From an uncultured Alphaproteobacteria bacterium (GTDB taxonomy: Bacteria > Pseudomonadota > Alphaproteobacteria > CAAGCB01 > CAG-977), in the NCBI GenBank assembly GCA_944393745.1, contig CALYBD010000008.1, positions 1-64,000 on the forward strand: a DNA stretch of 64,000 nt, written 5' to 3'. Of this stretch, positions 1 through 64,000 are shown piece after piece (within the stretch, counting starts at the first letter, position 1; each line of letters begins with the position of its first letter). Made by a program: the position numbers and the translations under genes. A model generated the notes under the pieces. That model saw only the letters and a program-made list of their open reading frames with translations, was not told the origin of the DNA and made no database searches.

Positions 1-283
1 GCTTCACGCTTCGCGTTCGCAGTTTCGATTATTTTTCTTTTTCGAAATTGCGAGGCCGAAGGCCGCGGCAATCCATTCTGCACTCTCCGATACAGTGGAC
101 TGCTTCACGTTTCGCGTTCGCAGTTTCGATTGTTTTTCTTTTTCGAAATTGCGAGGCCGAAGACCGCGGCAATCCATTCTGCCTCCTCTGTGATACAGTG
201 GACTGCTTCACGCTTCGCGTTCGCAGTTTCGATTATTTTTCTTTTTCGAAATTGCGAGGCCGAAGGCCGCGGCAATCCATTTT
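1..283. repeat. Three tandem copies of an intergenic palindromic repeat
   Basis: Three nearly identical units of about 80 bp begin at 1, 102 and 205, separated by 21-23 bp spacers that share the string gatacagtggact, so the period is 101-103 bp. Each unit contains the imperfect inverted repeat ATTGC..GGCC-GAA-GGCC..GGCAAT, which could fold as a hairpin. The first copy may start left of the window. Short open frames cross the repeats but have no coding features. This resembles dispersed intergenic palindromic elements known in many bacterial genomes; its function is unknown. Confidence 0.8.
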
Positions 284-310
284 TCCCCTTTTTCATGCTT
301 CATTTGAACA

Positions 311-349
311 AACAAAAAGCCTCCCGCCTTTCGGCAGGAGGCTTTCTTT
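311..349 (-). terminator. Rho-independent terminator of ppdK
   Basis: On the minus strand, about 25 bp after the ppdK stop, an inverted repeat (AAAGCCTCC at 316-324 pairs with GGAGGCTTT at 337-345, with further G-C pairs inside) is followed by a run of Ts, seen as As at 314-318 on the plus strand. This is a classic intrinsic terminator and probably ends the glyQ-glyS-ppdK transcript. Confidence 0.8.
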
Positions 350-371
350 CGCTTTGCAATCGCGCCGGTGA

Positions 372-3050
372 TTAAGCGTTGCGTACAGCTGCCTGAGCCG
401 CAGCCAGACGCGCGATAGGCACGCGGAACGGCGAGCAGGAAACGTACGTTAAACCAACGCGGTGGCAGAAGTCGATTGTCGACGGATCGCCGCCGTGTTC
501 GCCGCAAATGCCCAGTTTGATATTCGGGCGGGTCTTGCGGCCTTTTTCAACAGCCATCTGGACCAGCTGGCCGACGCCTTCTTCATCAATGGATTTGAAC
601 GGATCCTTGGCAAAAATACCTTTGGCAACGTAATTCGGCAGGAAAGATCCCGCGTCGTCACGGCTCATACCCAATGTCGTCTGCGTCAGATCGTTTGTAC
701 CAAAGCTGAAGAATTCAGCTGTTTCGGCGACTTTATCAGCCGTCAAAGCGGCACGCGGCATTTCAATCATGGTACCGACCATATAATTGAATTTCACGTC
801 AGCCTTTTCCATAACTTCTTCCGCTTTTTTCACGATGATCGCTTTCATCATGTCAAGCTCTTTCTTCGTGTCGATCAGCGGAACCATGACTTCGGGTTCA
901 ACCTGTTTGCCCAATTCTTTGGACGCTTCGACAGCGGCTTCAAAAATCGCCTGCGCCTGCATTTCCGTAATTTCAGGATAGGTCAATCCCAGACGGCAGC
1001 CGCGCAGACCCAGCATCGGGTTGGCTTCATGCAGCTGGTGAACGCGCGCCTGAACGGCTTCCAGAGAAATACCCAGTTCTTTGGCGATTTCACGCTGTTC
1101 CGGTTCTTTCGTCGGCAGGAATTCGTGCAAAGGCGGATCCAGCAGACGGATCGTCACGGGCAAACCTTCCAACGCCAGGAACAGGCCTTTGAAGTCTTCG
1201 CGCTGATACGGCAACAATTTTGCCAAAGCGGCGCGGCGTGCTTCTTCGCTTTCAGCCAGAATCATTTCACGCATGTGCTTAATGCGCATCGGATCAAAGA
1301 ACATGTGTTCCGTACGGCACAAGCCGATTCCTTCGGCGCCGAACTTGCGGGCGACCTGCGCGTCATGCGGCGTATCGGCGTTCGTGCGGACTTTCAGCTT
1401 ACGGACTTCATCGGCCCAGCCCATGAACACACCGAAATCACCTGTCAATTCGGCATCTTTCAAAGCAACGGCACCGTTAATCACTTCACCGGTCGTACCG
1501 TCCAAAGTAATGACATCGCCTTCTTTGATTTCAACGCCTTTGATGGTCATTTTCTTGGCAGCGTAATCGACTTTAACGTCAGCAGCACCGCAAACGGCCG
1601 GCGTACCCATACCGCGGGCAACCACGGCCGCGTGAGACGTCATACCGCCGCGCGCCGTTAAAATACCCTGAGAAGAATGCATGCCGTGAATGTCTTCCGG
1701 AGACGTTTCGACACGAACCAAAACGACTTTCTTGCCTTCTTCAGCCCATTTTTCGGCGTCATCGGCCGAAAAAACAACCTGACCGACGGCCGCGCCCGGA
1801 GAAGCGTTCAAAGCCTGCGTCAACAGACGGCCTTCTTTAATCGCGTCCTTCTTGGCCTTCGGATCCAAAGTCGGGTGCAGCAAATCGTCCAACTGTTTCG
1901 GTTCAACGCGCAGCAGAGCCGTTTTCTTGTCAATCAGGCCTTCGTTAACCATATCGACAGCCATTTTCACGGCCGCGGCGGCAGTGCGTTTGCCGTTACG
2001 GGTCTGCAGCATGTACAGCTTGCCGTTCTGAATGGTAAATTCCATATCCTGCATATCGCGGTAATGTTTTTCCAGCGTTTCGCGGATATCGCACAGCTGT
2101 TTGTACAGTTCCGGCATGGCTTCTTCCATGCAGGGCAGATCGGAACCGCGTTCCTTTTTGCCTTCTTTGGAAATCTGCTGCGGCGTACGAATACCGGCCA
2201 CAACGTCTTCGCCCTGAGCCTTGATCAAAAATTCGCCGTAGAAAGCGTTTTTACCCGTGGACGGGTCGCGCGAGAAGCAGACGCCCGTCGCGGAATCGTC
2301 GCCGGCGTTGCCGAACACCATTGTCTGAACGTTAACGGCCGTTCCCCAATCTTCGGGGATATCGTTCAATTTACGATAATAAATCGCGCGGTCGACCATC
2401 CAGCTCATGAACACGGCGCCGATGCCGCCCCATAACTGTTCATTGGGATCCTGCGGAACGGGTTTGCCGAATTTTTCGCCGATTTTTTTGTATTCGGCAA
2501 TCAGTTCTTTCAAATCGTCAACCGTCATGTCGGTATCGGATTTGTATCCTTTTTTGTCCTTCAGCGCTGTCAGAGCATGTTCAAAGTTTTCATGCTTTAC
2601 GCCCATTACAACGTCGGAATACATCTGAATGAAGCGACGGTAAGAGTCATAAGCGAAACGTTCGTCACCGGACGCTTTGGCCAGACCTTTAACCGTTTCG
2701 TCCGTCAGCCCCAGGTTCAGAACGGTGTCCATCATGCCCGGCATGGAAATACGGGCGCCGGAACGTACGGAAAACAGCAGCGGATCATTCGGATCGGCGA
2801 ATTTTTTGCCAACGATCGATTCGCAGAAAGCAACGCCTTCTTTGACCTGTTCGGCCAAATCGGCGGGGAATGTTTTGCCGTTGGCGTAATAATACGTGCA
2901 GACTTCGGTGGAAATCGTAAAGCCGGGAGGAACAGGAATTCCGATCGAGCTCATTTCCGCCAGGTTAGCACCTTTGCCGCCCAACAAATTTTTGTCGGAA
3001 GCTTTACCTTCGGCTTTTCCGTTGCCGAATTTATAAACCCATTTTGTCAT
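372..3050 (-). CDS. ppdK: Pyruvate, phosphate dikinase
   Basis: This 892-residue cytosolic enzyme interconverts pyruvate + ATP + Pi and phosphoenolpyruvate + AMP + PPi. The sequence shows the N-terminal ATP-grasp region (KFGNGKAEG, then [12 protein letters not shown]), the central swivelling phosphohistidine domain ([15 protein letters not shown], with the catalytic His) and the C-terminal PEP/pyruvate TIM barrel ending in [10 protein letters not shown] with its conserved Cys. The length matches the usual 870-900 residues. It lies 17 bp downstream of glyS and is probably cotranscribed with it; a terminator follows. PPDK in a fermentative bacterium often runs toward pyruvate to save ATP equivalents, but the direction here cannot be read from the sequence. 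Long plus-strand open frames inside it are codon-bias shadows. Confidence 0.97.
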
Positions 3051-3067
3051 GGTGGTTAGATATCTCC

Positions 3068-5221
3068 TTACCCTTCAATTACAGAAAAATCAGCGACGCC
3101 GCCCATTGCGCGCACGATCATCGACAACATGCGCAAACGGTTGGCGCGACGCTGAACGTCGTCACAGTTTACCTGGACTTTTTCAAAAAACGCATCGACG
3201 GGGCCGCGCAGTTTTGCCAGATCCTCCATCGCGCCTTCGAAATCGTCCGAAGCAATCTTCTTCGAACTGTTTAACATAACTTGACCGAGCGCGTCAAACA
3301 AAGCTCTTTCCTGATCGGTGTCAAACAAAGATTCGTCGGGCACCTGTGAATAAGAGCATTTATCTTTTCCTTCTTCGATTCTGACGATATTCGCCGCGCG
3401 GCGATATGCCGTCAGCAGATTTTCCCCGTCTTCGGTTGAAAGAAATTTCGTCAAAGCGCCGACGCGCGCGATAACACGGCACAGATCAATCAATTCAACA
3501 TTATTTCCCTGCGCCAAACCGTAAACAGCCGTTATATAATCATGGCGCACGCCTTTGTCTTTCATGGCGACTTTCAGCCGTTCGGCAATAAAGTTCATCA
3601 ATGAAATCATCTGACGTACGGACCAGTTGACTAAAACGGTCGGTTCTTCGTTTTCGTTTCTTTTTTCAGATTCCGTCATTGCTTCGGCAACGGCGGCCTG
3701 CGCCGAATCGCCGTAAACGGCGCGAGCGGCGTTCAATATCTGAAAAATCGGCATATTGATTTTGTTTTCCAAAATCAGCCTGACGACCCCCAGCGCAGCG
3801 CGGCGCAGCGCAAAAGGATCCTTTGAACCCGTCGGTTTCTGGTCAATCAGCCAGAACCCGACCAAAGTATCAATCTTGTCGGCCAAAGCAACGGCAACGC
3901 TGAGCGGCGCAGACGGACAGTCGTCTTTCGGCCCCAGCGGGGAATAATGTTCGGCGACCGCTTCGGCGACCGCTTCGTTTTCTCCGTCAAAACGCGCGTA
4001 ATACCGCCCCATAATCCCCTGCAGTTCGGGAAATTCCCCGACCATGCCGGCGGACAAATCGGCTTTGCACAGCAAGGCCGCGCGATCGGCATCGGCGGCG
4101 TTTGCCCCCGGAATATACTTTAATAATTCTGGCAGCAATTTGCGCATGCGTTCAACTTTGTCGGCGACAGAGCCCAACTTGGCATGAAAAACGCGCGCCT
4201 GCAGTTTTTCAACCTTTGAAGCCAGCGTCGTTTTGCGGTCTTCGTCCCAGAAAAACCGAGCGTCGGACAGACGCGCGCGCAACACGCGTTCGTTACCGGC
4301 AATGATTTCTTTGCCGCCGTCGGCCGTTTGCATATTGGCCACGACGATAAACCGCGGCGCCATTTTGCCGTTTTCGTCCGTCATGCAGAAATATTTCTGA
4401 TTGGTCCGCATGGACGTAATCAACACTTCCTGCGGAACGGACATGAATTCATCGTCAATTTTTCCCATCAGAGGCACGGGATATTCCGCCAGCCCGGCGA
4501 CTTCGTTCAGCAGCCCTTCGTCCTCCAGCAGTTTGAATCCGGCGCCTTCGGCCAAATCGTGCGCCCGTTCGGAAATCAGCCGCTTGCGTTCTTCCGGATC
4601 GATCAGAACAAAAGCGTCGCGGATTTTTTTCTGATAATCCGCAAAATCTTTTACTTCAAACGCCGCGGGCGCCAGAAAACGATGCCCGTATGTTTTATTG
4701 CCCGATTTTACACCGGCGAATTCAACCGGAACGACCGCGCCGTCAAACAGACACACGATTGCGTGCAGCGGGCGCACCCAGTGTTCCTTGTGTTCCGCCC
4801 AACGCATGGATTTCGGCCACGGGAAAGTCGTCAGCAAAGCCGCGACCGTTTCCTGCAGAACCTCGGCGGTCGGCCGTCCTTTGCGCGACAGGGAAGCGAA
4901 ATAAAACGTCCCTTTCGGCGTTTCGCGGATTTCCAGCTGATCTTTGGTCATATTGACGGAACGCAGAAAACCGTTCAAAGCCTGTTCGGGCGCCGAAACG
5001 GCCGGGCCTTTTTTTTCTTCGACCAGATCGGCCTGCGCGGCGGGCAGCCCTTTGACGCACAGCCCCAGACGGCGGCTGGCGACGAAAGAAACGGCTTCGT
5101 CAAATTTCAGTTCGCTTTTACCCAAAGCGTCCGTAATAAATTTCCGGATATGTTCCGCGGCGTCCGCCTGCATGCGGGCGGGAATTTCTTCGCTGAAAAG
5201 TTCCAGGAAAAATTCGCTCAT
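3068..5221 (-). CDS. glyS: Glycyl-tRNA synthetase beta subunit
   Basis: The 717-residue beta subunit of the bacterial alpha2beta2 glycyl-tRNA synthetase. This subunit holds the tRNA-binding and anticodon-recognition parts, including the HD-like region and the C-terminal DALR-type domain. The N-terminus ([14 protein letters not shown]) is the standard family start, and the length is close to the usual 690-720. A strong Shine-Dalgarno (GGAGGGG) overlaps the end of glyQ; the gap to glyQ is only 3 bp. It works with glyQ, and ppdK follows in the same direction. Confidence 0.97.
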
Positions 5222-5224
5222 GAC

Positions 5225-6106
5225 TTACCCCTCCGCTTTCAGATGGCCGCGGCTTTTCAGCCAACCTTCGCAGCATCCTTTGGCCAAAGCGCGCACGCGC
5301 CCGATATAGGCCGCGCGCTCGGTTACGCTGATCACGCCTCTGGCGTCCAGCAGGTTAAACAGGTGCGACGCTTTGATGCACTGGTCATAGGCCGGCAGAG
5401 GAATTTCCGCCTTTAACAAAGACTGACATTCTTTTTCCGCGTCTTTAAAATGCTGCAGCAGCAAGGACGTATCGGCGCATTCGAAATTGTATTTGGAGTA
5501 TTCGACTTCGTTTTGATGAAATACGTCGCCGTACGTCACGCCGTTGCCGTTAAAATCCAGATCATAGACGTTTTCAACGCCCTGGATATACATGGCCAAT
5601 CGTTCCAGACCGTACGTCAGTTCGGCGCAGACCGGAGAACATTCAAAGCCGCCGACCTGTTGGAAATAGGTGAATTGAGACACTTCCATACCGTCACACC
5701 AGACTTCCCAGCCCAATCCCCAAGCGCCCAAAGTCGGGCTTTCCCAGTCGTCTTCGACAAAACGGATATCGTGATGCGCGGGATCAATGCCCAGGACTTT
5801 CAGACTGTCCAGATACAGTTCCTGAACGTTCTCGGGAGAAGGCTTTAAAATCGCCTGATATTGATAATAGTGTTGCAATCTGTTGGGGTTTTCGCCGTAG
5901 CGCCCGTCAACGGGACGCCTGGAAGGTTGGACATAAGCCGCTTTCCAGTGTTCCGGCCCCAAAGCGCGCAAAATCGTCGCGGGGTGAAACGTTCCGGCAC
6001 CGACTTCCATATCGTAAGGCTGCAGGATAACGCACCCTTTTTGCGCCCAATAGGCATGCAGTTTAAGGATCAGTGACTGGAAATCGCTTCCTGTTTTATT
6101 AACCAT
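5225..6106 (-). CDS. glyQ: Glycyl-tRNA synthetase alpha subunit
   Basis: This 293-residue class II synthetase catalytic subunit activates glycine. Family landmarks are [19 protein letters not shown] near the N-terminus, [16 protein letters not shown], and the [16 protein letters not shown] motif around residues 60-75. The length is normal for GlyQ. It is the first gene of the glyQ-glyS-ppdK minus-strand cluster, divergent from the glycosyltransferase gene; the 171-bp gap between them must hold promoters for both directions, but I could not assign convincing boxes. No glycine riboswitch or T-box is visible upstream. Confidence 0.97.
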
Positions 6107-6277
6107 TGTGAACTCGAGTTAATGTAATTTTAACGTTTTAAAACCGTGCGAAAAAAATACTTCCGAATCTTAAACAGGTCAAGGAAAATTCTTCTTTTTT
6201 AAAAGATAACGTTGATCAAAAGACCGCCAGTTTGTAATAATATCAGCAGACAAACTTCAGCACAAAGGGAACCGGCC

Positions 6278-7174
6278 ATGAAAATCAGTGTAATTATTCC
6301 TGTTTACAATGCATTGGAAGACGTTCAAAAGTGCTTGGAAAGCGTCAAAGAAAACTTTGATTTTTCCGACGGCGAAGTCCTAATTGTCGATGATTGCTCT
6401 CAGGAAGAAACCGCAGCTTATTTAAAAAAAGAAGCCGCGACAAACCCTGATAAATTTACACTGATGCGCAACGGCGAAAACAGCGGATTTCCGAAAACCT
6501 GCAACAACGGCATAGCCAAAGCACAAGGAGAAATCGTTGTTCTGCTGAACAGCGACACAATGATCCCCGCCGGCTTTAACGCCAAAATCGCCGCCTGTTT
6601 TGATTCGGATCCGTTAATAGCCGTCGCTTCACCGATTGCGTCTTACAGCGGATCTTACTTTATTCCCCTGCGCGACGGGGAAACGGTCGCGTCCATGAAT
6701 GAAAAGATTGAACAATTACACATTCCGACATATCCGTCTATTCCGACGGCCGAAGGATTCTGCCTTTGCCTGCGCAAATCAGCGCTGGATAAATTCGGCG
6801 CGCTGGACGAAATTTACGGCAAAGGCTTCAACGAAGAACGCGACTTGTCGTTTCGCATGACGTCGAAAGGTCTGCGCTGCGTTCTGATCGACAATTTATA
6901 TGTTTACCATAAACGCCATGCGTCTTTCGGCAGCGCGGCGCGCAAACAGCAGCTGGAAAAAAACGACAAAATTTTCAAAGAACGTTGGGGCGATCTGGTC
7001 AAACAGGAAAAGGATTTTACCAAACACCATAACCCGATTGACGAACTGCGCCGCCAAATCCAGCCGAAATATTTCAAAAAAGGCCTGTTCTGGTCGAAAT
7101 CCGTTCTGCCCGATAAAACGATCTGGCGCGTATTCGGCGTTAAAATCACGAAAAAGCAGAAAAACGATCCGTAA
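6278..7174 (+). CDS. Family 2 glycosyltransferase
   Basis: A 298-residue protein with a GT-A fold glycosyltransferase domain. The N-terminus KISVIIPVYNA is the nucleotide-binding strand, VLIVDDCSQ carries the first acidic motif, and LLNSDT is the DxD-like metal/nucleotide-sugar site. A late EERDLSFR motif matches the catalytic base region of GT2 enzymes. The start at 6278 is preferred over an in-frame upstream ATG because AAAGGGA lies 8 bp before it. No membrane segment is seen, so it probably acts at the cytosolic face on a cell-surface glycan. The sugar and acceptor cannot be told. It stands alone on the plus strand and converges with the next gene. Confidence 0.85.
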   Translation: MKISVIIPVYNALEDVQKCLESVKENFDFSDGEVLIVDDCSQEETAAYLKKEAATNPDKFTLMRNGENSGFPKTCNNGIAKAQGEIVVLLNSDTMIPAGFNAKIAACFDSDPLIAVASPIASYSGSYFIPLRDGETVASMNEKIEQLHIPTYPSIPTAEGFCLCLRKSALDKFGALDEIYGKGFNEERDLSFRMTSKGLRCVLIDNLYVYHKRHASFGSAARKQQLEKNDKIFKERWGDLVKQEKDFTKHHNPIDELRRQIQPKYFKKGLFWSKSVLPDKTIWRVFGVKITKKQKNDP

Positions 7175-7185
7175 AAATATCCGAT

Positions 7186-8025
7186 TTATCTGCCGCGGAA
7201 AACGGATTTAACCTTGCGCCAGATTTTTTTGCGCCTGATCCGCGCCGCTTCCTGCTCTTCTTTTTCTTCGGCATACATGGACAAGCGGCCTTTGGCTTCC
7301 TGCAAAACGTCGTTCGTTCTGGCCAGCATAAAACTGGTCGGCGTGTCAACCCAGTCGCCGCGCCCTTTGCCGCACGGCGTTTTGGACTGCACCTTTTTAA
7401 ACATATTGCCCAGCGCGGGAAACAGGCTTTTGCCCAAAAATCCCATAACAGGCATTTTCACCGTTTCCAGCGTATAGTCCGCACGTTTTAAGGTATAGGA
7501 GTTATTGCATTTTGTCAGAATATGAGCCAGACGGGAATGCACTTTGAAAATATCTTTGGAATCAGCGGCTTCCAAAGCTTCACGAAACGCATCGTCCTTT
7601 TCGACTTCTTCATCAAAAAAATCCGCCGCACCGGACATATCCGACAAAATAACATTCAAATCCAGGCCGTCTTCTTCGGGATCAATGTCCAGATGTTCGT
7701 GCATAACGCCGCGGACAACGGCGGACAACAACGCATCAAACAAAAATTCTTCGTTTGTCCAAGGCTGTTCTTTTTCGCCCATTTTTATGGCTTTTTGATC
7801 CAGCACCTGATGGGCGCGGTATAATTCCAGCCATTTTTCCGGATTATCTTTATCTTTCAGCAATTCGGCCGCTTTTGTTTTTTCCAGCGCTTTTACGGCC
7901 TGGCGCAAAGCCTGGCAGTCTTTTAAATTTTTAACGGCGTCCACCAAAGCAGAGGCCTGCCAATGTTCCAAAGATTCTTTAATTTGCTTTTCATTTTCGA
8001 ATGTGACGAACGGACCGTCCTGCAT
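7186..8025 (-). CDS. Hypothetical protein, mainly helical, basic C-terminus
   Basis: I do not recognise this 279-residue protein. It has no signal peptide or membrane segment, is rich in Lys, Glu, Leu and Ala in its first half (helical), has an acidic middle (DIDPEEDGLDLN) and ends in a very basic tail with RRKKIWRKVKSVFRGR. The start at 8025 is chosen because GAGG lies just before it; an in-frame upstream start adds 19 residues that would run into the region before thpR. It converges with the glycosyltransferase gene, with 11 bp between stops. Basic tails like this can bind nucleic acid or membrane, but that is a guess. Confidence 0.6.
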   Translation of the reverse strand: MQDGPFVTFENEKQIKESLEHWQASALVDAVKNLKDCQALRQAVKALEKTKAAELLKDKDNPEKWLELYRAHQVLDQKAIKMGEKEQPWTNEEFLFDALLSAVVRGVMHEHLDIDPEEDGLDLNVILSDMSGAADFFDEEVEKDDAFREALEAADSKDIFKVHSRLAHILTKCNNSYTLKRADYTLETVKMPVMGFLGKSLFPALGNMFKKVQSKTPCGKGRGDWVDTPTSFMLARTNDVLQEAKGRLSMYAEEKEEQEAARIRRKKIWRKVKSVFRGR

Positions 8026-8159
8026 AAAAACCTCTATATCTGTATTTTTAATTATTTTCTTTGAAAGGCAAAGAAAAGTCAATTCCCCGCTGCAGAAAGA
8101 ATTCTTTAAGTCTTTTATTTTATACTGCCTTAAAGCAAAAAAACAGGGAGAAAATAATC

Positions 8160-8714
8160 ATGATACGCCTTTTTGCCGGTATTGAACTGCCCGAAGAAAT
8201 CAAAGAACAGCTCTATGCTCTGCGCGGGGGCGTACCGAATGCCAAATGGGTGGAAAAAGACAACTATCATATTACACTGCGTTTTATCGGTAATATTGAC
8301 GAAGACGATGCCAATGACTTGCATGACGGTTTTATGCAGCTGCAGGCGCCGGCGTTTGATTTGCAGATGGCGCAGGTGGGTTTTTTTGCAAACGGGCTGC
8401 AAATGCGTCATTTATGGGCGGGGGTCAGCAATTATCAGGCGCTGGATTTTCTGCATGACAAACTGGAAAGCGTCGTTTCCCGCCACCGCCTGCCGCCCGA
8501 TAAACATAAATTTCATGCGCATTGCACATTGGCCAAACTTTACGGCACATCGGTCGAAGACGTTCACAAGTTTTTGGAATACAACAACCTGTTTCGTTCG
8601 CCGGAATTTCATATTGACCATTTTACTTTGTTTTCCAGTCACCCGCGCACCGACGGGGATGGTTCTTACTATCGTGTCGAAGCGCAATATCCTTTATTCG
8701 GATACTGGCAGTAA
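8160..8714 (+). CDS. thpR: RNA 2',3'-cyclic phosphodiesterase (2H family)
   Basis: A 184-residue 2H phosphoesterase of the LigT/ThpR type, which opens 2',3'-cyclic phosphates on RNA to 2'-phosphates. Both catalytic HxT motifs are present: YHITLRF near residue 40 and HCTLAK near residue 123. The N-terminus IRLFAGIELP is typical. The start at 8160 has AGGGAG upstream; the longer in-frame version is unlikely. It converges with the acetyltransferase gene, with 3 bp between stops. Length and motifs agree with the family. Confidence 0.9.
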   Translation: MIRLFAGIELPEEIKEQLYALRGGVPNAKWVEKDNYHITLRFIGNIDEDDANDLHDGFMQLQAPAFDLQMAQVGFFANGLQMRHLWAGVSNYQALDFLHDKLESVVSRHRLPPDKHKFHAHCTLAKLYGTSVEDVHKFLEYNNLFRSPEFHIDHFTLFSSHPRTDGDGSYYRVEAQYPLFGYWQ

Positions 8715-8717
8715 CAC

Positions 8718-9965
8718 CTAAATATAATCCGAAATGTACGGCGTTTCATGCAAAATGACGTCGTCCAGACGGCGGACGTCTTCTATATCCGCCTGAATAC
8801 GTTCGGCACGAAACAACTGAACGGCCGTTTTATACCCCAACAACAACGTTGTTAATGTCGCAACAGACATACGCACGTGATATCTGGCAATATCGTCTGT
8901 AATCGAACAACGTCCTTTTTTAAATAAAACCGTCAAACGGCGATTATTCCAATCCAGCAGAGAATCCGTAATTTCAAAACAAATTCGGACACCTTTTTCA
9001 TTGGGATTACAGGCATATTTTTTAAAAAAGCCTTTGACATCAACAATACGCCCCATAATATACGGCCGGATCGTTTCTCGGATATCGCCGTCCTGCATAT
9101 AAAAAGCCATCGGTTCGTTAAAATACGTATTGCCTTTGACTTCATCAATCATGGAATCGTGGGCGCGGATATATTCCCATAAACCTTTTTGCGCTTCACG
9201 GTTCAGATAGATCATTTCCTTAATATGCATGACATCGTCTTTAATCAGATAGACCATATATCCCAACGGCTTTTCGTTTGACGTATAATAAACGGCAACT
9301 GCCGTATCGTCTTCGGCCCAGCGCCAGTATTCTTCCCAGGCCAGTTTGTCGCGGAACAGGCAGCCGTGCGTCTGACGGGCAAAACGTGTATGCAGATCCA
9401 TGAAATCATCATTATCCCAATTAACACGGCGAACGAAGCCGGGGACCTTGGTCTGAACGGGAATCTGCCGATCTTTGATTGTATACGATATTTTATTGGA
9501 AATAATTTCCCAGCCGAATTTTCTGTAAAGCGGGATCGAATACGGATATAATAAAGCCAACAGCTGCCCTTTTTCTTTCATACGGGTCAGACTTTTATAC
9601 ATCAGCTTTGACATAATGCCCTTGCCCGAATATTCGGGATAAGTGCACACGCTGGTAATAAACCCGATCGGATATGTTGAATCGTAAACATTCATTTTCA
9701 ACGGATAGACGGCGAATTGCGACACCAAATTTTTATGTTCGAAACACCCCAGAACATCGGCGCGTTCCAGCACCGGGAATTTAGACTGTTTAATTTCGTC
9801 CGCGCGCCAGCCCGTGCGCATCAGTTCGTCTTCGGTTACCTGAAAGGAATAACGTAATAAAGCGTTATACTGATCCAAATCTTTGGTAGACAGGTTTCTG
9901 ATGGAAAACTTTGATTTTTTATTTTCTTTTTTATCCGTTTTTTTATCTTTTTTTGCTTTACCCAT
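8718..9965 (-). CDS. Eis-like GNAT acetyltransferase
   Basis: A 415-residue protein resembling the Eis family: an N-terminal GNAT domain (IRNLSTKDLDQYNALLRYSF; acetyl-CoA loop near YPEYSGKGIMSKLM), a second degenerate GNAT fold, and a C-terminal SCP2-like region (LTVLFKKGRCSITDD). Eis enzymes acetylate amines, including aminoglycosides and lysines. The first 20 residues are an unusual Lys-rich extension (KKDKKTDKKENKK) before the domain starts; translation could begin later but no better start is obvious. No operon partners. The substrate is unknown. Confidence 0.75.
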   Translation of the reverse strand: MGKAKKDKKTDKKENKKSKFSIRNLSTKDLDQYNALLRYSFQVTEDELMRTGWRADEIKQSKFPVLERADVLGCFEHKNLVSQFAVYPLKMNVYDSTYPIGFITSVCTYPEYSGKGIMSKLMYKSLTRMKEKGQLLALLYPYSIPLYRKFGWEIISNKISYTIKDRQIPVQTKVPGFVRRVNWDNDDFMDLHTRFARQTHGCLFRDKLAWEEYWRWAEDDTAVAVYYTSNEKPLGYMVYLIKDDVMHIKEMIYLNREAQKGLWEYIRAHDSMIDEVKGNTYFNEPMAFYMQDGDIRETIRPYIMGRIVDVKGFFKKYACNPNEKGVRICFEITDSLLDWNNRRLTVLFKKGRCSITDDIARYHVRMSVATLTTLLLGYKTAVQLFRAERIQADIEDVRRLDDVILHETPYISDYI

Positions 9966-10155
9966 TCATTTTTCCTTAAAATCGTTTCAATTTCTATGAT
10001 TTTAACCTTCACTTGCGGCAAATTTGCGGCCGGCCGAAAGTAAAAACAGCAGTATAAAAACAAACTTTTCCGACGGTTCGGTTATATTTTTTACAAACGC
10101 TATTTTCCTAAGGGTAGTATGAAACGATCGGATTTGTCAAATCGAACCTGAGGCC

Positions 10156-10386
10156 TTAAGCCAAAGGCTTTTCCTGGGGTTCGGACAATTTAACGGGCTT
10201 CCACTGACGCGGATCCAAAAGAGCAGACAACGCCACCGTCACCGTTCTTTCATTTCCGCCTTGTTCGTTCAGACGGACATGCAGCGGCAGATCCGGGAAT
10301 TCAATTACTCGTTCAACCAGCCATTTTGACGTTAAACCGCTGGCTTTTTGAAAAACATCATTGGGCTGTACAGGATATTTTGCCAT
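10156..10386 (-). CDS. Small hypothetical protein
   Basis: A 76-residue protein that I do not recognise by name. It starts MAKYPVQPNDVFQKASG and is a soluble, mixed alpha/beta sequence with no signal peptide, Cys or membrane segment. Its ATG follows an AAAGAGCG purine stretch. The reading frame has the coding look of its neighbours (no rare runs, balanced composition), which supports it being real. It stands alone between the Eis-like gene (190 bp away) and the U32 gene (92 bp away). Confidence 0.6.
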   Translation of the reverse strand: MAKYPVQPNDVFQKASGLTSKWLVERVIEFPDLPLHVRLNEQGGNERTVTVALSALLDPRQWKPVKLSEPQEKPLA

Positions 10387-10478
10387 TTTATCACGCTCTT
10401 TCTTCGTTAAGGACTTACGGTTTCCTACCGTAACAAAGCTTCATTTTAAATCAATATGTTCCGAAGTTCAAATAAAAG

Positions 10479-12773
10479 TTATTTTCGGATCAACCGTCGC
10501 AGAACAGACAGCTTTTGTTCAACGCTTTGCGGCCGTTTTAAAAATTCCAGACGCAACCGTTTTGCGCCGGCAGCCGTCAGTTCGCGTTTTTTTTTAACAG
10601 GATTTTTTGCCAATAAAAAATGCCTGCAATTTTTCATAACGGAAACAAATTCTCCGTATCGAGAGGTTATTTTTTCGCAGCGATTGCCTCCGCACTTTTG
10701 ACATTTCCCGTCCAAAGCCGCATACGGACACGTTTCGGAAACAAACAGCGGCGGATCCTGATAAACAACGGCGATTGCCCGATCGGAAAAAGCTTTGAAC
10801 AAACCGGTCGGATCCGGCGTTTCGGGCGAAACGACAAAACCGGACACCCCCAGATCTAACAAAGCGCGCACGGCCGAAGAATTGGCCGCATAAACCGGCC
10901 AGTCAAAGGACAGATCAATTTTTTGTCCTTTAAAAACACTTAATCCCCATACGTTCCCGATTTCAAATTTTTCATATCCGGCACTGATCAAAGCCTGAAT
11001 ACGGCGCTTTAAAAATTCCGTTTCCCATGCTCTGGCAACGGCCGGCAGAGCAAAACGAATTTTTTCTTTTGAAAGATTTTTTAATAATTCCGGAGACGTA
11101 TCGGAAGCCAATTCGAAAACAATCTCGTCAACCGGTTCTTCGGACTGCGCCAGAACGGCCGCAAAAGCCGGATCGTCCGTTTTAACATTGTAAGAAACAA
11201 CGGCGGACGGAACGACCGATACGGATAATACTTCCTGTTTTAAAATCTCCTCTTTTTGGTGTGTTTTTTGTTCCTGCCGCACCCGATCCGCTTTTTCCCC
11301 GGCCTGTTCATACAACTGACGGCGCAGATCATTTAAAATCGACAACGGCACAAAAAGCTTTTGCGGATTTTCAACAGTCATTTCTTTTAAAACAAAAGCG
11401 CTGCCTCCTGTTTTTGAAAAAGAATCACGGATTGCTTTTTGTGCCGTTTCAAAAGAATTCGCTTTGGAAAAATGCCCGTTAACCGAAACACGAACAGATT
11501 CTGTTTCGGCGGAAATACAATCAGGGTCAACGGTGACATTAACCGATACGGCCGTTGAAATCGGTTTGATTTTTGGCTTTGGGACAGGATACGCTTTTTT
11601 CACCGCCCCCGATGAGGACAAATAAATCGCCGCACCGGCCGGAATAAAAGGAGCCTTTTCGGGCAAAGCGATTTCCGTCCGGCTGCCCGAAGGCACTTTA
11701 AAAACGTTTTTTCCGTTGACATGCAGTTTTTGCGCCGAAAATCCGAACGGCCGTTCTGATCCCGGCAAATCAATCTGTATTCCGTCATGTCGTTCGATCG
11801 CCGCTGCCGTTTTAAAACAGAGAAATCTGTCTTTACCGTGTGCCGAAACCTTTTCGACCTTTCCTAAAACAAGCCCCCGATGTCCGACAATATCCGGATC
11901 GACAACCGTAAAGTTTTTCCGTCCTTTTAAATATAATTCCGTTGTCGGACGGCTGAAAATACAGCTGATCCGGTCACGTTTTTCCGCCAACGTTTTACGA
12001 TTTGTTTCCCCGTTTAAAATCGAACGATAATAATCGGTAACGGCCGCAACATACAACGGGCTTTTTTTGCGTCCTTCGATTTTCAACGCCGTAACACCTG
12101 CTTTTTCCAGCAGACGCACATTTTCTCCTTGAGCCAGATCCTTCATTGAAAACAGATGTTTTGATTTGGAATCAAGTTTAAACGGTTCCCGACAGGGATA
12201 AACACATTTGCCGCGATTAGCGCTGCGCCCGGCATAAATTGAAGAAAACAGGCATAACCCGCTGTAGCAGTAACACAAAGCGCCGTGAATAAAAACCTCT
12301 TTTTCAATTCCGGGTACTTGGCAGATTTCCGTAATTTCGTCCAAAGTCAGCTCACGCGCCAGAACCACGCGTTTAAACCCCAGATCGCGCAAAGCCTCCA
12401 CTCCTTCACGATTGTGAACGGCCATTTGCGTACTGGCGTGCAAACGCAGAACAGGAAAATATTTTTTGATCAATCGCGCCGTCCCCAAATCCTGAACAAT
12501 CACTCCGTCGGCGCGCGCGGCTTCGATGATCTGCAACGTCTCGATCAGATCGGCTTTTTCGTCTTCGAAAAAAATCGTATTGACGGCGACCAAAACCTTT
12601 TTGTTGTTGTCATGAGCATACTGCACAAAACCGTTTAAATCTTGTTGCGTAAAATTTTCGGCTTCGGCACGGGCGGAAAAACGCGTCAGCCCCAGATAAA
12701 CCGCGTCCGCCCCGTATGCAAACGCGGCATATCCCGAATCAATCTGTCCCGCAGGCGCCAACAGTTCAACCAT
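10479..12773 (-). CDS. Peptidase U32 family protein, RlhA-like
   Basis: A 764-residue U32-family protein. It begins VELLAPAGQIDSGYAAFAYGADAVYLG, the family N-terminus, and carries the full U32 signature EVFIHGALCYCYSGLCLFSS followed by CVYPCREPF. Members of this family studied in E. coli (RlhA, TrhP) are rRNA/tRNA hydroxylation enzymes using a cysteine cluster rather than true proteases. The large size and the second Cys cluster near the C-terminus (CPYAALDGKCQKCGGNRC) fit RlhA, which modifies 23S rRNA, better than TrhP. The start at 12773 has AGGGGTGG upstream and overlaps the end of ldcA by 8 bp, implying translational coupling. A peptidase role, linked to ldcA, remains possible. Confidence 0.85.
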   Translation of the reverse strand: MVELLAPAGQIDSGYAAFAYGADAVYLGLTRFSARAEAENFTQQDLNGFVQYAHDNNKKVLVAVNTIFFEDEKADLIETLQIIEAARADGVIVQDLGTARLIKKYFPVLRLHASTQMAVHNREGVEALRDLGFKRVVLARELTLDEITEICQVPGIEKEVFIHGALCYCYSGLCLFSSIYAGRSANRGKCVYPCREPFKLDSKSKHLFSMKDLAQGENVRLLEKAGVTALKIEGRKKSPLYVAAVTDYYRSILNGETNRKTLAEKRDRISCIFSRPTTELYLKGRKNFTVVDPDIVGHRGLVLGKVEKVSAHGKDRFLCFKTAAAIERHDGIQIDLPGSERPFGFSAQKLHVNGKNVFKVPSGSRTEIALPEKAPFIPAGAAIYLSSSGAVKKAYPVPKPKIKPISTAVSVNVTVDPDCISAETESVRVSVNGHFSKANSFETAQKAIRDSFSKTGGSAFVLKEMTVENPQKLFVPLSILNDLRRQLYEQAGEKADRVRQEQKTHQKEEILKQEVLSVSVVPSAVVSYNVKTDDPAFAAVLAQSEEPVDEIVFELASDTSPELLKNLSKEKIRFALPAVARAWETEFLKRRIQALISAGYEKFEIGNVWGLSVFKGQKIDLSFDWPVYAANSSAVRALLDLGVSGFVVSPETPDPTGLFKAFSDRAIAVVYQDPPLFVSETCPYAALDGKCQKCGGNRCEKITSRYGEFVSVMKNCRHFLLAKNPVKKKRELTAAGAKRLRLEFLKRPQSVEQKLSVLRRLIRK

Positions 12774-13644
12774 GAAATGCCACCCCTGAAACACGCATTG
12801 TTCCGCACGTCAATACGGCCTGCCCGCCGACGGGCCAGACGGCAGATCCGGCCTGATGACCGTACGGAAATCCGCTGAAAACAGGGCATTTAATCCGGCT
12901 TTTCCATTCTTTTAAAACATCTTCTGCCGTTCCGTCCGTCGGATCCTTGGCCTTACAATCGATAAAAGCCCCCAGCACAACGGCTGCCGTTTGATCAAAA
13001 ACCCCCGCATTTTCCAACTGAGTAAGCAACCGATCCAAAACATACGGTTCTTCGTTTAACTCCTCCAACACAAGGATATTTCCCGATACATCCGGAAAAT
13101 AAGGCGTTCCGGACAGCCCGACGACCAAAGACAGACATCCTCCGACCAACCGCCCAGTAATTTCCGTCCCGTCATAATCGGATTCAAGCCCGCAGAAAAC
13201 CTGTTCTCGTCCGTTCAGACAATCAAACAAAGACTGTTCCGTATAAGGAAACATTTCACGCCCGTGCCGCGGTTTCATCAAGTATCCCGAAAAACTGACC
13301 AGTCCGGCTTTTTTTAACAAAGCCAGCTGCAAAGCGGTCGTATCGCTTAATCCGACAAAGGGTTTTTGATGAACGGAAATCAACCGATAATCAAGCCTGC
13401 CCAACATTCTGGCAGACCCGTATCCTCCGCAGGCGACCATGATGATATCAACGTCTTCATCACAAAACAGCGCGGTCAAATCTGCGGCGCGTTCTTCGTC
13501 CGAACCGGCCAGAAAACGGTTCTTTTCATACAGATGCGCCGCCTCTTTGACACGAAATCCTTTATTTTTCCAATAAGATATTCCCTGTTTGAGCGTTTCT
13601 TTGTCAACCGCGCTTGACGGCGTGAACACACCGATTGTTTTCAT
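12766..13644 (-). CDS. ldcA: LD-carboxypeptidase (murein tetrapeptide carboxypeptidase)
   Basis: A 292-residue S66-family serine peptidase that removes the terminal D-Ala from murein tetrapeptides during recycling. The N-terminus IGVFTPSSAVD, the nucleophile region MVACGGYGSARML (usually GGYGS/GGNGS), GLSDTTALQLAL and the GGCLSLV segment match the family. It overlaps the Mur ligase gene by 4 bp at its start and the U32 gene by 8 bp at its end, so the three are one transcript. The product tripeptide is the substrate of the Mpl-like ligase encoded just upstream. Confidence 0.9.
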   Translation of the reverse strand: MKTIGVFTPSSAVDKETLKQGISYWKNKGFRVKEAAHLYEKNRFLAGSDEERAADLTALFCDEDVDIIMVACGGYGSARMLGRLDYRLISVHQKPFVGLSDTTALQLALLKKAGLVSFSGYLMKPRHGREMFPYTEQSLFDCLNGREQVFCGLESDYDGTEITGRLVGGCLSLVVGLSGTPYFPDVSGNILVLEELNEEPYVLDRLLTQLENAGVFDQTAAVVLGAFIDCKAKDPTDGTAEDVLKEWKSRIKCPVFSGFPYGHQAGSAVWPVGGQAVLTCGTMRVSGVAFHG

Positions 13645-15008
13645 GCAACGGCCTCATAAATACTGCGGGCAAAATCACTTAACGTTTCATCGCGCGCCCC
13701 CATTACGACAATTCTGTCCCCTTTTGATGCCAATCCTTTCACCAGCGTCAGAATTTTTTTGCGATCGGGAATAAAATGCACGCGTTTTCCCGTACGTTCC
13801 AGATCCTTGATCAGATCTGCCGAGGAAATATCTTTTTGCACCGTACCGCCGGCATAATAAATTTCCTGCATAATCAGCGTATCGTCCAAACTTAGCAGAC
13901 GATCAAAAGCCTCGACGATGCCAGCGCGCATAATTTTTGTCGGTTTAAATCCGTGCGGTTGATAAATAACGATTAAGCGTCCTTTATATTCTTTTAACGC
14001 CTTTAAAGAGGCGGCTATTTTTTCGGGATTATGGGCAAAATCATCAATAACGGTAATTCCTTTTTTCGTTACGCCGATCGTTTCCAGACGCCGGTGAATT
14101 CCTTTAAAAGATTCTAATGCCTGCAAAGCTTGTTTAACGGGAATTCCGATCATTTCCGCCGCGCCGACGGCCGCCAGCGCATTTGCGACATTATGTTGCC
14201 CGATCATCGGCAAAAAAACGTTTTCGCCGTCCAAAACAAAGCGCACACCGTTTTTTACGGGAGTAATATTTACGGCTTTTAAATCCGCATCGGCTCCTTG
14301 CACGGAAAAAGACAACACATTTGAGTTTCGTTTTTTTAAAGCAATCGTATCGGCATTATCCGCATTTAACACGGCTCCGACAGAAGCCCGTTCGACAAAA
14401 TCGCCGAACAAAACTTTTAATTCTTCTATCGGTTTGTGATCCAAAGAAATCGACGTAACGACAGAAACGGCCGGCTTGTACAACTCTATAGATCCGTCAC
14501 TTTCATCTGCTTCGATAACACAGAAAGATCCGTTGCCGGCAATAACGTTTCCCATGCCCGATGAATCCGCATAATTTAACATAATGCCGCCATTAATAAC
14601 GCTCGGATCAACGCCGGCTTCTTTTAAAATATGCCCGATCATGCCGGTAGTCGTTGTTTTTCCGCTGGTACCGCCGACGGCAATGCCGTTATGTTCGTGC
14701 AGGAAATCGGCCAGAATCCGGGCGCGTTCATATATCGGCACATTCAACCGGCGGGCTTTGACGACATCAGAAACAGTGTCTTCCACGGCCGAAGAAACAA
14801 CCACGGCGTCCGTTTGATTGTCAATACCGCTGCCGTCCTGAGCAAACAAACGAATGCCCTGCTTTTCCAGGAGATTGAATTTTGCACTGCTTTTGCCGGC
14901 ATCCCGGGATCTGTCTGATCCGCAGACATCAAACCCTTTATTTTTCAACGCAACGGCCAAAGAGCTCATACCGCTGCCGCCGATGCCGCAAAAAAAGTAT
15001 TTTTTCAT
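13641..15008 (-). CDS. mpl: Mpl-like Mur ligase (UDP-MurNAc:tripeptide ligase), MurC relative
   Basis: A 455-residue Mur ligase. Order: N-terminal Rossmann-type UDP-binding loop GIGGSGMSSLAVAL, ATP P-loop GGTSGKTTTTG at 112-121, EADESDGS, and the C-terminal ligase domain with DDFAHNPEKI. The DDFAHNP form is closer to Mpl than to MurC (DDYGHHP). Joining ldcA by a 4-bp overlap strongly favours the recycling enzyme Mpl, which attaches released tripeptide to UDP-MurNAc. The P-loop has Ser where MurC and Mpl normally have His (GTHGKT), an oddity. MurC is the alternative. Confidence 0.75.
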   Translation of the reverse strand: MKKYFFCGIGGSGMSSLAVALKNKGFDVCGSDRSRDAGKSSAKFNLLEKQGIRLFAQDGSGIDNQTDAVVVSSAVEDTVSDVVKARRLNVPIYERARILADFLHEHNGIAVGGTSGKTTTTGMIGHILKEAGVDPSVINGGIMLNYADSSGMGNVIAGNGSFCVIEADESDGSIELYKPAVSVVTSISLDHKPIEELKVLFGDFVERASVGAVLNADNADTIALKKRNSNVLSFSVQGADADLKAVNITPVKNGVRFVLDGENVFLPMIGQHNVANALAAVGAAEMIGIPVKQALQALESFKGIHRRLETIGVTKKGITVIDDFAHNPEKIAASLKALKEYKGRLIVIYQPHGFKPTKIMRAGIVEAFDRLLSLDDTLIMQEIYYAGGTVQKDISSADLIKDLERTGKRVHFIPDRKKILTLVKGLASKGDRIVVMGARDETLSDFARSIYEAVA

Positions 15009-15115
15009 TATTTTCTCCTGTTTTAAGCTTTACGTTATTTTTTATATGTAAAAAAAGATAAATTAAGGTAAACTGAGTTTAAAATTTTCTTTTCTTTACG
15101 TCAAAGGAGTTTGTT

Positions 15116-15820
15116 ATGCGTTTCAGCCGTTTATTTGTTTTCCCGCTGGTTTTTGCGGCAATGACCGCCACCGCACAGGCACAGTATACTTCAAAATCGA
15201 CAACAACAAACACCGCGGCTTCAAAAACACCGACACAGGCAAAGACCAGAACAAACACGCAAACGACCGGCACAAATCCTTATACCGGTTCCGGGACGAA
15301 AACGACCGCTGCCGCGCCGGCAGCAAAACAGCAGCCGGCACAACCGACTTTCCGGCCGCGCCCGCAACAACAACCTGTAGCCATGCCGCAGACGGAAGGT
15401 GACGACGAACTGCCTTCTTTTGATGCTTTGGAAAAACCTGTTGCGGCTGCGCAAGGATCCGCCCAGGGATCAAACCTGCCCCCGCCCCCGCCGCCCAAAG
15501 GAGAAATCTGGTTTTACATAGCAAACGGCAAATATCGGGATTCAACCGGGTTGACAATGCACTGCACCTGGGAGGTTGTTTTGCAAAATAAAACAGACAC
15601 GCCGCTTCAGGAACTGCATATTACCTATTCGATATTAGGTGAAAACTCTCCCTTAAGATATTCAAACATTGCCCCGAATGGCTCCAAGGTAAATAGACAC
15701 GGCATATATTCCGAAAAATGTCCGGCAATTACCCAATCAAAGCCAAAGATACAGATTGTTTCGTGTAAATTGGGGACAATTATCGGTCAGGATTGCATGA
15801 AGTATATCGTCATCAAATAA
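15116..15820 (+). CDS. Secreted protein with Thr/Pro/Gln-rich linker
   Basis: A 234-residue exported protein of unknown role. A clear signal peptide (FSRLFVFPLVFAAMTATAQA, cleavage after AQA) is followed by about 110 low-complexity residues rich in Thr, Gln, Pro and Ala, including PPPPPPK, and then a compact C-terminal domain of about 95 residues with three Cys (MHCTWEV, EKCPAI, VSCKLG, the last pair plus CMK near the end). Such a layout suggests a periplasmic domain held away from the membrane or wall. The start has AAGGAG upstream. It sits 16 bp before the lytic transglycosylase, probably in the same transcript. Confidence 0.75.
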   Translation: MRFSRLFVFPLVFAAMTATAQAQYTSKSTTTNTAASKTPTQAKTRTNTQTTGTNPYTGSGTKTTAAAPAAKQQPAQPTFRPRPQQQPVAMPQTEGDDELPSFDALEKPVAAAQGSAQGSNLPPPPPPKGEIWFYIANGKYRDSTGLTMHCTWEVVLQNKTDTPLQELHITYSILGENSPLRYSNIAPNGSKVNRHGIYSEKCPAITQSKPKIQIVSCKLGTIIGQDCMKYIVIK

Positions 15821-15836
15821 CCCGGGAATACTGTCG

Positions 15837-17609
15837 GTGTTGCAAATTTTACGCCGTTTATGCTGCGGGGGAGGATTTTTTCTGTGCCTCATCTGCCCGC
15901 TCAGGGCAGAAGAGGTCATTCGTTTAATTCCGCCTTCCGAAGTGTTGCTTTTATCTCCGGGCACCGTTCTTTCGCCGTTGGACAAGACTCTTTATACACA
16001 GATTTTTTCGCATTTGGACAACAATGCTTTTAACGAAGCGGAAATTTTGCTGGAAACGGTTGAAGATGATTTGCTCAAAGGATATGTGCTGGCGCTGATT
16101 TATCTGGCCGAAGAAAGCAAACCGACAAAAAAACAGTTGGGCGACTGGTTAAAAAAATATGCCGATCTGCCGATTGCGGAAGAAGTTTATAATCTGGCCG
16201 CCAAGAAAAAAGCGCCGCTGCCGCGCAAAAAACCGTCTGATCCGGCGGCTCACATGGCTGCCGGCGCCTGTTCTTCGATACGGATTGCGGATCCGATTGA
16301 TCTGGTTTTTTATAAAAGAGCCTCTTACGTTCCCGAACCGGAACGCAAAAAAGTCCGAATGTCCATGCTGTATTTTTCTTCGGCGATCCGGCGCGGCAAG
16401 ACATTGGCGGCAAAGCTGCATTTAAACGAAAAACACGTAAAAAAATACTTGTCTCAAAAAGACCGCGACGATTCTTTAACGGCGTTGGCTTTTGCTTATT
16501 TTATTGATCGGGAGGACGAAAAAGCCTGGGAAGTCATTCAGGAACCGATCAAGCGGGCAGCCAAACGCAATCCGACGGCCCATTGGGTCGCCGGTTTAAC
16601 GGCTTTTCGTATGCAAAAATGGGAAGAAGCCGAAAAAGCCTTTAAAACTCTGGCCGCCCACCCGAAAGCCATTCCGACACAAAAATCCGCAGCGGCTTTT
16701 TGGACAACACGCGTGTTGATGAAAACAAAAAAATATCGGGAAATCACCTCTTATCTGCAACAGGCGGCAACGGCCGCACCGAATTTTTTCTACGGTATTC
16801 TGGCACAGCGCGCTTTAGGCTGGCCGATCGGACATTCTTGGAAAAGCTCTTCTTTGGAAAAACCGGATATGGAGATGATTTTAAAAGAACCCGGCGGACG
16901 ACGTGCCGTCGCGTTTGTTCAAATCGGGCAGATGGAATTTGCCGAAAAAGAGCTGATCAAACTTTATGCCGAAAAGAAAAAACTGCGTAAACAACTGCTG
17001 GCTTATGCCGAATCCGTTACCGAATATCCGGATCTGGGAATGCGTTTGTCGGCTTTATCGGGCGAAGTAGAAATGCCGAACGGAGACGATGCGCTTTTCC
17101 CTTATCCTAACTGGACACCGACAAACGGCTGGCAATTGGACAAAGCGCTGGTGTACGCTTTTATCCGTCAGGAATCCTGTTTTAAAAACAGAGCGTTCAG
17201 CAAAGCCGGCGCCCGCGGTGTCATGCAGCTGATGCCGTCAACGGCGCGTTTAATCGCGCGGCGGTTAAAACAGCCTTACCAGCTCAGCCGCTTACACAGA
17301 ATTCCCTACAATCTGATGATCGGCCAGGAATTAATCAAGACTTTGTTAAATTACAAAGCCATAGACGGTAATCTTTTAATGACGATTGCGGCTTATAACT
17401 GCGGCCCCGGAAATACGATAAAATGGCAGAAACGCGATGATTTTAAAGATGATCCGTTAATGTTTGTCGAAGGCATTCCGTCACGGGAAACGCGCGGTTT
17501 TGTAAAAAAAGTAATGGGCAATTACTGGATTTACCGCAGCCTGTTCGGCAAAGACCTGTCTTCAATTGATGATGTCCTGGCCGGAAAGTACCCCATTTAT
17601 AAACCTTAA
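15837..17609 (+). CDS. slt: Soluble lytic murein transglycosylase
   Basis: A 590-residue Slt70-like enzyme that cleaves peptidoglycan between MurNAc and GlcNAc to give 1,6-anhydro products in the periplasm. After a signal peptide (FFLCLICPLRA), a long alpha-superhelical domain (residues 50-400, SEL/TPR-like repeats) leads to the catalytic SLT domain: AFIRQES with catalytic Glu at about residue 446, GVMQLMPSTA and AAYNCGPGN. The start is uncertain: GTG at 15837 or TTG at 15840; no ATG fits. It overlaps the convergent PBP gene by 4 bp. The anhydro-muropeptides it releases could feed the mpl-ldcA recycling genes nearby. Confidence 0.9.
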   Translation: MLQILRRLCCGGGFFLCLICPLRAEEVIRLIPPSEVLLLSPGTVLSPLDKTLYTQIFSHLDNNAFNEAEILLETVEDDLLKGYVLALIYLAEESKPTKKQLGDWLKKYADLPIAEEVYNLAAKKKAPLPRKKPSDPAAHMAAGACSSIRIADPIDLVFYKRASYVPEPERKKVRMSMLYFSSAIRRGKTLAAKLHLNEKHVKKYLSQKDRDDSLTALAFAYFIDREDEKAWEVIQEPIKRAAKRNPTAHWVAGLTAFRMQKWEEAEKAFKTLAAHPKAIPTQKSAAAFWTTRVLMKTKKYREITSYLQQAATAAPNFFYGILAQRALGWPIGHSWKSSSLEKPDMEMILKEPGGRRAVAFVQIGQMEFAEKELIKLYAEKKKLRKQLLAYAESVTEYPDLGMRLSALSGEVEMPNGDDALFPYPNWTPTNGWQLDKALVYAFIRQESCFKNRAFSKAGARGVMQLMPSTARLIARRLKQPYQLSRLHRIPYNLMIGQELIKTLLNYKAIDGNLLMTIAAYNCGPGNTIKWQKRDDFKDDPLMFVEGIPSRETRGFVKKVMGNYWIYRSLFGKDLSSIDDVLAGKYPIYKP

Positions 17610-19486
17610 AAATCTTCCTGCAACGGCGGCAACGAGATATCGTGGACAACCTTTCCCCAAATTTGGGCCGGTAAAGAACCGCCCGTTACTTTTTTCATAG
17701 GCGTTTCATCATCGTTTCCGACCCAGATTCCGGCGGCCAGTTCCTGTGTATAACCGATAAACCACGCGTCCCGATAATTTTGTGTCGTGCCGGTTTTACC
17801 TTTGGCAAGAACAGTCGGATTAGCATTTTTTCCCGTTCCGTACTGAATCACGTCAATCAAAACGGCGTCAAGCTCCGCCACATCACGCGGGTTGGCCAGA
17901 CGCGCGCGCGCGCTGTCCGAACGTTCATAAAGCACCTGGCCGTTTTGGCCGATAATTTCCGTAATGCCGTACGGCGTTACGGCAAAACCGCCGTTTAATA
18001 AAGAAGCATATGCCCCCACCGCATCAATCAGACGCGTTTGGCAAACGCCCAATGCGATTGCACCGTTGGCTTCGCAATCGGATTCAACGATACCGAATTT
18101 ACGCGCGGTTTTTAACACGGCGCGTACCCCTGTTTTTATTGCCGTTGCCACAGCCACCGTATTAACCGAACGGATCAAAGCATCATGCAAGGAAATGCGT
18201 CCGTAATATTTTCCGTTGGCGTTTTTCGGGCTCCAGCCGTCAAGATACAGCGGCCGATCTTCAACAATATCGTTTGCTTTGGCGCCTTGTTCAAATGCGC
18301 TTAAATAAACAAAAGGCTTTATGGCGGAACCGATTTGCCGACGGGCTTCGACAGCGCGGTTAAACTGGCTGAATCGATAATCTTTTCCGCCCGTCATTGC
18401 CAACACGGCGCCGTCTTTTGCCATAATCAGCCCGGCGCCCTGCGTGACGTTTTTTTCTTTTGCTTCGGAAGAATTCAGAGCCGCCTTGATTTCTTTATCC
18501 AAAATCGCCTGTTTATCCGGATGCAGTGTTGTTTTAACCGCGATATCCTGACCGATATTTCCCAAATAAGCTTCGGCTTCATCAGCAATCCAGTCCGTAA
18601 AGTAAAAAACGGATTTATCTTTGTTTTTTTCCGCAACGGCACCTGTTTCCGCAGCGTTCAAAGCCGTTTTAGCAGAAACGAAACCGGCTTTGACCATATT
18701 GGCCAGAACCAATCTGGCACGCTGATCCGCCGCCTGCGGATGATTTAAAGGATTATATCGGCTCGGCGCTTTTAAAAGGCCGGCCAAAACGGCTGCCTGA
18801 TACAAATTCAAATGCCTGGCTCTGACTCCGTAATATTTTTGTGCCGCCGCTTCTATACCGTAAGTCCCGGCACCGAAATAAACCCGATTCAGATAGATTG
18901 TCAAAATCTGATCTTTTGTCAGCCTGTATTCCAACCAAAAAGAAAGAAGCAATTCCTGAACCTTACGCCGGATTGTTTTTTCGGAAGACAAAAACAGGTT
19001 TTTGGCAACCTGCTGCGTTAACGTACTGGCGCCTTGAGCTTTTCGCCTTTTGATAATATTTACCGTCAATGCCCGGATAACGGAACGCGGATCCACACCG
19101 AAATGCGAATAAAAACGCCTGTCTTCCGTTGCGATAACGGCTTGCGGCACATAGGCCGGCAAACGTTTTAATTCCACGGGACGACCGTATTGGGAACCGT
19201 AAGAAGCAATTTCCGAACCGTCTGCGGCCAGAATATAAATTTTAGGAGCGCGAGTGTTTTTAATGGCTTTTTCCAAATCCGGCAAAGTGGCAGCACAATA
19301 TCCGACATAAACGGCAATGACAGCCGTCACGACAAAACCGAATCGAATCGTCCGTTTGTTCAAAAAAAAGCCTGACAGTCGCCCGATTCCTTTTATCGGA
19401 AAGGAAAAACGCCGTTTTTGTCTTTTTTTCTCCGACTCGGCGGATTGATTACGCTTTGCCGATCGATTTTTCGCCTTTTTTGTCAT
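17606..19486 (-). CDS. mrcA: Class A penicillin-binding protein (transglycosylase/transpeptidase)
   Basis: A 626-residue bifunctional peptidoglycan synthase. A Lys/Arg-rich cytoplasmic tail, one membrane segment (residues 47-67), then the GT51 transglycosylase with ATEDRRFYSHFGVD, GASTLTQQVAKN and the RKVQELLLS motif, and the transpeptidase with SAIK (SxxK), SVNT (SxN) and KTGTT. It ends GGSLPAQIWGKVVHDI. The short size without an OB/ODD insertion is closer to PBP1C-like or small PBP1A of alphaproteobacteria. It is transcribed toward the lytic transglycosylase and overlaps its stop. Confidence 0.93.
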   Translation of the reverse strand: MTKKAKNRSAKRNQSAESEKKRQKRRFSFPIKGIGRLSGFFLNKRTIRFGFVVTAVIAVYVGYCAATLPDLEKAIKNTRAPKIYILAADGSEIASYGSQYGRPVELKRLPAYVPQAVIATEDRRFYSHFGVDPRSVIRALTVNIIKRRKAQGASTLTQQVAKNLFLSSEKTIRRKVQELLLSFWLEYRLTKDQILTIYLNRVYFGAGTYGIEAAAQKYYGVRARHLNLYQAAVLAGLLKAPSRYNPLNHPQAADQRARLVLANMVKAGFVSAKTALNAAETGAVAEKNKDKSVFYFTDWIADEAEAYLGNIGQDIAVKTTLHPDKQAILDKEIKAALNSSEAKEKNVTQGAGLIMAKDGAVLAMTGGKDYRFSQFNRAVEARRQIGSAIKPFVYLSAFEQGAKANDIVEDRPLYLDGWSPKNANGKYYGRISLHDALIRSVNTVAVATAIKTGVRAVLKTARKFGIVESDCEANGAIALGVCQTRLIDAVGAYASLLNGGFAVTPYGITEIIGQNGQVLYERSDSARARLANPRDVAELDAVLIDVIQYGTGKNANPTVLAKGKTGTTQNYRDAWFIGYTQELAAGIWVGNDDETPMKKVTGGSLPAQIWGKVVHDISLPPLQEDF

Positions 19487-19584
19487 CTTTTTGAAATAGG
19501 TTACTATTTATTAATAAAGCTGGAACACAATCAAAACATAGACCTGAAGAGCTTAAAACCAAGTTAAATTCAAGGACATTCGTC

Positions 19585-19800
19585 ATGACAGCCGCGTTGC
19601 CTTCTCAAAAGAAAGTTTCTTTGAAAATAGACGCTCCTCTTTATTCCCTGCTGGAAAAACAGGCAGACGAAACCGGTGTCGGATTAAATGATTTTATCCA
19701 ACAGCTGCTGGCAGACGCGATGGGCGAATGGTGTGAATACTATGATACGCTGCGCCGGCTGTCCTCAGATGACGAACCCAGACATCTTTGTTTGAAATAA
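19585..19800 (+). CDS. Small ribbon-helix-helix-like protein
   Basis: A 71-residue protein with a ribbon-helix-helix look: a short strand (KKVSLKIDAPLYSLLEKQADETG) followed by LNDFIQQLLADAM. Such proteins bind DNA as dimers, as antitoxins or small regulators. No toxin gene is next to it. It has a Cys near the end and no signal peptide. AAGGAC lies upstream of the start. The function is inferred only from fold-like pattern. Confidence 0.6.
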   Translation: MTAALPSQKKVSLKIDAPLYSLLEKQADETGVGLNDFIQQLLADAMGEWCEYYDTLRRLSSDDEPRHLCLK

Positions 19801-19928
19801 CCCCCCTCCCCGCACACACAATCACACGCGAAAAAAGCCGTCAGTAAAGCTTAATCCTGCAAGGAAAACTTTATTCATTACAACAACCCCGAAATTCCCG
19901 AAGCACGCACAAAAGTTATTGAACGGAA

Positions 19929-21022
19929 TTAACCATTCAAATGATTTGTTGTCCCTCTTTTTTTGATGTTTTTGCCTGCCTCCAACCGGTCGGGCATCAC
20001 AGCATAAAGACTGTCCCCGCGCAAGCCCTGCTTGTACAAAGGAAGGTCTTTTGCCTTCAGCGTATTTTTCCGGCCATTGCGGCTTTAAGCGCCGGATTAA
20101 AACTGACGCGGGAAAAATCTTCCGGTTGATTTTCCGGACATTTTTTAGCCGCCGGCACACGGGACAACAGAGAACTGATCTGTTTTGCCAATATTTTATC
20201 AACGGCGGCATAATGGCCGCTTTCCAAAACTTTCGGAGATTCGGAAAAATAACAGCTGCCGTCATTGTTCAAACATATTTCTTTGACAATCTGCACAGCG
20301 GACTGAGAAACGGAATATGTGTCTTCTTTATGATCACCGCGTTTTTCACGACGCTGCATCATTTCGATCTGATAGGCTTCGTCATACGCTTTTTTAACCG
20401 GTTCGTTGTCATACCATGCCAGAAAAGCCGCCGTTCTGGCATGTCCGTTTTGCAAAGCGTTCTCTTCGTACAAAGCGTATTCAAACGCTTTTCCGATCGC
20501 GCGGTTGTCCGGCTGACGGCAAAAAGCAAACAAAGGTTCTTCGTTTCCTTTTTCCATCATCTCCCCCAGCGCCTGAGCAGCGGTTGCCTGCGCATCGGCC
20601 TCAACGGCACGGGTGCGCATGATGTTCGTTTTAAGGGTTTCCTTGCGGGGACGCTTATCATCACTGGCATCGTATTCCCCGCGTTCAAACTGACCGGCAT
20701 GACGGCATTCATGGATTAAAACACCGATTAAAACATCATCTTTGCTGACAGGGTTCAGAATAATATTTTTATTTTCTTTGTTGCACCCGCCGTTGCAGCC
20801 GAACGCAAATTCCATGCCCAACCTATAACCCGCTTTGCTGGCGATTTCCAACGTCTGCCGCCCGGTTTCGGATTCAACGATCTGATTAATCATGTCCGTA
20901 ATGCGTTCTTGAACGGATTTGTCGCCGACGATTTCAAACGGCGGCTGCAAATTTTGCCGCAAAGATCCTTCGTTTTCCTTTACGGAAACGGAAGGCGCAA
21001 AATCCTGTTGTAAAACGGACAT
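19929..21022 (-). CDS. Metallopeptidase-like protein, DUF6782-like, frameshifted near the C-terminus
   Basis: The uninterrupted frame (20057-21022) encodes 321 residues. It has an HExxH zinc-binding motif, LIHECRHAGQF at residues 102-112, and resembles putative metallopeptidases of the DUF6782 type; I have not confirmed this. No signal peptide is seen. The frame stops at 20057, but one extra A in the minus-strand A5 run (20065-20069) would join it to about 43 more protein-like residues ending at 19929 (for example SLYAVMPDRLEAGKNIKKRG). So the sequence has probably lost one base here, by mutation or assembly error. It is the last gene of the Mla-type operon, with its start touching the lipoprotein stop. 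Confidence 0.65.
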
Positions 21023-21621
21023 TATTTTTGCCCCCTTTTTAAATTTTTCGATGCGTAGTCGGCGATGGCGTACCCCAGATCCTTTAACAGTTGTTGTTCT
21101 GCCCGGACAACACCGGCGTACGTATCATCAACGGGCGCGACCAAAGTAGAACGCGTCCGGTAAAGTATATTGCCTGAATTTGACATAATTGTCCACCAGG
21201 CATCTAAGACGGCTTCTTTGTCGAAAGTCGCATCAAAACGCAGGAGTTCGACAAACAGGCGATAAGGGAACAAATCTCTGTTCAAATTGATTTGTTTTGC
21301 CGCCGGATATCCCATGCGTTCGGAAATGCCGGCTGCCAGTACACGAGGCAAAACATCGCTTAACGACTCTGCCCATCTGTTAAATTCAGAAGCCGTCAAC
21401 GTCACCGAATCGGGCTGACGGATAACGATCTGCGGTTTTTCCAGATAATTCGGAACAAAAACCGGTTCAATACCGATCAGGATACGATCCGCGTTTTTTA
21501 ACGTCACGCTTTGTTCCGGCAGGACACTGTTATCCAGCACATAAAACGTTGACGGACGGGAAAAACCGCAGGCGCCCGTTAAAACGGCAAGACAAAAGAT
21601 CAGGCAAAAACGTTTTTTCAT
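21022..21621 (-). CDS. ABC transport auxiliary lipoprotein, PqiC/DUF330-like
   Basis: A 199-residue lipoprotein: signal FCLIFCLAVLTGACGF with a lipobox LTGAC, then STFYVLDNSV, which is the typical opening of the PqiC/LptM-like ABC_trans_aux family. It continues with IGIEPVFVPNYLEKPQIVIRQ. Members partner MCE proteins, probably at the outer membrane. The start at 21621 (4-bp overlap with mlaD) is preferred over a 20-residue longer form, since the signal peptide begins there. It follows MlaD in the operon. Confidence 0.85.
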   Translation of the reverse strand: MKKRFCLIFCLAVLTGACGFSRPSTFYVLDNSVLPEQSVTLKNADRILIGIEPVFVPNYLEKPQIVIRQPDSVTLTASEFNRWAESLSDVLPRVLAAGISERMGYPAAKQINLNRDLFPYRLFVELLRFDATFDKEAVLDAWWTIMSNSGNILYRTRSTLVAPVDDTYAGVVRAEQQLLKDLGYAIADYASKNLKRGQK

Positions 21622-22445
21622 CGGGATCCTCCTTTTCCTCTCAGCAACGCCTCGGGGTGACGTTCCAAATAATCCGACCAATTGCGCAACGACTGCGCCG
21701 CAGCACTGAAATTGCGCAACATTTTATTTAAATCCAACATTGTTCTGGAATCTTCATCAAAAGAAGCCAGCGCATTTTCTGTTTTCTTGGCAACCTGAGA
21801 CAAAGAATGCGTCAATTCAGAAATATCTTTCATCACCGTCGGCGAATCACTGTTTACCAGACGAATCAGTTTATCGGCTTCGGTCAACAATGTATTCAAA
21901 TTTATCATTGTCTGACGCAGCGGCAGTTTCTGTAAAGTCTGTAACAATTCTTCACCCGTTGACGGCAATGTCGGAATTTCAATAATTTTCGGGTTATGCT
22001 TTTGCAAAACGACCGGCGTTCCGGGATAATAGCTCAGCCCGATCATCATCTGACCTGTCAGCAGACTTTGATTTTCCAGCTTTGCGCGCAGGCCTTTTTC
22101 AATCATTTTATCGGTAAATTTCTGAATATCCTCTTTTGAACGGCCGCCGGAATTTAAAACGACAAAACTGTTTTGATTTGTTTCAATGTAAACAGGAATT
22201 TGAATTTCCATTGTCTGAACGTCCGTGACCAAAGAAATACCGATCACCCGGCCGATCGGCACACCGTTAAAGACAACGGGTGATCCGACGTTCAGACCTT
22301 TGATTGATCCCTGAAAATACAAAACATACTTAATTGAGCGCGAAAAAAACCTGTCCTGATTAATTAACAGGAACGTCGCGATAAAGATAAAAAATGCGGC
22401 CAGAATAAAAATACCGATTAATTTGGGATTTGCTTTCTGAATCAT
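21618..22445 (-). CDS. mlaD: MlaD/MCE-domain protein
   Basis: A 275-residue MCE protein with an N-terminal membrane anchor (IGIFILAAFFIFIATFLLI) and the MCE domain (YFQGSIKGLNVGSPVVFNGVPIGRVIGI). It forms the periplasmic substrate-binding hexamer of an MCE lipid transporter. The C-terminal half is a helix with heptad-like Leu/Ile spacing. Together with the STAS-permease and ATPase it forms the MlaFED-type complex for retrograde phospholipid or sterol-like lipid transport. It starts 11 bp after mlaF. Confidence 0.9.
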   Translation of the reverse strand: MIQKANPKLIGIFILAAFFIFIATFLLINQDRFFSRSIKYVLYFQGSIKGLNVGSPVVFNGVPIGRVIGISLVTDVQTMEIQIPVYIETNQNSFVVLNSGGRSKEDIQKFTDKMIEKGLRAKLENQSLLTGQMMIGLSYYPGTPVVLQKHNPKIIEIPTLPSTGEELLQTLQKLPLRQTMINLNTLLTEADKLIRLVNSDSPTVMKDISELTHSLSQVAKKTENALASFDEDSRTMLDLNKMLRNFSAAAQSLRNWSDYLERHPEALLRGKGGSR

Positions 22446-22455
22446 TGTTTTTTCC

Positions 22456-23211
22456 TTATTTTTTTCCGCGTGTTAAAAAATGTTCTATTGTTTCGTTCGG
22501 CGGATTTTTCAACAATTCGTTCGGATTGCCGCCGGCAATGACCGTTTTTGTCTGCGCGTCCAGATAAATCGAATTTGTTCCGATGGCAAAAATGGACGGC
22601 AATTCATGTGTAACGATAACAATGGTCGTGTGCAGATTTTCTTTGATCTGCAAGATCAAATCGTCCAGATTTTTGGAACTGATCGGATCCAGCCCGGCAG
22701 AAGGTTCGTCAAAAAACACGATTTGCGGATCCAAAGCCAAAGCTCTGGCCAGTCCGGCGCGCTTTTTCATACCGCCGCTGATTTCCGCAGGGTAATAATC
22801 CTGAAAACCGCCCAGCCCGACCAAATCAAGCTTTAAGGCGACAATGTCCCGTATTTCCGCGGGCGTTAAATCCGTGTACTGTTCCAAAGGCAACGCAATA
22901 TTTTCCGCCAAAGTCATAGATGACCACAACGCGCCGCTTTGATACAAAATACCGGCTTTGCGCATGGACGCGTCACGATCTGCTTTTGTTGCGTTATTGC
23001 CCCAAAAGGGCTGCCCGTCAAAAAGCTCTGTTCCTTTCAGCGGCCGTTTTAATCCCGTCAGCACTGTCAGCAATGTACTTTTACCGCACCCGCTGGCCCC
23101 CATAATGACAAAAACGTCCTGTGCGTTGACCGTAAAATTAACGTCCCGCATAATCACGTTTTCGTCATAAGCGACCGTCAGATCTTTTATTTCCAGAAAC
23201 GGTTCTGCCAT
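22456..23211 (-). CDS. mlaF: MlaF-type ABC transporter ATP-binding protein
   Basis: A 251-residue ABC ATPase with Walker A GASGCGKST, signature ISGGMKKRAGLARAL (the MlaF form of LSGGQ), Walker B IVFFDEPSAGLDP and the H-loop VTHELPS. It powers the Mla-like lipid transporter. The C-terminal extension FAIGTNSIYL resembles MlaF. Located between mlaE and mlaD in the same operon, 4 bp after mlaE. Confidence 0.93.
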   Translation of the reverse strand: MAEPFLEIKDLTVAYDENVIMRDVNFTVNAQDVFVIMGASGCGKSTLLTVLTGLKRPLKGTELFDGQPFWGNNATKADRDASMRKAGILYQSGALWSSMTLAENIALPLEQYTDLTPAEIRDIVALKLDLVGLGGFQDYYPAEISGGMKKRAGLARALALDPQIVFFDEPSAGLDPISSKNLDDLILQIKENLHTTIVIVTHELPSIFAIGTNSIYLDAQTKTVIAGGNPNELLKNPPNETIEHFLTRGKK

Positions 23212-23214
23212 ATT

Positions 23215-24342
23215 TTATACCCCGAACACGCTGAACATAAAAGTCAGGATCGCCGTTGCGACGGTCATCCAAACGATCGAATGCACCACGGCGGCGGTTG
23301 TCGCATATCCGACGGCCGAAGCATTCCGCCCGCAATTAATTCCCTGATAGCATCCGCATAAAGCAATGATCACGCCGTAAACGGAACCGTGTACGATTCC
23401 GATAATAATGTTTTTCATAGATAACGCTTTCAGCGTCATGCGGAAATAATCTTCCGGCGATAATCCCAGCATAAAGATACCGACAAAAGCGCCGCCCATA
23501 ATTCCCATCAAATCGGCATAGATTGTTAAAAGCGGCATCATCAAAGACAAAGCCAGAACACGCGGCAAAACCAGAAAATCAAACGGAGAAATGCCCATGG
23601 TTTTTAACGCGTCGACTTCTTCGTTGACCTGCATGGATCCCAAAGTTGCCGCATACGATGCTCCTGTTCGGCCGGCCATGATCACGCCGCCCATAATGGC
23701 GCCCATCACGCGTGTAACGGCGATGGCGACCAGACTGGACACATAGATCTGCGCGCCGAACATTTTTAGCTGAATTGACCCGACAAAAGCCAAAATCAGA
23801 CCGACCAAAAAACAGATCAGAGAAACAATCGGAAAAGCCTTGACGCCGGCGTCCTGAATTTCGGACAGAATATCTCCTTTGCGCACAACGGCCCGTTTAA
23901 GCAAAAAACGGACAAAAGAAGCATATGTCCGGCGCGCAAAGAAATATGCTGCGCGCGTTGCCGCCCAGGAATGCAAAGCAATATTTCCCAAAAAAACCAG
24001 ACAAGACTCTTTTTGAACCGATCGGTCTTCTTGTTTTCGTTCGGGCACGGCAAAAGCCAAATCCAGCAAAGATTCAATGCCATGAGGAAAATCGACCAGC
24101 GAATAATCCACCTTGTTTTTCCGACACAAAGATAAAAGACGCACCAGAAAAGCAATCAGCTGGCTGTCCCAGCAGGTGATTCCTTTGCCGTTTAAAACCA
24201 CGCGGGAAAACCCGGGGGCGGCAAATTCGTCAATAATGCCGTCTCGGTTATCCGGATGTTCTTTGATCAGCCATTCTCCGGACAATGTCAGTTCGGCACT
24301 ACGATTCTTTTCGTCTTTTTGCAATACGGCGAAAGCAGACAT
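23215..24342 (-). CDS. mlaE: MlaE-type permease with N-terminal STAS domain
   Basis: A 375-residue membrane protein. Residues 1-100 look like a STAS domain (GEWLIKEHPD..VVLNGKGITCWDS), followed by a MlaE permease with about five membrane segments and the MlaE signature GAIMGGVIMAGRTGASYAATLGSM..NEEVDALKTMG. The fused STAS is a known arrangement in alphaproteobacteria, where a separate MlaB is absent. The start at 24342 is chosen over TTG at 24351. It is part of the operon with mlaF and mlaD. Confidence 0.9.
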   Translation of the reverse strand: MSAFAVLQKDEKNRSAELTLSGEWLIKEHPDNRDGIIDEFAAPGFSRVVLNGKGITCWDSQLIAFLVRLLSLCRKNKVDYSLVDFPHGIESLLDLAFAVPERKQEDRSVQKESCLVFLGNIALHSWAATRAAYFFARRTYASFVRFLLKRAVVRKGDILSEIQDAGVKAFPIVSLICFLVGLILAFVGSIQLKMFGAQIYVSSLVAIAVTRVMGAIMGGVIMAGRTGASYAATLGSMQVNEEVDALKTMGISPFDFLVLPRVLALSLMMPLLTIYADLMGIMGGAFVGIFMLGLSPEDYFRMTLKALSMKNIIIGIVHGSVYGVIIALCGCYQGINCGRNASAVGYATTAAVVHSIVWMTVATAILTFMFSVFGV

Positions 24343-24357
24343 AAATCCCAAAAATCC

Positions 24358-25290
24358 TTATTTTTCCTTTACTTCCCTTTCCTGATCCGTCAGTACCCGG
24401 GAATCCAGCGGCGTTAATTCATACTGCAGAATCAGATGTTTGATGATATCAGGATATTTAAACGGCTTGTAGGGAAAATTTATCAATAAATGGGCTATGG
24501 AATACCCCCTCATCGGGTTATTCGAACGGCGATATTTCGCCCGGGCAATTCTGTAATTTTCAAAATACCCGTTTGTATTTAAGTAGTGAATTTGGCTGAT
24601 CACCGCATCGTATAAAGAATCGAAAATCTTAATTCTGTACTGCGGTCCTTCTTTTTGCGCTTCATCGGGAACGGCTCCTTTGCCGTTCCAGTCGCGTTGA
24701 TTAAAAACGGCATTGTATTCCCGGGCATACCGACTGGTGCCAAAACCGGAATCCTGCGCCGCCATTGTCAAAAGCAGTGTCGGCGTAACCCCGTCAACAC
24801 GGGGAATCAAAGCATTAAACAACGTATCCAAATCATCGGAAGGTTTGACGTCATAGCGCTTAATCCATTCCCGTAATTCGTCCATAGACTGTTTTGTTAA
24901 ATCGCCGGTTTCATCAAATTCCCGTTTTAACTTCATGACCTGATCGCGTTCAACGGCCAATGTTTCATTTGCTTTTAAAATAACGGGCAACATCATTTCG
25001 TAAAACAAGGCCGGCCGAACTTCATCATATTTTTCTCGGTTAAAGTCTTTGGGAACGGACTGAACGAACAGCCGCGGCACGGGTTTGTCTTCCTTTAGAT
25101 GATGAATCATATCATAATCGTATTCTTTAAAAACCCGTTGCAGCTGTGCCGTTTTAACCGGCGGGACAAAAATCCCTTCTTTTGTGATTTTCAAAGCCGG
25201 CAATTCATTGCCGAAAAAACGAAAAGCAATCGTTGTAACAACACCGATAACAAAAACCGTACAAACAAAATAAAGACTTTTTTTATTCAT
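24358..25290 (-). CDS. Bax-like glucosaminidase-domain protein
   Basis: A 310-residue protein with an N-terminal membrane segment (LYFVCTVFVIGVVTTIAF), then a domain like E. coli Bax, a FlgJ-type endo-beta-N-acetylglucosaminidase: LLLTMAAQDSGFGTSRYAREYNAVF. In the family the acidic residue before SG-x-G is normally Glu and acts as the catalytic acid; here it is Asp180 (QDSG). It may have altered activity or none. It overlaps the end of the DUF2333-like gene by 8 bp and precedes mlaE by 15 bp. Probably periplasmic, anchored in the inner membrane. Confidence 0.75.
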   Translation of the reverse strand: MNKKSLYFVCTVFVIGVVTTIAFRFFGNELPALKITKEGIFVPPVKTAQLQRVFKEYDYDMIHHLKEDKPVPRLFVQSVPKDFNREKYDEVRPALFYEMMLPVILKANETLAVERDQVMKLKREFDETGDLTKQSMDELREWIKRYDVKPSDDLDTLFNALIPRVDGVTPTLLLTMAAQDSGFGTSRYAREYNAVFNQRDWNGKGAVPDEAQKEGPQYRIKIFDSLYDAVISQIHYLNTNGYFENYRIARAKYRRSNNPMRGYSIAHLLINFPYKPFKYPDIIKHLILQYELTPLDSRVLTDQEREVKEK

Positions 25291-26323
25291 TTTCGACCTG
25301 CCGGACCATTTGTGCCATATCCGTTAAATCCAACGCCGCCCGGGCCAGATAAAATCCCGCACCCGACAGATGGTTGGGCAGAAACTGCGTTTCGGCCGCA
25401 CCGTTGACAACGATCATCGGTTGAATTCGCACGGCCGTTTCCAGTGCCGACAATGCTTTTTTCGCCTTATTTTTCAAAGCTTCGTTTAAAAACAGATTTT
25501 TAAAATCCGTTTCCATATCCCGCAGCATTAAAAAATAAACATAAGCCTGTCCTTTAACCTCATAGAAGACATTATCCGCCTGCGTATCCCAGATTTTATC
25601 TTCGCCGGCCGAAATTTGGGTATTAAGGGCGGCAATGCATTCTTTCAGATCCGCGACCAGATGATTTATTATTATTTCCGCGGCCCGTGCCGAAGGATCA
25701 AAAGCCGACCGGTCGGCTTGTTCCTGCGCCGCATATTCTGAAATCAAATGTCCCGCCGTTCTGTATTTTTTTACCGAAGACACTGCCGGTTTCCATTGAT
25801 CCACATGCCATACGTTTACCGGATACGCCAACAGATCCGCTGCTTTTTTCAAGGGTTCCGATTGCGGATCGGCAACAGCGAATGCCTGTGTTATTTTTTG
25901 AATCGCCGTTATTATTCCCGTTTGAAAAGCCGGCATATTATCCAGCACGGCGGCCGGGAAAAAGAACGGCAGATTCGGCGTAAAAGCGTATTGATCGGTT
26001 TCTCTGCCGATTAATTCGGCCAGTGTATTTAACGTTTGAACAGAGGCTTCTTGTGTTTTGGCGCCAAAGGGCGGATTTATGTCGATACGGTGATACAAAA
26101 GGGCACCGGCCGGATAATATAAAACCATCAGGGCAAAAACGGCGCCCAACATCCAGTGCCACCATTTTAATACAAAGGGGATTATTTTTTCTTTTGCCGA
26201 CAACACCGTTTTCACGGATATGTTTTTAAAAAAAGCCGCTGTTTTTTTCAAAGGAGCTTCTTTTACTGTTTTTTTAAAAAAAGTTTTTACGGAATCTATG
26301 ATTTTTTCCGGCGTTTCTTTCAT
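25283..26323 (-). CDS. DUF2333-like inner-membrane protein
   Basis: A 346-residue protein that matches the DUF2333 pattern as I recall it. A Lys-rich N-terminal cytoplasmic stretch is followed by one membrane segment (WWHWMLGAVFALMVLYYPAGALLYH) and the family phrase YHRIDINPPF. A large periplasmic part includes LDNMPAFQTGI and NVWHVDQWKP. Function unknown. The start at 26323 has GAGG 7 bp before; a TTG start at 26380 would add 19 residues. As the first gene of the seven-gene Mla-type operon, it may help envelope lipid balance. Confidence 0.75.
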   Translation of the reverse strand: MKETPEKIIDSVKTFFKKTVKEAPLKKTAAFFKNISVKTVLSAKEKIIPFVLKWWHWMLGAVFALMVLYYPAGALLYHRIDINPPFGAKTQEASVQTLNTLAELIGRETDQYAFTPNLPFFFPAAVLDNMPAFQTGIITAIQKITQAFAVADPQSEPLKKAADLLAYPVNVWHVDQWKPAVSSVKKYRTAGHLISEYAAQEQADRSAFDPSARAAEIIINHLVADLKECIAALNTQISAGEDKIWDTQADNVFYEVKGQAYVYFLMLRDMETDFKNLFLNEALKNKAKKALSALETAVRIQPMIVVNGAAETQFLPNHLSGAGFYLARAALDLTDMAQMVRQVENE

Positions 26324-26435
26324 TTTTTCTGCCTCTTTAAGCAACGGGATTTCCTTATTATCATACGCATTGACCGTCAAAAAGCCACCTAATTTATAGG
26401 CATAAAAAAAATTTTTATAAAAAAGCGGCGGAACG

Positions 26436-26464
26436 CTTGCAAAAAGCGGACAGGGTCCTTATAT
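26436..26464 (+). promoter_or_regulatory. Heat-shock sigma-32 promoter of dnaK
   Basis: CTTG at 26436-26439, a 17-bp spacer, then CCTTATAT at 26457-26464 match the alphaproteobacterial RpoH consensus (CTTG-N17-18-CYTATNT). It lies about 55 bp before the dnaK ATG, a suitable leader length. This is a sequence-match inference; the first four bases of each box agree well. Confidence 0.65.
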
Positions 26465-26520
26465 AAAGCTGCGATAGTTGCCGAACTCGGTAAAATTTAC
26501 AAGGAAAAGAGGTTTTTTTT

Positions 26521-28437
26521 ATGGGAAAAGTAATCGGTATTGACTTAGGAACAACGAATTCCTGTTTTGCTATTATGGACGGCAAAGACGCCCGTGTTAT
26601 TGAAAATGCGGAAGGCGCGCGCACGACACCGTCAATGGTTGCCTTTACACAAAGCGGGGAACGACTGGTCGGACAGGCGGCAAAACGTCAGGCCGTCACC
26701 AATCCGGAAGGCACTTTCTTTGCCATCAAACGTTTAATCGGCCGCCGCTTTACGGACAAGCAGGTTGAAAAAGCCAAAACGCTGGTGCCGTATCATATCA
26801 TTGCCGGCGAAAACGGCGATGCCTGGGTCGAAGCGCACGACAAAAAATACGCTCCCAGCCAGGTATCCGCTTTTATTTTGCAGAAATTAAAAGAAGACGC
26901 CGAAGCTTATCTGGGCGAACCGGTAACGCAGGCCGTCATTACGGTTCCCGCTTACTTTGACGACTCTCAGCGTCAAGCGACAAAGGACGCCGGTAAAATC
27001 GCCGGATTGGAAGTCCTGCGCATCATCAACGAACCGACGGCAGCAGCTTTGGCTTACGGTCTGGATAAAAAAGCCAGCGGCACGATCGTTGTTTACGACT
27101 TGGGCGGCGGGACGTTCGATGTTTCCATTTTGGAAATCGGCGACGGCGTTTTTGAAGTCAAAGCGACAAACGGTGATACGTTCCTGGGCGGCGAAGACTT
27201 TGATGCCCGCATCATCAATTATCTGGCGGACGAATTCCAAAAAGAACAAGGCATTGATTTGCGTCAAGACAAACTGGCTTTGCAGCGTTTAAAAGAAGGC
27301 GCCGAAAAAGCCAAAATCGAATTGTCTTCGGCTCAACAGACGGAAATCAATCTGCCGTTTATCACGGCGGACGCGTCCGGCCCGAAGCATCTGAACATCA
27401 AACTGACGCGCGCCAAAATGGAATCTTTGGTTGAAGACCTGCTGGAACGCACGAAACTGCCGTGTGAAAAGGCTTTGAAAGACGCGGGGTTGAAGGCTTC
27501 CGACATTAACGAAGTCATCTTGGTCGGCGGTATGACCCGTATGCCCAAAGTACAGGAAATCGTCAAAGACTTTTTCGGCCGCGAACCGCACAAAGGCGTG
27601 AACCCGGACGAAGTCGTCGCTTTGGGCGCGGCGATTCAGGGCGGCGTGTTAAAAGGCGACGTCAAAGACGTTCTTTTGTTAGACGTTACGCCGCTGTCTT
27701 TGGGAATTGAAACGCTGGGCGGCGTGTTCACCCGTCTGATTGACCGCAACACGACAATCCCGACGCGCAAATCGCAGGTATTCTCGACGGCGGAAGACGG
27801 ACAGACGGCCGTGACGATCCGCGTGTTCCAGGGCGAACGCGAAATGACGGCGGACAACAAACTGTTGGCGCAGTTTGACCTGGTCGGCATTCCCGCTGCG
27901 CCGCGCGGCATGCCGCAGATCGAAGTCACGTTTGACATTGACGCCAACGGTATTGTCAACGTATCCGCAAAAGACAAGGCGACCGGCAAAGAACAGACCG
28001 TCCGCGTTCAGTCTTCCGGCGGATTAAGCGACGCCGACATTGACAAAATGGTCAAAGACGCCGAAGCACACGCTTCCGAAGACAAAAAGAAAAAAGAAGC
28101 CGTCGAAGCCAGAAACAAAGCCGAAAGCCTGATCCATGCAACGGAAAAGAACTTAAAGGATCTGGGCGACAAAGTTTCCGCGGCCGACAAAGAAAAAGTC
28201 GAAGCAGATATCAAGGCGTTGCAGGACGTTTTGGAATCCGGCGATGTCGCGACGATCAACGCGAAATCCGAAGCTTTGATGCAGTCTTCGATGAAGATCG
28301 GCGAAGCTTTGTACAAAGCGCAGCAGGAAACGGCAACCGCAGGCGCTCAGCCCGGCGCGGACGCTTCCGCTTCCGCGGAATCCAAACCTGACGAAGGCGT
28401 TGTTGATGCTGATTTTGAAGAAGTCAAAAAAGACTAA
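26521..28437 (+). CDS. dnaK: Molecular chaperone DnaK (Hsp70)
   Basis: A 638-residue Hsp70: ATPase domain with [28 protein letters not shown] and [12 protein letters not shown], substrate-binding domain, and a C-terminal lid with the ending [13 protein letters not shown]. It binds and releases unfolded proteins with DnaJ and GrpE. An AAGGAAAAGAGG stretch precedes the start by about 9 bp. A sigma-32-like promoter lies upstream and an intrinsic terminator lies between it and dnaJ. Confidence 0.98.
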
Positions 28438-28454
28438 AGCTTGCTAATTAATAG

Positions 28455-28491
28455 CCGTTCGGAGTACAAATAAGTCCTCCGAACGGTTTTT
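28455..28491 (+). terminator. Intrinsic terminator between dnaK and dnaJ
   Basis: A 10-bp perfect stem, CCGTTCGGAG at 28455-28464 with CTCCGAACGG at 28477-28486, a 12-nt loop, then five Ts. It sits 17 bp after the dnaK stop and 29 bp before dnaJ. It probably reduces dnaJ transcript relative to dnaK. Confidence 0.85.
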
Positions 28492-28519
28492 CCATACCTG
28501 ACATAAGGCTGATAACGAT

Positions 28520-29662
28520 ATGGCTAAACAAGATTACTATGAACTTTTGGGTGTCGGTAAAGAGGCTTCCGATGTGGAAATCAAAAAAGCTTACCGCTCT
28601 TTGGCTATGAAATACCACCCGGACCGCAACCCCGGCGATAAAGAAGCGGAACTGAAATTTAAAGAAGTCACGGAAGCTTACGAAATCCTCAAAGACGGCC
28701 AGAAACGTGCAGCCTACGACCGTTACGGCCATGCGGCTTTTGCGCAGGGGGCAGGCGCCGGATTCAACGGCGGTTTCGGCGGATTTAACTTTGATTTCGG
28801 CGGCGGTTTCGGCAGCATTTTCGAAGACATCTTCAGCGAATTCATGGGCGGTGCTGCCGGCCGTGCACGCGCGTCACAATCGGCTGCACGACGCGGTGCC
28901 GATATTCGTTATGATCTGGAAATTTCATTGGAAGAAGCCTATCGCGGCTTAAAAAAAGAAATCGAAATTCAAACTGCCGTGCGCTGTGACGAATGCGACG
29001 GTTCCGGCGCGGCCGCAGGATCAAAAGCGGAAACCTGCGATACCTGTCACGGTACCGGCCGTGTACGCCGACAGTCCGGATTTTTTATCGAAGAAAGAAT
29101 GTGCCCCGCCTGTCAGGGAACGGGTCAGGTGATTAAGAATCCCTGTAAAAAATGCAAAGGTACGGGAAAAGTTTCTCAAAAGAAAGTGCTGGAAGTCAAT
29201 GTGCCGGCCGGGATCGACTCCGAAAACAGAATGCGTTTGTCCGGACAGGGTGAAGCCGGTTTAAACGGCGGACCGAACGGTGATTTATATATTTTCGTCC
29301 ATGTTAAACCGCACCCGATTTTTAAACGTGACGGGGCAAATTTGCATTGTGAAGTTCCGTTGTCCATGACAACGGCGGCTTTGGGGGGAAATATTGAAAT
29401 TCCCTGCATCGACGGATCAAAGGAAAAAGTCACGATCAGCCCGGGAACGCAAACCGGCGAAGAAGTTCGGTTGCGCAAAAAGGGTATGTCGATGCTGCAA
29501 AATAAAAATGTCGGCGACCTGTTTGTCCGTTTTAAAGTGGAAACGCCGACAAAACTGACCGCAAAACAAAAAGAACTGCTGAAACAGTTTGCAGAAGAAG
29601 GCAAGGAAAACAGCCCCGAAGCAACAGGCTTTTTTGAAAAACTCAAAGACCTGTTAAAATAA
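28520..29662 (+). CDS. dnaJ: Co-chaperone DnaJ (Hsp40)
   Basis: A 380-residue type I Hsp40: J domain with [10 protein letters not shown] (HPD at about residues 33-35), a Gly/Phe-rich linker ([17 protein letters not shown]), four zinc CxxCxGxG repeats ([32 protein letters not shown]), then the peptide-binding C-terminal barrel. It stimulates DnaK ATPase. Located just after dnaK behind a terminator; an independent promoter is not obvious. Confidence 0.98.
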
Positions 29663-29853
29663 GCCGGATAAAATTGCCCCGCCCCCTCTTTTAAGAAAAA
29701 CAAAACCCTTTTTTGCCGGCAGAAAAGGCGGCCGTCGTCATTGGCTTTTCTGGCCGGAAAACCGTTAAATGCCGTTTCGTTTTTTTATCGGTTGGAATAT
29801 GATTTTTTTTATTTTAGAATAGATAAGTGTTTCAAACTGTTAAGGATATTTCC

Positions 29854-30654
29854 ATGAAAATAGGCGTTACAGGCTGTGCGGGTCGAATGGGCAAAATGCT
29901 TTTAAACCGCGTATTGACAAACAAAGATTGCGAACTTGCCGGCGGTTCCGAACGCCGGGAAAGCGGTTTTATCGGCCGCGATCTGGGAGAAGTCATCGGG
30001 GTCAGGCCGTTGGGTATATCGGTAACTTCTTATCCTTTTGAACTATTTAACGCCTGTGAGGCCGTTTTGGATTTTACCGCACCGGCGGCCAGTGTCGAAC
30101 ACGCCAAAATCGCCGCGGAAACGGGAAAAATCCTGATTGTCGGTACAACGGGATTAAGTGCGGATCAAATGGAAATCCTAAAAAAATGCGCCGAAAAAAC
30201 GGTTATTGTCGCCGCACCGAATATGAGCGTGGGGGTCAACCTTTTGTTTGCTCTGGTCAAACAGGCGGCGGCCGTTTTAGATCCTTCTTATGATATTGAA
30301 ATCGTTGAAATGCACCATCGCAACAAAGCGGACGCACCGTCCGGAACGGCGCTGGGTCTGGGCAATGCCGCGGCGGAAGGACGGCAGATTGAATTAAAGA
30401 GCGCAGCCCGTTATGAACGTCACGGCAACACGGGCGTCCGGCCGGCTGGCGAAATCGGCTTCGCGGCCCTGCGCGGCGGAGACGTCGTCGGAGATCACAC
30501 GGTTATTTTTGCCGGACAGGGCGAACGCATCGAACTGACGCACAAGGCTTCCTCCCGCGAAATTTTTGCCGACGGTGCGATCAAAGCTGCTTTGTGGGCG
30601 CAAAACAAACCGAAAGGGTTATATTCCATGCAGGACGTTTTGGGGTTAAAGTAA
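29854..30654 (+). CDS. dapB: 4-hydroxy-tetrahydrodipicolinate reductase
   Basis: A 266-residue enzyme of the DAP/lysine pathway that reduces 4-hydroxy-tetrahydrodipicolinate with NAD(P)H. N-terminal dinucleotide loop VTGCAGRMGKML, VGTTGLS, VAAPNMSVGVNLL and the substrate motif EMHHRNKADAPSGTA. Start chosen at 29854 because AAGGA lies upstream and the nine-residue longer form lacks one. It makes meso-DAP for peptidoglycan, linking to the murein genes in this window. Confidence 0.95.
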   Translation: MKIGVTGCAGRMGKMLLNRVLTNKDCELAGGSERRESGFIGRDLGEVIGVRPLGISVTSYPFELFNACEAVLDFTAPAASVEHAKIAAETGKILIVGTTGLSADQMEILKKCAEKTVIVAAPNMSVGVNLLFALVKQAAAVLDPSYDIEIVEMHHRNKADAPSGTALGLGNAAAEGRQIELKSAARYERHGNTGVRPAGEIGFAALRGGDVVGDHTVIFAGQGERIELTHKASSREIFADGAIKAALWAQNKPKGLYSMQDVLGLK

Positions 30655-30681
30655 TTTTTCTCAAAACAAAAGGAAATTTGC

Positions 30682-31197
30682 ATGAAAAAACTGATTATTA
30701 CCGCCGCCTTTTTTTTATTTTCTTTTACGGCGCAGGCAGGCGTTTATGTTTCTGCAGGTATCGGATTAAACATCAACGACAGTAAAACAACCCGTAACGG
30801 CATTAAAAACGATTATGACAATTCGGCTTTTTATTCGGGGGCACTGGGGTATGCTTTACCGATTTTACCTCTGCGCGCCGAACTGGAAGGATTTTATTCC
30901 AAAAGCAATGTTAAAGAAGCTTCGGGTCACATGACGGCTTACGGCGCTTTGGCAAATGCTTACGCCCGCATTCCCGTCCTGGGTTTTTATGTCGGCGCCG
31001 GGGCAGGATATGCTTCTGTCAGGAACGAAACAACGCCGGTTTATCAGGGAATTGCCGGTTTTGAATACGCTTTGTTCGGATTGAATCTGGGCATTGAATA
31101 CAGGCATCTTCAATCCTCAAAAAACATCAAAAAAGTCGGAGAAAAATCTCGTTTCAGAACAGATGCTCTGATGTTAAAAGCACGTTTCGAGTTTTAA
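30682..31197 (+). CDS. Outer-membrane beta-barrel protein
   Basis: A 171-residue exported protein: signal peptide KKLIITAAFFLFSFTAQA, then alternating aromatic/small residue strands typical of an eight-strand OmpA/OmpW-like barrel (VYVSAGIGLNI, FYSGALGYALPI, YAYARIPVLGFYVGAGAGY, FEYALFGLNLGIEYRHL) and the terminal strand ends ARFEF, an aromatic C-terminus recognised by the BAM machinery. It carries no OmpA-like peptidoglycan domain. 27 bp after dapB. Confidence 0.8.
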   Translation: MKKLIITAAFFLFSFTAQAGVYVSAGIGLNINDSKTTRNGIKNDYDNSAFYSGALGYALPILPLRAELEGFYSKSNVKEASGHMTAYGALANAYARIPVLGFYVGAGAGYASVRNETTPVYQGIAGFEYALFGLNLGIEYRHLQSSKNIKKVGEKSRFRTDALMLKARFEF

Positions 31198-31200
31198 ACG

Positions 31201-32217
31201 ATGTCTTCTCCCCGGCTGATCGTTTTTCCGCAAAATCTGCAGCATAACTTCCGACTGATGTGCCAAACCTGTCCGGGAACGCAAATTGCTGCCGTCGTCA
31301 AGGCAAACGCTTACGGTTTAGGATTTGAACGCGTTGTCAGACCGCTGGCCGAAGCCGGCTGCCGAACCTTTTTTGTCAACAGATTTGCCGAAGGTGTCGC
31401 CGTACGCCGGCTGGATTCCGCGGCGGAAATTTTTGTTTTGGACGCTCTGATCGGTTCTGAAACGTTGCAAGCGTATAAAACATTATCCCTGACACCTGTT
31501 TTTTCAACATTGCAAACATTGGCACGTTATCCCGATGAACAAAATATTGCCGTCCGGCTGGACACGGGATTTAATCTGGCCGGCATTAATGCTTTTGACA
31601 AAGCGACCGTCATGCGGGCTTTAAACGGACGATCTGTTTCGTTTTTAATGTCACATCTGTGTTGCGCGGAACGGCCGGACAACCCTAAAAACGCCGAACA
31701 GTTGGCTTTATTTTGCGAATATGCCGCCTTGTTTCCGGGTGCGCGAAAAAGCCTGTCGGCCTCGTTCGGAGCGGCTTTGGGCAAAGAATACCGATTTGAC
31801 GTAATCCGTGCCGGCGCCTCTTTATACGGTTCGACAGCTTTGCCCGGCAGTCTCAGTGCCGCGAAACTGACCGCAAAGGTCGGTTGGCTCAGATGGTTTG
31901 AGGCAGGCGAAAGCTTAGGATACAATGACAATTTTATTTTCAAAAAACGCACTTTTGTCGCTTCTGTTTTAGTCGGATCGGGCGACGGCATTGTCCACAA
32001 ACCGGGCTGTTTTGTTGATTTTAACGGCACACTTCTGCCCGTTTTGACGCCGCCGGCAACAAATTATCTGCCCGTTGATGCAACTGCTGTTGCGGATTGT
32101 ATTCACACATCAGATGAAGTAGACTTGTTTAACACTTCTTATACACCGGATAAACTGGCCGTTGATGCGGGAATGGAAGTCGGAGCCGATGTCTTAATTC
32201 GTTTAAATTCTTTTTAG
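31201..32217 (+). CDS. alr: Alanine racemase
   Basis: A 338-residue fold-type III PLP enzyme that makes D-alanine for peptidoglycan. The PLP-lysine motif AAVVKANAYGLG is at about residues 30-41, and the second half carries the beta-barrel domain with AGESLGYNDNF. It is a little shorter than the usual 355-380. Only 3 bp after the barrel gene, so cotranscribed. The catalytic Tyr region (usually VGYG) reads LGYNDN here; the Tyr is kept. Confidence 0.9.
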   Translation: MSSPRLIVFPQNLQHNFRLMCQTCPGTQIAAVVKANAYGLGFERVVRPLAEAGCRTFFVNRFAEGVAVRRLDSAAEIFVLDALIGSETLQAYKTLSLTPVFSTLQTLARYPDEQNIAVRLDTGFNLAGINAFDKATVMRALNGRSVSFLMSHLCCAERPDNPKNAEQLALFCEYAALFPGARKSLSASFGAALGKEYRFDVIRAGASLYGSTALPGSLSAAKLTAKVGWLRWFEAGESLGYNDNFIFKKRTFVASVLVGSGDGIVHKPGCFVDFNGTLLPVLTPPATNYLPVDATAVADCIHTSDEVDLFNTSYTPDKLAVDAGMEVGADVLIRLNSF

Positions 32218-32260
32218 CTATATTGCCTTTTAAACGATTTTGTTTCTTTATGGAGAAGAT

Positions 32261-33046
32261 ATGATAGATACCAAAGCTTTTTCTAAACTCACTTACGGGT
32301 TATACGTGGTCGGTGTTAAATCCGGCGATAAGTTCGGCGGTTGCGTTGTTGACGCCGTCATGCAGACAACCGTTCAGCCGCAAACGCTGGTGATTTGCTG
32401 TAACCGGGGAACGCGGACGCGGGAATGTATTGAAGAAACCAAAGAATTTACGCTTTCCGTTTTATCCGAAACGACCGATCCGTTTGTGATTGCCAATTTC
32501 GGATTTCAGTCCTGCAGACAGGCCGACAAGTGGGAAAAAGTCCCGCATCGTCTGATGAACAGCCTGCCTGTTCTGGACAAGGCGGCGGCCTATTTATACT
32601 GCAAGGTATCTGAAATAAAACAGCTTTCGACACACACGCTGTTTTTCTGCGATGTCATTGAAGCGCAGGACGGGAACGGAAAAGCGCTCAGTTACACGGC
32701 ATATCAGGAAACATGGAAGCCGAAAGTCATGGAGGCTTTTAAAACCGGAAAATGTTCACAAGAAGGTAAAGGAGAAAAAAAGATGACCAAATGGGTATGT
32801 AAAGTTTGCGGTTATGAATACGAAGGCGATGAATTACCGGCGGATTATGTTTGTCCGGTTTGCGGTGTCGGCCCTGACGAATTTGAAAAAGCGGAAGAAA
32901 AAACCGCCGCTCCGTCTAAAAAAGAAAAATGGGTTTGTTCTTTGTGCGGATACGTCTATGACGGCGACACACCGTTTGAAGATCTGCCGGACGATTATGT
33001 TTGCCCTGTTTGCCAACAGCCCAAAAGCGCGTTTGTAAAAGAATAA
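32261..33046 (+). CDS. Flavin reductase-like domain fused to two rubredoxin domains (Hrb-like)
   Basis: A 261-residue fusion. Residues 1-160 are a flavin-reductase/flavoredoxin split-barrel domain ([20 protein letters not shown]). Two rubredoxin domains follow: [23 protein letters not shown] and [23 protein letters not shown], each with two CxxC metal motifs. High-molecular-weight rubredoxins of anaerobes have the flavin-plus-one-rubredoxin layout and pass electrons to flavodiiron oxidases that remove O2 or NO. Two rubredoxins in tandem is less common. No flavodiiron gene is in this window. Start at 32261 has GGAGA before it. A terminator follows. Confidence 0.85.
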
Positions 33047-33074
33047 TAAAAAAATCGGAATTCGGACACTTTAG

Positions 33075-33111
33075 AAAAACAGCATACTCTCAACCGGGTA
33101 TGCTGTTTTTT
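33075..33111. terminator. Bidirectional terminator between rubredoxin fusion and hinT
   Basis: AAACAGCATAC at 33077-33087 pairs with GTATGCTGTTT at 33098-33108 around a 10-nt loop, with As before and Ts after, so it can end transcripts from both convergent genes. Confidence 0.85.
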
Positions 33112-33116
33112 CACGC

Positions 33117-33467
33117 TTAAAACGCCAGTTTTTTTCCGGCCAGAATATGCACGTGCAAATGCGGGACTTCTTGTCCGCCGTCGCGCCCCGTGTTCATCAC
33201 CAGACGGTAACCGCCGTCAACCAGGCCCTGTTCTTTTGCCACAGCGCCGACGGCTTTGAAAAAGCCCGAAATCTCTTCAGACGAAGCTTTTGACGTAAAA
33301 TCCGAAAAATCCGTATACGCCCCTTTCGGAATTACCAACAGATGCACGGGCGCTTTGGGATTAATATCTTTAAACGCAATCGCGAAATCGTCTTCGTATA
33401 TTTTATTGACGGGAATATCGCCCTTTAACATTTTGGCAAAAACATTGTTTTCATCATAAGCTTTCAT
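33117..33467 (-). CDS. hinT: HIT-family nucleotide hydrolase
   Basis: A 116-residue HinT-like protein with the histidine triad VPHLHVHIL (HxHxH) at its C-terminus and the opening ENNVFAKMLKGDIPVNKIYEDD. HIT proteins hydrolyse aminoacyl-AMP and similar purine nucleoside phosphoramidates. It follows hisE by 3 bp, a linkage seen in many alphaproteobacteria. Confidence 0.92.
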   Translation of the reverse strand: MKAYDENNVFAKMLKGDIPVNKIYEDDFAIAFKDINPKAPVHLLVIPKGAYTDFSDFTSKASSEEISGFFKAVGAVAKEQGLVDGGYRLVMNTGRDGGQEVPHLHVHILAGKKLAF

Positions 33468-33470
33468 TTT

Positions 33471-33794
33471 TTACTCCTTCGGCCGTGAATTTTTTTCCGC
33501 TATGCCGGAAATGCCTTCCCTTTGTTCCAAAACATGAAACACATCGTCGGGACAAACGCCCGCGTCTGCCCACAAAACACATAAATGATACAACAAATCC
33601 GCGCTTTCCGAAACAACGTGTTCTTTGTCTTTCGCCGTTGCCGCAATGACGGTTTCCACGGCTTCCTCGCCGACTTTCTGCGCTATGCGGCCGGTTCCCT
33701 TTGAAAACAGTTTTGCCGTATACGATGTTTGCGGATCGGCGCCTTTACGGCTTTGAATCGTCGAAAACAAACGGTTTAAAATTTCCGCCGGCAT
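33471..33794 (-). CDS. hisE: Phosphoribosyl-ATP pyrophosphatase
   Basis: A 107-residue all-helical enzyme of histidine synthesis that converts PR-ATP to PR-AMP. The motifs SYTAKLFSKGTGRIAQKVGEEAVETVIAA and SADLLYHLCVLWADAGV are typical of HisE. It is 2 bp after hisA. Confidence 0.93.
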   Translation of the reverse strand: MPAEILNRLFSTIQSRKGADPQTSYTAKLFSKGTGRIAQKVGEEAVETVIAATAKDKEHVVSESADLLYHLCVLWADAGVCPDDVFHVLEQREGISGIAEKNSRPKE

Positions 33795-33796
33795 GA

Positions 33797-34525
33797 TTAT
33801 TCTCCTTTTAACAGCCGGACGGCTTCGCGCACGGTAAAGCGGTTGTCATAAACCGCCCGTCCCGCAATGACTCCGACAATATTGTTTTGTTCTTCTTTTT
33901 TACAGGCCCTTAAGTCGTCCAACGAAGAAATTCCCCCCGATACAATGACAGGCGTGGAAACGGACCGCGCCAGCTGAACCGTTGCCGGCAAGTTTGGCCC
34001 CTGCAGAACACCGTCGCGCGCAACGTCCGTATAAATAATCGCCGCCACGCCCGCGGATTCAAATTGACGCGCCAGATCAACAGCTGTTATTTCGGATTTT
34101 TCCGCCCAGCCTTCAACGGCGACAAAGCCGTCTTTGGCATCAATGCCGACGGCAATCCGTCCCGGAAATTCCAGGCAGGCTTTTCTGACAAAGTCCGGAT
34201 TCCGCAGGGCGATCGTGCCCAGGATAACGCGCGCAACACCTTTGTCCAGCCACATTTTAATCGTTTCAAGCGTGCGGATCCCGCCGCCCAGTTCGATTTT
34301 AACGTCAACGGTTTTTAAGATCTCTTCAACAGCTGTCGCATTAACCGGCTTTCCCGCAAAGGCCCCGTCCAGATCGACAATATGAATCCATTCCGCCCCC
34401 TGACGAACGAACTCCGAAGCCTGCGCCGGCGGGTTGTCGTTAAAAACGGTAACCTGCGCCATATCGCCTTGTTTCAGGCGGACGCATTTCCCTTCTTTTA
34501 AATCGATCGCGGGTAACAGATACAT
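33797..34525 (-). CDS. hisA: ProFAR isomerase HisA
   Basis: A 242-residue TIM barrel enzyme of histidine synthesis. Start YLLPAIDLKEGKCVRLKQGD, mid GGGIRTLETI, catalytic Asp in DLDGA and later YTDVARDGVLQGPN. The usual neighbour hisF, which normally lies between hisA and hisE, is absent: hisE starts 2 bp after hisA. First gene of the minus-strand hisA-hisE-hinT cluster, divergent from the next gene. Confidence 0.95.
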   Translation of the reverse strand: MYLLPAIDLKEGKCVRLKQGDMAQVTVFNDNPPAQASEFVRQGAEWIHIVDLDGAFAGKPVNATAVEEILKTVDVKIELGGGIRTLETIKMWLDKGVARVILGTIALRNPDFVRKACLEFPGRIAVGIDAKDGFVAVEGWAEKSEITAVDLARQFESAGVAAIIYTDVARDGVLQGPNLPATVQLARSVSTPVIVSGGISSLDDLRACKKEEQNNIVGVIAGRAVYDNRFTVREAVRLLKGE

Positions 34526-34610
34526 TATGATATCCTTTAAAAGCTAAAACATTTTTTAATGTTTTTCTGATTATGTAAAATAGACTGACTCAATCATATA
34601 AAGGTATCTG

Positions 34611-36656
34611 ATGAAATTAAAACATTTTTTCTTTATTTTTTTGATTTTATGTCTGTTTCAGATGCCTTCCGCCGTTTCCGGAAAAACGGAAACAACGGTT
34701 GTGATTGATGAATCCGGTGCAACGCCGGTATATGATTCGGCGGCCGGAGAACTGGCGGAACGATTGTTTACGTTTGATGCCCGTCTGGCACCGATCAAGC
34801 TGGAATACGTTGATTTTAAGATTAACCGTAACCGAACGGCCGATGAATGGGGAAAAGATATCGGGCAATATAATTTCAAGCTGTTCGGTTGCCGGCGAGG
34901 ACAAAAAAACATTGTGTTAAACGAAGGCCGCGCAATGCGCCGTGATATGAAGTTTGACAATGTCTTTTTCGAAGAAATGAACGAACTGTTTCCCGTTATC
35001 GTGCGCAAAGACAACCCTTATTACCCGTATTCAATCAGTGCCGAACGACCGGATCTGTTGCCCGGATACGTTATTACGGCAGAAATCAAAGATCTGTTTA
35101 TTAACGTCTGCGACCAATATGACTGGCGGACGCGCACTTATTCTCACTTACGCAGCGGATCGGCGGAAATTCAAGTTTTATGGCGTGTCATGACACCGTT
35201 CAACCGCAAATTATATTGGGAAGACGTCACCCGCGGTTATGCCGAAATTCAAACGCCGGTTCGAGACGGAGAAGTCCGTCTGATTGAAAAAGCCTTTGCT
35301 GATGCTTTGGTGCGCGTTATCGGCATGCCGGGATTCATGCAGACCATGCGTTCCGTCCCCGATCCTGCCGATTTGGAAAGAGCCAAAGCGGAATTTGAAG
35401 CATTGGCCTATGAACATAAAAAATACAAAAAGCTGCAATCTTCTTATCGGCGCAAACGCATGGTTTTTTACAGTGAACGCGAACGTGAACGCACGTTGGA
35501 AGATCTGGAAAAAATCACGGGCGGCGATCGGAATTTATCCGGCGAACTGGAAAAAGGCACCGGCGCTTTGCATACATTGGAAGAACTGGAACGTATGCTG
35601 GCTGAAGGAGAAACTCTGGATTCCGAACAGCTGGAACGCTTAAATCAGGCGCGCCGCGAACTGGGAGAACAAGTTTTAGGCAGTTCAGGTTTGGGACATT
35701 CCGATTTAAGCGGCAGCGAACTGGCGGACGGCGGTATGGCCAGCGGACAGATCGGACGCGGTCTGGCGGATTCGATGGGATCGGGCATTATGGCCCGCGG
35801 ACTGACGGATTCAGGCGATACCAGCGGCTTTTATGCCCGCCTGTTAAAGGAACCGCCGATGCAAAGAGGGCTGTTCGGTCGGATTCTGCCCGTTATACCG
35901 CTGGTGCGTTTCTTTGAAGGGTATACTTTGTCTTCCGGCTTGGAAAGAGAAGAAAACAAAGCAGGCTTTATTGTTTCTCCCGTTGACGGCTGGATCACGA
36001 TCGGCGATCAAAAACCGTTCCGCTATTTATCGCCGATCCGCCTGTATCGTATCCGATCCAGTGTTGTCGCCGTCACAAACGAAGAAGAGGTCGGATCCGG
36101 ATTGGTTATTGCGCCGTCTTTGGTTTTGACGAATTATGAAATAGCCAAAAAAACAACCTTTGTTAAAACGGAATTTCTGGACGGCCGGGTCGTAACGTCA
36201 ATGGTATTGCGTGTCAACAAAGACAAAGACGTTGCTTTGTTATATATGCCGCCGGCAGAATTTGACGAATATAACTGGCCGATCCCGCTGCGTCTGGATT
36301 TACCGGAGGTCGGCGAACCGTTTTACGCCATCGGCACGCCGATGCGCGGCGGATTTGAAGGAGCTTTGGAAAAAGGAAAAGTGGCCGGCTATCGTTTCAG
36401 TGATACAGGCGTTGATATTTTGACGAACACAAACGTTCAAAGCGTTTCGCTGGGCGGCGTTTTGGTTGATGAAAACGGCAATGCGATCGGTTTGGCTCAT
36501 GCCGGTAAAAGTCTGATCGAAAGCCGGGACGGATTTATTCCCATCGGTGATGCTTTTGAGGCGCTGAAAGTCCGTATCCGCGACCGTGACATGGACGAAA
36601 CGCCGACTCAAAAAGCCCGGCGCCTGCGCAAAATGCGCGACGATTACATTAAATAG
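34611..36656 (+). CDS. Secreted protein with degenerate trypsin-like domain
   Basis: A 681-residue exported protein: signal peptide FFFIFLILCLFQMPSAVSG, a 200-residue domain of unknown type, an acidic/charged helical part (RERERTLEDLEKITGGD) and a Gly/Ser-rich stretch at about residues 365-405. The last 190 residues look like an HtrA/trypsin fold (SGLVIAPSLVLTNYE..KDVALLYMP..GGVLVDENGNAIGLAH). Catalytic residues are altered: Glu510 is where His is expected (TNYE for TNxH), Asp540 is kept, and the Ser position reads SLGGV (Leu614, with Ser613 next to it). No PDZ domain is seen. Probably a non-catalytic periplasmic protein. It converges with the regulator gene, overlapping by 8 bp. Confidence 0.75.
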   Translation: MKLKHFFFIFLILCLFQMPSAVSGKTETTVVIDESGATPVYDSAAGELAERLFTFDARLAPIKLEYVDFKINRNRTADEWGKDIGQYNFKLFGCRRGQKNIVLNEGRAMRRDMKFDNVFFEEMNELFPVIVRKDNPYYPYSISAERPDLLPGYVITAEIKDLFINVCDQYDWRTRTYSHLRSGSAEIQVLWRVMTPFNRKLYWEDVTRGYAEIQTPVRDGEVRLIEKAFADALVRVIGMPGFMQTMRSVPDPADLERAKAEFEALAYEHKKYKKLQSSYRRKRMVFYSERERERTLEDLEKITGGDRNLSGELEKGTGALHTLEELERMLAEGETLDSEQLERLNQARRELGEQVLGSSGLGHSDLSGSELADGGMASGQIGRGLADSMGSGIMARGLTDSGDTSGFYARLLKEPPMQRGLFGRILPVIPLVRFFEGYTLSSGLEREENKAGFIVSPVDGWITIGDQKPFRYLSPIRLYRIRSSVVAVTNEEEVGSGLVIAPSLVLTNYEIAKKTTFVKTEFLDGRVVTSMVLRVNKDKDVALLYMPPAEFDEYNWPIPLRLDLPEVGEPFYAIGTPMRGGFEGALEKGKVAGYRFSDTGVDILTNTNVQSVSLGGVLVDENGNAIGLAHAGKSLIESRDGFIPIGDAFEALKVRIRDRDMDETPTQKARRLRKMRDDYIK

Positions 36657-37296
36657 ACGAATTGGAACAAACCAATCGGTAACCTTCGCCGCCGCCCGTT
36701 AAAAACGTAATGCCCGTTGTTTCCAGTTTTTGGCGCAGACGGTAAATATGCGTTTCCAGCGTATGGGTTGAAATACCTTCGCCGTAGCCCCATATTTCGC
36801 GCAGCAGCGTTTCTTTGTCGACCGGTTTATCACGGCCGTGCAGATAATTCAGGATTGCCGCTTCTTTTTCCGTTAATTTAATTTCGGTTTCTTTATAACT
36901 AAGCGTTTTGCCGGCAAAATTAAATTTCCAGCACCCCAAAGAAACAGAAGCGTCCTCACTTTGTTCAAACTGGGCTGCGCCGGCAATTAATGCCGTCAAA
37001 AAAACGGACAGACGAAACGGTTTTAAAACCGGCTGCACGTTTTCGCCTTCAAAAGACTGTTGTGAAGTTAAATAAAAAATCGGAACGCCGTGATTAACGG
37101 CGCACAGCAACCGATGTTGTTCCGGCGTCGGATCATCAATAATCAGCGCGGAAAAAGCTTCGTTTCTAATAAAGTCAACAGCTTCCTCGAAATTGTCGGT
37201 TTCAACGACTTCCTGAGCAATTTCCAACACGCGGATTTCACCGGCCAGGGCCTGCCGCGGTTTTTCCTGTGGTGAATAAATCAGAATCTGACGCAT
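36649..37296 (-). CDS. OmpR/PhoB-type winged-helix regulator with degenerate receiver
   Basis: A 215-residue protein. The N-terminal receiver-like domain lacks the usual acidic pair (IYSPQEK where DDD is normal), though ALIIDDPTP and VLKPF partly match. The C-terminal winged helix is clear: LTEKEAAILNYLHGRDKPVDKETLLREIWGY..THTLETHIYRLRQKL. It probably acts without phosphorylation from a kinase, or with a different signal. Start at 37296 has AGGAG 8 bp before. Its 5' side faces the sigma-54-controlled gene, 114 bp away. Confidence 0.8.
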   Translation of the reverse strand: MRQILIYSPQEKPRQALAGEIRVLEIAQEVVETDNFEEAVDFIRNEAFSALIIDDPTPEQHRLLCAVNHGVPIFYLTSQQSFEGENVQPVLKPFRLSVFLTALIAGAAQFEQSEDASVSLGCWKFNFAGKTLSYKETEIKLTEKEAAILNYLHGRDKPVDKETLLREIWGYGEGISTHTLETHIYRLRQKLETTGITFLTGGGEGYRLVCSNSSI

Positions 37297-37364
37297 TTTT
37301 TTCTCCTGCAAAAGGGCTGGCTAATATCATAAAAGAGGTTTTTATTTTTTTAAACCAAAAATAC

Positions 37365-37381
37365 TTGGCACGAATATTGCA
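37365..37381 (+). promoter_or_regulatory. Sigma-54 (RpoN) promoter
   Basis: TTGGCACG-AATA-TTGCA matches the -24/-12 consensus TGGCACG-N4-TTGCA exactly, with correct spacing. It is 30 bp upstream of the 308-residue gene, and a good ribosome site (GGGAGG) lies between. An enhancer-binding activator site is not identified. Confidence 0.85.
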
Positions 37382-37410
37382 TATTCAAAATCAGCGAAAG
37401 GGAGGACAAT

Positions 37411-38337
37411 ATGTTAAACATGGAATTCAGCGTTGATATGGCTGTATGGCAGGACGGTATAACCTTTCAATCCGCTTTGGCGTCCAAGCCTGCAAAAGAA
37501 TTTGAACTGCCGCAGACAATGCGTGAAAGCCTGTTTGCGCAAACTCTAAACCCGCCTGCCGAAAAGACGGTTTCGACACAAACGCATCGTCCTGAACCGG
37601 CAAACGACAAACAGATACATGCACCGGTTTTATTGAGCGCACAGGAAAAAGAAACCGCGCCGAAGACACCGGCAGTTACCGATGTTCCGGAAATACCGGC
37701 TTCATTAATGAACGTCGAAGATTTAACCCCGTTTGTTGTCAGCGCCGACACCGTCAAACCGGGCAGCCGTTTAAATGAACAGCTTCAAAGAACGACATTT
37801 TCCAAAAAGTCGGATAAACTGATTGACGACGCACAATCGCCTTATAATATGTCCGAAGAAAAGGCAAAGGCCCGCGAAACAGCCAGAAATACAAGAACTT
37901 TAAAAGGCCCGGGCGATGCCAAAATTTTCCCGATGAACACGGCGGCGCGTTATCGCGACAATCAAACAAAGTTCGGTGTCGCTCAACCTCTGACGGTCAG
38001 CGCCGCGGATCAGGCAAAGCAATTGCGCATTGAGGAAATGCGCCAACAAGCCAAAGCCAAAACCATCAATGAAATCAATACGTCACTGGCTCAAAAACCG
38101 GGCGGCCGACAAAAAATGCCCGTAGACATTGATGCTATTCGTTCTCAGGTCAGTACGGACGGGTTCGGCTATCAGCGCGATTCTTTGCCGCTGGCTTCAT
38201 CGCAAAAAGTATCCCCGGCCGCTTCCTGGTTTCCGGAAGCCATGACCCGCCAGCTGGACGCTTACGAAGCGGCACATAAAATGGCGGCGCAATACGGAGT
38301 GACGGAACGGAAAACAGGAACGGATTTAAGCGCCTGA
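37411..38337 (+). CDS. Hypothetical low-complexity protein under sigma-54 control
   Basis: I do not recognise this 308-residue protein. It has no signal peptide or membrane segment, and is rich in Thr, Pro, Ala, Gln, Lys, with many predicted-disordered stretches, for example KETAPKTPAVTDVPEIP. Residues 190-225 contain a charged helix (AKQLRIEEMRQQAKAKTINEI). The C-terminus YEAAHKMAAQYG may be ordered. A sigma-54 promoter precedes it. In other alphaproteobacteria sigma-54 often drives flagellar, nitrogen or stress genes; disordered FliK-like flagellar proteins look somewhat like this, but no flagellar gene is in the window. GGGAGG 7 bp before ATG supports the start. Confidence 0.7.
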   Translation: MLNMEFSVDMAVWQDGITFQSALASKPAKEFELPQTMRESLFAQTLNPPAEKTVSTQTHRPEPANDKQIHAPVLLSAQEKETAPKTPAVTDVPEIPASLMNVEDLTPFVVSADTVKPGSRLNEQLQRTTFSKKSDKLIDDAQSPYNMSEEKAKARETARNTRTLKGPGDAKIFPMNTAARYRDNQTKFGVAQPLTVSAADQAKQLRIEEMRQQAKAKTINEINTSLAQKPGGRQKMPVDIDAIRSQVSTDGFGYQRDSLPLASSQKVSPAASWFPEAMTRQLDAYEAAHKMAAQYGVTERKTGTDLSA

Positions 38338-38425
38338 TCTTGTCCTGTCCGCATTAAAATTCGATTGTGACAGAAAAAAGATATTTCCCGAATACCGCAA
38401 AATAACGGTATCGGACATAAAAAAA

Positions 38426-38448
38426 AACCCTCCGGCAGCCGGAGGGTT
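38426..38448 (-). terminator. Intrinsic terminator of ferredoxin gene
   Basis: AACCCTCCGG at 38426-38435 pairs with CCGGAGGGTT at 38439-38448 around a 3-nt loop; As at 38420-38427 become the T run on the minus strand. It follows the ferredoxin stop by 15 bp. Confidence 0.85.
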
Positions 38449-38462
38449 CCGTTTTGTTTCAA

Positions 38463-38687
38463 TTAAGCTTTCTGCGATTCTTCAGCGTTAAACTTAATCC
38501 ATTTTTCATCAGCTTCATCTTCGGTGGTGATGGCACCCTGCGGGCATTCGGAAATGCACACGCCGCAGTCAATGCAGGTATCGGGATTGACAACGACCTG
38601 CGTATCGCGTTCAACAAACGCGCCGACCGGGCAGACGTCAACACAGGTCAGGCATTTTACGCAGGAATCATTAACAACAGAAGCCAT
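38463..38687 (-). CDS. 2[4Fe-4S] bacterial ferredoxin
   Basis: A 74-residue ferredoxin with two cysteine sets: CVKCLTCVDVCPVG and CIDCGVCISECPQG. It carries low-potential electrons for anaerobic-type reactions such as pyruvate oxidation. The tail DEADEKWIKFNAEESQKA is longer than in clostridial forms. Start chosen at 38687 because GAGGAG lies upstream; the five-residue longer form lacks a ribosome site. Confidence 0.93.
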   Translation of the reverse strand: MASVVNDSCVKCLTCVDVCPVGAFVERDTQVVVNPDTCIDCGVCISECPQGAITTEDEADEKWIKFNAEESQKA

Positions 38688-38896
38688 ATTAAATCTCCTC
38701 AAAACTAGTTTTGTATGACGTAAAGCAATATAGACAATTTTAAGTTTTTTTCAAGTCTGAATCGAAGAACAGCCAAAATTTATATTGTCGTTCTGTCTTG
38801 GCAAAAGCGGTTCGGAAACCGATAAAAAATATCTGAAGCCGTTTTACGGGAAAAACCAAAGGGCTTACCGCACGCTTAAGACCTTCCTTTCAACAA

Positions 38897-38923
38897 AAAA
38901 TCCCCCGGATCCGGAGGATTTTT
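38897..38923 (-). terminator. Terminator of the displaced tRNA-Arg fragment
   Basis: AATCC(C)CCGG at 38899-38908 pairs with CCGG(A)GGATT at 38911-38920, with one mismatch, followed on the minus strand by a T run. It lies 3 bp after the tRNA 3' end, so it is the original tRNA terminator left on the chromosome side. Confidence 0.7.
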
Positions 38924-38925
38924 AT

Positions 38926-38970
38926 TGGTGATCTCGGAGCGATTCGAACGCTCGACCCACAGCTTAGAAG
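38926..38970 (-). other. Left attachment site: 3' fragment of tRNA-Arg(TCT)
   Basis: Read on the minus strand this is the 3' part of a tRNA from the anticodon loop to the encoded CCA: CTTCTAA loop (anticodon TCT), GCTGT stem arm, GGGTC, T arm GAGCG-TTCGAAT-CGCTC, and CGAGATC-A-CCA. Upstream of the loop the sequence is CAATT, which cannot pair with GCTGT, so the 5' half is missing. This is how an integrative element leaves the displaced 3' end of its tRNA target. The intact copy should lie at the other end of the element, outside the window. Confidence 0.8.
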
Positions 38971-38983
38971 AATTGTTATTTCG

Positions 38984-39145
38984 TTTTTGCCGATTTTTGC
39001 ATTTTTTTGCCGATAGTTGCTTGTAAGGTATTTTTATCATTTATTTTCAATATGTTGTAATTTGCTCTTTTTTGTAAATCTTTGCCGATTTTATCTTTTG
39101 ATTGCAGGGCATTTTCAAAAAAATGATAGAAAAGTGATAGAAAAG
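38984..39145 (+). repeat. Direct repeats between attachment site and integrase
   Basis: TTTGCCGAT occurs at 38986-38994, 39006-39014 and 39081-39089, and TGATAGAAAAG is repeated in tandem at 39124-39134 and 39135-39145. Placed between the tRNA fragment and the integrase, they may be integrase arm or excisionase sites. Function is inferred. Confidence 0.6.
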
Positions 39146-39202
39146 TTGTTGATTTTAAGATGCGAATGACTCATTCTTTTGGCATAAAAAAAGAGGTGTC
39201 CA

Positions 39203-40420
39203 ATGGCGATCAAATTGAAAGAAAACTTTACGGAAGAATTTTTAGCTGATCTGAAACCGGAAGCATCTGCTTATTTGGTGGCAGACCTTAAGACACCGAA
39301 TTTTATGTGCCGCGTTAATCCTCGCGGCAACAAAACCTATATTTACAAGCGTTGCATCAATCGGAAACCCGTTGTCATAACAATCGGCTTAACAACGGAA
39401 ATTAAACTGAAAGACGCAAGGAAAAGGGCTTGTGAACTAGCGGCAGAAGTTCTTAACAATAAGAAGTTCCTCAAAGAGAGGGACGAACGTCGGGAAATGC
39501 CGACTCTCGCTGAATTTTTTGATAATAAGTATATCCCTCTGCACGCTGAAAAATATACCAAACCGCAGGTTTGTCGTGATGGCATAAGTATCTTTGACAG
39601 ATATTTTAGAAGTCAATTTGGATCAGAGAAATTAGATAACATAGATCGCGATACAATAGAAAAACTCCATATAAAGCTGAAAAACCAAAGAACTATCTAT
39701 GTGGCTAATTCCGCATTGGCTCTTATAAAGAAAGTTTTGAATAAAGCGGTTGAATGGAATGTCATTAAATATAATTCCGTTATGGGGATTAAAAAATATA
39801 CGGAAAAACCAAGAGAACGCTTTTTACAATCAGACGAACTCAAAAATTTTTTCCAAGCGTTGGACGAAGAACCGGATTCCCTATTCCGCGACTATGTTTA
39901 TATTTCTTTGTTCACGGGACAAAGACGTTCAAATGTTCTGACAATGCGATGGGATCAGATTGATTGGGTTGAAAAGGTTTGGCGTATTCCCGAAACGAAA
40001 AACGGATCCTCGTTGAATGTTCCTTTGATACCGAAAGCAATCAGTATTTTGAAAAGTATAAAAGCCAATTCCGTTTCTCCGTGGGTGTTTTATAGCCCGT
40101 CGAGTGCCTCCAAACACTTAGTTGAACCGAAGAAATTCTGGAAGAAGCTGTTAAACCGTGCCGGAATTGAAAACTTGCGTATTCACGATATACGTCGGAC
40201 GTTAGGAAGTTATGAGGCTATGGCAGGCGTTAATCTGCCGTTGATTTCAAAGACACTCGGACACAGGAGTTTCCAAGCAACGCAAATCTACGCCCGAATG
40301 AATGTCGAAAGTGTTAGAGCGGCAATAACCTCCGCTGTTGATTTAATGGAGAAGCGGGCGGGCTTGTCAGACGAGGCAACGGTTTTTCCGTTCAAAGAGG
40401 AAATAAAACCGGCTGTATAA
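39203..40420 (+). CDS. int: Tyrosine-type site-specific integrase
   Basis: A 405-residue tyrosine recombinase. N-terminal arm-binding domain of P4-integrase type (residues 1-90, VNPRGNKTYIYKR), a core-binding SAM-like domain, then the catalytic domain: Arg241 in FTGQRRSN, His328 and Arg331 in HDIRRT, His354 in LGHRS and the nucleophile Tyr363 in TQIYARM. It should insert and excise the element at the tRNA-Arg gene. It reads away from the attachment site. AGAGG is upstream. Confidence 0.95.
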   Translation: MAIKLKENFTEEFLADLKPEASAYLVADLKTPNFMCRVNPRGNKTYIYKRCINRKPVVITIGLTTEIKLKDARKRACELAAEVLNNKKFLKERDERREMPTLAEFFDNKYIPLHAEKYTKPQVCRDGISIFDRYFRSQFGSEKLDNIDRDTIEKLHIKLKNQRTIYVANSALALIKKVLNKAVEWNVIKYNSVMGIKKYTEKPRERFLQSDELKNFFQALDEEPDSLFRDYVYISLFTGQRRSNVLTMRWDQIDWVEKVWRIPETKNGSSLNVPLIPKAISILKSIKANSVSPWVFYSPSSASKHLVEPKKFWKKLLNRAGIENLRIHDIRRTLGSYEAMAGVNLPLISKTLGHRSFQATQIYARMNVESVRAAITSAVDLMEKRAGLSDEATVFPFKEEIKPAV

Positions 40421-40470
40421 AAGGTTTTTCAGAGAAGTTAATCCGTTTGTCGGATTGGTAAATATCTAAC

Positions 40471-40510
40471 CGGACGCAGTCATTGATTGCGTCCGTTTGT
40501 ATTTACTTTT
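40471..40510 (+). terminator. Probable terminator of integrase
   Basis: CGGACGCA at 40471-40478 pairs with TGCGTCCG at 40488-40495 around a 9-nt loop, followed by a T-rich stretch (TTTGTATTTACTTTTT). The T run is interrupted. Confidence 0.5.
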
Positions 40511-40527
40511 TACGAAAGGATTAGCTT

Positions 40528-41114
40528 ATGACTAAGACAGAAATATTGGCAAAATTGTCAGGCTTAATTAAAGCATTTCACGGAGAACAGACGGAACGCT
40601 TTAAGGTTCTGATGACGACCGTCAAAAGTGTTATAGAAAAACAGGCATCCGGCAAAAGAACGGACGAAGATTTTGAGAATGTTTCTTTGTTTATCAAATC
40701 GGTTGAAGAACTTGTCAATGATCCGGCATTTTGTAATGAAGAAACTGAATTGTTGCTTTCCGTTTATGAATTTGGCGTATTGACGATTCTCGATTTGGAA
40801 GCGGATATGGGGAACACTTCGATAGCCGTTCTGGGAGGAACTGCCAGAGCAAGAAAATACGACGAGGTTAAGAGATTCGTCCAAGAACGCTATTTTCGAT
40901 TGTCAGAAAGCGATCCGAATATAAAACTCGTGTCCGCCGCCGCTCGAATCGCAAGTATGATAAAGACGGAATTACCGAACTGTCCTATTGTGGAAACGAA
41001 CTTGCTGAACTGTTTATGCAGTTGGATTTCACAGATCAGAAAGACAGGAAAGCTGATATAAAGAAGTTTAGCAAGCACAAAGGTTTTGTGCCGGTTGAAC
41101 TTGATGAAGTATGA
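40528..41114 (+). CDS. Hypothetical protein, likely frameshifted in the C-terminal part
   Basis: The open frame ends at 41061 and gives 177 residues, mainly helical, soluble, with no recognised domain (KTEILAKLSGLIKAFHG at the start). Its last 25 residues (after about position 40990) look unlike protein, while the frame one base earlier reads well from about 40880 to a TGA at 41112-41114 (for example NELAELFMQLDFTDQKDRKA and FVPVELDEV). A single lost base near 40930-41000 would restore one continuous protein of about 195 residues. AAAGGA lies 7 bp before the start. Function unknown. Confidence 0.5.
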
Positions 41115-41128
41115 TAAAACATACACTA

Positions 41129-41160
41129 CCCTTTCGTTTGTTCTAAAACAAATGAAAGGG
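41129..41160 (+). promoter_or_regulatory. RNA hairpin hiding the Shine-Dalgarno of the AlpA-like gene
   Basis: A 14-bp stem (41129-41142 with 41147-41160, one G-U pair) with a CTAA loop. Its 3' arm ends in GAAAGGG, and the ATG at 41168 follows at normal Shine-Dalgarno spacing, so the ribosome site is inside the stem. A read-through transcript would be poorly translated. It could also act as a weak terminator, but the following bases (TTTAATT) are a poor T run. Confidence 0.6.
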
Positions 41161-41167
41161 TTTAATT

Positions 41168-41383
41168 ATGAATACCGATGACGTTTATCTGACGATAAAG
41201 GAAACGGCTAAAATCTTAAAAGTCAGCGTTTCAACCTTGTATCATTGGCGAAGCGATAAAACATTCAATCTTCCATCCGTGAGGATTTCTAAAAAGATTC
41301 TGTATCGTCGCTCCGACATAGATGTTTTTCTTAAACATCATTGCGCCGATGAAAACAATGCCGGAGAGAACAACAATGGTTAA
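41168..41383 (+). CDS. AlpA/excisionase-like helix-turn-helix protein
   Basis: A 71-residue MerR/AlpA-type DNA-binding protein: LTIKETAKILKVSVSTLYHWRSDK is the recognition helix-turn-helix, and YRRSDIDVFLKHH the typical end of such excisionase-family domains. In mobile elements these proteins act as recombination directionality factors or activators of integrase. Its ribosome site lies in a hairpin, a possible control point. It overlaps the start of the Toprim gene. Confidence 0.8.
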   Translation: MNTDDVYLTIKETAKILKVSVSTLYHWRSDKTFNLPSVRISKKILYRRSDIDVFLKHHCADENNAGENNNG

Positions 41384-42248
41384 TCCGGTATTAGAAAAAG
41401 GCTTGTTAGAGTTCAGAATCCCGTATCCGAAGAACAGAGCGTCATCAAACGGCTTTATCCGTTGGGGAAAAAATCAAAGATATTGGGCGATTCAAGTTGA
41501 CGATGGCTTCTTCTTCGGAGATTTTGCGACCGATTTATCGACAGCGGTGTTTCCGAACAGAGAAGTGAACGATTACGACACGAAAACCTATTCAAAACGA
41601 GTGTCTGATTTAATTGAACAAACCGATCAGGAACGGAACTATTTTTATATTAAAACAAAGGAACGGGCGCAAAAGATTTGGGAAACGAGTGCCTGTTTAA
41701 CCTATTCGCACGATTATCTTGTCAGAAAGAAAGCCGTGTCGTCAGGATTGAAGATTGCGGGTGAAGGCTGTCTTATCATTCCTCTTTACGATATTAACGG
41801 AGAATTATGGACGCTTCAATTCATCGACGCGAACGGAACAAAACGCTTTTTGAAGAATGGAAAGAAAAGCGGAAACTTCTTTATGTTCGGGAAGCCGCAG
41901 AGCAGGATTTACATTTGCGAAGGATACGCCACAGCTTCAAGCGTATATCAGGCTGTAAAAGAATGTGTTGTTGCTTGTTTTGATGCGGGTAATCTTTCAA
42001 AGGTCGCTCCGCAGTTGGCACAAAAGTATCCGAAAGCCGACCTTGTCTTTTGCGCGGATAACGACCGGTTTAATCTGGTTAATGTCGGAATTGAAAAAGC
42101 GACAAAAACGGCTCGCCCCTTAAAAGCTAAAGTCGTTTATCCGGTTTTTGACGAAAAAGATACGCAATCCACCGATTTCAATGATCTGCATTGTTGGTAT
42201 GGATTGAATTTCGTTTGTCAGCAAATCATCACTTCACTCGGAGAATAG
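41376..42248 (+). CDS. Toprim-domain protein
   Basis: A 290-residue protein with a Toprim core near the middle: IYICEGYATASSVYQA (catalytic Glu) followed by ACFDAGNLSKV and LVFCADND (DxD). Upstream is a zinc-finger-free N-terminal part. Toprim proteins next to DUF3987 proteins act as primase-like replication proteins in mobile elements. GGAGAG lies upstream of 41376; two further in-frame starts (41322, 41349) are less good. Overlaps the AlpA-like gene by 8 bp. Confidence 0.8.
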   Translation: MVNPVLEKGLLEFRIPYPKNRASSNGFIRWGKNQRYWAIQVDDGFFFGDFATDLSTAVFPNREVNDYDTKTYSKRVSDLIEQTDQERNYFYIKTKERAQKIWETSACLTYSHDYLVRKKAVSSGLKIAGEGCLIIPLYDINGELWTLQFIDANGTKRFLKNGKKSGNFFMFGKPQSRIYICEGYATASSVYQAVKECVVACFDAGNLSKVAPQLAQKYPKADLVFCADNDRFNLVNVGIEKATKTARPLKAKVVYPVFDEKDTQSTDFNDLHCWYGLNFVCQQIITSLGE

Positions 42249-42251
42249 AAA

Positions 42252-43820
42252 ATGAAAACACAAAAAGCCGGAAAAATGGGAAATCTGGGCAATTCTGTTG
42301 AAAATGTAATAAATATCAATGAGATAGATAAAAACAGGGCCGTTGGAAATTTGGGAAAACAGGGAAATCTGATAGATTTTTCACACGATTGGGAGGAGCC
42401 GGTTTTCTTTGATGACTTCAAGTTGACAGATATTCCCGCTTCGATTTTACCGTCGCCATATAAAGATTTGGCGGTTGCGTTATCAGAACGCTTGGAAACA
42501 CCCGAAAGCGCAACGGTTTTATGTATGTTGAGCATATTGGCGACAGCGTTGCAGAATAAGTATGTTGTTCAAGTCGAAAACGATTATGCCGAACCGCTGA
42601 ATTTATATTTAATGGTCGCGATGCCTCCGGCGAACAGAAAGACGGCTATTCTGAAAGCGTGTAGCAAACCAGTCCTTGAATATGAGAAAAAACAAAGATT
42701 ATTGCTTGAAGAAGAACACCGGCGTCAGCTTTCCGTATATCATTCGCAACGCCGCCTGATTGAAAATGAACGCAAACGCTTGACGGAAGAAAAGGCTAAA
42801 AACGGCGCGATAGAAGAAATTGCGGCGAAAGAGGCTTCTCTCATTGAGCCGTCGGCATTACCCAAACTGTTTTTGACGGACGCAACAACGGAAAGTCTGG
42901 CAACGGCTCTTTACGAACAAAATGGAAAAATATCCATTATCACCGACGAGGGCGGATTTTTAGATTCGTGTTCCGGACTTTATACCGGAGGGCAGACAAA
43001 CATAGACGTTCTCTTGAAAGGTTGGGACGGCGGAAGTTTAAGCATCAAGCGTCGAGATCGGGAAGTTTATATCACTCCGTTGATTACGATTTTTATGATC
43101 GTTCAGCCTGTAATTTTTGAGAATATGGCGAAAAACAAGAACTTTACGGGGAAAGGATTTTTTGAACGCTTCTTATTCTGCGAACCGAAATCGAAAATCG
43201 GTTTCAGAAATCATAAAGGAAAACCCGTTCCTGCCGGTTTGACAAAAGAATATGAAGAACGGATTAAAGCATTTCTTGAAATGCCGACTCCGCGTTCTCC
43301 CATTAAATTGAGCTTAAACAAAGCGGCGTTAAATGCTTGGCGCAAATTTCAAGACAAGGTTGAGCGCGATCTTCGCAAAGGTGGAAAGTTGGAACTTTGT
43401 CAAGGTTGGGGCGGAAAACTTTGCGGGCAGACTTTAAGAATTGCGGGACTTCTTCATTTGGCGCGATACGAAAAAACTTCCGCAACGATCAATGAAGATA
43501 CGATGAAAGACGCAATCCGTTTGGCAGAACGTCTTGTTTGCCACGCCGCGAAGGTTTTTGACAATTTTATTTTGTCGTCCGATGTCAGAATAAAAGAAGC
43601 ATCAGTTGTTTGGAATCTGATAAAGGGTTTTAACAAATCAAGTGTTATTCAACGGGAAATCGTTTACGCCCTGCGTCATAAAATGGTCGCCGAACATATC
43701 AAAGAGCTGCTGAAAGTTCTAATTGAGCGAAATCTTATCAGCGAGCCGATTCGCGCTCCGGGTGGCAGAACGACCACTTATCTTGTCAATCCGAAAGCGT
43801 TGAGAAAAACAGATGTCTGA
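42252..43820 (+). CDS. DUF3987-type primase/helicase-like protein
   Basis: A 522-residue protein matching the DUF3987 pattern: LEYEKKQRLLLEEEHRRQ helix, FLTDATTESLATALYEQNG, SIITDEGGFLDSCSGLY, and SLSIKRRDREVYITPLITIFMIVQP. Residues 80-130 contain LVAMPPANRKTA, an altered P-loop. It is thought to help initiate or unwind mobile-element DNA; mechanism not known. It follows the Toprim gene by 3 bp. Confidence 0.75.
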   Translation: MKTQKAGKMGNLGNSVENVININEIDKNRAVGNLGKQGNLIDFSHDWEEPVFFDDFKLTDIPASILPSPYKDLAVALSERLETPESATVLCMLSILATALQNKYVVQVENDYAEPLNLYLMVAMPPANRKTAILKACSKPVLEYEKKQRLLLEEEHRRQLSVYHSQRRLIENERKRLTEEKAKNGAIEEIAAKEASLIEPSALPKLFLTDATTESLATALYEQNGKISIITDEGGFLDSCSGLYTGGQTNIDVLLKGWDGGSLSIKRRDREVYITPLITIFMIVQPVIFENMAKNKNFTGKGFFERFLFCEPKSKIGFRNHKGKPVPAGLTKEYEERIKAFLEMPTPRSPIKLSLNKAALNAWRKFQDKVERDLRKGGKLELCQGWGGKLCGQTLRIAGLLHLARYEKTSATINEDTMKDAIRLAERLVCHAAKVFDNFILSSDVRIKEASVVWNLIKGFNKSSVIQREIVYALRHKMVAEHIKELLKVLIERNLISEPIRAPGGRTTTYLVNPKALRKTDV

Positions 43821-43995
43821 ATGTAATGAGCGGCAAGCATTAAAAGAGCGTTTGGAACGATTAAAAACGATCCTAATCGAAAGAATGCGATTGCATACGG
43901 ACGAAGTAAACGTATGCGAACGTAAACAATCGAAGGACATCATTTCCGAAACCTCCGAAGAAGTTGCACCGGTTTTGAAAAGGAAGTATAAATAA
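43813..43995 (+). CDS. Small charged protein
   Basis: A 60-residue Glu/Arg/Lys-rich sequence (ERQALKERLERLKTILIERMRLH), likely one long helix, perhaps a coiled coil. It overlaps the DUF3987 stop by 8 bp. No function can be assigned. Confidence 0.45.
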   Translation: MSECNERQALKERLERLKTILIERMRLHTDEVNVCERKQSKDIISETSEEVAPVLKRKYK

Positions 43996-44012
43996 GTGAA
44001 GCTATTGAAATA

Positions 44013-44022
44013 CCCCCCCCCC
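44013..44022 (+). repeat. Poly-C tract upstream of the AlbA-type gene
   Basis: A run of ten C residues lies 16 bp before the start codon, just before the AGGAAG ribosome site. Homopolymers this long change length by slippage and could alter transcription or translation initiation. Confidence 0.85.
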
Positions 44023-44038
44023 TAAGGCGAGGAAGAAA

Positions 44039-45430
44039 ATGGACAAGGACACCTTGTTGAAAGGCGAAAGCAAAACGCTTGAATTTAAGGCGGCTCTTTC
44101 GGATTCTTACCTGAAAACCGTTGTGGCGTTTGCCAATACGGACGGCGGACGATTAGTGTTCGGTATCGACGACAAAACACGCAAGATTGTCGGCGTAGAT
44201 AAAGACGAAGTTTTCAAAATAATGGATTCTATCGCCAATGCTGTTTCCGACGCCTGCCAACCGAAAATCATTCCCGACATCGCTTTTGAAACAATAGAGG
44301 ATAAAACGGTTGTTACGGTTGACATCGCGGCGGGGTTCAACCGTCCCTATATGCTGAAAAGCGGCGGATTGGACAAAGGCGTTTATGTCCGTTCCGGCGC
44401 GACTTCCAGACCGGCGGATTTGGAACAAATACGGGAAATGATGTTGGACGGTTCCAATCAATCCTGGGACGAGCAGATTTGTCGGGACTATACGCTGACC
44501 GACCGAGCCGTTAAAAGGCTTTGCACCGACATCAACAAATACAGAGCTGAAAAAGACGGAAAGAAAGCCCCGAAAGCGACAAAAGAAAGTTTGATCGGTT
44601 GGGGCGTGTTGAAACAGGACGGTGCTGAAATCCTGCCGACAAACGCTTTCGCTTTACTGGCGGACAATCCGTTCAGACAGGCTAAAATCCAATGCGCCGT
44701 TTTCAAGGGAACGGACAAGGTTTTCTTTCTTGACCGCAAAGAATACGAGGGATCGCTTTATAACTTGCTTGAAGACGCTTACCAGTATGTTTTGCGGAAT
44801 ATCAGAATGGGCGCAATCATCGAGGGATTGATCCGGCAGGACAAATTCGAACTTCCGCCCGCCGCCATTCGGGAAATGATTTGTAACGCGATTTGTCATC
44901 GCTCCTATATGGACGAAGGTATGATTCAAGTATCCGTGTTTGACGACCGGTTGGAAGTTTCCTCTCCGGGGGCGTTGTGCCGGGGCTTAACGCTGAAAGA
45001 CGCGCTGAAAGGACGGTCGAAGCCGAGGAACAAAGTGATTGCCGATGTGTTCAGTCGTATGGGGATCATCGAAAAGTGGGGAACGGGACTTCAAAGAATC
45101 GTGGATTTAGCCAAGCAAGAGGGATTGAAAGAGCCGGTTTTTGAGAACAATGATTCTTTCTTTCGCGCGATTTTGTATCGGGGAAAAGAAGAAACTACCT
45201 CAAAAACTACCGCAAAAACTACCGCAAAAACTACCGCAAAAACTACCGCAATTATTTTAGACGCTCTTTCGGACAATCCGAATATCACGTTAAAGGAATT
45301 AGCCTCTATGACAGGACTATCAGTTGATGGTGTGCGTTGGAATCTGTCAAAGCTGAAAGAGGAAAACAAGATAGAACGTATTGGCGGTAACAGAAGCGGT
45401 CATTGGGTTGTAAAAGACAAAGGGGAGTAA
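44039..45430 (+). CDS. AlbA/Schlafen-type ATP-binding protein with C-terminal winged helix
   Basis: A 463-residue protein: N-terminal AlbA_2 (Schlafen-like) domain (ESKTLEFKAALS..VVAFANTDGGRLVFGI..GVYVRSGATSRPAD), then a HATPase-like region (EKWGTGLQRIVDLA), a KTTA-repeat linker (about residues 389-404) and a winged-helix end (ITLKELASMTGLSVDGVRWNLSKLKEENKIERIG). Such proteins are transcription regulators or RNA-acting defence factors. Four exact 12-bp repeats (45203-45250) encode the linker; gain or loss stays in frame and changes linker length. GGAAG precedes the start. It converges with the next gene. Confidence 0.75.
   Translation: MDKDTLLKGESKTLEFKAALSDSYLKTVVAFANTDGGRLVFGIDDKTRKIVGVDKDEVFKIMDSIANAVSDACQPKIIPDIAFETIEDKTVVTVDIAAGFNRPYMLKSGGLDKGVYVRSGATSRPADLEQIREMMLDGSNQSWDEQICRDYTLTDRAVKRLCTDINKYRAEKDGKKAPKATKESLIGWGVLKQDGAEILPTNAFALLADNPFRQAKIQCAVFKGTDKVFFLDRKEYEGSLYNLLEDAYQYVLRNIRMGAIIEGLIRQDKFELPPAAIREMICNAICHRSYMDEGMIQVSVFDDRLEVSSPGALCRGLTLKDALKGRSKPRNKVIADVFSRMGIIEKWGTGLQRIVDLAKQEGLKEPVFENNDSFFRAILYRGKEETTSKTTAKTTAKTTAKTTAIILDALSDNPNITLKELASMTGLSVDGVRWNLSKLKEENKIERIGGNRSGHWVVKDKGE
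45203..45250 (+). repeat. Four tandem 12-bp repeats encoding KTTA
   Basis: AAAACTACCGCA occurs four times without change, preceded by a degenerate fifth copy. They encode a Lys-Thr-Thr-Ala linker between two domains of the AlbA-type protein. Confidence 0.9.
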
Positions 45431-45443
45431 AAACTCCCCTTTT
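45419..45443. terminator. Bidirectional terminator between AlbA-type gene and its convergent neighbour
   Basis: AAAGGGGAGT at 45419-45428 pairs with ACTCCCCTTT at 45433-45442 with an AAAA loop; it contains the stop codon of the AlbA-type gene. A-T runs flank both sides. Confidence 0.7.
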
Positions 45444-45444
45444 C

Positions 45445-46032
45445 TCACATAACGATTTCACCGCTCTTTTCCTGCATTTTCTCCTGTCCTTTGGACTTGG
45501 AACGTGTCGGTTTCGGCACGTCCGCCCGCGACAGGGAGGGCAATTCCTCTTTTGACGGAACCTCCATAGCGTTGGATTTGCCCTGCGATTTCTCGACCAT
45601 TTTTTCAAAGCGTTCTTTGGTGTAGCCCGCGACGTTCATCAGGGCGTTGATGTCTTTGCCCTCGTGGATCATTTTCTGGACGAACGCCGGACTGTCCAAT
45701 TTGTTGCGGGCTTTCATCCATTCCGCCTTGTCGATTTCCTCCTGTGTCATTTCTTTGGTGTTGCGGAATTGCTGATAGGCGTTGTCAATTCGGGTGTTGA
45801 AGCCGTCTTTCCCGTCCAGTCGCTCGAATTTCACCCAGAGTTGATCTTCCTTTGCGTAAACGGATTTCACGCGAACGGGGGCAATTTCATATCCTTTGAA
45901 TTTTTGGTCTTTTCCGAACTCGCCATCAAAGACGGGACGACGGATCAACCCCTCCTGCCCTGCTAAAATGTTTTTCGTCTGTTCGATGTTGGCAAATGTT
46001 TCTTCCAATGCCGTAGTGGTATTTTCAGCCAT
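45445..46032 (-). CDS. Hypothetical protein on the opposite strand in the element
   Basis: A 195-residue soluble protein without recognised motifs: N-terminal helical MAENTTTALEETFANIEQ, a mixed region with Tyr/Lys (FKGYEIAPVRVKSVYAKEDQLWVKFERLDG) and a charged, Ser/Lys-rich C-terminus (KPTRSKSKGQEKMQEK). The start at 46032 has AGGAG 8 bp before it; a longer form begins at 46074. It faces away from the type IV secretion operon across a 337-bp AT-rich region. It may have a regulatory role, but nothing in it says so. Confidence 0.65.
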   Translation of the reverse strand: MAENTTTALEETFANIEQTKNILAGQEGLIRRPVFDGEFGKDQKFKGYEIAPVRVKSVYAKEDQLWVKFERLDGKDGFNTRIDNAYQQFRNTKEMTQEEIDKAEWMKARNKLDSPAFVQKMIHEGKDINALMNVAGYTKERFEKMVEKSQGKSNAMEVPSKEELPSLSRADVPKPTRSKSKGQEKMQEKSGEIVM

Positions 46033-46265
46033 AAAGTTTTCTCCTAACAATGCGTTCGATTTAGCGGTTGTCACACACGCTTAAACGAGGTCTGATTGGT
46101 GCGGAGAAAATTCTCGGCATTGTTAAAAAACAAAGAAAGGATATTTTCAAAAATATAAAAAGTCAAAAGATTTTTTTATTTGTTTATTTCTGCTTTTTCT
46201 ATCGTATTTTATCTTTTTGATGTTTATTTATGTTTTTTATTATATAAATTATTATAATTTTTTTA

Positions 46266-46293
46266 TTGAATAATATTCAAAAACAGTTATACT
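46266..46293 (+). promoter_or_regulatory. Promoter of the type IV secretion operon with overlapping operator
   Basis: TTGAAT (46266-46271), a 16-bp spacer and TATACT (46288-46293) form a sigma-70-like promoter. TTGAATA-A-TATTCAA (46266-46280) is a perfect 7-bp inverted repeat overlapping the -35, a natural site for a repressor dimer. The 46033-46369 gap is otherwise very AT-rich with no gene. Confidence 0.6.
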
Positions 46294-46369
46294 TGCTTTC
46301 GGTTTTTACCAACAGGAACATTTTTGTTGCTGCCTTTGAAACTATCCTTACACAAAGGGAGCAACATTT

Positions 46370-46705
46370 ATGCTACGCGGAACAGAAACGCGCGGCGCAA
46401 TTTGCGCTATCACTTTAAGAATCACCCTTGTCGCAGTTTTAACAATGAGCCTGCCGTCCATCGCGAACGCCGCGATGCCGATGCTCAATTCAAACCCGTT
46501 CACACAAGCCCAAACGGCAATTCAGACGCTTATCGAAAACGCCATTACGCTTGGCAAGTGGCTCGCGATGGCAAGTATGGTCGTCTGCTTTTTAGCCTCG
46601 ACGACAGGACGGTTTAATAAGGAGGCTTGTATCAAAGTCGGCTTGATTATGGCGGCTTTTTCGGGCTTGGGTTGGATCGTCGAACTGTTTATGGGGTCGG
46701 TATGA
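46370..46705 (+). CDS. virB2: VirB2/TrbC-like conjugative pilin
   Basis: A 111-residue pilin precursor: long signal peptide ending PSIANA, then two membrane segments (LAMASMVVCFLAS and VGLIMAAFSGLGWIVELFMG) around a short polar turn. This is the VirB2 layout. GGGAGC precedes the ATG. First gene of the secretion operon; the next gene starts in its stop (ATGA overlap). Confidence 0.8.
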   Translation: MLRGTETRGAICAITLRITLVAVLTMSLPSIANAAMPMLNSNPFTQAQTAIQTLIENAITLGKWLAMASMVVCFLASTTGRFNKEACIKVGLIMAAFSGLGWIVELFMGSV

Positions 46706-47019
46706 GGTCTTCACGGATTTACGGTTCGGTTCTCAAACCGCCCAGACTTTTATTCGCGGCGACAAGCCTGCTTTATCTGGAAGTGTTCGGCGCGATCGTT
46801 TTAACGGTTCTTGTCAGAGAGCCGGTTATGACGGTTGTTTCTCTGACGCTTTCCCACTTGTTTTGTATTCATCTGACGAACAAAGAGCCGCACATCAACA
46901 ACATTTTACGGAACTTCTATCTTCGGGCGCGGGAATACGCCGGTATCAAATCGGACGAACAGCCGCGCTTTAAGACGGAAAGCCTGTTTAAGAACGCGGG
47001 GGTAATCTATGAATTATGA
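46702..47019 (+). CDS. virB3: VirB3-like T4SS membrane protein
   Basis: A 105-residue protein with two close membrane segments (LLFAATSLLYLEVFGAIVLTVL and TVVSLTLSHLFCIHL), and the VirB3 phrase LKPPRLLFA. It overlaps virB2 by 4 bp and virB4 by 11 bp. It helps assemble the pilus with VirB4. Confidence 0.8.
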   Translation: MRSSRIYGSVLKPPRLLFAATSLLYLEVFGAIVLTVLVREPVMTVVSLTLSHLFCIHLTNKEPHINNILRNFYLRAREYAGIKSDEQPRFKTESLFKNAGVIYEL

Positions 47020-49342
47020 GTTTTTGCTTCCGCTGATCGGCGCGGGCGTCGCCGCAGCCTGGACATACGGGAAAAGCGTTCCAGAATCCAAAGCCGAAAA
47101 ACTGACCTTTGTTGAAGACGAAGTGCCGTTGACCGGAATTAAAGACGACGACGTTGTTCTGACGCAGACGGGACAAGTGTTCAAGGTTGTCGCCTTGTCC
47201 GGCCAAAGCGTCGCGGGCAAGCGGGCGGACGATTTGGAAAAGGCGGCTTCGGCAAGGGTGTTGTTTTTCCGGCGTGTTTCCGAAAGCAAGGTTCATCTTC
47301 GCATTATCAGTCAGAAGACGTTGACGCCCGTTTCCAAAAAGCCGCCGTGCGGTAATCCGTTTCTGGACGCGTTGGTCAAACGGTGGGAAAGCGGGCTTGA
47401 AACATCGTTCAAGACAAGGCACTACATCATTGTTTCTTCAACCTCCGAGAACGAAGTCGATGCCGTCGTTCGGGAAATCTTCATCGCTCTTTCGGATTTG
47501 GAGCCGGTCGTTCTGACGAAAAGCGGCAAGGACGGCGTTTCCCCGCTGCTCACATTCCTGTCGTCTTTCTACAATGCGGAGGAAATCCCCGTTTCCGACA
47601 AGGAAAAGAACATTCACCGCATTGAACGGTCGAGAATCAAGATCGACCGGAACGGATTGATTACGCAGACGCGCGGCGCGGCGGACACATTCCGTCTGAC
47701 GTTCGGAATAAAGGACTTCGGAGAAAGCGTTACACAAAAGATAATGGACGGTCTTTTGGCGTTGCCTTATCCTATAACGGTTTCCGTTCACGCCGTCCCC
47801 GTCGCGAAAAGCGCGGCGTTGTCAAATCTGGACAAGCGCAAATCTCAAATGAACCTGGGGAAAAAGGAGTTCAATTCTCTGACGAACGAAGAAATCCGCG
47901 AATTGAGGGATATTGTCGAAAGCGGCAAGGAATCTCTGGTTCAGACGGAGTTTGGCATTTTCCTGAACTTGTCCGACAAGGCCAAAATTCAGACAGCCGT
48001 TCAGGACGTTTACGGGGTATTGGGAAAATACGGCGTCCGTCCCGTGTTGGAGGAACAACTCGTTTTGCCGAAGTTTTGGGGACAGGCTCCGGGACGGGAT
48101 TACTTCAACCGCGAACTGTTGCTGACTTCGGAAAACCTTGCGGACTTATGCCCGATGACGAAAGCCGAAACGGGGATCAACCGGTGCGACTGGGGCGACC
48201 GTCCGGTCTGCTATTTTCCGAGCGTTCCGTCCGGCAATCCGTTCGGGTTCACGTTCCACGCGACGGCGGAGGATCAGGCTCCGCCCCATTGTGTCGTGTT
48301 CGCGCCGACCGGAAGCGGCAAGACGGTGTTGATCCTTCATTTGGTCGGTCAGGCTTTGGCGGCTTATCCAGATTTATCGGTGTTTATGCTCGACCGCGAC
48401 AACGGCGTTACGGTGTTCACGGACTTGGTCGGCGGAACGTATCATCAAATCAGTCAGAACGGGGAAATCAGCCTGAATCCGTTTGATTGCGGGCCGGGAG
48501 AAGAAACGACGCTGAATCTGTTTATGCAAATCCTGACGAACGCGGAAACGGAGGAAGAAAAGAAAGACATTCGGATATTCGTGTCCGAGATGATGAAACA
48601 GCCCCGCTTCAACAGACGCATGGATTGGTATGCGAACGAATTGGCTCCGCACGGACGGTTCAGGGAAAAGTTGGAAAAGTGGATCAAGGGCGACACGTTG
48701 AACGCCAAACTGTTCAACGGGAACAGGGACACGCTTGACGTTTCAAAGAAACGGTTAAACGTGTTCGGCCTGGATAACGTCAAAGACGACGCGAACGCGG
48801 CGGCGGCGTTGTTCTTCTATTTGTTCAAAAAAATTGAAAAGAACGCGCAGAGCGGCAGGCCGTCTTTGCTGATCGTCGATGAGGCTCCAACGCTTCTTTC
48901 TTCTCAACCTCTGAAATCGGAAATCGAAAAACTGCTTAAAACCGCAAGAAAGCAAAGAATGGCGATTTTTATGGCGTTTCAGGGAACGAACGATTTGAAG
49001 ACGCTGAATATCAAGGAAACGATTTTAACGAACTGCCACACGCGGTTCTTCTACGACGGTTGTGCCGGAACGCCGGAGGAAATCGACGGGTTCAACCTGA
49101 CGGAAAGCGAAACAGACTTCGTGCTGACGAAAGGCGCGAAGATCGAGGGCGCAAAACGTCCCGTTTTGATGCAGAGAAACGGTGTCAACGTGTTTCTGGA
49201 AACGGATATGAGTTGCCTCGGCAACTATCTGAACGCCTTTAAGGGCGGCGCGAAAGCCGTCCGGTTCCTCGATTACGCCAAATTGTTCAAACCGGAGGAT
49301 CCGGCGGCTTACTACCTCAAACATTATGGAGCGAACCGATGA
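47009..49342 (+). CDS. virB4: VirB4 ATPase
   Basis: A 777-residue ATPase of the type IV secretion system. Walker A APTGSGKTVLILH (Lys438), Walker B-like LLIVDEAP, and the late AIFMAFQGTND. The N-terminal part has an inner-membrane segment (LIGAGVAAAWTYGK) and is otherwise long as in VirB4. It powers pilus assembly and substrate transfer. Overlaps virB5 by 4 bp. Confidence 0.93.
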   Translation: MNYEFLLPLIGAGVAAAWTYGKSVPESKAEKLTFVEDEVPLTGIKDDDVVLTQTGQVFKVVALSGQSVAGKRADDLEKAASARVLFFRRVSESKVHLRIISQKTLTPVSKKPPCGNPFLDALVKRWESGLETSFKTRHYIIVSSTSENEVDAVVREIFIALSDLEPVVLTKSGKDGVSPLLTFLSSFYNAEEIPVSDKEKNIHRIERSRIKIDRNGLITQTRGAADTFRLTFGIKDFGESVTQKIMDGLLALPYPITVSVHAVPVAKSAALSNLDKRKSQMNLGKKEFNSLTNEEIRELRDIVESGKESLVQTEFGIFLNLSDKAKIQTAVQDVYGVLGKYGVRPVLEEQLVLPKFWGQAPGRDYFNRELLLTSENLADLCPMTKAETGINRCDWGDRPVCYFPSVPSGNPFGFTFHATAEDQAPPHCVVFAPTGSGKTVLILHLVGQALAAYPDLSVFMLDRDNGVTVFTDLVGGTYHQISQNGEISLNPFDCGPGEETTLNLFMQILTNAETEEEKKDIRIFVSEMMKQPRFNRRMDWYANELAPHGRFREKLEKWIKGDTLNAKLFNGNRDTLDVSKKRLNVFGLDNVKDDANAAAALFFYLFKKIEKNAQSGRPSLLIVDEAPTLLSSQPLKSEIEKLLKTARKQRMAIFMAFQGTNDLKTLNIKETILTNCHTRFFYDGCAGTPEEIDGFNLTESETDFVLTKGAKIEGAKRPVLMQRNGVNVFLETDMSCLGNYLNAFKGGAKAVRFLDYAKLFKPEDPAAYYLKHYGANR

Positions 49343-50124
49343 AAAAGATACTGTTCTTCCTTTTATTCTTCGCCCGCACGGCAAGTGCTCAAATGGCGGT
49401 CATCGACACGAACGGCTTGGCGGAAAGCATTAAGCAGAACGCGACTATGGCGGCGATTTTGGAAAACGGCAAAGCGATTTGGGACACGACGAAAGAGGGT
49501 TTGGAAGCGACAAAACAGATCACGGACACGGTCGGCGGTGCCGTTTCCCTTGCTTTGACGGCGCAGAGTTTCATCACGAACGCCAATCAGTTGCTTCAAT
49601 GCGTTACGCCGCAGTTCCTTTTGGACGGTATGAATTTTGAAGTAACAAACATCTGCACGGCGCAGGACTACATCCGTCAGGCGTTGGATTTGCCGACGAA
49701 TGAGGACGTTCAAGGCGCGATGAACACGGTTTCCGGTGTGGCGGGGGGCAGTTATTCCTGGCGGGGCGTTACGACGGGGAACAACCGGACGAAACAACAA
49801 TGGCGGAAAGTCAAGAAAGCCCGAACTGACTTTCATAAGAAAAGCGTGGACGACGGTTTGGCGAACGCTATGGCGGTCAAAGCGGAAGCGAACACGCTGA
49901 CGAAAGCGGCAAGCTCGATCATTCAGGACACGAACACGTCTTTGACGGTTATGGAAAAGTTGTCGCAGACGAACAGGGCTTTGGCGGACATTCACGCCGC
50001 GCTTGTTCAACAAAACATTCTGATCGCGAACATTCTGCAAGTCATTGCCTCGAAAGAGAAACTGATCGAGGGGACGATTGCGTTTGACGCGGCTTTGACA
50101 CAAACGGAGGAGAAAAAGAAATGA
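49339..50124 (+). CDS. virB5: VirB5-like pilus-tip protein
   Basis: A 261-residue exported protein: signal peptide FFLLFFARTASA, then a helical body with QQNILIANILQVIASKEK near the C-terminus and two Cys. Length and operon position match VirB5, the minor pilin. It begins 4 bp into virB4's end. Confidence 0.7.
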   Translation: MKKILFFLLFFARTASAQMAVIDTNGLAESIKQNATMAAILENGKAIWDTTKEGLEATKQITDTVGGAVSLALTAQSFITNANQLLQCVTPQFLLDGMNFEVTNICTAQDYIRQALDLPTNEDVQGAMNTVSGVAGGSYSWRGVTTGNNRTKQQWRKVKKARTDFHKKSVDDGLANAMAVKAEANTLTKAASSIIQDTNTSLTVMEKLSQTNRALADIHAALVQQNILIANILQVIASKEKLIEGTIAFDAALTQTEEKKK

Positions 50125-50273
50125 GGAAATTGACGATTTTGGCTTTGTTGACGGTTTTGACGGCGTGTTCCACGTCGCAAAACGTCAAAGGGATCGGCGC
50201 GGGAACGGACAGCTATAAATTGAGCCCCTGCGCCTGTCAGATCATCGCTCAACCGAATTACGGCAGGGGGTAA
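50121..50273 (+). CDS. virB7: VirB7-like small lipoprotein
   Basis: A 50-residue lipoprotein with a signal peptide and lipobox LTAC (TILALLTVLTACSTS), then a short polar tail with two further Cys (SPCACQIIAQP). VirB7 in T-DNA systems is a lipoprotein of similar size that disulfide-bonds to VirB9. It overlaps virB5 by 4 bp. Confidence 0.7.
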   Translation: MRKLTILALLTVLTACSTSQNVKGIGAGTDSYKLSPCACQIIAQPNYGRG

Positions 50274-50275
50274 AA

Positions 50276-50458
50276 ATGGGAACGAAAGCATCGAAAATCA
50301 AGCAGAAATACTTGGATTTGGCGCGTGTCGAGGCGTTGCGGGTCAAGTTGGAGGAGAAACTGCCGCCGGACAGCGGATTGCGCTTGGACGTGATGATCGC
50401 GCTGTCCATTTTGTCGGAATGTTTCAAATACGGCTTTGTTGAAAGGGTGGACGAATGA
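50276..50458 (+). CDS. Small hypothetical T4SS-operon protein
   Basis: A 60-residue, charged protein (KASKIKQKYLDLARVEALRVKLEEK) with a likely single helix. AGGGGG is 5 bp upstream of the ATG. It overlaps virB8 by 4 bp. Function unknown. Confidence 0.6.
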   Translation: MGTKASKIKQKYLDLARVEALRVKLEEKLPPDSGLRLDVMIALSILSECFKYGFVERVDE

Positions 50459-51165
50459 GCGAAAACGAAGAAGTGTTAAAGAACGTGCCGCCGACGGTCG
50501 AACAGCCTGAAACGACGGATTTGGGATATTTGCGGCGTTTGGAAAAGTCGGTCGCGTTGCTCTCGAAAATCGCGGCGGTCAGCGTTTTTTCGGTGGTCGG
50601 GAGCTTTTGCGTCGTCCTGGCGTTGTTCCCTTTGAAGAAGACGGAAACGGTTTTCGTGTCGATGAAAGACGGACAACAAATGGTTCGTTTGCTGCCGCAG
50701 GAAATCGACCGGACGACAAAGGAGGAATATCTCCGCTCCGTTCTATTCGATTACATCAGAAAACGGGAAACGATCAATTTTGTTGACGAGGGAGAACGGT
50801 TCGCGTGGGTTCAGGCGTTCACGCACCCTCAATGGTTCAAACTGTTCGCGGAACATATGAACTCGAGCAATCCCGACAGTCCGCTTGTGTATTACGCGAA
50901 GAACGAACTGACGCGGGACGTTTACGTTCAATCATTGGAATCGATCCCCGGCACGGATCACGTTTGGCGTGCGGAATATATCGCGACCGACCGGAAAAGC
51001 GGTCAGCCGGTCAGGACAAAGAGTTTTGTGGCGACATTCAAAGCCTATACGGCGGCGGTTCAGACGGACAGGACGAAAGCGAGCCAGAATCCGTTTGGTT
51101 TGATTGTTGAAAACTATGCCGTTGCCGCCAAAGGGCGACCGAACGATAAGGATAACAGTTTATGA
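50455..51165 (+). CDS. virB8: VirB8-like inner-membrane protein
   Basis: A 236-residue protein with one membrane segment near residues 38-60 (AAVSVFSVVGSFCVVLALFPL), a periplasmic domain with VSMKDGQQMV at its start, typical of VirB8/TrbF. It organises the core complex. Overlaps neighbours on both sides by 4 bp. Confidence 0.85.
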   Translation: MSENEEVLKNVPPTVEQPETTDLGYLRRLEKSVALLSKIAAVSVFSVVGSFCVVLALFPLKKTETVFVSMKDGQQMVRLLPQEIDRTTKEEYLRSVLFDYIRKRETINFVDEGERFAWVQAFTHPQWFKLFAEHMNSSNPDSPLVYYAKNELTRDVYVQSLESIPGTDHVWRAEYIATDRKSGQPVRTKSFVATFKAYTAAVQTDRTKASQNPFGLIVENYAVAAKGRPNDKDNSL

Positions 51166-52205
51166 GAAGAAGATATTTTATAATGGCGATGATGATGTTG
51201 CCGTTGATAAACGGCATTAGCTTTGCGGCTCCCGTTTCTCCGTTGAAACCCGTTCCGTTGCCGATGAAACCGGTCGTTCGACAAGACGACGCTTCCGCGT
51301 CGGAAAAGGTGTCCGCGCCTGTGGCGGCACCGGTTCCGGCCGTGGAAGTGAAACCGCTTGCGACGGAAAAGAAAGACGAAGCGGATTTGCTTAAAAACAT
51401 AGACGCGGTTTTGTCGGGCAAGTTCGACAAGGCGGCGGAATATCGTCCGCCGTTGCCGTTGACGCAAAAGGCCTGGAGCCGTCAGAAGACGGAAACGAGA
51501 GCCGGAAACAAGGTGTTTGTCTGGGGACGCGGACGAACGTTCAAAGTGATTTTGCGCGAGGGAATGGGAACGGTGTTCAAACTGCCCGATTGGGACAGCC
51601 TCGACCAGTCCGTTTTATCGGACAGCGTGAACTTCCGGCAAAAGGAGATGAACAACGCATCTATGCTGTATGTGGAGGCTTTGTCAGCCGGTGCCGATAC
51701 GAGCCTGTCTTTGATCGGCAAAAGCGGAAACATTTACAACTTTTATCTGGCGAGCGAGAGCGTCTTTTCCGACAACATAAGCGATCAGGTCGTTTATGTG
51801 GACGCGGCGATGCCGAGCGTCAAGAACTTCTTTGACACGGAGGGCGACTTAAAGCGCAAGGAAAGCGTCGATACCTTTGAAAAGCTGACGAAGAACGAAA
51901 AGAAGACGTGGCTGAACGAACTGAAATTCAATCCGACGAAAATCCGGCACGACGTTGAAATGCGCGGAAGCAAGGAACTTGCGCCCGTTTTGGTGTTCCG
52001 CGACGAGCGTTTCACATATCTGGATTACGGCTATGACAGCGACAGCCGCGTGTGGCCGGTCGCGTATCAGGTCGTTGATCGTGTGGATCAGCCGGTCAAT
52101 ATGCGGAAATCTCCGGACGGCAGATATATGGTTGTTGAAACGATCAATCCGATCACCCTGCGTTATGGGGAGAAAACGGTATGCTTAAAAAGACGTTCGG
52201 ATTGA
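51162..52205 (+). CDS. virB9: VirB9/TrbG-like outer-membrane core protein
   Basis: A 347-residue protein: signal peptide MMMLPLINGISFA, a Pro-rich linker, then the VirB9 C-terminal beta domain ending SPDGRYMVVETINPITLRYGEKT, which matches the family. It forms the outer-membrane ring with VirB7 and VirB10. It has a 25-bp overlap with virB10. Confidence 0.85.
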   Translation: MRRRYFIMAMMMLPLINGISFAAPVSPLKPVPLPMKPVVRQDDASASEKVSAPVAAPVPAVEVKPLATEKKDEADLLKNIDAVLSGKFDKAAEYRPPLPLTQKAWSRQKTETRAGNKVFVWGRGRTFKVILREGMGTVFKLPDWDSLDQSVLSDSVNFRQKEMNNASMLYVEALSAGADTSLSLIGKSGNIYNFYLASESVFSDNISDQVVYVDAAMPSVKNFFDTEGDLKRKESVDTFEKLTKNEKKTWLNELKFNPTKIRHDVEMRGSKELAPVLVFRDERFTYLDYGYDSDSRVWPVAYQVVDRVDQPVNMRKSPDGRYMVVETINPITLRYGEKTVCLKRRSD

Positions 52206-53275
52206 TTTTGGCGGGAGGAATACTCGCCTCGCAAACGGCTTGCGAACAGAAGGATAATCCGCCGCCGTCGGAAACCGTGCCGATCACGGCGGATTATCCT
52301 GCCGACTACTTTGTCGTTTTGCCCGAACCGCCGAAGCCGCCTGAACCGGTCATACAGACTGTTTACGTTCAAAAGGAAATCGAAAAACAAGCGGAAAAAC
52401 TGGCGGAGGAAAAAGCTCAAAAACTGATTGAACGGGAACGGAAGAAAGCCGTCGTTCAAGCCCGTGAAAGCGAACGCCGTCAGGAAATCAAAAAAGAGGC
52501 GGAGAAGAAACAGGACTATCGGGAATACGTCAAACAGCGTTCGGAACTGATCCGCGTTTTACGGCGGCAGGCGGGCGGCTCCTTTTTGACAAGGGGCGGC
52601 GCGCCGGAACAAAAACAGCCGCTTGAAGCAAAGGTTTCCGTTCAGGTGTCGATGAAAGACAAGTCTTATGCGGCACCAATGGTTTTAAGCTCTTATCCGG
52701 TGGACAGATCGTTCATCTTGACGGAAGACAGGACGATCTCCGCCGTTTTGTTGGACGGAATCAACAGTCAGATTCCGGGAAGCGTTCGGGCGATGGTCGC
52801 CGAGGACGTTTTCGGTGCGGACGGTCGGTATAAGCTGCTTGAAAAAGGCGATGTCGTTTTAGGTCGATACGAACCGACAAAGAAAGTCGGCGAAACGCGG
52901 TTGGGCGTGTCTTTTTACCGGATTATCCGTTCTGCCGACGGGGCGGAGATTTACTCTGCGGGGACGGCGTTTGCTTATGCGGCGGATAAAATGGGACGCA
53001 CGGGATTGGTCGGCGACGTGGACAATCGGAACTGGGAACGCTACGGCTTGGCGTTCAGCACTTCCCTTATCGGCGGCATTGCGGGATTGGGCAAAGCGAA
53101 AGTGAACGGCGATGAATACGAGGAGTTTTGGAACCGTCTTTCCGACAACACCACGGAAATCACGACAAAAGTGTTGGAGCAGTATATGAACATCGCCCCG
53201 GTCATCACGATTGCGCAGGGCGAACCGATTTTAATCCGCTTGGCGAGCGACATCACATTGAAGCGGGAGCGTTGA
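52181..53275 (+). CDS. virB10: VirB10/TrbI-like channel protein
   Basis: A 364-residue protein with a Pro/Glu/Lys-rich linker, a coiled-coil stretch (QAEKLAEEKAQKLIERERKKAV) and the VirB10 beta-barrel domain (PGSVRAMVAEDVFGADGRYKLLEKGDVVLG, YAADKMGRTGLVGDVDN). The N-terminus FGLILAGGILASQTACEQ looks like a lipoprotein signal with Cys21, where VirB10 normally has a cytoplasmic tail plus a membrane segment. If the Cys is lipidated, the membrane anchor differs from the usual one. Confidence 0.8.
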   Translation: MLKKTFGLILAGGILASQTACEQKDNPPPSETVPITADYPADYFVVLPEPPKPPEPVIQTVYVQKEIEKQAEKLAEEKAQKLIERERKKAVVQARESERRQEIKKEAEKKQDYREYVKQRSELIRVLRRQAGGSFLTRGGAPEQKQPLEAKVSVQVSMKDKSYAAPMVLSSYPVDRSFILTEDRTISAVLLDGINSQIPGSVRAMVAEDVFGADGRYKLLEKGDVVLGRYEPTKKVGETRLGVSFYRIIRSADGAEIYSAGTAFAYAADKMGRTGLVGDVDNRNWERYGLAFSTSLIGGIAGLGKAKVNGDEYEEFWNRLSDNTTEITTKVLEQYMNIAPVITIAQGEPILIRLASDITLKRER

Positions 53276-53418
53276 TGAAGCGGCTGATCGGGCGGTGTTT
53301 TTGGGTAATCGCGATTTACTGTTTTGAACGAAGCGGCGCGGCGGCGTCGGTTTGCCTTGAACCCGACGAAACCCAAACAATCAGGCAACTATGGAGACAG
53401 AGCAATGACGTATTATAG
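53275..53418 (+). CDS. Small secreted protein in the T4SS operon
   Basis: A 47-residue sequence starting in the TGATG stop/start overlap of virB10. Its N-terminus RLIGRCFWVIAIYCFERSGAAA is hydrophobic, like a signal peptide; the rest is short and polar. GGGAG lies upstream. It overlaps the next gene by 14 bp. It may be a small lipoprotein-like or periplasmic helper, but no family is recognised. Confidence 0.5.
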   Translation: MKRLIGRCFWVIAIYCFERSGAAASVCLEPDETQTIRQLWRQSNDVL

Positions 53419-55387
53419 ACGGCGGCAAAAACACAAACGGATAAAATGGATTATCGCTTTGACGGCGGCGGCGATTGCGTTCAGGTGTCTGGCGCAGGAA
53501 GCGGCGCAAACCTTTGACGTACTGATCGCGGCGGAAACGACCGTCGAGAACGGCGGAACGGTCGCGGCGGGATTGACGCCTTTGCAGCCGGAAACGGCGC
53601 TGAACCTGAACGGCGTGGAACTGACGGGATATTTTGAGGATAAAGCCGCCGTGTTCGACGGAGCGCGGAACACGGAAAACGGCAAATCCGTCGGATTGCC
53701 CGAACCGTACAAAGCGGACACCGGCGGCGCGGCTGTTCTGGAACAAAACAAGCTCTTAACCGTCGAGGGCGACAAGGCGAAACTGCTGTCCTTGCTGCCT
53801 TTGCTGTTCAACGCAGAACCAGCCGCCGGAACCGAACGGGAACAAATGCGCCCGTTTATTCCGCCCCTGTCCGAACGCGCCGAACGGGACGATGAGGAAA
53901 CCTACGATTCTTCGGCGATTGCCGTGAACGAACAACAGGACGAGGTCGCCTTTACGCTTGCCGAATGTCCCGTGCGCGTGGATTGGGACAACAATGTCGT
54001 CGTGTATCAAAGCGAAGTCGTCAAGTCGGTCAACGGACAAGAGGTCGAACGGCAGGGCTGTCAGGATTCCGACTTTCCGATTGATATTTTGCGGGCATAT
54101 TCCCTTTGCGCCGACGACGTTGTTTTGGCGGATAAAAAGGCTTTTAAAATGTACAAGCCGTACTTTCTGGACAAGGGCGAGCAAAAGTTCTTAAAAGAAT
54201 GCACCCGCGACGAAGAACAGGCGTTCGACATCAAGGAAAACCTTGACTGCCTGCCGCAAATTGATATGAACGGCAAAAAGGTTTTGGAACAATCGTATTT
54301 GTACTATACGGACGACACCGATCGCGCCGTTACGGTATCCGAGTGTCAAACAAGGGATACGACAAGAACGTTTGATCTGCGCTTTACTTACGATACTTGT
54401 TCAATCCGTGTTGACGGGGAAAAGAACGTCGCCTATCAGCAGGGAAAATATGTTTATGACAAAGACGGAACGACGATTGACGTTACTGCGTGTCAGGACA
54501 GTGATTTGACATATCCGGTTTCAGACGAGTTTTGTTATTATCGGGACAACCTTGCCGCCAAGAAAGCCGTCAGATACGAGCGCAAAAAGGTGAACACCGT
54601 GAGCGGACTGCATTACTTGACTGATTGTCAGCCCGTATCGCAAACCGACATTTTGGAAACGTTTGACGGGTGCGAGGGATTGCACAAAGACGATTTTACG
54701 GCGGGGTTCTCTTACGGATACAGCCGGTATTACTACGTCAACGACAAAAACGCGCGCGTGTATCTGACCAAGTGCGAACCGAACGCTTCGACCTATCAGC
54801 ATCAGGCGGTTATTGAGGATTGGCAGGTTGATTTCGAGAATTTGAATGCGACTTCTTTAATCGCGTATTACATAGATTTGCCCTCGGGACGGGTCAAGAT
54901 ATCGGATGCGGCGGTTACCAAAGACAGCATCGCCGTTCCTTTGGCAAGACAGAGCGAACAAATCGTTAAAACGGACGAATACACGGATGCCGGGTGCTGG
55001 CGGAACTATAAACAGGAACTTTTGGAAACATACCTGTTGCCGAACGGTAAAACGATTGAGAACAGAACGTCCTTGACGGAAACATCGCCCGTTTATATCT
55101 GTCGGGACGAAGAACAGGAAGGAACGGCGAGTTATTGCGCTTACCGTAATTGCTCAGGTTTTTCATGTATATTGTTAGGCAGATACAGAACTTATACGGC
55201 GACATACACAAGAACACTCAGCAATCATAAGGAAACGGGAGCTTCGGTTTGTTCGGCGTGGACACAGACGGCGATCAGTTCGCAAAAGTCGAAAACGTGC
55301 GACAAATCAAGACCGTGCGGTACGTCCTATATTCTTAACGGGACGTGCGTCAATGGACAGGCGGAGCCCGATGAACAGTGCAAGTAA
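53405..55387 (+). CDS. Large secreted Cys-pair repeat protein in the T4SS operon
   Basis: A 660-residue exported protein with a basic N-terminus and signal-like segment (IKWIIALTAAAIAFRCLA). Residues 188-457 contain six tandem modules of about 47 residues, each with two Cys 31 apart (pairs at 188/219, 235/266, 282/314, 332/363, 377/408, 423/457). Modules share short tags such as CQDSD and Tyr-rich turns. The C-terminal 170 residues hold a second Cys-rich part (CAYRNCSGFSCILLG, CSAWTQ, CDKSRPCG). No known family is recognised. Location between virB10 and virB11 suggests a surface or pilus-associated conjugation factor, for example an adhesin. Start has GGAGACAG upstream. Confidence 0.75.
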   Translation: MTYYRRRQKHKRIKWIIALTAAAIAFRCLAQEAAQTFDVLIAAETTVENGGTVAAGLTPLQPETALNLNGVELTGYFEDKAAVFDGARNTENGKSVGLPEPYKADTGGAAVLEQNKLLTVEGDKAKLLSLLPLLFNAEPAAGTEREQMRPFIPPLSERAERDDEETYDSSAIAVNEQQDEVAFTLAECPVRVDWDNNVVVYQSEVVKSVNGQEVERQGCQDSDFPIDILRAYSLCADDVVLADKKAFKMYKPYFLDKGEQKFLKECTRDEEQAFDIKENLDCLPQIDMNGKKVLEQSYLYYTDDTDRAVTVSECQTRDTTRTFDLRFTYDTCSIRVDGEKNVAYQQGKYVYDKDGTTIDVTACQDSDLTYPVSDEFCYYRDNLAAKKAVRYERKKVNTVSGLHYLTDCQPVSQTDILETFDGCEGLHKDDFTAGFSYGYSRYYYVNDKNARVYLTKCEPNASTYQHQAVIEDWQVDFENLNATSLIAYYIDLPSGRVKISDAAVTKDSIAVPLARQSEQIVKTDEYTDAGCWRNYKQELLETYLLPNGKTIENRTSLTETSPVYICRDEEQEGTASYCAYRNCSGFSCILLGRYRTYTATYTRTLSNHKETGASVCSAWTQTAISSQKSKTCDKSRPCGTSYILNGTCVNGQAEPDEQCK

Positions 55388-56315
55388 TGTCGCCTTAAAA
55401 AACGCCTTGCGTCCGTTGGAACCGTATCTGGAACTGACGGGAACGAACGAGGTCATTGTCAATCGGGAAAACGAGGTCGTATTGGAAACGGCTTCCGGTT
55501 GGGAGTTCGTTCCGGATAAAAACATCACGAAAGAGATGTTCCTGTCCGTCGGGCGCATTTTAGCCAACCGCGCCGGAACGGACTTTGACGCGCACCCGTA
55601 TTTGGGGGCGGAGCTGCCGGACGGTCATCGTCTTCATTTGTGTATGGGAACGACGGTTGAAAGCGGGCTTTGCGCCGCCATTCGTCTGAAACGTTCGCGT
55701 AAGCTGACGATCGACAACTTCCTGACGGAAAAATCCTTTGCGCCGAAACCGGAAATGTCGTTCGACTTTGACGACATTCCGAACAGTCTGAAGCGGCTTG
55801 TTTTGGAAAAGCGGAACATTCTGATTTCTGGCGCGACCAGTTCGGGCAAGACGAACCTCTTAAACGTGTTGTTGAAGTATGTGCCTAAAACCGACCGCTT
55901 CCTGACGATGGAAGACGTGCGGGAATTGGACACGAGCCATTTGTTGAACACGGTTCACTTTGTCCTGCCGGACAACGGGGCGGAAACGGAAATCACGCAA
56001 AACGACGTGATCGACGCGATGATGAGGTTGCGTCCCGACCGGATCGCTTGCGGCGAATTGAGAAGCCGGAACACCTGGACGTTGCTTTCCTTGCTGAACA
56101 ACGGACACGGCGGCTGTATGACGACCATTCACGCCGGTTCGCCGCTTCACGCCATCAGCAAGGTCGTTACGAACGCGATGACCGGCGACAAGTGCGTGGA
56201 CAAAGACGTTATGGAAAAGATCGTTCGGGACTGTCTGGATTGCGTCATTCAAATCAAAGTGTCCGAGGGCGAACGCTATATCTCGGATATCGCTTTAAGA
56301 GGGAGGGACTACTGA
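55371..56315 (+). CDS. virB11: VirB11 traffic ATPase
   Basis: A 314-residue hexameric ATPase of the GspE/VirB11 family: Walker A ISGATSSGKTNLLN (Lys160), an Asp box MEDVRELD, and RPDRIACGELRSR (Walker B region), plus MTTIHAGSPLHA. It switches the system between pilus assembly and DNA transfer. Start at 55371 has GGAG before it; a longer form begins at 55353. Overlaps virD4 by 1 bp (TGATG). Confidence 0.92.
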   Translation: MNSASNVALKNALRPLEPYLELTGTNEVIVNRENEVVLETASGWEFVPDKNITKEMFLSVGRILANRAGTDFDAHPYLGAELPDGHRLHLCMGTTVESGLCAAIRLKRSRKLTIDNFLTEKSFAPKPEMSFDFDDIPNSLKRLVLEKRNILISGATSSGKTNLLNVLLKYVPKTDRFLTMEDVRELDTSHLLNTVHFVLPDNGAETEITQNDVIDAMMRLRPDRIACGELRSRNTWTLLSLLNNGHGGCMTTIHAGSPLHAISKVVTNAMTGDKCVDKDVMEKIVRDCLDCVIQIKVSEGERYISDIALRGRDY

Positions 56316-58060
56316 TGACACCTTGGTCTGAAACATCTAAAAAACAGAAACACAGCGTTTATACCGGAATCGGATTGTCCGTCTTATGCGCGGTTTATTG
56401 CCTAATTGTTCGGCGGATCGTTGTCGTGAACGGACAAAGCCGTTTCTTCGATTGTCTGGTCTATACTGTCAAAGTTATTTACGGCGGATCGTTTGACGGG
56501 GTTGACGAAACGGCGTTTGCCGTCGGATTCAGCGGTATTATCCTTTTGCTCCTTGTTATCGGTTGGGGAGCGTTCGCTTTTTTATCGGCGGAAGAAGCCC
56601 CTTATGGCGAAGCGCGGTTCGCGACGGTTTCCGACATCAAGAAAATGGGATTGCTCGATGAGGAAAATTCCTCCGGCATTATCGTCGGCAAATCGGGACA
56701 GCGGCTTTTATCCCCGAACTGTCTGCGGCACGGCATCGCTCTGGCACCGACGCGAAGCGGCAAAACGGCGGGCTTTGTCATTCCGTCCGCTTTGTCGTTC
56801 AAAGGTTCCCTTGTCATCGTCGATCCGAAAGGCGAATTGGAAAAGCTGCTTGCCAAACCGTTGAAGAAAACGGGTAAAACCGTTTACACAATCGACTGGT
56901 CTGACGAATACTCGAAAGATTCTTGGAATCCCTTGTCGTTAAAAGTGTTCCCGTCCGTGTTTTCCTCTTTCGGGGAGGCGGAACGACAGGCGGAGCGTAT
57001 CGCCGCGATGCTTGTCGGGCAAAAGGCGCAAACGGAAGACCATTGGGAAACAAACGCCAAAAAGCATATCGCGGCGTTGATTTTGTTCTCCGTTTATTTG
57101 GGCGAACTGTCGGAACTCCGGCTTGATCCGCGTTATCCCCAAACCATCAAGGACTATAACGATTTCCACGAACCGCATTTGTCAAAGGTCTATCACTTCA
57201 TCGCCAAAGATGTCGATGTCGCAAAACTTCTGACCGGGGACGAAGAAGCGTTGTTGTCCGCAAAGCAAAACCTTGAAGAACTGATTACATACGCCGCCCA
57301 CGTTCACGCGCCCGCCCGCATTTTGAACGACTTGTCGGCTTGGCGGAACGCGCCGGACAATGAAGCAGGATCGCATATGACGACGTTCCTTTCAAAACTT
57401 CAAATCTGGCGCAGTCAGGCGGTCGAGGGCGCGACGCGGAGATGTTCTTTTGAATGGCAGGATTTAAGGGATTCCCCGTGTGCCGTCTTCATCAAATTCC
57501 CGCAAAGAGACGCTCAATCTTTGGGCGTTCTGACGGCGTTGTTCTTTGAAACATTCTTCGGTTGGGCGTTGGATATACCGAGAAAGCCGTTGGAATGTCC
57601 GATTGCCATACTTGCCGACGAGTTCGGAAGCCTGCCTAAAATCAATCTGATGACGGACTTCCTTTCCAAAGGCGCGGGTATGGGCGCGGTCATCTGGATC
57701 ATCGTTCAAGACTTCGCGCAAATCAAGGCGACTTATGGCGACAAAGGCTTCGACACGATCAAAACGAACTGTTCCTATTTGTTGGTTTACGCGCAAAACA
57801 ATTTCAACACGCAAAGGGAACTGTCCCAAATGACGGGAAAGACGACAGCAACGCGACGGAGCCTGTCGCGGTCGAGCAAAGGCGACACGTCCGTTTCCCA
57901 TAACGCCGAGGGGCGCGATTTAATGTCCGTCGCGGATTGGGGAGCCATTCCGTTCGGGCGGCACGTTTTGTTGTGTCAGGGCTTTATGACGCGTCCCGTT
58001 TATTGCGAAACCCCGCTTTACTTCAACGAGAAACGATTTACGGAGAAACTTGATGGCTGA
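56315..58060 (+). CDS. virD4: VirD4 coupling protein
   Basis: A 581-residue type IV coupling protein: two N-terminal membrane segments (IGLSVLCAVYCLIV and FSGIILLLLVIGWGAFAFL), Walker A APTRSGKTAGFVIPS (Lys150), Walker B-like CPIAILADEFGSLPKI, and the phrase WIIVQDFAQIKATYG. It brings the relaxase-DNA complex to the channel. A longer open frame upstream overlaps virB11 and is not real. Overlaps virB6 by 8 bp. Confidence 0.93.
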   Translation: MTPWSETSKKQKHSVYTGIGLSVLCAVYCLIVRRIVVVNGQSRFFDCLVYTVKVIYGGSFDGVDETAFAVGFSGIILLLLVIGWGAFAFLSAEEAPYGEARFATVSDIKKMGLLDEENSSGIIVGKSGQRLLSPNCLRHGIALAPTRSGKTAGFVIPSALSFKGSLVIVDPKGELEKLLAKPLKKTGKTVYTIDWSDEYSKDSWNPLSLKVFPSVFSSFGEAERQAERIAAMLVGQKAQTEDHWETNAKKHIAALILFSVYLGELSELRLDPRYPQTIKDYNDFHEPHLSKVYHFIAKDVDVAKLLTGDEEALLSAKQNLEELITYAAHVHAPARILNDLSAWRNAPDNEAGSHMTTFLSKLQIWRSQAVEGATRRCSFEWQDLRDSPCAVFIKFPQRDAQSLGVLTALFFETFFGWALDIPRKPLECPIAILADEFGSLPKINLMTDFLSKGAGMGAVIWIIVQDFAQIKATYGDKGFDTIKTNCSYLLVYAQNNFNTQRELSQMTGKTTATRRSLSRSSKGDTSVSHNAEGRDLMSVADWGAIPFGRHVLLCQGFMTRPVYCETPLYFNEKRFTEKLDG

Positions 58061-58985
58061 AACGTGCTATTCCTGTCAGATTTTTGACGTGTTCAATCAG
58101 AAAACGCTTTCTTTTTGTCAGGCGTTCTTCGAAGCCGTAACGCCCGAATTGAAGTCGCTTCTGGCCTATCTGTTTTTGCTCTGGATCATTTACCGGCTTT
58201 GTGAATCTCTGATCGGCAGGGAACAAAACATTCAAGGCTTGATAAAAGAGTTCATCGACCTTTCGATTGCGACGGCGTTATTGCAGAGTTTTCAGTATTG
58301 GAGCGGCATCTGCTTCTGGATTTACAATTTCGGAATGGAGTTGGGCATCAGAATCCTGCAAATTACGTCCGAGGGGCAAGCCGTTCTGAAATCCTCCTCC
58401 GGCACGGAGGCCTTGTTGACTTATGTCGAATCCGCTTTTACACCCGTTCTGGACAAGATCGGCGTGATGATGAGCGACGTTTCGTGGACGAGCCTGAAAC
58501 TCGCAATCGCCATTATTCCCGTCGCTGTCATTTATTTCCTGTTACTTTGGCGGATATTCGCAAGCCTGTTCAACGTGTTCGTCCAGTTATTCGCGATCAC
58601 GCTGCTTGCGCCGGTTCTGTGCGCGTTTTACGCCCTGCCGCCGTTCCAACGGGCAAGCTATACGGCGATAAGGATTCTCCTGACGAACAGCCTTCAAATC
58701 GTTCTGTCCTGCGGCACGATCGGCATAATCCTGACTTACCTGAACAGCCTCAATCTGTTCCAGGACAACAACGTCGCCGTAACGGTCGGCACGGTCGGAT
58801 ATATGCAAATGCTCTTTACCGGCGCACTCCTTTGGGGTGCCTACGGCATCATCATCGGCACGCCGTCCCAAATCCTGAACGTCGGGAACGTCAATGACGC
58901 AAATCCCGTCCTGACCTTTATCGGACATCTGCCGAACAAGGCTGTCAATTTTGCAAAAGGGTATATTCCGTTCGGGAAGAAATAA
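58053..58985 (+). CDS. virB6: VirB6/TrbL-like multi-pass channel protein
   Basis: A 310-residue protein with about six hydrophobic segments (for example LLAYLFLLWIIYRLC, IIPVAVIYFLLLWRIF, VQLFAITLLAPVLCAFYAL, YMQMLFTGALLWGAYGIIIG). It matches VirB6/TrbL in length and topology. Its place after virD4, at the operon end, differs from VirB operons where virB6 follows virB5. ATG 58053 is preferred over TTG 58050. Confidence 0.8.
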   Translation: MAETCYSCQIFDVFNQKTLSFCQAFFEAVTPELKSLLAYLFLLWIIYRLCESLIGREQNIQGLIKEFIDLSIATALLQSFQYWSGICFWIYNFGMELGIRILQITSEGQAVLKSSSGTEALLTYVESAFTPVLDKIGVMMSDVSWTSLKLAIAIIPVAVIYFLLLWRIFASLFNVFVQLFAITLLAPVLCAFYALPPFQRASYTAIRILLTNSLQIVLSCGTIGIILTYLNSLNLFQDNNVAVTVGTVGYMQMLFTGALLWGAYGIIIGTPSQILNVGNVNDANPVLTFIGHLPNKAVNFAKGYIPFGKK

Positions 58986-59087
58986 CTGGTTTTCCGCTTC
59001 TGCTTTTCGTATTCATAACAGCCGTTATAGGATTTTTGGCTTTTTCTTGGGAATTTAATATTTCTGTTTATAAAAATAGGATGGAAT

Positions 59088-59744
59088 TTATTTAATTTTC
59101 TTCAGAAATCCATCTGTAAAAGAAGAAGGATTTGAGAATTTTTTTTCTCCATGTATTGGAAAACTTACACAAAGAATCTTTTCGTTGATTGTAATAATTA
59201 CTCCCTCACCAAAAGTCGTATGAATAACTTTATCTCCAACAGAAATCTCAATAAGAGAAGAAGATTGAGAAATCGTATGAACAGTTGATGAGTGAAGAAC
59301 CTCCTTGTTTACAGTTCTGTTGCTGGTTTGATATTTAACAGTATTTTTTTCATATACGGGATTCATATTTAATTTACTACCATAGCCATCTTGAAAAGAT
59401 TGCCTGTATTCAAGAGGGACTGTTTTCATAATAGCCTCTATATCTTGATGCTTGGATTTTTGTTTGAAATTATGCTCCCTTATCAGAGTTGCAACATATT
59501 CATTACAATTAATTCTTGCATATACGTTTCCGCGTCCGGCAGTAAACTTAAAAAATGGAGGAAAATTTGTTTCTGGAACTAAGCAATGGATACGTCCCTC
59601 GCTTCCCCATGCACCCTGATCTTCGTTGTTTTCCCATCGAAGTTCTGCATTTCTTGAATCAGCTAAAAAACCCAAAGCAAAGTAATATTCATAAAAGTTG
59701 TTAAAACAAACTTGTCTTTGAACCCCGTATGACAACTTTATCAT
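59088..59744 (-). CDS. Restriction-cargo companion protein with Tudor-like C-terminus
   Basis: A 218-residue protein of unknown function. Its N-terminal 130 residues contain Trp/Phe-rich patches (NNFYEYYFALGFLAD, QGAWGSEGRIHCL, FPPFFKFTAGRG). Its C-terminal residues 168-205 read VGDKVIHTTFGEGVIITI..LCVSFPIHGEKKF, like the Tudor-fold C-terminal domain of UvrD/PcrA helicases. It is 15 bp after the HNH nuclease gene and shares its AT-rich composition, so it may belong to the same restriction unit. No catalytic motif is seen. Confidence 0.7.
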   Translation of the reverse strand: MIKLSYGVQRQVCFNNFYEYYFALGFLADSRNAELRWENNEDQGAWGSEGRIHCLVPETNFPPFFKFTAGRGNVYARINCNEYVATLIREHNFKQKSKHQDIEAIMKTVPLEYRQSFQDGYGSKLNMNPVYEKNTVKYQTSNRTVNKEVLHSSTVHTISQSSSLIEISVGDKVIHTTFGEGVIITINEKILCVSFPIHGEKKFSNPSSFTDGFLKKIK

Positions 59745-59759
59745 AATATTTCCTCTTTA

Positions 59760-60986
59760 TTATACTGAAGCATAGTGAACGTTGATTGCATTAACAACAG
59801 AAGCAAAATCCATATCTGCTATATCAAGAATATCATCATCATCAAAACCGATATTCAATACATATAACAAATTTGAAAAATCATAAATATGTTCGACGGT
59901 TGCACTGTTGAGATTTTCTTGGATTCTATCGGCTTTTGAAAGCAATAGCAGATGTTGATAGGCGTTATTTATTTCCAATGTTCTTCCGTTCGGATGAGCA
60001 TATCCCAAATGCTGTGTAGGGGTTAGAGCGATAATATTCTCTAAATAGGAACAAATCTCTGGAAATTCTGTTTCCGGAAAAATGTGGTGCATATGAATTG
60101 CCCTATCATTGATATGAATACCATCCAAATGCTCCGTTTTCCCATTTCTGGTCTGATCATTGAAGATTCGCAGAAAACGTTTTGCTTTTGCCGACTGATA
60201 ATGATAGTAAGCATCATTAACTTCGGCAGAATGTTCAGCCGCATACTCTTTACGAGTAATGCCTTTTGGCTTATTCGCATAAATATCTCTGAAATTATTG
60301 CGGTTATACATCAGCATATCGTATGTGATAGGCTGTTCAGACATTCGGCCTTTCTCGGTTCCACAAGAATGATTATAGTATGCAAGAGGATTAAGGACTT
60401 TTATAAAGATTCTATTGCACTCTACTGCACCGTTAATTTTGGTATGTTGCATTATGAAGTCAGCATATCCTTGTTTCATATCAGCATAAGAGTCTTTGGT
60501 TTGTAAGCGGAAAAAATCCTCGAAAAGATGGTAAATACCACTATCTCGCAGAACACATTCAATGTAAGTTCTGAGAAAGAACAAAGCATTACGTTCGCGT
60601 AACGCGATATACTCTAGCACGTCAGCATTTGCGATGGCATAATAATTTCTAGAACCTCTTTTTTCTTTCCTTAACACGCCTGAATATGCAAGCATTTCCA
60701 TAGGTTGCTGAAAGAACTTATCATATTCATTTTTTGCGCTAATGTGCTCAACACCAGGCTTTCTGAAAATTGCTTCGACATTCTCAACTGTATAATCATA
60801 ATGCCAAACATCAAGAGTAGTAAAAAACTCATTTTTATGGGCAAAGCCAAAATTCATAATGCAGTCAGCAACAACCGTTACCACATCAGCGGCGCATTTC
60901 TGATCAATCCAACGACCATTGCCGCTAATTCTTAAATCATAGTTTTTTATATTCAAAAATGTCCGTATATCTTCTTGCGTTAGCAT
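59760..60986 (-). CDS. HNH restriction endonuclease candidate
   Basis: A 408-residue protein with an HNH-type metal-finger motif near residues 298-326: HMHHIFPETEFPE, then N317, and LTPTQH with a final His at 326. N-terminal 250 residues carry a helical, probably DNA-recognition region. It follows a fused m5C/m6A methyltransferase by 55 bp in the same direction, so the two should form a restriction-modification pair. Type IIS enzymes with HNH folds are known (for example Eco31I). This protein is shorter than those. The specificity is not known. Confidence 0.75.
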   Translation of the reverse strand: MLTQEDIRTFLNIKNYDLRISGNGRWIDQKCAADVVTVVADCIMNFGFAHKNEFFTTLDVWHYDYTVENVEAIFRKPGVEHISAKNEYDKFFQQPMEMLAYSGVLRKEKRGSRNYYAIANADVLEYIALRERNALFFLRTYIECVLRDSGIYHLFEDFFRLQTKDSYADMKQGYADFIMQHTKINGAVECNRIFIKVLNPLAYYNHSCGTEKGRMSEQPITYDMLMYNRNNFRDIYANKPKGITRKEYAAEHSAEVNDAYYHYQSAKAKRFLRIFNDQTRNGKTEHLDGIHINDRAIHMHHIFPETEFPEICSYLENIIALTPTQHLGYAHPNGRTLEINNAYQHLLLLSKADRIQENLNSATVEHIYDFSNLLYVLNIGFDDDDILDIADMDFASVVNAINVHYASV

Positions 60987-61041
60987 ATAGGCTTACCTCC
61001 AAATCAGCATAAGATAATAGTTTTGCTGACAACTAACCTCC

Positions 61042-63564
61042 TTACTTATAAGCAGGAGAAAACTTTTTCCCATCGTGTAGTGCTCCATAGAAAAATACAG
61101 AACAAGCATCAACATTTAGAGAACGGGTTTGATAGTTTCTTGCAATCTGATAGAATTGTCTATATTCGTTACTTGAAAAGTATAAACATTGTTCTTTTGA
61201 AAGCTTTATTCCGTTCTTTGGAATCAGAATAGCGAGGGAGCCATTTACCAATAGACCTTTAGGTTTTTTCATTACTCTTGGTTTATAAGTCATATTGGGA
61301 GTGATATAGACATCACTACGTTCCAAATAATCGTATACAGACAAGCTTAATGCTGTTGATTTCTTAATGTAAGAATCATAACCATCAATGTTAATGATTT
61401 TAGCACCATCATCACTAATGTTTCTCGATTTCAAAACCCTAATTTCACCACTACAAGACGTATTATTATTTGTAATCTGACGATCTCTAAAAACCGTAAA
61501 ACAATCAAAGTCCATCTTTCGAAAAACAGAATCAAACAACTCATTTCTGTATATTATCCAGTAAGGTAGTTTCTCATCACAGATATATGATTGTTTCTGC
61601 AAAATATCGAAATTATGTGTAACAGATATAACTTTCGTTTTTTCAGGTTTTGCATAAGTATTGACGAACAAAGCTATCGTTTCTATCAAAACACCTGGAA
61701 AACCTTTTTCTCCAAAATCAATAATACACTCTATTCTTTTCTTGGAAAGATAGCTTCTTGACACAGCAAATTCAGGCGTGTTTAAAATGAATTTTGGGAA
61801 AACAATCGCTACATAATCAGCTATCTCTACAGCCTTATCTAAAAAGAAAGAACAGATATTAGTTGTTTCTTTATTTATGGCCGACTCAAGGTATTTTTTT
61901 AGTAATGAGGCATTGTTTTTCATTTTGAAAAATGGTGGATTACCGATGATGAAATCGTATCTTTCTTTAAATTTATGGAGTAGAAAATCGTCTACGATGT
62001 AATTGATATGGCAAGAACCTGGAATCCCGTTCTTTTTCAATAATGCTTTTGCAATTCTTAAACTGTTTGGATCAATGTCAACCAAGTCGATAATTAAATT
62101 TTTTCCCTCGAAACGCTTGAGAATAAGGGGGATAAAATTACCAACACCTGCCGATGGTTCCAATATCCGTATTTCGTCTTTCTCGATATCCGGAAGTGAT
62201 TTAATTATTTCTGTAATTAGAGTCTTATTTGTGTAGAAAGCAGCGTTATCTGTTCGACTTGTATTCGACATTTCTGCGATTCTGCTTAATGCGGAGATGG
62301 AAAGATTCTTCGGGTTTGTCTCAATAAACGCAATTATCTCATCTACACTTTGAAATCTATATTGGTTAACCATCCTGTTGATAGTAGCACTATTTATGGG
62401 GGTGGTATCTAATACAGAACGGATATTAGCCGCAATTTTTTGGAATATGATAGTCGGAACAGCCTCGCCCAATGACTGTCTAATTTTGATTTCTTCTCTT
62501 TTCAAGTATGCCCTTTTTTGTGATTCTGGCAATTCGTTCAGTTGTTCAAGAGATTCATCACTCCACTTGAATGAATCGGGGACGGTCATCATCCGCATAA
62601 GCTCCCGAATACTGAATACTCGATCATCTTCTGGATGAATGGTATTCTGACTTGCTAACTGATCATTTCTTGTGTGAACGCATGGCCCAACTTTGTCCCA
62701 AATTTGTCTGCGGTATTTATCTCCATTCTTCCGTTGATTAAGAACGATTTTCCCATCAATAATTTGGTGCGGCCTTTTTTTCTCATCGGCATTGTCGAAA
62801 GCTGATTCACCTTCTTTCAGATCTGCAATCCACTCTCGCATATATTCTGGATACGCTCTGAAAGAATGGTAAATATCAAGCGGATCTATCTCAGAAAAAT
62901 TTTTCAATCTTTTCATTGCCCCAATAACTTGGCGCAAAGTCTTTTCCGGTTTTGTATCAGGGTAGAGTTCAAACGGAGACACTTCGTCAGAAAACTCCTT
63001 GCTTACACCAATTACAACCGTTCTCGTTCTGCTCGAACAGGCCCCATAATTCTTGAAATTGATAATTCGATAGGCATAAGAATAGTCTGCACTAAGGTTA
63101 TTTTTGATTGCTTCAGCTATAGGCTTGTCTAAACCATCAAGATCGGTACAAACCGTTTTCATAAAAGCCGGAACATTCTCAAATATAAAGAAATTTGGGT
63201 GAATAGCTTTAACAATCTTAATCGATTCTACAACAAGGGAGTTACGAATAATTTCTGTATCAGTTTTTTTGTGATTTGCTACAGACATACCCTGGCAGGG
63301 CGGAGTAGCAATCACAACATCCACTTTTTTGATTTTTTCTTTTGATTTCCAAAAATCAATTTCATCATATAATTGTTTTTTTGTCTCGTCTTTCGTAATA
63401 TCTCCGCAAATATATCCTGTCGAATACTTGCACTTGCCGTTAGACTTTTGGATATCAAGGCGACGTTTAATTATTTCGTTGGTGGCAATGCACTCAAAAC
63501 CCTCCATCTTGAATCCATAGCAACCTATACCAGCACTGCTAAACAAGCTAACATAAGTTTTCAT
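61042..63564 (-). CDS. Fused m5C and m6A DNA methyltransferase
   Basis: An 840-residue protein with two methyltransferase domains. Residues 1-385 are a C5-cytosine enzyme: FSSAGIGCYGFKMEGF (SAM), ATPPCQG with catalytic Cys90, FENV (129-132), SRTRTVVIG and a late VPTIIFQKIAANI. Residues 440-840 are an N6-adenine enzyme: EPSAGVGNFI (469-478) and catalytic NPPFF (542-546). Two different base-methylating domains fit an asymmetric restriction site where each strand needs its own modification. It is followed by an HNH nuclease. AT-rich codon use differs from the neighbouring secretion genes, a sign of recent gain. Confidence 0.85.
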   Translation of the reverse strand: MKTYVSLFSSAGIGCYGFKMEGFECIATNEIIKRRLDIQKSNGKCKYSTGYICGDITKDETKKQLYDEIDFWKSKEKIKKVDVVIATPPCQGMSVANHKKTDTEIIRNSLVVESIKIVKAIHPNFFIFENVPAFMKTVCTDLDGLDKPIAEAIKNNLSADYSYAYRIINFKNYGACSSRTRTVVIGVSKEFSDEVSPFELYPDTKPEKTLRQVIGAMKRLKNFSEIDPLDIYHSFRAYPEYMREWIADLKEGESAFDNADEKKRPHQIIDGKIVLNQRKNGDKYRRQIWDKVGPCVHTRNDQLASQNTIHPEDDRVFSIRELMRMMTVPDSFKWSDESLEQLNELPESQKRAYLKREEIKIRQSLGEAVPTIIFQKIAANIRSVLDTTPINSATINRMVNQYRFQSVDEIIAFIETNPKNLSISALSRIAEMSNTSRTDNAAFYTNKTLITEIIKSLPDIEKDEIRILEPSAGVGNFIPLILKRFEGKNLIIDLVDIDPNSLRIAKALLKKNGIPGSCHINYIVDDFLLHKFKERYDFIIGNPPFFKMKNNASLLKKYLESAINKETTNICSFFLDKAVEIADYVAIVFPKFILNTPEFAVSRSYLSKKRIECIIDFGEKGFPGVLIETIALFVNTYAKPEKTKVISVTHNFDILQKQSYICDEKLPYWIIYRNELFDSVFRKMDFDCFTVFRDRQITNNNTSCSGEIRVLKSRNISDDGAKIINIDGYDSYIKKSTALSLSVYDYLERSDVYITPNMTYKPRVMKKPKGLLVNGSLAILIPKNGIKLSKEQCLYFSSNEYRQFYQIARNYQTRSLNVDACSVFFYGALHDGKKFSPAYK

Positions 63565-63732
63565 CAGTATATCCTGAAACAGAGTTTAATCTTTCCATCG
63601 AACCATAGCATTCATTTTGGCTTTGAACAAAAAAATGATAACCTAAGGAATGTGTCTTTTCAATTCAAAAAATGACAGATTTAAAAGACTCTTAATAGAT
63701 AGACGACTCGTTCAAAAATTGAAGACTCGTTT
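63565..63732. other. Non-coding gap at the cargo/relaxase border
   Basis: A 168-bp AT-rich stretch between the methyltransferase start and the relaxase-like stop. GACTCGTT appears twice close together (63703-63730 region). A promoter for the restriction operon must lie here; no clear boxes were found. An origin of transfer could be near, but none was recognised. Confidence 0.35.
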
Positions 63733-64000
63733 CTATCTTTTTCTCTCGGGTTCCACCGTCCGTTCCACCGATCTTCTCCGTTCGTGAAGTTCGCGAAGTT
63801 GCCGGATCGTTTTGTGCTTGCGCGGAACAACCATCTGCGTCAGAGAAAAATCTCTGTCCTGAAAGCGTGTTGCCTGCATCTCCCAACTGAACTCTTTGGC
63901 GACTTCGACTTGATGTTGTCGAAGCATTTGAAGTTGCGCTTTTTTGAACCGCAAACGCTCCCGACCGTTCGACATTTTCAAAAGAATGTGTCCGTGCGTT
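63733..64000 (-). CDS. C-terminal part of a conjugative relaxase (partial)
   Basis: The minus-strand frame stays open through the right edge of the window. Read from the edge it gives T-HGHILLKM, then GRERLRFKKAQLQMLRQHQ..AKEF and a basic end (RRRSVERTVEPERKR). HxHxx with a following Arg/Leu/Lys-rich helix is like motif III of MOB relaxases, where the His pair binds the metal. It lies in a conjugative element with VirD4, so a relaxase is expected. The N-terminus with the catalytic Tyr is outside the window. The end about 80 residues after the motif is short; truncation by the cargo is possible. Confidence 0.45.
   Translation of the reverse strand, partial: THGHILLKMSNGRERLRFKKAQLQMLRQHQVEVAKEFSWEMQATRFQDRDFSLTQMVVPRKHKTIRQLRELHERRRSVERTVEPERKR

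Follow-up and report, generated by a model that had tools for sequence, protein, structure and literature searches.

Recipient recognition by VirB-type (MPF_T) conjugation systems is an open question, while F-type systems have TraN. A 2025 review, which counts VirB5, the KikA-Pep proteins and F-type TraN among the proteins that make contact during conjugation, states that VirB5 still lacks an identified specific receptor (PMC12624023). Could an unnamed gene inside a VirB/VirD4 operon code for such a contact protein? The question is raised by a 64,000-nucleotide stretch of DNA from an uncultured alphaproteobacterium, here called the window. The original prediction, made from the sequence, singled out one gene in it (the module gene), whose product (the module protein) was proposed to be a secreted protein of repeated, disulfide-linked modules acting on the cell surface, for example as a mating adhesin or a pilus cap.

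The coordinates given for the open reading frame were correct: positions 53405-55387 of the window (+) translate into 660 residues plus a stop codon. The sequence GGAGAC lies about 10 nt 5' of the start codon, and the start of virB11 (55353 or 55371) falls inside the 3' end of the module gene, giving an overlap of 17-35 nt. The N-terminus, previously described as signal-like, has the look of a Sec signal peptide, in which a hydrophobic stretch after RRRQKHKRIK is followed by a signal peptidase I site of the CLA↓QE type; the relatives described below share an xxA↓Q site. Cys28 occupies position -3, and a lipobox is absent. The parts of the protein and the surrounding operon are listed in Table 1.

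Table 1. Positions in the window of the VirB/VirD4 operon, its genes next to the module gene, and the predicted parts of the module protein.
Feature	Position	Strand	Basis
Whole VirB/VirD4 operon: virB2-like, B3, B4, B5-like, B8, B9, B10, module gene, B11, D4, B6-like	46370..58985	+	Profile matches and operon comparison
virB10 (TrbI), 5' neighbour, 364 aa; N-terminus lipoprotein-signal-like	52181..53275	+	PF03743, E = 3.3e-35
Predicted Sec signal peptide, residues 1-30 (RRRQKHKRIK / WIIALTAAAIAF / RCLA↓QE)	53405..53494	+	Translation; cleavage site shared by relatives
N-terminal domain, residues 35-135; putative anchor on the secretion apparatus	53507..53809	+	Aligned in most relatives
Acidic linker, variable, residues 136-179	53810..53941	+	30-32% identity to C59 and G003 alleles
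Cys module 1, residues 180-226 (C188-C219)	53942..54082	+	Cys pattern
Cys module 2, residues 227-273 (C235-C266)	54083..54223	+	Cys pattern
Cys module 3, residues 274-323 (C282-C314)	54224..54373	+	Cys pattern
Cys module 4, residues 324-368 (C332-C363)	54374..54508	+	Cys pattern; modelled alone as all-beta
Cys module 5, residues 369-414 (C377-C408)	54509..54646	+	Cys pattern
Cys module 6, residues 415-469 (C423-C457)	54647..54811	+	Cys pattern
Cys-less seventh module, residues 470-525 (...DWQVDFENL..TSLIAYYIDLPSGRVKI)	54812..54979	+	Aligns with Cys pair of Nitrosospira/Desulfovibrio relatives
Eighth module, residues 526-570 (C531-C566, spacing 35)	54980..55114	+	Cys pattern
C-terminal Cys-rich tail of variable sequence, residues 571-660; putative tip for binding the recipient	55115..55384	+	Low identity between alleles (68% to L003, where modules have 97%)
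virB11 ATPase, 3' neighbour; overlaps module-gene end	55353..56315	+	TIGR02788, E = 1.6e-56

The first part of the protein has Cys at positions 28, 188, 219, 235, 266, 282, 314, 332, 363, 377, 408, 423 and 457, and the C-terminal part at 531, 566, 578, 583, 588, 616, 632, 638, 648 and 659. The six predicted Cys-pair modules with spacings of 31-34 over residues 188-457 could be reproduced from these positions: the spacings alternate as 31/16/31/16/32/18/31/14/31/15/34, dividing the region into six modules of 45-50 residues, and the repeated CQDSD tag recurs at 219 and 363. In shuffles with the Cys positions held fixed, the summed pairwise module scores were 165 ± 18 (maximum 222 among 300 shuffles), compared with 380 observed, indicating that the repeat goes beyond regularly spaced cysteines. 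The second Cys-rich part expected after the modules is present as a Cys-rich tail. Beyond the original prediction, the array runs on through a Cys-less module (about 470-525) to the pair C531-C566, the family is widespread, and the tail is hypervariable. The Nitrosospira and Desulfovibrio proteins carry a Cys pair 32 apart where the window protein has its Cys-less module, and both Cys at this position are usually either present or absent together across the relatives, with L016 as a deviating case. This pattern is consistent with one putative disulfide within each module. Among 19 relatives, 115 Cys pairs have a mean spacing of 31.9 (range 27-39) and 96 gaps between pairs a mean length of 16.5 (range 13-22). 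All 19 sequences, one of which (L017) has an extra Cys that breaks the count, contain tandem C-x(26-38)-C modules with 13-22 residues between neighbours, and Cys residues are the only invariant columns of their alignment. The smallest number of modules is 4 and the largest at least 10, and the Cys spacing of the eighth module is 34-37 in most alphaproteobacterial relatives.

A full-length AlphaFold prediction, computed from two sequences, yielded no reliable model (mean pLDDT of 29). Module 4 modelled alone was all-beta with a pLDDT of 76, a weak model from a 12-row single-module alignment. Searches with this single-module model by Foldseek and VIA-align yielded no clear structural match (best Z of 3.5, scattered folds), and matches as scattered as these establish neither novelty of the fold nor its membership in a known one.

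In line with the original prediction, in which no family was recognised, searches of Pfam, NCBIfam, PHROGs and PDB sequences with the window protein returned no acceptable match. The best E-values against PDB sequences were 0.056 and 0.5, both to unrelated proteins, and PHROGs gave nothing below E = 0.15. A HalOD1 (PF18545) hit of 22.4 bits stayed below the curated cut-off of 26.3 and appeared in two of six close members, and we regard it as a chance match. No account of the module gene turned up in our literature searches. Relatives, reached by iterating outward from the window protein, are few and share 18-30% identity with it. The window genome, an assembly of 60 contigs, has a second copy of the gene on contig C59 with 74% DNA identity, and further copies occur in three other genomes of the same genus. 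Nine of 385 sampled alphaproteobacterial genomes, its own included, carry relatives (about 2%). They are also found on 13 plasmids, from Roseibium, Thalassospira, Magnetospira, Magnetospirillum gryphiswaldense (pMSR-1), Azospirillum, Nitrosospira and Desulfovibrio, in whose records the gene is labelled "hypothetical protein"; the Azospirillum relative is without the N-terminal domain (N-domain) and most of the tail. Since no relative was found in the viral contigs scanned, there is no sign of a phage origin for the gene.

Two members of the family have unusual architectures. In UBA2903, another genus of the family to which the window organism belongs, a short remnant (L011:2-478, -) joins the N-terminus directly to the tail at a junction near a shared QTET, and it adjoins sequence that precedes virB8 in L003; we considered it as a minimal variant and read it instead as decay from this join and from its position outside a virB operon. 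The Desulfovibrio relative (L030:5406-7769) has at residues ~550-780 a long glycine-rich tail that by eye resembles phage tail-fibre adhesin tips and has no Pfam match.

The gene order around the module gene is nearly constant. It lies between virB10 and virB11, as predicted, and is separate from the VirB5-like gene of the operon (49339-50124); VirB5 is the usual pilus-tip protein. In all seven plasmids first examined, including those of Nitrosospira and Desulfovibrio, the module gene stands exactly between TrbI/VirB10 and VirB11, and three more Roseibium plasmids with an intact copy show the same position, while for a Thalassospira plasmid and a broken Roseibium copy one neighbour is seen at the end of the record. 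The survey of co-occurrence suggested with the prediction placed the gene beside virB10 and/or virB11 in every readable genome locus; the one departure in order is L020, with virB10 upstream and virD4 directly downstream. In 12 genomes of the same family, the five operon copies with the module gene are exactly the places where a close VirB10 occurs, and genomes of this set with only distant VirB10-like proteins have no module gene. We consider it somewhat probable that the family, conserved but without a name, serves one lineage of VirB-type conjugation machinery as an accessory component. The right edge of the window cuts through a relaxase domain (contig positions 63886-64251), so that the window probably carries a conjugative element.

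The VirB10 proteins of these operons deserve a separate remark. In several alphaproteobacterial operons their N-termini look like lipoprotein signals (for example LASQTAC, LLLTGC and TFGGAC) where a cytoplasmic tail and a transmembrane helix are expected (window 52181-53275, L003:6200-7210, L012:401-1498, L016:3306-4655 and L024-L026); the Nitrosospira and Desulfovibrio VirB10 keep the transmembrane helix. Some VirB10 have an extra beta domain, as in L027 with matches to Calx-beta and DUF1573, both just below cut-off. Genomes of the same family also code for giant proteins of about 1975-2684 residues with a VirB10-like domain. One of them (L061:1268-8335, on G002:C28) has dozens of short 'DGTVVDLNGNVIGR' repeats ahead of the VirB10 domain, and similar long open reading frames occur in G001, G003, G007, G009, G010 and G011.

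We compared the module protein with its neighbours in three pairs or groups of elements, on which the variability argument rests. Between the window and G003, a genome of the same genus, the ten other VirB/VirD4 proteins are 92-97% identical (VirB2 95, B3 95, B4 97, B5 97, B8 95, B9 95, B10 93, B11 93, D4 92 and B6 97%), whereas the module protein is 48% identical. Around the start of the module gene DNA identity drops from 83-91% to roughly 50%, and it rises again to 94-99% in virB11, with sharp boundaries at both ends of the gene. The N-domain (33%) is as variable as the tail (30%) in this pair and is thus not a strictly conserved anchor. The opposite pattern was observed between the window and L003, where the N-domain and modules are 97-98% identical, the tail 64-69%, the other genes 66-94% and virB11 94%, meaning that segments of the module gene have been exchanged between elements. 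The tail of L007 is 30% identical to that of the window protein. In Roseibium, RF14 and three other plasmids share 89-98% identity in B4, B8, B9, B10, B11 and D4 and 88-94% in the N-domain, compared with 69% in the modules and 38-39%, with gaps, in the tail. The tail is therefore among the least conserved parts in all three comparisons (G003, L003 and Roseibium). Because the module protein varies while its neighbours are near-identical, it is probably the part in contact with the recipient. Variability of this kind is displayed by surface components facing a variable partner, whose identity the variability alone does not give; by itself it is also compatible with selection by phages, with surface exclusion or with simple exchange of alleles. 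We put a probability of about 0.55 on the module protein being an outer-surface mating (recipient-recognition) adhesin of VirB-type systems, TraN-like in its mode of action, and as such it may choose which recipient cell is met. The original interpretation is supported in part: the repeated modules, secretion and VirB-operon linkage stood, its mating-adhesin reading gains strong but indirect backing from the variability pattern, and a pilus cap would be a hypothetical role.

The strict position beside virB10 and virB11 could also mark a structural T4SS subunit, comparable to CagY of the H. pylori Cag T4SS with its long repeat region. CagY is a precedent for Cys-bearing repeat arrays in a T4SS, and it resembles the module protein in its tandem repeats, regularly placed Cys and variable repeat number (PMC2581425); the conservation of the N-domain in Roseibium would also suit a structural role. 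However, one would expect a structural subunit to change at the pace of its partners, unlike the module protein at 48% against 92-97% for its ten partners, and all three comparisons place its tail with the most divergent parts. The repeats of CagY are moreover alpha-helical and lie within a giant VirB10 homologue, whereas the weak single-module model is all-beta and the window modules belong to a separate gene beside a normal-sized VirB10; a profile scan found no TrbI/VirB10 domain in the module protein. A structural subunit is thus an unlikely explanation.

Replacement of an allele in an otherwise constant operon is also expected of surface-exclusion or self-recognition determinants, whose differing alleles would bar re-entry of the same element, and two different alleles coexist in the window genome (on C8, the window contig, and C59). 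Still, the place of the gene inside the gene order of the machine argues for a donor-side part, and known exclusion proteins such as TraT and TraS are not long repeat rods, so that we judge this explanation distinctly less probable than a structural role. The exclusion function of TraT has been described (PMC11733297). Lower again we place the idea that the protein is a pilus-associated part that phages or other predators use as a receptor on the donor cell, with its variation as the result: the same data from G003 and Roseibium fit, but the strong C-terminal change fits a binding tip equally well. Export as cargo by or with the T4SS, with a function outside the mating apparatus, would agree with the secretion signal and high divergence and is nonetheless very improbable, given a Sec signal unlike cytoplasmic T4SS substrates, the fixed place between core genes across distant classes and the lack of an enzymatic domain in Pfam scans.

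Returning to the mating adhesin, its architecture would recall PilV of R64, a minor pilin of a type IV pilus that has a constant stalk and an exchangeable C-terminal tip recognising recipients. PilV is diversified by a shufflon, in contrast to the module gene, at which we noticed none without a systematic search. In its mode of action it would resemble F-type TraN (PF06986), which is also secreted, large and Cys-rich (about 20 Cys) and coded within the transfer region. In F-type plasmids the range of recipients depends on the variable tip of the TraN variant. TraN alleles have a common base and differ in a region that contacts the recipient (PMC9246713, PMC13104618); the module protein has a variable tail, which may do so. 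Membership in the TraN family was rejected by HMM and hhalign, and the operon is not an F-type (MPF_F) tra operon. With an E-value limit of 1, Pfam scans of the window protein and of eight relatives gave no PF06986 match, the window genome has none either, and hhalign of 19 family members against five TraN proteins gave a probability of 0.15 with 5 aligned columns. The regular 31/16 alternation of Cys is unlike TraN, the most variable region is C-terminal whereas TraN has its variable tip in the N-terminal domain, and the operon is of the VirB type (virB2-B3-B4-B5-B8-B9-B10-X-B11-D4-B6) and not MPF_F. VirB5 and the KikA-Pep accessory adhesins are likewise proposed donor-side contact proteins of VirB-type systems, but VirB5 is a helical pilus-tip protein (PMC12624023) and showed no similarity to the module protein in family scans. 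No homology to characterised adhesins was found by Pfam/NCBIfam scans, hhalign against TraN or the PDB sequence search.

As a mating adhesin, the module protein would be sent to the periplasm by its Sec signal. Each module would fold into a small beta unit held shut by a single disulfide linking its two Cys; the window genome codes for DsbA-family proteins. The modules might stack into a stiff rod whose length follows their number. The N-domain would dock this rod to the T4SS outer-membrane complex with VirB10 and VirB9, as synteny and the conservation in Roseibium suggest, and the hypervariable tail with the last modules would contact the recipient surface and set which recipients bind, in line with the variability. 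Surface location, disulfides and receptor binding are all proposed here from sequence. More tentatively, at slightly under even odds, we propose an undescribed family in Alphaproteobacteria, Nitrosospira and Desulfovibrio that forms a disulfide-stapled rod of beta-modules with an exchangeable receptor-binding tip choosing the recipient species, of an origin independent of TraN. If the family is the VirB-type counterpart of TraN, Cys-rich mating proteins with a variable tip would have evolved more than once, and one could test which recipients an entire lineage of plasmids and integrated elements can reach, with pMSR-1 of the culturable Magnetospirillum gryphiswaldense and the natural allele pairs of Roseibium as entry points.

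Further genes accompany the operon in these elements. Between the T4SS operon and the relaxase, inside the element, the window codes for an 840-residue open reading frame (61042-63564, -) that fuses a C5-cytosine methylase (PF00145) to an N6-adenine-type methylase (Eco57I/N6_Mtase, NPPF motif). In L003, the RUG12246 element, a pair of AAA_21 ATPase and RloB (2413-4301, -), possibly defence cargo, lies between the virB5-like gene and virB8, and G003 and C59 have about 2 kb of extra DNA near the position of this insertion. A Schlafen/AlbA_2 regulator-like open reading frame at 44039-45430 (+) of the window contains a short KTTA tandem repeat (TTSKTTAKTTAKTTAKTTA) ahead of a helix-turn-helix.
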